Below, in pieces: positions 1 through 34,070 of a stretch of DNA of 34,070 bases. The position numbers were made by a program, and so were the translations under genes. Origin of the DNA: Gammaproteobacteria bacterium (GTDB lineage: Bacteria; Pseudomonadota; Gammaproteobacteria; SZUA-229); NCBI GenBank assembly GCA_013042055.1, contig JABDQW010000087.1, positions 1 through 34,070 of the forward strand, in the 5' to 3' direction. Every line of letters begins with the position of its first letter. Positions within the stretch are counted from its first letter, which is position 1. Under the pieces are notes generated by a model, which saw nothing but the letters and a program-made list of their open reading frames with translations, ran no database searches and was not told the DNA's origin.

Positions 1-171
1 CATAGCCATAGCTACGGTTTGAGTGAAGAGCAAGCTTACGGACACGAAGACTCGCCTGAACCGTGATAGGCATGCTCGAATAACACACTGTACTTTTGAT
101 CATCCCAACTTGTCTCTTAATAGCAAATGCCTTAGCAGTGTTCTACGCCGCCTGGTGAGAAATGCGGGTTA
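1..171 (+). mobile_element. MITE-like element, left end cut by window
   Basis: This is the right-hand part of the dispersed repeat described at 25269-25505, in the same orientation. It carries the internal block GCTACGGTTTGAGTGAAGAG, then the CTTACGGACACGAAGAC and CCTGAACCGTGATAGGC segments, and ends with the terminal repeat CCTGGTGAGAAATGCGGGTTA shortened here to its last 20 bases at 152-171. The left terminus lies outside the window. It sits downstream of the amylosucrase gene, so it could contribute to the 3' end of the operon transcript, but no classic hairpin plus T-run was seen. Confidence 0.8.
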
Positions 172-231
172 GACACGGGGGAAATATCCCATGCGGTGTC
201 ATGCGCATAGCGCACTCTCATCTACCGCTAA

Positions 232-2187
232 TCAACGCGCCTGCAGCCAGTAGAAACGATACGATGGTATCACCAACGCGTTCTTGAACATCGCCGGTTT
301 TTCGCCGCTATAGAGGTCATATAGCTGCGTTTGCTGCACGAAACCCGTCGGGATAATGTCATCGATCTCCATGTGTTGAGGACGTGCATCGAAGTTACCG
401 ACGATAAGCACCCTGTCGCTAACATGATGAGGATCAATGCGGCAGAACGAGAACAGATGTGGATTACCGCTGTCACGCAGTTCACGGTTGTTGAAATCAG
501 CGAAAGCAGGCGTTTCCTTACGCACTGCGATCATTTTTTTCAGCGCCTGGAATATTCGGTTTTCGATCGTGTTGTGCTTGTTTCGCAGTTCGGCCTTTTC
601 CCAGTCAAAGGTCGGACGATGCATCCAACGCGTGTCACCTGACTTGCGTTCATCCTCGACGTATCGGTAATCATTGGTGGTGCCTATCTCATCACCGTAG
701 TAGAGTAGCGGTATACCACCGAATGACATGATCATGCCATGCAACAGGATGATGACTTTGATGGCGTCGTCGATTTCCTTTGGATCGCCCCGCTCTAACG
801 CGACTTCGAGACCTACCAATGAGGCCAGTGATCCGGAAATGCGTGCATCACCGGTCTTGGCGTTATGCCCAAAGGGCATACCACGCGCAAAGGAGTCCGC
901 ATACTGGCCGGTAAAATAATCGATCAGGTAACGCCGGTGGGGTATTGGGTCGTAGCCTGCGAGCCGGATGTCAGTATCGTCGAAACCCAGGCCAATATCA
1001 TCGTGGCAACGAATGTAGTTCAACCAAGTTGCCCGCTCGAGCTTGTCGGGCAGACTTTTTATCCCCTGGTTCAACAGCCGGGCGCTCTTTGTCGCAACCG
1101 CATCCCAGAGCAGCGCCATGAAGGTGGCGTTGTAGGCAACTTCACACTCCTTCGCGTTGATCGCATCCTCACCAAAATATTTAGCAACCTCCACTGGCGC
1201 AACAATGGCTTCTGCGATGAACAGCACGCCGGGCGCTGTCACCTGGCAGCAGTCTTTCATCAATTGCAGTATCAGGTGCGCTTCACGCTCGTTCTGACAG
1301 GTGCTGCCAATTTTTTTCCACAAGAACGCAACCGCATCCAGGCGCACGATATCGGCACCATGGTTGGCCCAGAACAGAATGATGTCCATCATTTCGATGA
1401 ACACCGCCGGATTGTTGTAGTTCAGGTCCCACTGGTAATGCTTGAATACCGTCATTACCCATTTATCCATACCCTCGATCCAGGTGAAATTACCCGGCGC
1501 GGTATCCGGGAAAATCTCTGGCATGGTTTGTTCGAACATATCGGGTATTTCACGATTCGGAAAAACATAATAATAATCTTGATACCTTTCCTCACCCTGC
1601 TTTGCTCTTAGCGCCCACTCGTGTTCATCGGATGTATGATTGAGCACGACATCGAGTGTCAGCAGGATATCCCGTTGTCTTAGCTCCTGAGCCAGATTAT
1701 CCAGGTCTTCCATAGCTCCGACACGTTGATCGATCTCTCGATAATTACTGACCGCATAGCCACCATCGCTGTGTCTACTGGGACAGGCCATGATCGGCAT
1801 GACATGTACCATGTTGACGCCCAGATCCTGAAAATAGGGCACTTTGCCAGTGAGGGTTTTCAGATCGCCAGCAAAACCATCGCTGTACAGTGCCATACCG
1901 GCCCATTGCTGGTTTAGAAACCAGTTATGATCACGTTCACGCTCGATATCTAAATGCTTGAGTGCATCCGGACGCAGGATGTATTGACGCGCCATGGTTT
2001 CGACCAGCCGCTGCGCCTGCTGCCTGAAATCATCACGGTCGCCGTACAGATAGTGGAACAGCGTGTAGATTGAAAAGAAGTTGGCGCCCAGCCGGGTATA
2101 AAAGTGACGTATGTTTTCACTTTTTATATCCGGCTTCAACTCCGTCATTATGTCATTGAGTAATGAGTGCGATACCTGTTCGTACAT
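232..2187 (-). CDS. ams: Amylosucrase (GH13 sucrose glucosyltransferase)
   Basis: Amylosucrase transfers the glucosyl unit of sucrose onto an alpha-1,4-glucan and releases fructose. The 651-residue length fits the family, whose Neisseria polysaccharea member has about 636. Visible GH13 motifs are VVLNHTSDEHEW (180-191), VRLDAVAF with the likely nucleophile D284, FIAEAIV with the acid/base E326, and CHDD with H395-D396. An N-terminal helical domain (about 1-90) precedes the barrel, as in amylosucrases, and no signal peptide is seen, so it is probably cytoplasmic. It is the last gene of the minus-strand operon, 195 bp after fructokinase, which would phosphorylate the released fructose. A sucrose hydrolase of the same subfamily is the main alternative, but the sps-spp-fruK neighbours favour amylosucrase. 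The ATG start at 2187 has no strong Shine-Dalgarno. Confidence 0.9.
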   Translation of the reverse strand: MYEQVSHSLLNDIMTELKPDIKSENIRHFYTRLGANFFSIYTLFHYLYGDRDDFRQQAQRLVETMARQYILRPDALKHLDIERERDHNWFLNQQWAGMALYSDGFAGDLKTLTGKVPYFQDLGVNMVHVMPIMACPSRHSDGGYAVSNYREIDQRVGAMEDLDNLAQELRQRDILLTLDVVLNHTSDEHEWALRAKQGEERYQDYYYVFPNREIPDMFEQTMPEIFPDTAPGNFTWIEGMDKWVMTVFKHYQWDLNYNNPAVFIEMMDIILFWANHGADIVRLDAVAFLWKKIGSTCQNEREAHLILQLMKDCCQVTAPGVLFIAEAIVAPVEVAKYFGEDAINAKECEVAYNATFMALLWDAVATKSARLLNQGIKSLPDKLERATWLNYIRCHDDIGLGFDDTDIRLAGYDPIPHRRYLIDYFTGQYADSFARGMPFGHNAKTGDARISGSLASLVGLEVALERGDPKEIDDAIKVIILLHGMIMSFGGIPLLYYGDEIGTTNDYRYVEDERKSGDTRWMHRPTFDWEKAELRNKHNTIENRIFQALKKMIAVRKETPAFADFNNRELRDSGNPHLFSFCRIDPHHVSDRVLIVGNFDARPQHMEIDDIIPTGFVQQTQLYDLYSGEKPAMFKNALVIPSYRFYWLQAR

Positions 2188-2234
2188 TGCCGTTAATTAA
2201 GCTTGATAAGCGTCGGTCTGGCGCGAAATGCGTA

Positions 2235-2380
2235 ACCGTAGCTACGGTTTGAGTGAAGAGATCGTAGGGTGCGCCGTGCGCACCAAGAATCTTGTGTTTG
2301 GTAGCCCGTTCTGGTGCGCACGGCGCACCCTACGAATTTGCACAGACGAAGACCAGACTGAACCGTGGTAGGCATGCTAA
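2235..2380 (+). mobile_element. Degenerate MITE copy split by nested element
   Basis: The flanks CCGTAGCTACGGTTTGAGTG (from 2236) and ACGAAGACCAGACTGAACCG (from 2346) match consecutive internal segments of the dispersed MITE-like repeat. In this copy the segment between them is replaced by the palindromic element at 2261-2336. The terminal repeats are not recognisable. It fills the gap between fructokinase and amylosucrase. Confidence 0.7.
2262..2335. repeat. 24-bp-arm inverted repeat nested in MITE
   Basis: Two perfect 24-bp arms, 2262-2285 (beginning TCGTAGGGTGCGCCG) and 2312-2335 (ending CGGCGCACCCTACGA), enclose a 26-bp spacer. The GTAGGGTGCGC...GCGCACCCTAC palindrome resembles a short repeat dispersed in many proteobacteria; that is from general recall, not a search. 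In RNA it would form a very stable hairpin between the fructokinase and amylosucrase messages, but there is no T-run typical of an intrinsic terminator. Confidence 0.8.
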
Positions 2381-2382
2381 GG

Positions 2383-3276
2383 CTATAGCCCCCAGTCTGT
2401 TATCAATGCCCGGTAGAAATCGCGGTCATGCACAGTTGCCCCCTGTTTTCCCACGATCATTGATGCAAATGCCTGCGCTCGCTGAAGTGTCTGTTCGAGT
2501 GGCCATTCGGAAATTAAACCCGTGATCAGCACTGAGGTAAAAGCATCACCAGCCCCCACTGTGTCAATCACTCTGAGTTTTTGCGCAGGTGACACCGCGG
2601 CAGACCGGCCATCGTCGGTGACTGCAATAGCGCCCTTGTCGCCGAGGGTAACCACCAGACCACTAAGCGCGTGTGAACGCATGAAATCCTCAGCCTGTTC
2701 TTCCACGTCACCATCACCGTTCCCCAGTTGTTTCAACTCATCCTGATTGAGCTTGACCCAATCGGCCTCAGCAACCAGTTGCAGCACATAGCGTCTATCC
2801 CACCACGGATCACGCAGGTTGACATCCATGAACAGCGCACCCATTCGCTGCGCTTTCAACGCCTGAAAGCTTGCTCGCGATACCGGATTGCGCAGAGCCA
2901 GTGTGCCGTGATAGAGCAGGCTTTTTTCAGGCATGCCAGGCAACGAGGCTGCATCGATGTAATCATAGGCACGATGCTCCACGATGCTGTATCTTGGCTC
3001 ATCATTGATGAACGAGATATCGACGCTGCCGGTGGGATGTAATGGATCGCGCTGCAATCCTGTCAACGACATGGTCCAGTCTATCATTGCGGATTCGACT
3101 TGTTCACCGAGTTCATCGTTACCGATACGTGAGATCACCAGCGGCGACATGCCAAATGCCTGCAGATGCCAGGCGACGTTGAAGGGCGCGCCACCCAATA
3201 CCGAGTTACCGTCGGGAAAACAGTCGAACAACACTTCACCGAAGATCAGTGGGGTCGCATGCGCGCTGTCAGTCAT
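2383..3276 (-). CDS. fruK: Fructokinase, PfkB/ribokinase family
   Basis: It phosphorylates fructose to fructose 6-phosphate using ATP. The 297-residue protein has the PfkB substrate-side signature GGAPFNVAWHL (28-38) and the C-terminal ATP/anion-hole motif DTVGAGD (238-244), with D244 the expected catalytic base. Its ATG overlaps the end of the sucrose-phosphatase gene by 8 bp, so the two are probably translationally coupled. Position between sucrose-phosphatase and amylosucrase argues for fructose as substrate, since amylosucrase releases fructose and the kinase returns it to the hexose-phosphate pool, where the operon's phosphoglucose isomerase acts. Another PfkB sugar kinase specificity cannot be excluded from sequence alone. 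Confidence 0.88.
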   Translation of the reverse strand: MTDSAHATPLIFGEVLFDCFPDGNSVLGGAPFNVAWHLQAFGMSPLVISRIGNDELGEQVESAMIDWTMSLTGLQRDPLHPTGSVDISFINDEPRYSIVEHRAYDYIDAASLPGMPEKSLLYHGTLALRNPVSRASFQALKAQRMGALFMDVNLRDPWWDRRYVLQLVAEADWVKLNQDELKQLGNGDGDVEEQAEDFMRSHALSGLVVTLGDKGAIAVTDDGRSAAVSPAQKLRVIDTVGAGDAFTSVLITGLISEWPLEQTLQRAQAFASMIVGKQGATVHDRDFYRALITDWGL

Positions 3277-4120
3277 GCGCCAGTTCCAGTTGCTCCATGA
3301 CTTCAGGGAGATAAAACGCTATACCTTCGAGCACACCCGCCGCATAATAACCATTCATTCCAAGAAAACCACCACGCGCAAAATAAATGGCATCCATCTG
3401 TCCCAGATTCAACGCCTGCTGCTGGGCGCAGTGGCGAACCTCATTGCTGGCATTAGCGACCAGAATTGACTTGATCGGACTGGTCAACACCGCCAGGTCG
3501 TTTCCACTATCACCCGCGAAGACCGTATTCGACAGACCGAAACCGAGCAGGTCCATCAGAAACTCGATCGCATGCCGCTTGCTGGCATTTGCCGGCAAAA
3601 CATCGAGCAAGCCCATATCATCGACCTCGTCCACGCTCCAGATCAAGCTAGCCTTGATCTGATTTTCATAAAGGATATCGTGCATTGCTGACATGATCGC
3701 CTGATGATTGGCATCCAACGGCAGATAATAACTGAGCTTGAATGTGTTTTGTTTGGATGCTTCCTGCAGGCTCAATTGCGGAAGCCCGCTAAAGAGCAAA
3801 CGCATATCATCATGCTTACGATCTAGCCAATCCGCTGCGATCATTCGATCCCAGTCATCCAACTGCTGCCAGTCACTGTTTTTAATTTGAAATATGGTCG
3901 AACCAACATCAGCAATGACATAAGAAGGAAGCGGTAGATGATAGTCGGTGACGGCTTCCTCCACCAGGCGCCGGTCACGTCCGGTCACATAGACAAGCAG
4001 AATATCCGGCGATGCCACCAGCTCGTTGAACTTGTCTCGTGCGCCTGCCGATTCCGGCAAGGGTCCATTTGGCATCAGGGTTCGGTCCAGGTCGGTACAC
4101 AAAAGTAAATGGGTAGACAT
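3269..4120 (-). CDS. spp: Sucrose-phosphatase-like HAD-IIB phosphatase
   Basis: It should hydrolyse sucrose 6-phosphate to sucrose. The 283-residue protein shows complete HAD motifs: DLDRT at 10-14 (nucleophile D10, acid D12), VTGRD with the motif II threonine at about 46, a lysine in FKLSYY (K128), and GDSGND at 203-208 with the Mg2+ ligands. Its start is joined to the synthase stop as TAATG (1-bp overlap), and its own stop overlaps the fructokinase start by 8 bp. The family includes mannosyl-3-phosphoglycerate phosphatase, but direct coupling to sucrose-phosphate synthase makes sucrose 6-phosphate much the most likely substrate. The intact catalytic set contrasts with the altered C-terminal HAD domain of the neighbouring synthase. 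Confidence 0.88.
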   Translation of the reverse strand: MSTHLLLCTDLDRTLMPNGPLPESAGARDKFNELVASPDILLVYVTGRDRRLVEEAVTDYHLPLPSYVIADVGSTIFQIKNSDWQQLDDWDRMIAADWLDRKHDDMRLLFSGLPQLSLQEASKQNTFKLSYYLPLDANHQAIMSAMHDILYENQIKASLIWSVDEVDDMGLLDVLPANASKRHAIEFLMDLLGFGLSNTVFAGDSGNDLAVLTSPIKSILVANASNEVRHCAQQQALNLGQMDAIYFARGGFLGMNGYYAAGVLEGIAFYLPEVMEQLELAHD

Positions 4121-6285
4121 TAAAGGTTAACCTTGCAGTCACGAAAAAAGTCATAATGTTCAATCGCCTGCAGTATCCCTGACGCAAACGGTTTGTCAGC
4201 GTAATAGATGTTCTCGGCGTCCGTTAACTCAGAGAGCTCTTCATGATGGCGGTTGGCGACAACGACGGCTTTGGCATTACCCCTCATCATATCCTCATCC
4301 GCACCTGACCCGCCGGCAGCCAGTATGTGTTCCAGCGGTATGCCCCACATCTCGGCAAACCAGCGCAGCGCGAACCCTTTCGACGCTCTGGCAGGGACAA
4401 TATCGAGATACTGCCCGAATGCCAGCACGACATTGACGGTCTGCTCAAATTGATGTAACCGATGAATGATATCATTCACATCAGGCGCGATGGCAGCATC
4501 GTAATAATAACTGATCTTGTATTTACTCTGTTCCGGTCTAGGTTGCAGCACCAATCCCGGCAGTTCATCAAGCGCGCGCATCACAGCCCGGCGTTTCCAC
4601 ATATGGTCAATATGATTCGACCACGCGGTGTCGTGCGTCAGGCCCGGCATATAGTACATCTCGGTGCCAAGACTGGTAATCAAAACGTCGGGTAAGGGTA
4701 TGTGATACTTCTTCAGAACCTTTAATGCTGAATCCAGCCGGCGGCCAGTAGCAATACCAAATGTGGTGCATCGTCTGTTTTCCTGAATCACGCGAACGAA
4801 CTCCTTCAATGATTCGGGATTGCCGAGCAGGTTCTGATCGAGGTCAGTGAAGAGGGCACGATCGTGGTACAGCATCGGGCGGCGCTTCAGCTCCATTCTG
4901 GTCAACGGCTCGCTCTTGTCAACCACGGGCTGAATCGTTTTCAGGTATTTTTCGGCATGCGCCTGCCATGAATAGTGCTCACGCACACCCTTGATACCAT
5001 TGTGTACGAGCCGCTTCCAGTTATCCCGGTCTTCAAGCACTTTCAGTAAGGTGGTTGCCATCGCTGCCTTGTCCAGCGGATCGATCAAATAACCGTTATG
5101 GCAGTTGTTGATGATATCGATCGGGCCACCGTCTTCAGTCGCTACGATGGGCAATCCCGATGCCGCCGCTTCGATCAGCGTCAGTCCGAATGGTTCCGTT
5201 AATGCAGGATTGACAAAGACGCCTCCTGATGCTGCCGCCAATCGATAGATCACTGGCACTTCGTCGGGGCGATGATGTTTCGGATAGGCTACCTTGCCGT
5301 AGAGATCATACGAATCAATGCTGATAAAGATTTCGGCAAGCACTTCCTGCGCACCCGTCTCCATATCACTGATGTCATCGCGGTTGCCGGCAATGATGAC
5401 CAGGTTTGCGAGCTGTTTGAGCTCTTCGGACTCGCCATAGGCCTCGACCAGAGTATTGATGTTTTTTCTTTGATCAGGCCGCGATAAGGCCAGGATAATC
5501 GGCTTATCCGGTTCCTGCAAAAAACGCGAGATATCCTTGAAAATCGCACTGTTGTGCTGATCCCCGTCTGGGGGGAAAAACAGGTCGAGATCCGTTCCCG
5601 GTGGTACGACTCGCATATTTTCCGGCTGGTAATAGTCATACAGCCCGTACTGATCGAAGATTTCCTGGTTGGTACTGGTAATAACGCGTTCTGCCACGCC
5701 GAGGGTTTCCTCTTCGGCATTGATGCGCCGCGAAATGTTGTATCGCTGTTCTATGGTATCGCGTTTCATACCGCTGGCGAGGAGGCGTTTGCGTTTAATT
5801 CGCCCCAGCGAGTGGCCGGTGTGGATCAGAGGGATATTGAGTTGGTGTGATAAACGGGTACCGACGTAGCCAGCATCGGCGTAATGGCTGTGGATGATAT
5901 CAGGTAAGCGCGTCTGGCTGTTGAGGTAGTCGAGCGCGTTGTCCGCAAAGCTATCGAGCGAATCCCACAAAGCCTCTTTGGGTAAATAACCCGGCTCGCC
6001 ACAGTCGATACGAACGATTCGGGTCTTGTCCGATAATTGTTCGATAACCTCGGCATAATCCTCACTGACATTGGCATCGACAACACGTCGAGTCAGCAAG
6101 TCCGCTTGCATCACTTCCGAACGCGCGCCCAGGGCACCCAGCAGTTCGACGACATATTTGATCTGACCACCGGTATCGGCATCTCGACCGAGCTCCAGGT
6201 CCTGTCCCCGAAGCAGACCATGAATACTGAGCAGAAGAATGTATAGACTGCCATCGTTGCTGTTGCTGTTGGTGTTGGTGTTCAA
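4120..6285 (-). CDS. sps: Sucrose-phosphate synthase, GT4 plus HAD domain
   Basis: It joins a nucleotide-activated glucose to fructose 6-phosphate, giving sucrose 6-phosphate. Residues 12-455 form the GT-B glycosyltransferase, with GRDADTGGQIKYVVELL near 33-49, HSHYADAGYVG at 132-142, SRPDQRKN at 268-275 and the retaining-GT4 pair E364/E372 in EPFGLTLIE. Residues 476-721 form a sucrose-phosphatase-like HAD domain. That domain keeps DLDQN (481-485) and ATGRR (512-516), but its last motif reads GGSGADED (658-665), where the separate phosphatase has GDSGND, so a metal-binding Asp appears lost. The start is TTG at 6285, overlapping the pgl stop as TTGA, with GAGG 7 nt upstream. The N-terminus NTNTNSNSN comes from an AAC/AGC repeat. 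Two-domain synthases of this kind occur in plants, cyanobacteria and some proteobacteria. Confidence 0.92.
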   Translation of the reverse strand: MNTNTNSNSNDGSLYILLLSIHGLLRGQDLELGRDADTGGQIKYVVELLGALGARSEVMQADLLTRRVVDANVSEDYAEVIEQLSDKTRIVRIDCGEPGYLPKEALWDSLDSFADNALDYLNSQTRLPDIIHSHYADAGYVGTRLSHQLNIPLIHTGHSLGRIKRKRLLASGMKRDTIEQRYNISRRINAEEETLGVAERVITSTNQEIFDQYGLYDYYQPENMRVVPPGTDLDLFFPPDGDQHNSAIFKDISRFLQEPDKPIILALSRPDQRKNINTLVEAYGESEELKQLANLVIIAGNRDDISDMETGAQEVLAEIFISIDSYDLYGKVAYPKHHRPDEVPVIYRLAAASGGVFVNPALTEPFGLTLIEAAASGLPIVATEDGGPIDIINNCHNGYLIDPLDKAAMATTLLKVLEDRDNWKRLVHNGIKGVREHYSWQAHAEKYLKTIQPVVDKSEPLTRMELKRRPMLYHDRALFTDLDQNLLGNPESLKEFVRVIQENRRCTTFGIATGRRLDSALKVLKKYHIPLPDVLITSLGTEMYYMPGLTHDTAWSNHIDHMWKRRAVMRALDELPGLVLQPRPEQSKYKISYYYDAAIAPDVNDIIHRLHQFEQTVNVVLAFGQYLDIVPARASKGFALRWFAEMWGIPLEHILAAGGSGADEDMMRGNAKAVVVANRHHEELSELTDAENIYYADKPFASGILQAIEHYDFFRDCKVNL

Positions 6286-6968
6286 TTTGAATCCTCAGTC
6301 TGACCCAAAGCCGCTGCCTGATCAATAAACCAATGCGCTTCACCAATCAGACTGATGGGTAACGTGTCGCCCTGCTCGACCCGCGTCAATGCGTCATGTT
6401 TGTTTGCGCCCGTCACCAATACTATACGCTGGCCAGCCTTTTGTAAGCTTACCATACCCAAGGAAACCCGCTCCTTTGGTGGTTTGGGCGCATCATAGAC
6501 GGGAACGGCAGCACGCTCATCTGTCACCGCGGCGTTGCCAGGAAACAGACTGGCCGTGTGTCCGTCCTCTCCCATACCAAGCAGTACAATGTCCAGGTAG
6601 CCGAGCTCATTGATCAGTCCTGTATAGCGTTGCGCTGCCAGCTCGGGCCCCAGTTCTGCCGGAATCGGGTGGAAGTTATCGGCTGGCGCATCGATTCTGG
6701 ACCAGAGCTTTTGTACGATCATCGTGTCATTGCGCTCCTCATGTGCAACCGGGAAACAGCGTTCATCACCCAGATAGACGTGTATGTTGTGCCATGGCAG
6801 CGGTTGGCTAGAAACAAGCTCAAGGCAGCGCCCCGGGGTGGTACCTCCAGGTAAAGCGATATGACAACGTCCCTTCTGGCCAATACAAGTGATAATTTGA
6901 TCTGTCAGGTAAGCTGCTGCTGCGCGAGCCAGTGCTTCCGTATCCGCGTAAATCGCTGCTTGCCGCAT
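6282..6968 (-). CDS. pgl: 6-phosphogluconolactonase
   Basis: It hydrolyses 6-phosphogluconolactone to 6-phosphogluconate, the second step of the oxidative pentose-phosphate or Entner-Doudoroff branch. Seen in the sequence are the sugar-phosphate-isomerase-like motif PGGTTPG (about residues 40-46) and the lactonase signature GMGEDGHTASLFPG (about 131-144); the 228-residue length is normal for the DevB/Pgl family. Two starts are possible. A TTG at 6974 would overlap the zwf stop as TTGA, and the ATG at 6968, chosen here, leaves a 2-bp gap (TGATCATG). The two differ by two residues. The 3' end overlaps sps by 4 bp. Coupling to zwf supports the assignment. Confidence 0.92.
   Translation of the reverse strand: MRQAAIYADTEALARAAAAYLTDQIITCIGQKGRCHIALPGGTTPGRCLELVSSQPLPWHNIHVYLGDERCFPVAHEERNDTMIVQKLWSRIDAPADNFHPIPAELGPELAAQRYTGLINELGYLDIVLLGMGEDGHTASLFPGNAAVTDERAAVPVYDAPKPPKERVSLGMVSLQKAGQRIVLVTGANKHDALTRVEQGDTLPISLIGEAHWFIDQAAALGQTEDSN
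6293..6296 (-). promoter_or_regulatory. Ribosome binding site supporting sps TTG start
   Basis: GAGG on the minus strand, inside the last codons of pgl, is 7 nt before the TTG at 6285-6283. No good in-frame ATG follows before the conserved synthase core, so this site decides the start. Confidence 0.6.
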
Positions 6969-6970
6969 GA

Positions 6971-8458
6971 TCAAATGGGTTTATGCCAGCCACAGGCGCA
7001 GTCGCTGGCGAGTCCATCCATCGCAGGGATATTCCAGGTGCCCGCGCGGTAACGTTCAATTGAAACGCGGTCTTTCCAGGCCTCCAGAATAGGTTCGACG
7101 ATCTCCCATGACTCCTCGACCTCGTCCGAGCGAGAGAACAGCGTACCGTCACCGGTTAGCACATCGTGCATCAACACCTCGTAGGCATCGGCCACGGCGG
7201 TTGCATCATCCGCATAGGGTGCGCGCATGACCATTTCTTCGTTATCTGTCGTCAAACCAGTTTTTTTCGCATTGAGCCGCAGTACCACCCGCCCATCCGG
7301 CTGCAAGCGAAATATCAAGGCGTTTGGTGCCGGTATCGAAGCGTGACTGTCGAATAGGTTGAAAGGGGGTTTACGGAAACGGATCACCACTTCGGACGCA
7401 CGTTTTTCTAGACGTTTGCCGGACCAGAGTACGAACGGCACGCCTTGCCAGCGCCAATTATCGATATAAAAGCGCACAGCAGCGAACGTTTCGGTAACCG
7501 AATCCGGTGACACGCCCTCTTCGGCAACATAAGCAGGTGCATTTTCTCCATTGATGCTACCCGAAGCGTATTGCGCGGCAATCGTCTGCTGTTTGACAAG
7601 CTCAGGATCAAAACGGCGTACTGCCCGCAGTACTTTCATTTTTTCATCGCGTACTGCATCTGCTGTAAATTCTACCGGAGGCTCCATCGCTACCAAGGTC
7701 ATCACCTGCATCAAGTGACTCTGTATCATGTCCCTGAGCGCGCCGGAATGCTCATAGTATTTAGCACGGTATTCGATTCCCAGCGTTTCAGATACCGATA
7801 TCTGGATATGATCGATATAGTTTCGGTTCCACAAGGGTTCCATTATGCTGTTGGCAAAGCGGTAAACCAGCAGATTCTGCACGCTTTCCTTGCCAAGGTA
7901 GTGATCGATCCGATAGATCTGCCTCTCGTGAAATACCGACTGCAATTCGTTATTGAGCTCGCGCGCAGACTGCAAATTCATACCGAAGGGTTTCTCGATG
8001 ACCAGTCTGCGATAACCTTGTTCTTCTTCCACCAGACCGACATGCTCCAGACCATTGGCGACTCGACCGTACCACTCGGGGGGAATCGCACAGTAGAACA
8101 TGGCGTTTTTCCTACCCTCCAGCGTTTCCAGCGCATCAGCGAGCCGTGCGTAGGTGTCGTCGTCCGCCAGATCGCCAGGTACCATCTTGAGCATGGAAGA
8201 GAATCGGGCCCAGCGGTCGTCATCCATGCCGAGTTGTGGTGAAAATTTACTGAGGCCTTCACGAATCAGATCAAACCAAACCTGCTCCGTGCGGTTATTG
8301 ACGACACCGATGATGCGGCTCTCGTTATGTAGCAAACCGTATTCGAGCATACGGATCAAGGCAGGCATCAACTTGCGTTTGGTCAAATCACCCGCCGCTC
8401 CAAAAATAACGATATTGGTAGGATCTGCGGTTTCTTCATTGTGCTCAGCAGTCACCAT
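6971..8458 (-). CDS. zwf: Glucose-6-phosphate 1-dehydrogenase
   Basis: It oxidises glucose 6-phosphate to 6-phosphogluconolactone and yields reduced NAD(P). The 495-residue protein carries the nucleotide-binding GAAGDLTKRK (20-29), EKPFG (155-159) and the substrate/catalytic signature RIDHYLGKE (183-191) with the catalytic His at 186. It opens the second half of the operon. The glgP gene ends 187 bp upstream, the gap contains a short MITE-like element, and the gene has its own strong Shine-Dalgarno (AAGGAG 8 nt before the ATG), unlike the tightly coupled genes around it. This suggests independent translation initiation and perhaps a separate promoter or a processed 5' end, although no convincing promoter was recognised. 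The gene runs directly into pgl. Confidence 0.95.
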   Translation of the reverse strand: MVTAEHNEETADPTNIVIFGAAGDLTKRKLMPALIRMLEYGLLHNESRIIGVVNNRTEQVWFDLIREGLSKFSPQLGMDDDRWARFSSMLKMVPGDLADDDTYARLADALETLEGRKNAMFYCAIPPEWYGRVANGLEHVGLVEEEQGYRRLVIEKPFGMNLQSARELNNELQSVFHERQIYRIDHYLGKESVQNLLVYRFANSIMEPLWNRNYIDHIQISVSETLGIEYRAKYYEHSGALRDMIQSHLMQVMTLVAMEPPVEFTADAVRDEKMKVLRAVRRFDPELVKQQTIAAQYASGSINGENAPAYVAEEGVSPDSVTETFAAVRFYIDNWRWQGVPFVLWSGKRLEKRASEVVIRFRKPPFNLFDSHASIPAPNALIFRLQPDGRVVLRLNAKKTGLTTDNEEMVMRAPYADDATAVADAYEVLMHDVLTGDGTLFSRSDEVEESWEIVEPILEAWKDRVSIERYRAGTWNIPAMDGLASDCACGWHKPI

Positions 8459-8466
8459 CTATCAAA

Positions 8467-8472
8467 CTCCTT
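8467..8472 (-). promoter_or_regulatory. Strong zwf ribosome binding site
   Basis: AAGGAG on the minus strand, 8 nt before the zwf ATG at 8458. It is the best Shine-Dalgarno in the minus-strand operon and marks zwf as a fresh initiation point after the repeat-containing gap. Confidence 0.7.
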
Positions 8473-8544
8473 TCAGGTATCGGTTACACCGACCGGTTTA
8501 ATTGGCTGCCCGCCAAATCAGCGCGCTTCAAAAAAGTAGTGGGC

Positions 8545-8633
8545 TAGCCCGCATTTCTCACCAGGATCAGGGGATCAGGGGAGCAGGCGCAGCATTCGTG
8601 TTCGTAAGCGCTGCCCGGTGAGAAATGCGGGTC
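8545..8633 (+). mobile_element. Short MITE derivative between glgP and zwf
   Basis: This is an 89-bp deletion derivative of the dispersed repeat. It starts TAGCCCGCATTTCTCACCAG and ends CCCGGTGAGAAATGCGGGT, and keeps the left-end segment GAGCAGGCGCAG and TTCGTGTTCGTAAGCGC but lacks the central part. A GGATCAGG unit is duplicated in it. The TA at the left is matched by CA rather than TA at the right, so the right edge may be mutated. It lies inside the transcribed operon, so it would be present in any glgP-zwf message. Confidence 0.8.
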
Positions 8634-8645
8634 AGTGTTTGTCAC

Positions 8646-11138
8646 TCAACACTCATAGCGAGGTTTCAGCTTCCAGATATTGTCGTTATATTCTTGCATG
8701 GTGCGGTCCGTCGAAAAGAAACCGCTGCATGCCGTGTTCATGATGCTCATACGTAGCCATCGATCCCTGTCCAGGTAGGCGCTGGAGACTTCCTGCTGGG
8801 CATCGATAAAGCTACGAAAATCGGCCAGCGTCAACCATGGGTCGTGCGGGCTTTTGATTGAGGCCAGAATGTCATTGAAAATGCCGGGCTCGAATAGATT
8901 GAAATGACCACTTTCGAGCAGGAATATGACAGCCTGCAGGTCTGGATCTTCATCGATGATTTGCTGCGGCTGGTAGTCGTGTCGACGTTGCTCGACCTCG
9001 TCCGCTTTGAGGCCAAACTGGTAAAAGTTGTCGTCGCCGACGGCTTCGAGTATTTCGATATTGGCACCATCATAGGTGCCTATCGTAATGGCGCCATTCA
9101 TCATGAATTTCATGTTGCCGGTACCAGACGCTTCCTTGCCTGCCGTTGAAATTTGCTCGGAAAGATCCGTCGCAGGCGCAATGATTTCCATTTTGGACAC
9201 ATTGTAATCGTGCAGGAAGGCAACTTTCAAGATGGAGCCAACATCGATATCGCTATTGATGACCTTGGCAACATTATTGATCAATTTGATGATCAGTTTC
9301 GCCATATGATAACCCGGAGCGGCTTTACCACCGAAAAGCACGCAACGCGGCGTCCAGTCTTCAACGCCACCTTGCTTGATACGATTATACAGATGCACAA
9401 CATGCAGTATGTTCAACAATTGACGCTTGTATTCATGAATGCGTTTGACCTGAACATCGAACAAAGCCGCTGTATCGAAGTCGACATCACATTCTCTTTT
9501 AATCAGCTCAGCCAAACGCTGTTTGTTGTGTTGTTTGACGCTGTGCCACTGCTGCCGAAAATCGTCGTAGCCATCTCCGGTCATCGGCTGCAATGCTTCG
9601 ATTTTGGATAAATCCCTGATCCAGTCATCACCGATGTGTTGACTGATCAGTTCCGTCATCTTGGGATTCGCATAGGCGATCCAGCGTCGCGGTGTGACGC
9701 CGTTGGTCTTGTTATTGAACTTATGCGGCCAGAGTTCATAGAAGTCACGAAACAGACCCTCACTCAGTAGTTTTGAGTGCAGCGCCGCCACACCGTTAAC
9801 GGAGAAACTGCCGACCAGAGCCAGGTAGGCCATCCGTACCGCCCTGTCACCACTTTCGTCGATCAACGACATACGCGCCTGCCTATCCCTGTCACCCGGC
9901 CACTTCATCGCGATATCGTGCATATGAAATTTGTTGATTTGATAGACAATCTCCATCAAGCGCGGCAGCAATCTTTCCATCAAACGAACCGGCCAGGTTT
10001 CGAGCGCTTCCGGTAACAGGGTATGGTTGGTGTAGGCCATGGTCCGGCTAGTAATGTCCCAGGCCTGTTCCCAACTCAGCATTTTTTCATCCATCAGAAT
10101 TCGCATCAATTCAACAACAGCGATCGTTGGATGCGTGTCATTCATCTGAAAGACATTATAGTCGGCAAACTCATCATAACTCGGCCCATGGGCGACCTCC
10201 CATTTACGTACGACATCCTTAAGACTGGCCGACGCCAGCAGATATTGTTGTTTGAGGCGCAGTTCCTTACCGCTTTCACTGGCATCATTAGGGTACAACA
10301 CCATGGTGATATGCTCGGCATCGTTCTTCGCTTCAACGGCTTCGGCATAACTGCCCTTGTTGAAATCATCGAGATCGAATACCTCGCTGGCGGTCGATTT
10401 CCACAACCTGAGCGTGTTGACGACATCATTTCGATAACCTGAGATCGGAAGATCATAAGGGATCGCAACGACATCATGGGTATCAGCCCATCGTACGCGT
10501 TCAACACCGTCCTGATCACGATAATGTTTGGTGTGTCCGCCAAAATGAATAGTCTGCTCGAATTCAGGGCGCGCCACTTCCCAAGGATTACCGTCACGCA
10601 ACCAGTGGTCGGGCTCTTCTAGCTGGTAGCCGTTGTCGATACGCTGATGAAACATGCCATACTCGTAGCGCAGCCCATATCCAACCACGGGTAGATCCAG
10701 CGTGGCGCAACTGTCCATGAAACAGGCGGCGAGTCGGCCGAGACCACCGTTACCCAGGCCGGCATCCGGCTCCTCATCGATAACGTCCTCGAGATCAACA
10801 GCGTACTGCATCAGGGCCTCTGCTGTTTCGCGCTTCATATGCAGGTTGAGTAAGTGATTTCCCAGAGCACGGCCGATCAGAAACTCTAGCGACAGGTAGT
10901 ATGCTTTGCGTGTATAGGGCTTATGATGGCTCTTCCAGGTCTGGTGCCATCTGTACATGATACGATCGCGCACCGTTAGCGCCAATGCCTCGTAGAGGTA
11001 GAACGGCACGAAACCCATGAAGTGACCCAGGTGGTTTCGCAGATAACGATGAAAACCTTCCGACAACGACCGGCTATCGGCCGCTAGCGGTGCGGTTTCT
11101 TCAATGGACCCATCTTCAATCCAATTTTTATTGCTCAT
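8646..11138 (-). CDS. glgP: Glycogen/alpha-glucan phosphorylase, operon copy
   Basis: It releases glucose 1-phosphate from alpha-1,4-glucan by phosphorolysis. The 830-residue protein is standard family length. It has EEPDAGLGNGGLGRLAACFMDS-type active-site sequence at about 122-144 and the pyridoxal-phosphate site KEASGTGNMK with Lys677. The ATG overlaps the glgA stop as ATGA. Lying between glgA and zwf, it would feed glycogen-derived hexose phosphate toward the dehydrogenase branch, although a phosphoglucomutase, needed to turn glucose 1-phosphate into glucose 6-phosphate, is not in the window. A second phosphorylase gene at 22718-25231 is clearly different in sequence, so this is not a recent duplication. 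Maltodextrin phosphorylase activity is possible; the family name is firm but substrate length preference is not. Confidence 0.95.
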   Translation of the reverse strand: MSNKNWIEDGSIEETAPLAADSRSLSEGFHRYLRNHLGHFMGFVPFYLYEALALTVRDRIMYRWHQTWKSHHKPYTRKAYYLSLEFLIGRALGNHLLNLHMKRETAEALMQYAVDLEDVIDEEPDAGLGNGGLGRLAACFMDSCATLDLPVVGYGLRYEYGMFHQRIDNGYQLEEPDHWLRDGNPWEVARPEFEQTIHFGGHTKHYRDQDGVERVRWADTHDVVAIPYDLPISGYRNDVVNTLRLWKSTASEVFDLDDFNKGSYAEAVEAKNDAEHITMVLYPNDASESGKELRLKQQYLLASASLKDVVRKWEVAHGPSYDEFADYNVFQMNDTHPTIAVVELMRILMDEKMLSWEQAWDITSRTMAYTNHTLLPEALETWPVRLMERLLPRLMEIVYQINKFHMHDIAMKWPGDRDRQARMSLIDESGDRAVRMAYLALVGSFSVNGVAALHSKLLSEGLFRDFYELWPHKFNNKTNGVTPRRWIAYANPKMTELISQHIGDDWIRDLSKIEALQPMTGDGYDDFRQQWHSVKQHNKQRLAELIKRECDVDFDTAALFDVQVKRIHEYKRQLLNILHVVHLYNRIKQGGVEDWTPRCVLFGGKAAPGYHMAKLIIKLINNVAKVINSDIDVGSILKVAFLHDYNVSKMEIIAPATDLSEQISTAGKEASGTGNMKFMMNGAITIGTYDGANIEILEAVGDDNFYQFGLKADEVEQRRHDYQPQQIIDEDPDLQAVIFLLESGHFNLFEPGIFNDILASIKSPHDPWLTLADFRSFIDAQQEVSSAYLDRDRWLRMSIMNTACSGFFSTDRTMQEYNDNIWKLKPRYEC

Positions 11139-12601
11139 GGTCTCGAGTCAACCTCTGCCCGATAAAGATTATGGTATTCGTTGGCGCTTTTTTCCCAGCC
11201 CACATCCTGACGCATAGCGGTTTTGCAAAGCTCATGCCACAGTTTCGTATTCTTAAATAAATCCAGTGCACTGAGCACCATTGCGAAAAGCGCTTCAGCG
11301 GATTCTTCATTGAAAATAAAACCGGTAGCTGTCTTATTACTCAATGTTTGTAAGCTTACGTTAACCACCGTATCGGCGAGACCACCGGTGTTATTGACCA
11401 CGGGTGGCGTTCCATAGCGCAGACTGTACATCTGGTTGAGGCCGCAAGGCTCAAATCGCGACGGCATGATAAATAGATCAGCACCCGCCTCAATCTGGTG
11501 CGCCAGCTCTTCGGAATAGCCAATATGCACGTGTAACCTATCCGGATAAGCGGCTGCGAGTTCAACCAAGTCCTGTTCATACGCCATGTGCCCGGATCCC
11601 AGTAAAACCATGTTCGCTTCTGTCCGCGCAAGCAGCTGTGGTAACATCGCAGTGATCAGGTCGATACCTTTTTGTTCGACCAGCCGACCAACGAAACCGA
11701 GCAAAGGCGCACCGTTATCAGGTAGTCCAGCCTTGCTTAATAGATCTTTCTTATTAACCGATTTGGCCTCGATAACGCTATCATCGCGGGTGTAGTTCTG
11801 CGCAATATAGCTGTCTGTCTGTGGATTCCAAATATCCAAATCGATACCGTTGAGAATACCGCTTAGTTTATCACCCAAATGCTGCAACACACCTTCGAAA
11901 CGATGACCAAACTCTGGGGTACAGATTTCTTTTGCGTAGGTCGGACTCACCGTCGTAACATGGTTAGAGAAAAACATACCTGCTTTGAGCATAGAAAAAC
12001 CGCCGTAGAATTCAACATAATCAGGTGACCACCAGTGCTGCGGCAAGCCCAGTCTGTTGAAGTCATCATGTGAAAAATAGCCATCATAAGCGAGGTTGTG
12101 TATTGTAAACACGGTCGCCGGTGCATCATGCACCATGCTCAAAAACGCCGGCACCAGCCCAGTCTGCCAGTCGTGGCAATGCACCACGTGCGGGCGCCAA
12201 CTGGATTTCGGTATCCATTTAGCCAGCAGTGCGACGACACGACTGAAAACCGTGTAACGTTCTGCATTATCGGGCCAGGCATAGCCGTCAGAACGTACGT
12301 AGGGACTACCCGGCCTGTCAAACAGATCAGGCACATCTATCAGATAGAGATAGTCACCGAGGATGTCTTCGTGTGCTTTCAGGATGCGCACCTTGTGTCT
12401 GACACCCGCCCCGGGTACGTCGATCATCCCCAGTTCCTTGATTGAGTCGACTGATGCCAATACATCCCGATAGGCAGGCAAGACCAGGCGCACTTCATCG
12501 CCCAGTTTATTCAGCGCGTTCGGCAGACTGTGAATGACATCAGCCAAGCCCCCCGTTTTGATAAAGGGAAATGCTTCACTGGCTGCAAATAATATATTCA
12601 C
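11135..12601 (-). CDS. glgA: Glycogen synthase (ADP-glucose type, GT5)
   Basis: It elongates alpha-1,4-glucan from ADP-glucose. The 488-residue size is typical of bacterial GlgA. Visible are the N-terminal ADP-glucose-binding KTGGL (15-19), HCHDWQTG (141-148), the GRLVEQKG segment of the C-terminal Rossmann domain (305-312) and SRFEPCGLNQ (381-390) with the conserved Glu of GT-B enzymes at 384. The start codon is GTG at 12601, joined to the glgB stop as GTGA, which implies translational coupling. The glgC gene two kilobases upstream in the same operon would supply the ADP-glucose. A starch-synthase annotation would mean the same activity. Confidence 0.95.
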   Translation of the reverse strand: MNILFAASEAFPFIKTGGLADVIHSLPNALNKLGDEVRLVLPAYRDVLASVDSIKELGMIDVPGAGVRHKVRILKAHEDILGDYLYLIDVPDLFDRPGSPYVRSDGYAWPDNAERYTVFSRVVALLAKWIPKSSWRPHVVHCHDWQTGLVPAFLSMVHDAPATVFTIHNLAYDGYFSHDDFNRLGLPQHWWSPDYVEFYGGFSMLKAGMFFSNHVTTVSPTYAKEICTPEFGHRFEGVLQHLGDKLSGILNGIDLDIWNPQTDSYIAQNYTRDDSVIEAKSVNKKDLLSKAGLPDNGAPLLGFVGRLVEQKGIDLITAMLPQLLARTEANMVLLGSGHMAYEQDLVELAAAYPDRLHVHIGYSEELAHQIEAGADLFIMPSRFEPCGLNQMYSLRYGTPPVVNNTGGLADTVVNVSLQTLSNKTATGFIFNEESAEALFAMVLSALDLFKNTKLWHELCKTAMRQDVGWEKSANEYHNLYRAEVDSRP

Positions 12602-14766
12602 CCGCTTTCCTTATGTAAAAATAACCCTGCAAGTGGTGGTAATGTGAGTGTGATTGCATGGTCAAAGCCATGCAGTTTTTGCCTGACGGAAACGACTTTA
12701 CCGGCGTTGCCCTTGTTGCTGCCGCCATACCATGAGGCATCACTGTTCAAAACCTCGACATAAGCGCCTTCCTCCGGTACTCCGACAGGATAATTTTCAC
12801 GCGCGACCGGTGTGAAATTGAAAGCACACACCATGGATTCGTATGTCGAACGTCGAAGAAAGACCAGCACGGAATTTTCTTCATCTTCGCACGTAATCCA
12901 CTGAAAGCCTTCGGGATGAAAGTCGTAGGCATGTAAGGCAGGATTTTCCCGATAAAGTTTATTCAGATCATGAATCAGGTTGGACAGTCCAGCGTGTTTG
13001 TCCATGCCGGCAATCACCCAATCCAGCGCCTTGCTCTCGCTCCATTCGTTCCATTGCCCAAACTCGCCCCCCATGAACAACAGCTTCTTTCCTGGATGAG
13101 CATATTGATAGGCATACAGTGCACGCAAGTTAGCAAATTTCCGCCAAACGTCACCGGGCATTTTATCCAGCATGGCGCGCTTCATATGGACCACCTCGTC
13201 ATGCGACAGCGGCAGTACAAAATTCTCACTGTAGGCGTACAGTTGACTGAAGGTGAGCTGGTTTTGATGGAAGCGTCTGTAAACAGGATCAGATTGGAAA
13301 TATTTGAGGGTGTCGTTCATCCAGCCCATGTTCCATTTCATCGAGAAACCGAGCCCACCGGAATCGGTTGGACGTGACACCTGGGGCCAGTCAGTGCTTT
13401 CTTCCGCCAGTGTCAGCACACCCGGAAATTCAGCATGAACGGTTTGGTTCAAGTGCCTGAGAAAATCCATCGCTTCCAGATGTTCACGCCCACCGTAAAT
13501 ATTTGGCGCCCATTGGCCGTGCTCGCGTGAGTAGTCAAGGTATAACATAGATGCTACCGCGTCGACACGAAGCGCATCGATATGAAATTCCTCGATCCAG
13601 TAAACCGCATTAGAGACAAGGAAGTTACGTACCTCATTGCGGCCATAGTTGAATATCAGCGTGCCCCAATCCTGGTGCTCGCCCTTGTTTGGATCGCCGT
13701 ACTCATAGCAAGCTTCACCAGTGAAGCGGGCCAGAGCAAAATCATCGCGTGGAAAGTGAGCCGGTACCCAATCAAGAATAACACCAACGTTATTCTGGTG
13801 ACAGCAATCGATTAGGTAACGCAATTCATCTGGACCGCCGTGACGTGATGTCGGTGCATAATAGCCGGTGACCTGATATCCCCATGATTGATCGAGTGGA
13901 TGTTCAGAAATCGGCAAGAGTTCGATATGCGTGTAACCCAGATCGCGCACATACGCTACCAGTTGTTCAGCAAGTTCGGTGTAGCTCAGGAAACTGCCGT
14001 CTTCATGGCGACGCCAGGAACCGAGATGTACCTCATAGACAGACATCGGCTCATGCAACCATTGCCACTGCCTGCGTTTTTCTTGCCATGCCTGATCCCC
14101 CCAGTGATACGCTATTTTTGCTGGTACCAGGCTGGTTGTTTCCGGGCGCCTGCTCATGGTATGCGCATAGGGATCGGTTTTGTGCAGGATGTCACCAGCA
14201 TTGGTACGAATTTCATACTTGTATGCATCATGCACGTGTATACCGGGAATGAACAATTCCCACACACCGGATCCACCAAGACTGCGCATCTGATGACGTA
14301 AGCCATGCCAGCCATTAAAGTCACCAACGACGCTGACTCGTTTGACATTGGGTGCCCATACTGCGAACAAACAGCCTTCGATGCCGTCGATAAAACAGAG
14401 CCTTGCACCAAGAATGCGGTAGATATGTAGATGCTTACCCGCCGCAAACAAGTCAAGATCGTATTGACTGATTTGTGGCTCAAAGCTGTAGGGGGACACA
14501 GCCGTATCTCGATGCTGCGACTCTTTTTCGATCCAGCTCAAACTGTAGTGTTGTGGCAGACTGTCCTTCTGTTTCTGACTAATACTTAATTCAAACGTAT
14601 CAGTGTCTTTGACACGCTGCAACGGACCAACACCAACAAGATCAACGCTCTCTGCTGAGGGCATGAAGGCGCGTACAACATATCCTGACGCTTCCTTATG
14701 TATGCCCAGCCACTCAAACGGATCATGATGCCAGCCACGCTGTATTCTTGTTACGGTTTCAACCAT
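12598..14766 (-). CDS. glgB: 1,4-alpha-glucan branching enzyme (GH13)
   Basis: It introduces alpha-1,6 branches into glycogen. The 722-residue length matches GlgB with its long N-terminal extension: an extra beta-sandwich (about 10-105), then the CBM48 domain (about 115-215) and the barrel from about 240. Catalytic residues are visible as RVDAVASM with D402, LTLAEEST with E455 and LSHDEVVH with D523. The start overlaps the malQ stop by 8 bp and the stop overlaps the glgA GTG by 4 bp. Branching enzyme and synthase side by side, together with ADP-glucose pyrophosphorylase in the same operon, make the classical glycogen route complete here. Confidence 0.96.
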   Translation of the reverse strand: MVETVTRIQRGWHHDPFEWLGIHKEASGYVVRAFMPSAESVDLVGVGPLQRVKDTDTFELSISQKQKDSLPQHYSLSWIEKESQHRDTAVSPYSFEPQISQYDLDLFAAGKHLHIYRILGARLCFIDGIEGCLFAVWAPNVKRVSVVGDFNGWHGLRHQMRSLGGSGVWELFIPGIHVHDAYKYEIRTNAGDILHKTDPYAHTMSRRPETTSLVPAKIAYHWGDQAWQEKRRQWQWLHEPMSVYEVHLGSWRRHEDGSFLSYTELAEQLVAYVRDLGYTHIELLPISEHPLDQSWGYQVTGYYAPTSRHGGPDELRYLIDCCHQNNVGVILDWVPAHFPRDDFALARFTGEACYEYGDPNKGEHQDWGTLIFNYGRNEVRNFLVSNAVYWIEEFHIDALRVDAVASMLYLDYSREHGQWAPNIYGGREHLEAMDFLRHLNQTVHAEFPGVLTLAEESTDWPQVSRPTDSGGLGFSMKWNMGWMNDTLKYFQSDPVYRRFHQNQLTFSQLYAYSENFVLPLSHDEVVHMKRAMLDKMPGDVWRKFANLRALYAYQYAHPGKKLLFMGGEFGQWNEWSESKALDWVIAGMDKHAGLSNLIHDLNKLYRENPALHAYDFHPEGFQWITCEDEENSVLVFLRRSTYESMVCAFNFTPVARENYPVGVPEEGAYVEVLNSDASWYGGSNKGNAGKVVSVRQKLHGFDHAITLTLPPLAGLFLHKESG

Positions 14767-16165
14767 TAGATGCTACTGCTCTACCCGATTGTTCCACTCG
14801 CAGTCTCATATCCGCAATGGTATCGCTGCTGATCAGCTCCCAACTAAACGACCACTGCCAATTGCCATGCGTCGTACCTGGTGTATTCATGCGTGCTTCC
14901 GAACCCAGATGAAGACAATCCTGCAGCGGCACTATGCACAAACTGGCTCTGGAGTTCATGGCATCATCGACGAGTTTATCCACGACCAGGTCAGCCACTG
15001 CTTCATTCAGGTGGCCGCTGTCATCGCCATTACCCTGCAGACACAAGGTTTTTAAGATATAGTTTTTATCATTTTCATTCAAACAGTTAAACCATCCTTT
15101 AGTCGTATCGTTATCATGCGTGCCGGTGTAGACAACAGCATCTTCTACAATATTATGCGGTTTATGTGGATTATCCTCATACTCGTCAAAGCCAAACTGC
15201 AGCACCGCCATGCCCGGCAAGTGATATTTTTTTCGAAGCGCTCTCACTTCCGGCGTTATGATACCGAGATCCTCAGCAACGATGGGTAAATGGCCTATAT
15301 CTTCATGGATTCTCGCTAATAATTCATCGCCCGGCATTTTTTTCCAGTGGCCATCGACCGCCGTATCGCAGTTCGCATCGATGACCCAAGCCGATTCCAG
15401 TCCTCTGAAATGATCGATTCTTAATAAATCAAATTGACTCATCTGATGACTGATTCTAGCAAGCCACCAGGAATAATTTTCACGGCGCATGACCTCCCAG
15501 TTATAGTGGGGATTTCCCCAACGCTGACCAGTTGCCGAGAAATAATCGGGAGGGACGCCTGATACAACTGTCATCATTCCGTTTTCATCGAGTACAAATT
15601 GCTCCGGATGCGCCCAGATGTCCACACTATCATGCGCCACAAACAATGGAATATCACCAAATAGCAGGATACCTTTTTCGTTCGCTTTGCTCTTGATCTC
15701 GGTCCAGCGTTGACACAGTTGAAACTGCTCCCAGCTTAGCTCGGCCACATAGTCCTTGAATTCATCGAATGCACGCTGCATTGCATGCGGCTGGCGAAAT
15801 TTCCATTCATCAGGCCATTCATACCATGGGGCATCATCAAACATCTGTTTCAGCACTTTGAACAGAGCATAGTCGTACAACCAGTCGTGATTCTTAATGC
15901 AAAACTCGATGTAAGCTGGCACGGACCGGTCCATCGCTGGATAGTCCGGTAACAGCGCAGGATTCATCGCAAATGCCGAAATACATTGATAGGGTGAGAG
16001 ACCACCCCTGGGCTCGCCCAAAGGCAGTACCTGCCAGACACTCATTCCCGCTCCTGCCAACAACGCTAGCCAACGTTCGACATCCCTATTGAGGACACCC
16101 GAGGGCAATGAGGTAGGGTGGACTAATACGCCGGCACGACGTTCATAGAAGTCTTCTGAGTTCAT
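14759..16165 (-). CDS. malQ: 4-alpha-glucanotransferase (GH77)
   Basis: It disproportionates alpha-1,4-glucans, moving glucan segments between chains and releasing glucose. The 468-residue protein is slightly short of the usual 500. It shows GH77 features: HPTSLPSG (16-23), GDIPLFVAHDS (170-180), LLRIDHFRG with nucleophile D251, IVAEDLG with acid/base E298 and THDNDTTKGW with D351. Its ATG overlaps the GH57 stop as ATGA. Glucose made by this enzyme could be captured by the glucokinase encoded upstream in the operon. A debranching enzyme (GlgX) was not seen in the window, so MalQ and the GH57 enzyme are candidates for handling limit dextrins. Confidence 0.95.
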   Translation of the reverse strand: MNSEDFYERRAGVLVHPTSLPSGVLNRDVERWLALLAGAGMSVWQVLPLGEPRGGLSPYQCISAFAMNPALLPDYPAMDRSVPAYIEFCIKNHDWLYDYALFKVLKQMFDDAPWYEWPDEWKFRQPHAMQRAFDEFKDYVAELSWEQFQLCQRWTEIKSKANEKGILLFGDIPLFVAHDSVDIWAHPEQFVLDENGMMTVVSGVPPDYFSATGQRWGNPHYNWEVMRRENYSWWLARISHQMSQFDLLRIDHFRGLESAWVIDANCDTAVDGHWKKMPGDELLARIHEDIGHLPIVAEDLGIITPEVRALRKKYHLPGMAVLQFGFDEYEDNPHKPHNIVEDAVVYTGTHDNDTTKGWFNCLNENDKNYILKTLCLQGNGDDSGHLNEAVADLVVDKLVDDAMNSRASLCIVPLQDCLHLGSEARMNTPGTTHGNWQWSFSWELISSDTIADMRLRVEQSGRAVASNG

Positions 16166-17898
16166 CCAATGTTTCTGACCATGGTGCCAGCATTTTCCGC
16201 TCCGCCCCCACCAACAGAGACGGGTTCTTCTAAATTGATGGGAACAGGTAAATGCAGCAAGTTATATAGGTTTTTCAACTGCATTCGAAACAGCTGATCG
16301 AAATCACTGACACTGCCTGAAGGATTGGCATCACCAAACCACCAGAACCAGTCGGACCCTTCACAGATGGCAAGCTGCTTTGTTGCTTTCTGTATTGACT
16401 CGTCATCGAGCGTGTCTTGTTGCATGACCGCGTCGAACGCCAACTTAGCATCAGCAAGCAAGTCCCAGGCCCGGTTCTTATCGGCGTGCCCTACCCATGT
16501 CGAGAACGAACCATAAACCCAGCTGCCGGCACATAGTTTGTCCAGGTCATGGCACATGGGCAGATCAACCAAGTCTGAAAAACAGGCCATACGAATACGC
16601 TTGTGACTGGAAAGGCGCTGATACAGGTGATCAAGAAAATGGTAGCCATTGTGCGGATAGTATTCCCAGGCATTTTCCCCATCGAGTACGATCGTGACAA
16701 CATGACGAGCGGCACTGTCGCCGAGAAAATCAGCAATATTAACCAGGTTCTGCACCAGGTCGTTGGCCGCTTCCACAGAATTATGCTTGCTGTATTCGAA
16801 ACCAATCAAATCAGATAGACCATCATCGCGGAAGAATATTTTTGGTCGATAATCATCGAGCTGATACGAATGAAACAACGCACGTTTGCTATGTACAACT
16901 TCCGGGTCGTGATCCGACATATGAATACTGTTACGCCACACCCCCTCGCCCGAGGCGGTCCAGTCGAAATCGAATTCCTCGATCAAAGCAATGGCGTCTT
17001 CCGAAACGGCGCCTTCAGACAGCCAGACGCCTTTCGGTCGCAAACCGAAATAGCCTTCAAAGACCTCGATGCCATGTTGCATATGCCAGCGTGCACGCTC
17101 GTTTCCACCCGGATAAGCCGCACATTCGGGCGCGGGGTCTTTGGGTTGTGCACAGCGCATATTCTCCATGTCATTCAACAACGGTATAATCGGGTGGCCA
17201 TAGGGTGTCATCGACAACTCCACCTGTCCGCGCTCTGACAATGCGCGATAACGCGGAATCAAATCGGTTATACAGTCATAGATCAATTGTATCAGTTCAC
17301 GCCGATCGTCCATATCGAACAGGCTCTCCTGATTGATCAGGCGTTGCGCCGTTTGCGTTTGCTTCAAAGAGTATCCAAGCCAGGCCAGGTGGTACCAGAC
17401 CAGCACATCGATAAAGTACTGAGAGTCCAGATAGTGCAGGAAACCGGTGTCGTGTTCGACACAACCTTCTTCCGGGAACATGTAGCTGAGCGGTGATAAT
17501 AAGGTCTTGAAAGCGGGATAAGGATCGATCATTTTAGGCGCATGCGCACGTTGGCAATCACACAGCAAGCGATAACGCCCATGCAGATCAGCTGGAATAT
17601 CGTCGATACCCGCGAGCAGGTTGAGCATCGGATCCCGCATTCGCTGTCCTTGCTCTAACCAGCCTTTGAGTTGATTGGCGTAGTCATCAATCTGCTCGAG
17701 TAATACCGGTGCAAAATTCACAATGACCTTCATCTCAGGGTAGGCTTCCAGATGAGCAGCCATATCAGCGTAGTCTTTTATCGCGTGCAGGTAGACCCAC
17801 GGTAAACGATAGTCACCATCAACACCCTGCTGATACCAAGGTTGGTGCATATGCCAACAAAGTGCAAAATTCACCCGCGTCGTATTGGTAGCGGTCAT
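16162..17898 (-). CDS. GH57 family alpha-glucan-active glycosidase
   Basis: A 578-residue member of glycoside hydrolase family 57, whose known activities include alpha-amylase, amylopullulanase, 4-alpha-glucanotransferase and branching enzyme. The conserved regions are recognisable: HMHQPWY (16-22), TPYGHPIIPLL (231-241), GVWLSEGA (290-297) with probable nucleophile E295, and IVLDGENAWE (403-412) with probable acid/base D406. No signal peptide is seen, so it should act in the cytoplasm on stored glucan. It is coupled by ATGA overlaps to glgC upstream and malQ downstream, so it is clearly part of glycogen metabolism. The exact activity cannot be read from these motifs; a debranching-type or endo-amylase role is an inference from the apparent absence of GlgX. 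Confidence 0.88.
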   Translation of the reverse strand: MTATNTTRVNFALCWHMHQPWYQQGVDGDYRLPWVYLHAIKDYADMAAHLEAYPEMKVIVNFAPVLLEQIDDYANQLKGWLEQGQRMRDPMLNLLAGIDDIPADLHGRYRLLCDCQRAHAPKMIDPYPAFKTLLSPLSYMFPEEGCVEHDTGFLHYLDSQYFIDVLVWYHLAWLGYSLKQTQTAQRLINQESLFDMDDRRELIQLIYDCITDLIPRYRALSERGQVELSMTPYGHPIIPLLNDMENMRCAQPKDPAPECAAYPGGNERARWHMQHGIEVFEGYFGLRPKGVWLSEGAVSEDAIALIEEFDFDWTASGEGVWRNSIHMSDHDPEVVHSKRALFHSYQLDDYRPKIFFRDDGLSDLIGFEYSKHNSVEAANDLVQNLVNIADFLGDSAARHVVTIVLDGENAWEYYPHNGYHFLDHLYQRLSSHKRIRMACFSDLVDLPMCHDLDKLCAGSWVYGSFSTWVGHADKNRAWDLLADAKLAFDAVMQQDTLDDESIQKATKQLAICEGSDWFWWFGDANPSGSVSDFDQLFRMQLKNLYNLLHLPVPINLEEPVSVGGGGAENAGTMVRNIG

Positions 17899-19211
17899 GC
17901 CGTAAGTTTTTCCTTATCGACAACATAAAGGTGTTGCCCGAGCATTTCAGGTGTTACCAGCACGATCCCGCTTTCCGTCACGTGGAAGCGCTTGCTGTCT
18001 TCATCAAGGTCTTCACCGATGACCATGCCAGCCGGTATCACACATGCCTTGTCGATCACCGCACGCGTAATCCGGCAATTTTCGCCGATGTTGACCTTCG
18101 GCAGAATGACACTGTCCTTGACGATGGAGCCGCGTTCGATCTCGGTTGCAAAGAAAATTATCGAGCGTTTCACCCGCGCGCCGGAGAGGATACAGCCGCC
18201 TGAAACCAATGAATCGATCGCCTGTCCTCGCGCCTCATCATCATCAAAAATAAATTTGGCGGGCGGATGCTGCGTCTGATACGTCCATATCGGCCACCCA
18301 CGTGAATACAGATTCAGCTCGGGCTCTATTTCGCACAATTCCATATTGGCTTTCCAGTAGGAATCAATCGTTCCGACGTCACGCCAGTAGGCAGGTTCAC
18401 CCTTACTGTCCAAAAACGGATAGGCGTTGGCGACACATTTGCTGATACTTGCGGGCACGATATCCTTGCCAAAGTCGTGGGCTGACTGAACGTTTTCGGC
18501 ATCTTCAATCAGGCTGGCGTATAAGTAGGCCGTGCTGAATATGTATATGCCCATCGATGCCATGGCGGTGTCCGGCTTTCCTGGTATGGTTTCCGGTTCG
18601 TCGGGTTTTTCGGTGAACTTGGTAATGTGGTAGTCTTCATCAACGGACATCACCCCGTAACCCCTGGCTTCTTCTTTTGGTACCTCGATGCAGCCCACCG
18701 TCAGATCCGCACCCGACGTCACGTGCTCAAATAACATCTTGGAATAATCCATTGTGTAGATGTGGTCGCCACCAAGCACAATGACGTTATCGGGGGCGTG
18801 ACGGCGGATGATATCGATGTTCTGGTAAATCGCGTCCGCAGTACCGCGATACCAGTCCATCGCAACACGTTGTTGTGCGGGTATGACTTCGACGAACTCA
18901 CCGATTTCGGCGCGCATAAAGCCCCAAGCACGTTGCAGATGACGAATCAACGAATGCGATTTGTACTGTGTCAGCACACCGATTCGGCGCAGCCCTGAAT
19001 TGACGCAGTTCGACAACGCAAAATCAATGATGCGGTACTTGCCGCCAAACGGTACAGCCGGTTTTGCCCGCCACTTGGTCAAGCCTTTGAGTCTGGAACC
19101 AGCGCCACCGGCCAATATCAGCACCAGTGTTTTTCGTGTCAGCTCGGAGCCGACATTGGAATCGACGTAATATCGATAATTTTTAACCTGTTTTTGATGA
19201 CTAATGCTCAT
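17895..19211 (-). CDS. glgC: Glucose-1-phosphate adenylyltransferase
   Basis: It makes ADP-glucose from glucose 1-phosphate and ATP, the committed step of bacterial glycogen synthesis and usually the allosteric control point. The 438-residue size is standard. The nucleotidyltransferase signature runs from LAGGAGSRLKGLT (33-45) through RAKPAVPFGGKYR (48-60), and FTEKPD (about 194-199) is the glucose-1-phosphate-binding lysine region. The C-terminal part has the hexapeptide-like left-handed beta-helix character expected for this enzyme. It overlaps glk upstream (ATGA) and GH57 downstream (ATGA). Its product may also serve as donor for the sucrose-phosphate synthase of the same operon, because no UDP-glucose pyrophosphorylase is present here; that is inference. 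Confidence 0.96.
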   Translation of the reverse strand: MSISHQKQVKNYRYYVDSNVGSELTRKTLVLILAGGAGSRLKGLTKWRAKPAVPFGGKYRIIDFALSNCVNSGLRRIGVLTQYKSHSLIRHLQRAWGFMRAEIGEFVEVIPAQQRVAMDWYRGTADAIYQNIDIIRRHAPDNVIVLGGDHIYTMDYSKMLFEHVTSGADLTVGCIEVPKEEARGYGVMSVDEDYHITKFTEKPDEPETIPGKPDTAMASMGIYIFSTAYLYASLIEDAENVQSAHDFGKDIVPASISKCVANAYPFLDSKGEPAYWRDVGTIDSYWKANMELCEIEPELNLYSRGWPIWTYQTQHPPAKFIFDDDEARGQAIDSLVSGGCILSGARVKRSIIFFATEIERGSIVKDSVILPKVNIGENCRITRAVIDKACVIPAGMVIGEDLDEDSKRFHVTESGIVLVTPEMLGQHLYVVDKEKLTA

Positions 19212-20167
19212 TGCTGTCTACCTGCACATCTGGCTGCTTCCGAGATCGCGCCGATAACACCGACACGTTCATTGGTAACAAGATAAACGCTCGTCTTTTC
19301 AGCCAGGGCTTGCATCCTCCCCTTGTATAAAAAAGCAGAAATAAAGTCGTCAGACTTCATCCAAGAAACGGTTTTCGCCCCGATACCACCGGTGATATAA
19401 ATCCCACCTTCCGGTTTGAATAATAACGCCAAGTTACCGACGAAGGCACCATAGATTTTGACAAATAATGTCATTGCCTGTTTCGCCGCTTTATCATTGC
19501 CTTCAGCCTGCTCAGACACCCAGGCAGCCTCGATATCGCTATCTTTACAACCGGAACAGAACTCATACAACGAAACCAGACCGTCACCGGAGAGCACACG
19601 CTCGTATGAAACATGACCATAGCGATCGATCAGAAACGTCAGCAAGTCCATTTGGGTCTTGTCGACGGGCGCGAAATCCAGATGTCCGCCTTCTGTCGAC
19701 CAGGCTTTTGGCATGCCGCCGTCGTAGCTTATCCACGATACCCCTAATCCAGTGCCTGCACCAACCGCGACCCGCAGCGCATCCGCTATCTGGTTCCCCT
19801 GATTGAGGCAAATCAGGTCGTCTGGCTTCAGCTGCGCAATGCCCAGCGCTGAGGCCTGAAAATCGTTCATAAAATGAATCTGTTCGACACCGAAGCGATC
19901 CTGTAAATCCTGCTTGCTGATATACCAAGGCAGATTGGTCAAACGCGCATCGGAGCCATTCACGACACCTGGCAAGGCCAGCGATAATGCTACTAGCCGC
20001 CGGTCTTTAGCGCCACTGTCAGCAATGAATGTGCTCAACAGTGGCTCGAAGCCATCAAAATCTTGACTGTTATACCTGGCTTCATAGAGAACCTGATCCG
20101 GCTTTTCCGCATCGGTGATTACGATTCGGGTTTTAGTACCACCCACATCTGCCGCGATAATGTTCAT
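19208..20167 (-). CDS. glk: Glucokinase (Glk family)
   Basis: It phosphorylates glucose to glucose 6-phosphate with ATP. The 319-residue protein closely fits the E. coli Glk type (321 residues). It has the N-terminal phosphate motif DVGGTKTRI (7-15), HFMNDFQASALG with the expected catalytic base D102, and VGAGTGLG in the middle. It starts 58 bp after pgi and its stop overlaps the glgC start as ATGA. In this setting its most obvious role is recovering free glucose released by MalQ, the GH57 enzyme or amylosucrase side hydrolysis. No transporter for outside sugars is encoded nearby, which argues for internal recycling over uptake. Confidence 0.93.
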   Translation of the reverse strand: MNIIAADVGGTKTRIVITDAEKPDQVLYEARYNSQDFDGFEPLLSTFIADSGAKDRRLVALSLALPGVVNGSDARLTNLPWYISKQDLQDRFGVEQIHFMNDFQASALGIAQLKPDDLICLNQGNQIADALRVAVGAGTGLGVSWISYDGGMPKAWSTEGGHLDFAPVDKTQMDLLTFLIDRYGHVSYERVLSGDGLVSLYEFCSGCKDSDIEAAWVSEQAEGNDKAAKQAMTLFVKIYGAFVGNLALLFKPEGGIYITGGIGAKTVSWMKSDDFISAFLYKGRMQALAEKTSVYLVTNERVGVIGAISEAARCAGRQQ

Positions 20168-20225
20168 CTAGCAATCGATTCCGCTATCGAATAATGAAGC
20201 CGCATCATGATCGTGGTACCCGTGT

Positions 20226-21920
20226 TCAGCCATCACGCTTCTCAGCGCGCTGCTGCCGCCTTTTCAAGTAATAGCTGATCAGGTTGTGGGTGGAAGAATC
20301 GTGCGGCGCCGAGGTATCGGCGGATTCGATCTCGTCAAGAATCTGTTTCGCCAGTTGTTTGCCCAGTTCCACACCCCACTGGTCATAGGAGTTCAGGTTC
20401 CAGACGATACCCTGGACGAATATCTTGTGTTCATAGAGAGCAACGAGTAAGCCGAGGCTGTAAGGTGTCAGTTTGTTGAGCAGGATCGTATTACTCGGGT
20501 GATTACCCTCGAATACCATATGTGGCAAACGATCGCGAACATCATCGACGTTGAGCCCCGATGCCTCGATGGCGGCACAAGTCTCCTCCAGTGTGCGCCC
20601 ACGCATCAGTGCCTCTGTCTGAGCGAAGAAATTCGACATCATAATATCGTGCTGCAGCTTCAGTTTTGAGTGAGTTTGAATCGAAGCGATAAAATCTGCC
20701 GGAATCATTTTTGTGCCCTGATGTATCAGCTGGTAGAACGCGTGCTGGCCGTTGATTCCGGTGGCGCCCCAGACGATTGGGCCCGTGTTGTAATTGACGT
20801 GATGACCATCGCGATCGACGGATTTGCCGTTGCTTTCCATATCCGCCTGCTCCAGGTACATCGGCAGGCTGCGCAGATAATGGTCATAAGGCAGGATCGC
20901 GTGCGTCTCGGCACCGAAGAAGTTGTTGTGCCAAACACCCAGCATCGCCAGGATCACCGGCATATTCTGACCCAATGGCGCCGTTGCAAAGTGATTGTCC
21001 ATCGCGTGGGCACCGTCCAGCAATGCGGTGAAATTCTCTTCACCAACGAGGATCATGATGGAGAGTCCAATCGCTGACCACAGGGAGTAGCGGCCGCCGA
21101 CCCAATCCCAGAATTCGAACATGTTTTCCGGATCGATGCCGAATTCGATCACGGCCTCGCGATTGGTCGAAACCGCGACGAAGTGCTTCGCGATATGGGC
21201 CTCATCACCCGCGCTGGCGAGAAACCAGCTTCTAGCCGTGTTGGCGTTGGTGATGGTTTCCTGGGTGGTGAATGTCTTCGACGAAACCACGAATAAGGTG
21301 GTTTCCGGATTCAGCTCTTCGAGAATCTCTTCGGTATGCGCCCCGTCGATATTGGAAATGAAGTGGGCCTTAGTCGCGCTGTGACGATAAGGTTTGAGGG
21401 CCTCATAGACCATTTTCGGTCCCAGGTCCGAGCCTCCGATGCCGACATTGACCACATCAGTGATGCGTTCGCCGGTGTAGCCAGTCCAGTCACCGCTGCG
21501 AACACGGCCGGCGAACTCGCTCATATGGGCGATAACGCTACGAACCGCAGGCATCACATCCTCGCCATCGATGTTTATTGGATTGTCCGAGCGGTTGCGC
21601 AGCGCTACGTGCAATACTGCACGGTGCTCGGTATCGTTGATCTTCTCACCGTGGAACATACGGTCACGCCAGGATTCCACATTCGACGCCCTGGCCAGCT
21701 CGAGCAACAGCGTCATTGTCTCGGACGAGATCAAATTCTTGGAATAATCCAGGAGAACATCCTCAAATTGGAGCGAGAACCGTTGGAAACGCTCCTTGTC
21801 CTGCGCGAACAAGTCACGCATTTTCAGATGCCGCGCCTGTTCAAAGTGCTCTTGGAGTTTGCTGAACGCGGCTTCCCTGGTACCTATGGAAGAATTCTGA
21901 GTGTTTGAGACAGTGGTCAT
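20226..21920 (-). CDS. pgi: Glucose-6-phosphate isomerase
   Basis: It interconverts fructose 6-phosphate and glucose 6-phosphate. The 564-residue length is typical. Motifs seen include [14 protein letters not shown] (171-184 region), [10 protein letters not shown], the first family signature around [20 protein letters not shown], and the C-terminal signature [19 protein letters not shown]. It is the first gene of the minus-strand operon, with about 800 bp of non-coding DNA upstream shared with the divergent second glgP. It supplies glucose 6-phosphate from gluconeogenic fructose 6-phosphate for glycogen, and also takes fructose 6-phosphate from fructokinase back toward zwf. The chosen ATG at 21920 has only a weak upstream Shine-Dalgarno. 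Confidence 0.95.
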
Positions 21921-22499
21921 TATTTTCTACGAACTAAACATCAAACGACATTAAGAGCGGATTTCGATTGTGATTTAATTATCAAAGTTGTTGTTATTTG
22001 TAGTTGCGAGACTCAGCAGTCACTATTATCCGCTGGTTGATACCCATCAACTTTTCGAATCAAATACGACTGTCCATTATTCATCGACTTAAATCGTATT
22101 GGCCTCGCAATTCGAAACCAGATACTCGCAGTACTCGAAGCCTGCCCGCGATGGCGCGTCCGTTGTTTGCCGTGTTTTGCCGAACTCACCATCGTCTACT
22201 CGTTCTGCAAAAACAACGTGAAACGAGTCTAGACTCATTCCAAGGGTTGATATCCTACCCGGGCTCTGCGAAGTATAGCCGATGATAAGATTTCAGCCCA
22301 ATGCGCGCCTTTAGATCACTCACCTGCCCGATTGCTTCGAACGCTTAACGTGAATAATTCATCTGGCGGGCATGTTAAACAGTTTTGCCTACCATCTCAA
22401 TAAGTGCCCGCCGAATCTTGCCATTTCGAGCAACAAAATCACTAGCCTACGCCTGGTTTACCGGGCTGCCATTATACAAGACGCTGCGATCATGAATAC
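21921..22499. other. Intergenic spacer, no gene recognised
   Basis: This divergent region between pgi (minus) and the second glgP (plus) should hold the operon promoter. Reading frames here have no recognisable protein character. The first 80 bp upstream of pgi are AT-rich, including TTGATAATTAAATCAC on the minus strand, which could contain promoter elements, but no clean -35/-10 pair was found. A short inverted repeat GGCGGGCA (22365-22372) / TGCCCGCC (22405-22412) with a 32-bp loop is present and has no obvious role. Confidence 0.5.
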
Positions 22500-22583
22500 T
22501 AGCCCGCATTTCTTACCAGGTGGTGAGACAGGCGGGCTCCGTCCTGCGCCTGCTCCCGTGATCCTGGTGACAAATCACAGCTA
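22500..22583 (-). mobile_element. Short MITE derivative upstream of second glgP
   Basis: An 84-bp derivative of the dispersed repeat, bounded by TA on both sides. It starts TAGCCCGCATTTCTTACCAG, contains CCTGCGCCTGCTCCCGTGAT in the orientation seen at 30228-30461, and ends in a decayed terminal repeat CCTGGTGACAAATCACAGCTA trimmed here to the part ending at 22583. The decay suggests an old, immobile copy. It lies 134 bp before the chosen start of the second glycogen phosphorylase. Confidence 0.7.
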
Positions 22584-22599
22584 GGAGTCTGTTAACACT

Positions 22600-22746
22600 A
22601 TGCGGATACCCATCGACGAACTCAAGTACTACGAAAACAGTGGTTCCGTCCGACAAACTGTTACACTGCTGGGGTATGGACAGAGCTTTGCTAAATTCCA
22701 CAAACGAGGGCGTCAGCATGAGTGCAGCCACAAAGCAGGGGTTTGA
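22600..22746 (+). pseudogene. Possible helix-turn-helix transposase remnant
   Basis: A 48-codon frame beginning MRIPIDELKYYENSGSV and ending HKAGV. The stretch YYENSGSVRQTVTLLGYG followed by a basic FHKRGR resembles the N-terminal helix-turn-helix of IS3/IS481-type transposases. It is very short and its end overlaps the start of the second glgP in another frame. It could equally be chance or an upstream leader, so the assignment is weak. Confidence 0.2.
22706..22710 (+). promoter_or_regulatory. Ribosome binding site of second glgP
   Basis: GAGGG with 7 nt to the ATG at 22718. It favours this start over the upstream in-frame ATG at 22676 or GTG at 22640, which lack such a site. Confidence 0.65.
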
Positions 22747-25231
22747 CACTGGAGTCAGACACGAGCCTATCCGTACCAGCCTGAGCATCGAGGCGATGAA
22801 ACGCGCCTACTTCGACAACCTGTTCTACGTACAGGCCCGCTCGCCGGATACGGCAACTGATCACGACCGCTATATGGCAGCCGCTTTCACAGTACGCGAC
22901 CGTATGCTCGAACGCTGGATCAAGACCGCCCAGACCTGTAAGAACGCCTGCGCCCGCACGGTCTGCTACTTTTCAGCCGAATACCTGCTCGGCCCCCATT
23001 TACAGAACAATATCATCAACCTCGGAATCGCCGACAAAGTGGCCTCATTGGTCGATGAGTTGGGTCTCGATGCGGAAAATATCATTGCACAAGAAGAGGA
23101 ACCCGGCCTCGGTAACGGCGGACTGGGCCGCCTGGCAGCCTGCTACCTCGACTCACTGGCGACGCTGCAAATTCCCGCCATCGGCTACGGCATCCGTTAC
23201 GAATTCGGCATATTCGACCAACGCATCGAACAGGGCTGGCAAGTCGAGGTCAGCGACCTGTGGCTGCGCAACGGCAACCCCTGGGAAATCGCCCGCCCTA
23301 AACTGCGATTCCCGGTCGGTTTCGGTGGGCATACCGAGGCTTACGCAGACGATCAGGGTAAAACGCGCGTCCGCTGGATTCCCGATTTGGTGGTCAATGG
23401 TGTTGCTCACGACACGCCGATCTTGGGATATCAGGTCGCCAACACCAATCTTTTGCGACTGTGGCGTTCGGAAGCCAGCTCCTCGTTCGACTTCCAGGCG
23501 TTCAACAGCGGCGACTACTACGGTGCGGTCAATGCCAAAGTCATCGCGGAAAATATCAGCAAGGTGCTCTACCCCAATGACGAACCGGACGCAGGTAAAG
23601 CATTGCGTTTGCGCCAGCAGTATTTCTTCGTCGCCTGTTCATTGCAGGACATGATACGACTGCATCTGGAGCACGCCCCCAGTCTCGACAACTTCCACGA
23701 AAAATTCGTCGCACAGCTCAACGACACCCATCCCGCGATCGCCGTGGTTGAACTGATGCGGCTGCTGCTCGACGAATACCATTACGCCTGGGACCGCGCC
23801 TGGGAAATCACCCGTCAGACCTTTGCTTATACCAACCACACCCTGCTGCCGGAGGCACTGGAGACGTGGTCGGTTGATTTGTTCAGGCAATTGCTGCCGC
23901 GCCATCTCGAAATCATTTTCGAGATCAATCGACGTTTCCTGGACCAAATGCGAATTCGTTATCCATTCGACCATGAACGTATTGCCGGCCTTTCGCTGAT
24001 CGCGGAGGGCGCCGAGCAACGCGTACGCATGGCCCATCTGGCGACCGTCGGCAGTTTCGCCGTCAACGGCGTCGCCGCACTACACACCGATCTGCTCAAG
24101 AACACCGTGATGAAAGACTTCTACGAGCTCTGGCCGGAGAAGTTTCACAACGTTACCAACGGTGTCACCCCACGGCGTTTCGTATTATTGAGCAATCCAG
24201 CGCTGGGGGAACTGCTGAACAGAGTCGCAGGCCCAAGCTGGGCCAGGGACATGGCCAGCCTGAGGTCACTGGAGACCTACGCGGAGGACGCCGGCTTTCA
24301 CGAGGAATGGCAGTCGATGAAGATCACGGCCAAGCGACGCCTCGCCAAGCTGATCTCGCAACGCACCAATATTCAGGTCGACCCGCGATCGCTATTCGAC
24401 ATTCAGGTCAAACGTATCCATGAGTACAAACGCCAGCACCTCAATGCGCTGCACATAATCACGCTGTACGAACACATCAAGAATAACGCCCAACTGGATA
24501 TCACGCCACGCACCTTTATTTTTGGCGGCAAGGCTGCGCCAGACTATGCGATGGCTAAGCTAATGATCAAACTGATCACGTCGATAGGTGATGTGATCAA
24601 CCATGATCCTCAGGTCAGGGATGTACTCCGCGTCGTATTTTACCCGGATTTCAACGTCAAACACGCCCAGCCGGTCTATCCGGCAGCCGACCTGTCGGAA
24701 CAGATATCCATGGCCGGCAAGGAAGCCTCCGGCACCGGTAATATGAAGTTCTCGATGAACGGGGCATTGACAATAGGCACGCTGGACGGCGCCAACGTCG
24801 AGATCCGCGACGAAGTCGGCCCGGAAAACTTCTTTCTGTTCGGCCTGACGGTCGAAGAGGTCGGCCAGACGCTGAACGCCGGCTACCATCCATGGGAGAT
24901 CTGCAACAGTAATGATCAGCTCAGGGGCGCGATCGAGCTGATCGACTCGGGTCTGTTTTCACACGGTGATACCGATCTGTTCCGGCCGTTGACCGAGAAC
25001 CTGATTCATCATGATCCGTACCTGGTACTGGCAGATTATGCGTCGTACGTCGATTGTCAGGCCGACGTCGATACCGCCTTCAAGGATCGGCCACGCTGGA
25101 ACAGGATGTCGATTCTGAACGTTGCACGCATGGGTAAATTTTCCTCGGACCGCTCGATACAGGACTATTGCGACACAATCTGGAAAATTAGACCGACACC
25201 CGTGCGCATTTCCTCCGGTGATGACACATAA
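22718..25231 (+). CDS. glgP: Glycogen/alpha-glucan phosphorylase, second copy
   Basis: An 837-residue phosphorylase that releases glucose 1-phosphate from alpha-glucan. It has EEPGLGNGGLGRLAACYLDS at the active-site loop and the pyridoxal-phosphate motif KEASGTGNMK with Lys677. The start at 22718 is chosen for its Shine-Dalgarno and because the next residues, SIEAMKRAYFDNLFY, give the usual phosphorylase N-terminus; a start at 22676 or 22640 would add 14 or 26 residues. It is transcribed away from the glycogen operon. It differs widely from the operon copy in sequence and looks richer in G and C at third positions, so the two phosphorylases probably have separate origins and control. A weak hairpin (CATTCGA/TCGAATG, 25240-25261) follows the stop, without a T-run. 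Confidence 0.94.
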   Translation: MSAATKQGFDTGVRHEPIRTSLSIEAMKRAYFDNLFYVQARSPDTATDHDRYMAAAFTVRDRMLERWIKTAQTCKNACARTVCYFSAEYLLGPHLQNNIINLGIADKVASLVDELGLDAENIIAQEEEPGLGNGGLGRLAACYLDSLATLQIPAIGYGIRYEFGIFDQRIEQGWQVEVSDLWLRNGNPWEIARPKLRFPVGFGGHTEAYADDQGKTRVRWIPDLVVNGVAHDTPILGYQVANTNLLRLWRSEASSSFDFQAFNSGDYYGAVNAKVIAENISKVLYPNDEPDAGKALRLRQQYFFVACSLQDMIRLHLEHAPSLDNFHEKFVAQLNDTHPAIAVVELMRLLLDEYHYAWDRAWEITRQTFAYTNHTLLPEALETWSVDLFRQLLPRHLEIIFEINRRFLDQMRIRYPFDHERIAGLSLIAEGAEQRVRMAHLATVGSFAVNGVAALHTDLLKNTVMKDFYELWPEKFHNVTNGVTPRRFVLLSNPALGELLNRVAGPSWARDMASLRSLETYAEDAGFHEEWQSMKITAKRRLAKLISQRTNIQVDPRSLFDIQVKRIHEYKRQHLNALHIITLYEHIKNNAQLDITPRTFIFGGKAAPDYAMAKLMIKLITSIGDVINHDPQVRDVLRVVFYPDFNVKHAQPVYPAADLSEQISMAGKEASGTGNMKFSMNGALTIGTLDGANVEIRDEVGPENFFLFGLTVEEVGQTLNAGYHPWEICNSNDQLRGAIELIDSGLFSHGDTDLFRPLTENLIHHDPYLVLADYASYVDCQADVDTAFKDRPRWNRMSILNVARMGKFSSDRSIQDYCDTIWKIRPTPVRISSGDDT

Positions 25232-25268
25232 ATCAGGTGCATTCGAGGTCAGGATCGAATGATCTCAC

Positions 25269-25505
25269 TAACCCGCATTTCTCACCAGGATCACGGGAGC
25301 AGGCGCAGGATTCGTGTTCGTAAGCGCAGCTCTGGAGCGAAAACCGTAGCAATTGCTACGGTTTGAGTGAAGAGCAAGCTTACGGACACGAAGACTAGCC
25401 TGAACCGAGATAGGCCTGCTCGAATAACATACTGTATTATCCTAGATTTATTCCAAAGAGCCAATGATTTGTCAGTATTCGACGCCGCCTGGTGAGAAGT
25501 GCGGT
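25269..25505 (+). mobile_element. Near full-length MITE-like element
   Basis: A roughly 235-bp non-coding element that best defines the dispersed family. It begins after TA with ACCCGCATTTCTCACCAGG and ends CCTGGTGAGAAGTGCGGT, an imperfect terminal inverted repeat. Inside are a perfect 24-bp palindrome (25341-25364, core CGTAGCAATTGCTACG) and a 15-bp inverted pair, TTCGTGTTCGTAAGC at 25311-25325 and GCTTACGGACACGAA at 25378-25392 (one mismatch), so the RNA or single strand would fold strongly. It encodes no protein. It fills most of the 387-bp gap between the second glgP and the phosphate-transporter-like gene; about 110 bp with no recognised signal remain before that gene's start. Confidence 0.85.
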
Positions 25506-25608
25506 CTGGAAACCAAGACGGTTGGATAGGCTTGTTCGGCTGCTTGCATAACGCTATATTGGCCCTACTGACCAAACAGCCTCTGCCACCTGTATACCAT
25601 GCCATAAC

Positions 25609-25613
25609 GAGGA
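25609..25613 (+). promoter_or_regulatory. Ribosome binding site of Na/Pi-type transporter
   Basis: GAGGA with 5 nt to the ATG at 25619. A longer in-frame GTG start at 25499 would begin inside the MITE-like element and adds residues with no membrane or family character, so 25619 is preferred. Confidence 0.65.
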
Positions 25614-25618
25614 CAGCG

Positions 25619-27427
25619 ATGAATCTATCACCTCCAGGGGACGCGTTTTCCGCGATTCGCTCCCAACTACAACGTACTGTTCTCATCGCGATGCTGCTGA
25701 CGATCGCCTTTGTCGTTTTCGCCAGCGATGCGGAGCCCGGCGTGGAATCCCCTGACTGGCTGCAATTATCGCTGGGATTGTTCGGCGGCCTGGCGTTGTT
25801 TCTTGCCGGGCTTCAGGAGTTATCCGAAGGCATGAAAAAAGCCGCTGGTGAGACGCTGAAAACGGTGCTGGCACAGCTCACAACCAATCGCTTCAAGGGC
25901 GCGCTGACCGGTGCTTTCGTCACCGGTGTACTCAATTCATCGACAGTTACGACCTTGCTGGTCGTCAGTTTCATCAGTGGCGGCATGATGACTTTGGCTC
26001 AATCGGTCGGCGTGATCATGGGTGCCAACATTGGCAGCCCCGTGACGGCCCAGTTACTGGCATTCAATCTATCGGCCTATTCACTCGGTCCGGTTGCGAT
26101 CGGATTTTTCATGCTGTTCACAGCTAAACAGGAAAAGATCAAATACTACGGCATGATGATCATGGGTATCGGCCTGGTGTTCTACGGCATGGGCTTGATG
26201 GGGGATGCGATGACACCCCTGCGCAGCTATGAACCCTTTATCGAAATCCTGAAGAACCTCGAAAATCCCGCAGCAGGTATTCTGGCAGGTGCGGTCTTCA
26301 CCGCCATCGTGCAGTCATCGGCCGCCACAGTCGGCATCGCCATCGCGATGGCGAGCGAAGGTTTACTGGCACTGCCAGCGGGTATTGCACTGGCGCTCGG
26401 CGCCAACATCGGCACCGCCGTGACCACCGCGTTGATGGGCATTCTCAGCAGCAAGTCGACGGAAGCTGTGCGTGCATCGGTCGTGCACGTTGCTTTCAAC
26501 GTACTCGGTACCCTGGTCTGGCTTCCATTTATCTGGCTGTTGGTCGATATTGCGGTCTGGATGTCGCCATCGAGTCCTGAGCTGCAGGGCGCAGCCCTGG
26601 CAGCCGCGGACGTACCCCGTCAGATCGCCAATGCAAACACGCTGTTCAACGTTATCAACACCCTGTTGTTCATTGGCTTCACCGCCTGGTTCGCACGTCT
26701 GGCAGAGTGGCTGGTACCCGAACGCGCACCAACGCCGGGCGTGATTATTGAACCCGAGTTTCTCAACGATGCGGCACTCGCCGCCCCGTCCGTGGCCTTG
26801 CAACAGGTCCGCCTGGAGTTGGGGCGCGTTGGCACGATCACGTTAGAAATGCTAAGAGATATCGGACCAGCACTGGAAAAGCTGGACATGGCCAGGCTCG
26901 AGGACATTGCCCGCCGCGATGATCAGGTCGACGTTCTCGAGGCGGAGATACTCAAATATCTGGCGAAAATCCAAAAGGGCCTGTTGACGGAGCATGAAAG
27001 TCTCGAACTCGAGCAACTGATGGCCGCAACGGACAACCTGGAGAGCCTGGCCGACGTTATTGAAACCGACATCGTTACGCTGGCACGAAAAGCGGCAGAT
27101 GTGAAATCGCAGTCGGGCGAAGAAACCCGAAACATCCTGCTGGAACTCTACACAACCGTGCTCGAGTCAGTAGAACTCGCGGTCAAGGCCGTGCGCGATG
27201 ATGACCAGAAATCGGCCGGGGCTGTGCTGTTGATGAAAGATAAAATCCGCAGCCAGGTGGAACAGTTACTGACGAGGAAAGCGACGCGACTGACCGCAGA
27301 GGATCCGGATTACCTGGATTTGGTGCGCCTGGAGATGGCGTTCGTCGAACAGATGCGGCGAATATATACACTCGCAAAACGTATCGCCAAAACCGCCCTG
27401 CCCCCAGTGCTGGCTCAGCGGGAATGA
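25619..27427 (+). CDS. Na+/phosphate cotransporter family with PhoU-like tail
   Basis: A 602-residue inner-membrane protein of the Na/Pi cotransporter II (NptA/YjbB-like) family, expected to move phosphate or a similar anion. The two inverted family repeats are visible: NSSTVTT (106-112) with GANIG (135-139), and QSSAATVG (232-239) with GANIGTAVTT (261-270). About nine hydrophobic segments cover residues 20-400, and the first one (about 18-36) may be a signal-anchor. Residues from about 420 are helical and charged, like the PhoU domain found at the end of many family members. The downstream DUF389 gene starts 77 bp later on the same strand, so the two may be co-transcribed. Transported ion and direction are not determinable here. 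Confidence 0.85.
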   Translation: MNLSPPGDAFSAIRSQLQRTVLIAMLLTIAFVVFASDAEPGVESPDWLQLSLGLFGGLALFLAGLQELSEGMKKAAGETLKTVLAQLTTNRFKGALTGAFVTGVLNSSTVTTLLVVSFISGGMMTLAQSVGVIMGANIGSPVTAQLLAFNLSAYSLGPVAIGFFMLFTAKQEKIKYYGMMIMGIGLVFYGMGLMGDAMTPLRSYEPFIEILKNLENPAAGILAGAVFTAIVQSSAATVGIAIAMASEGLLALPAGIALALGANIGTAVTTALMGILSSKSTEAVRASVVHVAFNVLGTLVWLPFIWLLVDIAVWMSPSSPELQGAALAAADVPRQIANANTLFNVINTLLFIGFTAWFARLAEWLVPERAPTPGVIIEPEFLNDAALAAPSVALQQVRLELGRVGTITLEMLRDIGPALEKLDMARLEDIARRDDQVDVLEAEILKYLAKIQKGLLTEHESLELEQLMAATDNLESLADVIETDIVTLARKAADVKSQSGEETRNILLELYTTVLESVELAVKAVRDDDQKSAGAVLLMKDKIRSQVEQLLTRKATRLTAEDPDYLDLVRLEMAFVEQMRRIYTLAKRIAKTALPPVLAQRE

Positions 27428-27504
27428 GCGCAAGCGTACAGCCCGCACATTGCACTCTTATCCGGTTTTTCCTATAGAGTCAGAAGGCAGAACGACGCCC
27501 ACTT

Positions 27505-28482
27505 ATGAAGTACATTGAAATCATTGCCGAGGAAGGTAGTTCGGACACTATCCTCGCCATCGCGGACAAGGCCAAGGCCAGGGATATCAGGCTGGGCATG
27601 GTCAGCGATGACGGCATGCGACAAACACGCATGCTGGTCACCGATGACCAGCTTCAAACAGCTCTGGACGCTCTGCAGCATATCCTCGGAGCACAACCAA
27701 CGTCACAGATCGTGGTGCTGCCCGTTGAAACAGCGCTGCCTAAATCAGAGGAAGACAAGACAAAGAAAAGTCCAGCGACTGCCGCCCGCGAATCCCTGTA
27801 TGAGGAGGTCGAAAAAAACGCACACCTCAATGCGAATTACATCGTACTGGTCATACTGTCTACGCTCGTTGCTGCAATCGCCCTGATTGAAAACAACGTC
27901 GCCGTCGTTATTGGTGCCATGGTGATTGCTCCCTTACTTGGCCCCAACCTGGCGCTCAGTGTCGGCACCGCACTGGGGGATACAGACTTGATGTTAAAAT
28001 CCGCCAGAACCCTCCTGGTCGGCATTTTTCTGGCAATTATCCTGTCTGCTGCCATTGGTTATTTCTGGCAGTTCGGTGAAATCAGTCATGAATTGATGTC
28101 ACGTACCGTTGTCGGGATAGATTCTGCTGTGCTCGCGCTCGCTTCCGGAGCGGCAGCCGCTCTTTCGCTGACAACGAGACTGTCAAGTATTCTGGTAGGA
28201 GTCATGGTTGCTGTCGCCCTGCTCCCTCCGGCAACCACCTTGGGAATTATGTTGGGCAAGGGGAATATAGATTTCGCCATCGATGCTGGCTTGCTGTTAG
28301 CAGTGAATATTGTATCGGTAAACCTGGCGAGCAAAGTTGTTTTCTATATTAAGGGCGTAAGTCCGCGCACCTGGTATGAGAAAGAACGGGCGAAAAAGGC
28401 TATGCGCATCTATCTAATCGTCTGGTTTGTGACCCTGGCAATCCTGATTACCTTTATCTATACCAGAACTGTCCTGAAATAA
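27505..28482 (+). CDS. DUF389 (TIGR00341-type) membrane protein
   Basis: A 325-residue membrane protein of the DUF389 family, whose function is unknown. A soluble N-terminal domain (about 1-75) is followed by a charged linker and then at least six hydrophobic segments from residue 111. Conserved-looking stretches are VIGAMVIAPLLGPNLALSVG (135-154), ALASGAAAALSL (211-222) and VALLPPATTLG (237-247). The gene follows the Na/Pi-type transporter at 77 bp on the same strand and may share its transcript. The inference that it assists ion homeostasis rests on that position alone. No strong Shine-Dalgarno precedes the ATG. Confidence 0.85.
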   Translation: MKYIEIIAEEGSSDTILAIADKAKARDIRLGMVSDDGMRQTRMLVTDDQLQTALDALQHILGAQPTSQIVVLPVETALPKSEEDKTKKSPATAARESLYEEVEKNAHLNANYIVLVILSTLVAAIALIENNVAVVIGAMVIAPLLGPNLALSVGTALGDTDLMLKSARTLLVGIFLAIILSAAIGYFWQFGEISHELMSRTVVGIDSAVLALASGAAAALSLTTRLSSILVGVMVAVALLPPATTLGIMLGKGNIDFAIDAGLLLAVNIVSVNLASKVVFYIKGVSPRTWYEKERAKKAMRIYLIVWFVTLAILITFIYTRTVLK

Positions 28483-28487
28483 ACCGA

Positions 28488-28563
28488 GAATAAACCGGGT
28501 CAGAGAATAAACCGGGTCAGAGAGCAATTTGTTCTGATATTAGAAACAATCGCACTCTGACCC
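28488..28563. repeat. Tandem 17-mer plus GGGTCAGAG inverted repeat
   Basis: Two adjacent copies of GAATAAACCGGGTCAGA (28488-28504 and 28505-28521) lead into an imperfect hairpin whose outer arms are GGGTCAGAG (28514-28522) and CTCTGACCC (28555-28563); 8 of the next 12 inner positions also pair. It lies between the convergent DUF389 gene and the glutamate-receptor-like gene, where it could act as a bidirectional hairpin. Its form resembles REP-type elements mobilised by Y1 transposases. Confidence 0.75.
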
Positions 28564-28585
28564 AATAATTCCTGACATCTGGTCA

Positions 28586-29686
28586 TCATTTCCCAATGTA
28601 TTTGACAATCTCCACCTTCCACTCAGGCGTATCACGGATGGACAACAGAGCTTGATTCAATTTTTCCAAGTGTGGACTTTCATCCGGTAGTGCGAATGCG
28701 TAGTTTTGTTTTTCGAATACGAAGTGAAGAACCGACAGCGTATCGTGTCTTCCTTGCGCCTGGGCTTCTTTGATCTCGTATTTCAAGACTACATTGTCGC
28801 CAACCACAGCATCCAATCTACCAGCATCCAAAGCCGCGAGGAGTTTTTGTCTGTCGCTGAAAGTGCGACTGTTGATGCCTTGCTCCTGCAGGTACTCAAA
28901 AGATGTTGACGCTTCCATAACACCTACCTTGACTTTAGCCAGGTCCTGCGGTCTTGTAATCTCTGAATGCATTTGGTCGAGCGTGAAGGCGCTGGCAAGA
29001 AGGGCGGTAATGCTGGCAATCAAAACTGTGCTTCCGACCGCCAGAAAAGCTGCTACTGTGCGCCCGCTCAGCGTTTTAAATTCATAATATCGGATGGGTC
29101 CAGATGTTACAAACAGCAGTCCCGCAATAAAGGCTTCCATTAGCATGCCGCCTTTATTTTTCATCGAATAGAGTTTATCGTTTATATTATGCTCCAATAA
29201 ATACAGGATGCCACCGATCAAAGCTGCCACACCGACAATAATCCCTAAGGCGATAAATATTCTCTCATTGTAGAAAAAGTTCCTGAGTGTTTGCAGAAAT
29301 CCATGCTGCTTCACCGCAATGGCAAGATGCGTCTCGAAAAAAGGATGGGAAAAATCAATGATTTCTTCGCGTTTCTGAGTCATGGAGAGGCAAGAAACCG
29401 CTATATCTGCCTTGCCCTGCGCAACTGCCTCCAGCATCTCTTTGGGTCCATATTCCTCAATACTGTACTCACGGCCCAGTTGTTCAGCAATATTTTCCCA
29501 AAGATAAATGCTTATTCCTGAAAACTGGCCGGCATCGTTCATGACGAAGGGTGGACAATCTAGCGCTGCGACGCGTATCTTCCGCTCCGCTGACTTAGCG
29601 CAAAGTGGATAAGCGAAAAATAGTAATAGTGCCAGTAAAAAGGATCCAGTCAGAGCGAATCTAAGCTCGAGATTTAGGTGCAGCAT
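28586..29686 (-). CDS. Prokaryotic ionotropic-glutamate-receptor-like channel
   Basis: A 366-residue protein with the S1-M1-P-M2-S2 layout of bacterial glutamate-receptor channels such as GluR0. A hydrophobic N-terminal segment (10-30) looks like a signal peptide. Residues 36-125 (S1) resemble the first ligand-binding lobe and contain SMTQKREEIIDFSHPFF, with R106 in the place of the Arg that binds the ligand carboxylate. M1 spans about 143-165, a re-entrant pore loop about 181-203, and M2 about 210-235, containing ITALLASAFT, which aligns with the SYTANLAAF-like segment of animal receptors. S2 follows from about 245, with GDN (296-298) at the usual amino-group Asp. The filter position reads VTSGPIRYYE rather than TVGYGD. 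A plain amino-acid-binding protein is ruled out by the two internal membrane segments. Confidence 0.82.
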   Translation of the reverse strand: MLHLNLELRFALTGSFLLALLLFFAYPLCAKSAERKIRVAALDCPPFVMNDAGQFSGISIYLWENIAEQLGREYSIEEYGPKEMLEAVAQGKADIAVSCLSMTQKREEIIDFSHPFFETHLAIAVKQHGFLQTLRNFFYNERIFIALGIIVGVAALIGGILYLLEHNINDKLYSMKNKGGMLMEAFIAGLLFVTSGPIRYYEFKTLSGRTVAAFLAVGSTVLIASITALLASAFTLDQMHSEITRPQDLAKVKVGVMEASTSFEYLQEQGINSRTFSDRQKLLAALDAGRLDAVVGDNVVLKYEIKEAQAQGRHDTLSVLHFVFEKQNYAFALPDESPHLEKLNQALLSIRDTPEWKVEIVKYIGK

Positions 29687-29713
29687 GTCATTCTACCCAA
29701 AACAATATTCAAC

Positions 29714-29774
29714 GAAATAAAGGGGACGCTACCCACTACCGAAATAAAGAATAAAGGGGACGCTACCCAATACC
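29714..29774. repeat. Two direct copies of a GGGGACGCTACCCA repeat
   Basis: AAAGGGGACGCTACCCA occurs twice 34-35 bp apart, each preceded by GAAATA or GAATA and followed by CTACC or ATACC (29714-29740 and 29749-29774). It lies just upstream of the glutamate-receptor-like gene. The unit shares the leading AATAAA with the different repeat at 28488-28563. From recall, repeats of this type accompany REP-associated transposases, and a remnant of one lies 300 bp away. Confidence 0.7.
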
Positions 29775-29849
29775 ACTAAGTTAAGCTGTAAGCTTGTCAT
29801 TATAAGGCGCTTTTATAGGCCGGATAATACAAGTCATTCTTGGTATTTT

Positions 29850-30050
29850 TCAGTCGCCGCGGTGTTGATCGTCCTTCTCGCACAGCTCAATGGTTCTACT
29901 GAAATAGTGTATGGTTCGTTCAATAAGCCGCTTGATGTCATCGTGTGCGTGTAAAACGAGGCGAACGATTCTGTGCTTCATTTTCGATAGTGCTTGTGCA
30001 AAATTTATTTGATAGTCATTAAGCAAGCTCCGTTGAGTTGTTAGAATCAC
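29850..30050 (-). CDS. Possible small helical protein, unknown
   Basis: A 66-residue frame starting with GTG, with GAGG 8 nt upstream on the minus strand. The predicted product is rich in charged and hydrophobic residues in helical spacing (for example SKMKHRIVRLVLHAHDD) and has no signal peptide or known motif. It sits in a repeat-filled spacer and may be spurious. Confidence 0.25.
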   Translation of the reverse strand: MILTTQRSLLNDYQINFAQALSKMKHRIVRLVLHAHDDIKRLIERTIHYFSRTIELCEKDDQHRGD

Positions 30051-30080
30051 AATATACGCCTCTACAGCAGAGGAGGTGCT

Positions 30081-30230
30081 ATGCCGCGATGCAACAGGAT
30101 GTATCTTTCAGGCTATCCGTATCACATCATGCAGCGCGGCAATTACCGCAAAGTCTGTTTTTTAGAATCGGAGAATCACCAGTATCATCTTGAATCGTGG
30201 AAGACAGCACCGGTGTGTGCGGTCTTCTAG
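30081..30230 (+). pseudogene. REP-associated Y1 transposase (RAYT) remnant
   Basis: The first 40 or so codons of a RAYT/TnpA_REP transposase: MPRCNRMYLSGYPYHIMQRG then NYRKVCFLESENHQYHLESW. This matches the family's N-terminus (a YHxMxRGN core followed by a K/R and a Phe-rich strand). A strong AGGAGG lies just before the ATG. The expected HxH and catalytic Tyr regions are missing, because the frame runs into the left edge of the MITE-like element, whose TAG at 30228-30230 supplies the stop. Intact family members have roughly 150-300 residues, so this is a truncated pseudogene. Confidence 0.75.
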
Positions 30231-30461
30231 CCCGCATTTCTCAGCAGGCGGCGTTGGGTAATGATAAGGCACTAATTCCGAGAAGAATAGCCAGATGATC
30301 AAAAACACAGTGTGTTATTCGAGCAAGCCTATCACGGTTCAGGCTGGTCTTCGTATCCGTAAGCTTGCTCTTCACTCAAACCGTAGCTTTGGCTACGATT
30401 TTCGCTCCAGAGCGGCGCTTCCTGCGCCTGCTCCCGTGATCCTGGTGAGAAATGCGGGCTA
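30228..30461 (-). mobile_element. Near full-length MITE-like element, inverted
   Basis: The best-preserved copy, in reverse orientation to the one at 25269-25505. It starts TAGCCCGCATTTCTCAGCAG and ends CCTGGTGAGAAATGCGGGCT, flanked by TA on both sides. Read on the minus strand, the internal order is GATCACGGGAGCAGGCGCAG, a CGTAGCCAAAGCTACG palindrome, GTTTGAGTGAAGAGCAAGCT, and AACCGTGATAGGC, matching the other copy through most of its length. It has landed at the end of the transposase remnant and lies just downstream of the CLC gene. Confidence 0.88.
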
Positions 30462-30484
30462 AACCTTTCAGAATAGCTAAAGTC

Positions 30485-31816
30485 TCACCGCCCGCTTTTT
30501 GTGTCATTCCCGTCATCCATCGCCGGCTGAGGCACCTCAGGATGGTCCTGTGTTGCCTCGCGTGCATGCTGTACCTTGAGTATCGCGGTAAAAGCCGAGG
30601 TTTCGCCAACCAACGAACGCGCTGCGATTTCTGCCGCGACCACCGCGAGCATACCCGGCAGAATGATGTTCAAGTTGCCGGTCAACTCAACCAATGCAAC
30701 CAGAGCTGCCAATGGTGCTCGTAACACAGCGCCCATCATCGCCACCATACCAATCATGGCATAAAACCCGGCCGTACCCGTGTAGTCGGTACTCCACTCG
30801 AAAAGCAGCAAGGCGATGATGCCGCCAACGGATCCGCCGACCACCAGCGACGGTCCGATCAGGCCACCAGGCACGCGCAAACCGATGGCAAACGCCGTGG
30901 CAACCAGTTTGGCCACTACCAACAGCAACAAGGTCTGCAGATCCATGCCATTGTGGAAGATACGGTTCAAGGCATCGTAGCTCAGCCCCATGATCTCTGG
31001 TGCCCATTGTGCCAGCACCCCGGTCACCAGCCCGGCCAGCACATATGCTGGCAGTGGACGCCAGTTGATGGTCTGTGTTGCGATGTACTGCACAGCAAGT
31101 ATAAAACCGGCTGCCAGCAAGCCGATCAACACACCCATAACCAGGATCATCGGCAATTCGATCAATGATCCAATCGATACCGCAGGCACGTCGAATGCAG
31201 GACTCGGGCCGTAGACGAGTCGACCGATAATGGCGCCCACGACCGACGCGACGATCACCGGCAAGATATTAGTGATCGTGTAACGCACCCGCAGCACTTC
31301 GATCACAAAAATAACCCCGGCAAGCGGCGTGTTGAACGCCGCCGCAATCGCCGCAGCACCACCGGCTGCTGCCAGCAGATAACTGTCATCCTCATTCAGT
31401 TTGATCCGGGCTGTTAGCAGGCTGGTTGTCGCCGCACCCAGGTGCACACCGGGGCCTTCACGATCCACCGAGTGACCGGAAACAATTGCTAACCAACCGC
31501 CAAAAAACTGCACGACCGCATTGGTCAAAGGCAGCCTTTGCTTGCGAAAACGCAGGTAATTCAGCACATGCACGATGCCTACTGCTCGCTGCCCGGCAGG
31601 CAGGCGTTCAAAGATCAATCCGACAACCAGCGCGCCCGCGACGGGCAACAGAAATCGCAACCAGCCAGGCAGCGCCTCATAGTTGCCCGTCTGACCATCG
31701 GGTAACAACCAGTATTGACTGAAATCGATGGCAAATCGGAACAAGGTAACAAGCACACCCGCCATCAGGCCTACGAGTGCACCAAGCAAAGAAATTCGTA
31801 GCAGTAGTCTATCCAA
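30485..31816 (-). CDS. CLC-family chloride channel/transporter, divergent
   Basis: A 443-residue CLC membrane protein. Family motifs are SGHSVDREGPGVHLG (113-127) holding the gating Glu E120, AAFNTPLAGVIFVIEVLR (159-176), LRVPGGLIGP (313-322) and RAPLAALVALVELT (366-379). Gap-free comparison with recalled E. coli ClcA puts Val174 at the internal proton Glu (E203), Phe409 at the anion-coordinating Tyr (Y445) and Val79 at the filter Ser (S107). The gating Glu is kept. This pattern is closer to a passive channel or a variant-selectivity protein than to a classical H+/Cl- antiporter. The start is TTG at 31816, directly after an in-frame stop; a start further inside is possible because no Shine-Dalgarno is evident. 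A candidate promoter lies about 45 bp upstream. Confidence 0.88.
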   Translation of the reverse strand: MDRLLLRISLLGALVGLMAGVLVTLFRFAIDFSQYWLLPDGQTGNYEALPGWLRFLLPVAGALVVGLIFERLPAGQRAVGIVHVLNYLRFRKQRLPLTNAVVQFFGGWLAIVSGHSVDREGPGVHLGAATTSLLTARIKLNEDDSYLLAAAGGAAAIAAAFNTPLAGVIFVIEVLRVRYTITNILPVIVASVVGAIIGRLVYGPSPAFDVPAVSIGSLIELPMILVMGVLIGLLAAGFILAVQYIATQTINWRPLPAYVLAGLVTGVLAQWAPEIMGLSYDALNRIFHNGMDLQTLLLLVVAKLVATAFAIGLRVPGGLIGPSLVVGGSVGGIIALLLFEWSTDYTGTAGFYAMIGMVAMMGAVLRAPLAALVALVELTGNLNIILPGMLAVVAAEIAARSLVGETSAFTAILKVQHAREATQDHPEVPQPAMDDGNDTKSGR

Positions 31817-31861
31817 TTACAATTAAGGGAACAGCAATAAAATGAGAACTGAGGGCTTGTT

Positions 31862-31889
31862 ATTTAATCCATTTTTCACGATTGGTCAA
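31862..31889 (-). promoter_or_regulatory. Candidate sigma-70 promoter for CLC gene
   Basis: On the minus strand TTGACC (31889-31884) is followed after 16 bp by TTAAAT (31867-31862), 45 bp before the TTG start. The -35 matches 5 of 6 and the -10 4 of 6 consensus positions. The site is unverified. Confidence 0.35.
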
Positions 31890-32010
31890 AATTCAGTCTC
31901 ACCCTCTCCTGTCACATGGGATACACAGGCACCGCCTGTAACGGAAACACGATCATTATCGCTCGGTTCATTATCGAACGCGCACCTTTCGGCAGCATCA
32001 GAACCAGCGC

Positions 32011-32133
32011 TAGCCCGTATTTCTCACCAGGATCACGGGAGCAGGCGCTGGACAGAGCCCGCCTGTCTCGCCAGATGGACGAGCCCTCACTTGATCTTTG
32101 AATCCTACGCCGCCTGGTGAGAAATGCGGGCTA
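32011..32133 (+). mobile_element. Short MITE derivative with intact ends
   Basis: A 123-bp derivative bounded by TA, starting TAGCCCGTATTTCTCACCAG and ending CCTGGTGAGAAATGCGGGCT followed by A. It keeps GATCACGGGAGCAGGCGC of the left end and the CTACGCCGCCTGGTG right end, but its middle is replaced by an unrelated segment containing GCCCGCCTGTCTCGCCAG, so it could be a mosaic of left-end pieces. Good terminal repeats suggest it could still be mobilised if a matching transposase were present. Confidence 0.82.
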
Positions 32134-32260
32134 GCCCTCTGGCAGTTACCGCGGTACCACGCACCAACGCCTCGCCAACTCCGAGAAGCAGCAACAAACC
32201 ACCCAGGAATTATACTGAAAGAAAGAGCATCGAGATACAGTCGCTATGTCAACGGAACCA

Positions 32261-33802
32261 TCAACGCGTTTCCTGGTAGAGATGTACATCAGTCTGTGGA
32301 AACGGTATCGAGACACCTTCAGCATCAAAGCGACGTTTGACCTCGCGTGTTATGTACCAGTAAACCTCCCAATAGTTTTCCGGCTTTACCCAGGGGCGGC
32401 AAATAAAATTCACCGATGAGTCGGCAAGCTGGTGGAGTTTGACGACTGGAGCGGGCTCCTTTAGCACAAGCTCATGCGCTTTGACGATGTCCTCGAGTAT
32501 TTGCTGCGCCTTGTCTATATCATCACCGTAACCGATACCGAACAACAGATCAATGCGTCGTTGGGTGATACCGGTGACATTGGTAATCACATCGCCCCAA
32601 ACCGAATTGTTGGGCACGATCACCAGCTGGTTGTCCGGTGTTCTCATTTGTGTGGACAACAGATTCATCGACTCGACCTTGCCAAGCGCACCTGCGACGT
32701 TGACAAAATCACCCACATCAAAAGGCCGATAGATCAACATAAGGATTCCACTGGCAAAATTGCTGAGCGAATTCTGCAGCGCAAACGCAATCACGAAACC
32801 GGCAGCACCGATAACTGCAAGCACGGGACCGACATTGATCTCGAGCGCCGACAGGCCGACAAAGAATCCAATGAACAGGACGAGTCGACGAGCGCTTATC
32901 ACCAGAAAATCGCGCAGTAGGGATGACAGTTTTCTGGATCGGGACATGGCCTGTTGTGTCGCTTTCCCAGCCACGATTGAGAGTAGATAGAAAATGATCA
33001 CGATTACGAGAAACTGTATGATGTTGACAGCCCAGCGAAAACCGCCTTCCGCCGACATCAACCAGCCCGTTATCGTTGTCCAGGTAGCGCTCGTATCGGT
33101 CACATCCAGCTTGACCCCGGACACCGCCTTGATGTAGGCGTCGTATTCCTTGGTGTCCCCACCCTTCGCAGCCAGTTCGGCAAGCACGAACTTGTAGCGG
33201 TCGATCAGCGCAGTTCGCTCTGCCCGGAGCTGCGTAACATGCTTGATCAGCGCCGTTTTGAGATCGTCCTTGGCCTCTTCATCCGTGGGCGGCGAAGCCG
33301 GCGCTTCCGCATCCGCTTCCGGTTTAACTTTCTCTTGCGCGGCTTCGATGGCTTTCTGTACTTCGGCATCCTGGGCAGACTGCTTTTCGGCCTCCTCAGC
33401 CGCTTTCAAAGCTTGCGATGCTTCCTTGACGGTCTCTGCAACTTTCTCTTTGTCCGCTTCCAGCTTCGCTTCCTCCGCGTCCTTCAGCGCCTGCTCAACC
33501 GCTTTGGCTTTCTTGATCTCTTGCTTCTTGTAATAAGCCGCCACTTCGGCGTTACTGATCTCATCCACTTTGTCCTGCAGAATCCGCTGCCAGGCTTTTG
33601 CCTCGGCTTTGAGTTCGCATTTTGTGAGCGGCTTCACCCGATGTGACAATACCACCGCAGGCACGTTGGGATCCTTGTTGGTCACCGCTTTCAGATCATC
33701 GGGGCATTCCTTCGCAACAAGAACGCGAGGCAATAACAATAGGACAATCAGCGCCGGTCCCAGTAATTTCATCCAAAGGGCATTTCTGTTCGTATCTTTC
33801 AT
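32261..33802 (-). CDS. MscS-family mechanosensitive channel, coiled-coil extended
   Basis: A 513-residue inner-membrane channel expected to release small solutes when the membrane is stretched. Residues 11-30 look like a signal peptide. Residues 60-215 are a long Ala/Glu/Lys-rich predicted coiled coil, probably periplasmic, with a Pro-rich break near 165-172. Membrane segments lie at about 258-278 and 304-320. The pore helix and beta-domain start follow the MscS pattern: VIGAAGFVIAFALQNSLSNF (330-349), then GILMLIYRPFDVGDFV (352-367). The C-terminal domain ends at about 508. Cys33 and Cys62 could pair outside the cytoplasm. Only the last 260 residues correspond to small-type MscS, so this is one of the larger family members. 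Accumulated sucrose from the operon would be a sensible osmotic context, as inference. Confidence 0.9.
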   Translation of the reverse strand: MKDTNRNALWMKLLGPALIVLLLLPRVLVAKECPDDLKAVTNKDPNVPAVVLSHRVKPLTKCELKAEAKAWQRILQDKVDEISNAEVAAYYKKQEIKKAKAVEQALKDAEEAKLEADKEKVAETVKEASQALKAAEEAEKQSAQDAEVQKAIEAAQEKVKPEADAEAPASPPTDEEAKDDLKTALIKHVTQLRAERTALIDRYKFVLAELAAKGGDTKEYDAYIKAVSGVKLDVTDTSATWTTITGWLMSAEGGFRWAVNIIQFLVIVIIFYLLSIVAGKATQQAMSRSRKLSSLLRDFLVISARRLVLFIGFFVGLSALEINVGPVLAVIGAAGFVIAFALQNSLSNFASGILMLIYRPFDVGDFVNVAGALGKVESMNLLSTQMRTPDNQLVIVPNNSVWGDVITNVTGITQRRIDLLFGIGYGDDIDKAQQILEDIVKAHELVLKEPAPVVKLHQLADSSVNFICRPWVKPENYWEVYWYITREVKRRFDAEGVSIPFPQTDVHLYQETR

Positions 33803-33919
33803 TTAGTTGGAACCCGTCCTGCTGGTTTCGGCTCATTAGCGCGCCAGGATATCGTTCGCAGCGGGTGACCCGCTCAGCCTTGCTGTCAGGATAAGCGACC
33901 GCGTTGTTGGCTGCTGTCA

Positions 33920-34070
33920 TTATAAACGGAAATGGTCGCAGCCTGCGTCGTTTTCGCTCAGCTGCAGGTGCTCGTCGCGTCCGGGGTTGAGCTCAGCCCC
34001 GCCTTGCGGCGTATGCGCCAGCCCGGCGCGTCGAATACCCAGAGCGATCTCACCCCGGGTGTCAGCGGCT
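33920..34070 (-). CDS. C-terminal end of a gene cut by window edge
   Basis: On the minus strand an open frame enters from the window edge and ends at TAA (33922-33920) after 49 visible codons. The residues include RGEIALGIRRAG and ELNPGRDEHLQLSEND. The pattern G-E-x-A-x-G-[IY]-R followed by LNP and a charged strand resembles the C-terminal regulatory end of CASTOR/TrkA-type potassium channel proteins. That would fit the neighbouring channel genes, but the match is short. The MscS gene starts 117 bp further on. Confidence 0.45.
   Translation of the reverse strand, partial: AADTRGEIALGIRRAGLAHTPQGGAELNPGRDEHLQLSENDAGCDHFRL

Follow-up and report, generated by a model that had tools for sequence, protein, structure and literature searches.

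Does an open reading frame of a gammaproteobacterium that resembles ionotropic glutamate receptors (iGluRs) encode a ligand-gated channel, and what might such a channel conduct if its pore loop has lost the sequence that selects for K+? The gene lies in a contig stretch of 34,070 nucleotides (the window, meaning the whole stretch of DNA analyzed). We examined its domain order and predicted fold, the conservation of its pore loop, its origin, and the alternative readings of its function.

The gene encodes an iGluR-like protein

The reading frame at 28586-29686 was found where a preliminary description had placed it; it starts with ATG, has no internal stops, and encodes 366 amino acids on the minus strand. 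Its features are the following.

28586..29686, minus strand: open reading frame of an iGluR-like protein with a GPIRY pore loop, 366 aa (ORF, Pfam, AlphaFold, Foldseek)
29597..29686, minus strand: N-terminal hydrophobic signal segment, residues 1-30 (hydropathy peak; model helix 6-29)
29300..29584, minus strand: S1 half of the ligand-binding domain (LBD), residues 35-129 (alignment to the bacterial iGluR homologue LBD 2pyy)
29369..29371, minus strand: Arg106, the Arg for the ligand alpha-carboxylate, invariant among 73 homologues (role as given in the main text of PMC2950845)
29192..29266, minus strand: M1 transmembrane helix, residues 141-165 (AlphaFold model, hydropathy)
29072..29155, minus strand: pore helix (178-195) and filter loop (196-205) (AlphaFold model)
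29081..29110, minus strand: VTSGPIRYYE, residues 193-202, in the position of MTTVGYGDKS (alignments)
28976..29071, minus strand: M2, equivalent to eukaryotic M3, residues 206-237 (AlphaFold model)
28985..29014, minus strand: SITALLASAF, residues 225-234, counterpart of the SYTANLAAF gate motif (alignments)
28595..28960, minus strand: S2 half of the ligand-binding domain, residues 243-364 (alignment to 2pyy)
28796..28798, minus strand: Asp297, the S2 Asp for the ligand alpha-amino group, nearly invariant among 73 homologues (role as given in the main text of PMC2950845)

Pfam matched the protein to SBP_bac_3 (E 3.4e-20, residues 43-365, the match being split by an insertion), to Lig_chan-Glu_bd (E 3e-11) and to Lig_chan (E 1.6e-7, barely above the cut-off at 31.7 vs 30.8 bits). 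An AlphaFold2 monomer model, built on a 71-sequence alignment with both plasmid-collection rows left out, had a mean pLDDT of 92.3, and showed helices for the signal (6-29), M1 (141-165), the pore helix (178-195) and M2 (206-237), with a non-helical loop at 196-205. The top PDB folds found with Foldseek were LBD-TMD structures of AMPA/kainate receptors (E ~1e-20). TM-scores against whole iGluR chains were modest (0.46-0.59, normalised by query length), which may reflect a difference in how the domains are oriented. The best profile-search matches included 2pyy and the GluR0 LBD structures 1ii5 and 1iit. As in the iGluR superfamily, type 3 solute-binding protein (SBP) halves S1 and S2 flank two transmembrane helices and a pore loop, and the protein is a true ionotropic-glutamate-receptor-like protein. 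We also considered an ABC amino-acid-binding protein of SBP family 3, and rejected it: two transmembrane helices and a pore helix are inserted between the lobes, and all NCBIfam SBP models scored far under their curated cut-offs (for example, 74 vs 256 bits).

An Arg in S1 and an Asp in S2 contact the amino-acid ligand of iGluRs, according to the main text of PMC2950845, and the protein has both, R106 and D297. Arg106 had been proposed as a ligand-binding residue in the preliminary description; it is indeed an Arg, located in an SMTQKR motif and invariant in the 73-sequence alignment. The likeness of M2 to SYTANLAAF, also proposed there, turned out to be loose: S225, T227, A228, L230 and A231 match, leaving the S.TA.LA core alone conserved, and the remainder of SITALLASAF differs. 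The broader proposal of a ligand-gated, receptor-like protein agrees with our results, which point to an iGluR-type protein that is probably ligand-gated and has no K+ filter.

The pore loop is the signature of a clade

The pore region FVTSGPIRYYEFKTLSGR aligned gap-free to TMTTVGYGDKxPxTLxGR of GluR0-type relatives; those in the same class have TMTTVGYGDK at the filter position. In place of the TVGYG K+ filter (Group 1, GluR0-type), the protein has GPIRYYEFK. The loop VTSGPIRYYE had thus been read correctly as the replacement of TVGYGD, at residues 193-202 in an ungapped alignment, and we concur that a standard K+ channel is unlikely, K+ selectivity appearing improbable since the whole VGYGD stretch is replaced. 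The loop peptide was identical in two other genomes (L003 and L004), with synonymous differences in its codons, and dN/dS among the gene and these two closest copies was ~0.16-0.26; chance or sequencing error is therefore not the source of the loop. The synonymous differences among the three copies, together with the dN/dS values, argue for a working gene under purifying selection.

The filter had been presented as peculiar to this protein, and this did not hold. Among the 46 GP-loop homologues that we retrieved, 43 have GPFNY and three GPIRY, with the common consensus LLF[IV]T[K/R/S]GP[F/I][N/R]Y[Y/F]EFK, and T194, G196, P197, Y200, E202, F203, L206 and R209 are invariant in all 46. A wider search of the phylum gave two genomes with the loops FITKGPFNYYEFK (L014) and FITRGPFNYFEFK (L015), and a tblastn search of plasmid-collection records identified the GP loop on 2-Mb replicons of Photobacterium sp. 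DA100 and Vibrio campbellii, at loci where no gene is annotated. These two proteins (L057, L058) belong to the same clade, with 42-48% identity to the window protein and the loop GPFNYFEFK, and their gene surroundings are ordinary, without an integron. In the Vibrio-containing family (that of G563), 72 of the 197 genomes sampled had GP-loop matches, nearly all intact, and the order of G551 gave about ten more, all from one genus; since the survey started from GP-loop proteins, these counts measure conservation of the loop within the clade and not its frequency among all bacterial iGluRs. Three genomes of the Vibrio-containing family (G725, G836 and G875) had interrupted GP-loop genes, suggesting recurrent loss. 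Apart from this clade, we observed further non-GYG loops (for example NGGFEER, ATSGK.. and ATQADQMP) in Pseudomonadota iGluR-like proteins (L023-L025, L027, L029, L030, L032-L039), spread over several sub-branches.

When the pore-loop columns were excluded from the tree, GP-loop proteins were monophyletic (SH-aLRT 100) on a long stem of 1.49 changes per column. The window protein pairs with L003, and then with L004, in a GPIRY sub-branch, and the V. campbellii protein nests inside proteins of family f173. This family is assigned to the same class as the window's genome, and the host of the gene is thus most likely a gammaproteobacterium. Judging from these sequences, the loop is the signature of the whole clade, and GPIRY is a derived sub-version of GPFNY. 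Exactly one of positions 195 and 199 is basic in 46 of 46 sequences: K/R195 with N199 in 43, including the Photobacterium and V. campbellii proteins, and S195 with R199 in three, including the window protein. Since this swap is one event on one branch, it offers only a hint of function. The preliminary description had allowed that a family alignment might reveal a common, K+-selective filter; the filter is common within one clade, but nothing indicates K+ selectivity, with every VGYGD position replaced.

Origin of the gene and an integron cassette copy

The closest relatives of the gene, with 83-84% identity over the well-aligned part, were found in the Olavius algarvensis Delta 3 symbiont MAG (L003) and in a Desulfosarcina MAG, both Thermodesulfobacteriota, while none of the 53 other sampled genomes of its own order had a match. 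The GC content of the gene is 46% and its GC3 is 0.49, whereas five neighbouring genes have GC3 values of 0.58-0.70. From the affiliation of the nearest kin, the absence in same-order genomes and the lower GC, we infer that the gene was likely acquired horizontally, probably across distant bacteria; alternatively, the assembly may be chimeric at this locus. A comparison with three genomes of the same genus, which have a 49-51% DUF389 homologue but not the CLC and Na/Pi genes of the window nearby, revealed no empty site. A phage or virus origin was rejected; viral contigs had no relative, and phage records gave just an SBP match of 20% coverage.

The L003 copy (84% identity, identical loop) sits between two attC-like sites, at 5665-5759 and 7146-7201 of its locus, in an array of ~11-13 such sites (vs 0-1 in shuffled sequence) adjoined by an integron integrase (TIGR02249, 466 bits vs a cut-off of 265). 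In folding, the site at 7146 outdoes its shuffled versions by a wide margin (z -4.8), which the longer site at 5665 does not (z -0.7). The integrase and about a dozen cassettes span 64-13035 of this locus, and, besides the iGluR, the cassettes include a HigA-type antitoxin and a carboxymuconolactone decarboxylase-like protein. The signal-peptide region of the L003 copy (~5938-6046) is frameshifted within a T run, the frameshift being either real or an assembly error. The window copy, in contrast, is neither attC-flanked, nor near an integrase, nor frameshifted. Judging from the cassette copy and the copies across phyla, bacteria may be able to exchange a ligand-gated channel as one mobile gene.

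We rejected an integron cassette at the window locus itself, given that no attC sites were found near the gene; none were found near the iGluR gene of L004 either, and the window's genome had no integron integrase above the cut-off. Another contig (C233, locus L041) has at 1525-1653 a 42-aa remnant that matches the C terminus of an integron integrase and lies next to a transposase-like ORF. Short repeats, GGGTCAGAG...CTCTGACCC and GGGTAGCGTCCCCTTTATT, closely bracket the window gene:

29716..29774, no strand: immediately upstream of the gene, a 25-nt repeat present twice in tandem (GGTAGTGGGTAGCGTCCCCTTTATT as read on the gene strand)
28486..28563, no strand: immediately downstream of the gene, 17-mers in tandem and an inverted repeat of 25 nt (GGGTCAGAG...CTCTGACCC)

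A 19-mer of each is unique to this locus within the genome, and we discarded the repeats as a genome-wide mobile element. Elsewhere in the window, a 21-nt inverted repeat pair (30228-30248 and 30441-30461, 95% complementary, 192 nt apart) lies just past the end of the CLC gene, and a long glycogen and sucrose metabolism cluster occupies 232-25231, with two glycogen phosphorylases, a starch synthase, a GlgB-type branching enzyme, a GH57 protein, a glucokinase, a sucrose-phosphate synthase/phosphatase fusion, G6PD and PGI.

What the pore may conduct

The reading towards which we lean, somewhat above even confidence, is that the gene encodes a horizontally acquired GP-loop iGluR, a periplasmic amino-acid-gated tetrameric channel with a pore that is not K+-selective. 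The fold, the ligand residues and the topology point, as in GluR0, to an inverted pore of four subunits, gated by a periplasmic clamshell that binds amino acids. Four copies would surround this pore, each with both of its termini in the periplasm; the S1 and S2 clamshell would bind an amino acid, probably, through Arg106 and Asp297, and its closure would pull the M2 bundle open. GPIRYYEFK in place of TVGYGDK would remove the K+ coordination cage; once open, the pore should therefore let small ions through without selecting for K+, monovalent cations at low conductance being the most likely. Non-selective cation conduction is therefore our first choice on the loop sequence, as the most likely outcome, with a non-conducting sensor and anion permeation as its rivals. 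Two features of the loop count against a cation channel: Pro197 and the bulky Ile198, Arg199 and Tyr200 could close the pore at the filter, and K/R195 or Arg199 would place four positive charges near the pore, which is unfavourable for cations. The AlphaFold model, being a monomer, has no bearing on pore size.

If the Pro and the bulky residues do plug the pore, the protein may be a sensor that signals through its conformation, or merely binds its ligand. All VGYGD positions are replaced, with bulky side chains at all save Gly196, as this reading expects; yet the pore helix, the gate-like motif of M2 and the loop are strongly conserved in a gene under purifying selection, and no signalling domain is attached to the protein, so that we regard a sensor as unlikely, though worth weighing.

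The single basic residue of the loop would instead form a ring of four positive charges in an anion-permeable iGluR, letting Cl- or other anions pass. It is present in every one of the 46 sequences, as K/R195 in most members and as R199 in the sub-branch of the window protein, and position 195 coincides with the Q/R/N site of eukaryotic iGluRs or adjoins it (in an alignment uncertain by a residue), where Arg lowers the Ca2+ permeability of GluA2 (PMC3483616). However, the exchange between positions 195 and 199 took place just once, on one branch, the net charge of the loop is just about +1 since Glu202 is offset by Lys204, and no description of an anion-selective iGluR was found in the literature searched; we consider anion permeation rather improbable. 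Equally doubtful is the wider proposal that the GP-loop clade constitutes a new class of non-K+ filter built on one basic residue, possibly anion-permeable, that crosses phyla and was once an integron cassette.

An altered filter that still selects K+ is very improbable: the loop has the length of GluR0-type loops and keeps Thr194, but Val-Gly-Tyr-Gly-Asp has become Gly-Pro-(Phe/Ile)-(Asn/Arg)-Tyr, and GYG is the K+ signature that GluR0 retains (PMC13099474). We give as little credit to a decaying or mis-assembled gene without function, to which the frameshifted signal-peptide T run of L003 and the degraded copies in G725, G836 and G875 would point, but which is at odds with the intact window and L004 copies and their dN/dS of ~0.2.

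Comparison with known iGluRs

A literature search that covered few subscription papers gave no description of the GP loop, of its function or phylogeny, of an iGluR in an integron, or of the filter of Vibrio iGluRs. Prokaryotic iGluRs were divided by Ger et al. 2010 (PMC2950845), in its main text, into Group 1, with a K+ filter, and Group 2, with an unrecognised P region. The window protein fits Group 2 as described in that text, with an iGluR topology and a P region of no recognised selectivity; the same main text does not single out the GP-loop clade and proposes no filter (PMC2950845). Bacterial iGluRs without a K+ filter have thus been known as Group 2 since 2010, and the GP-loop clade is, as far as that main text goes, previously unremarked.

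Among the closest known receptors is GluR0 (Synechocystis Slr1257), which shares the S1-M1-P-M2-S2 order, the ligand Arg and Asp, and the lack of an N-terminal domain and of M4. It is a K+ channel in inverted orientation with a GYG filter (PMC13099474), whereas the window protein has the GPIRYYEFK loop. Eukaryotic AMPA/kainate receptors provide the best PDB folds, but with ~20% identity and an unrelated filter, and, unlike them, the window protein lacks both an N-terminal domain and M4. Two Group 2 accessions, YP_204476.1 and YP_132561.1, which we take to be Vibrionaceae proteins, may belong to the GP-loop clade.

In the literature searched, functional characterisation was found for the K+-selective branch of bacterial iGluRs only. 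The GP-loop clade provides a conserved sister clade with a different filter, in culturable marine bacteria and in a small system with two transmembrane helices, and it is thus well suited to asking how a non-K+ channel arose from an inverted K+ pore, a step that the evolution of animal receptors required as well.
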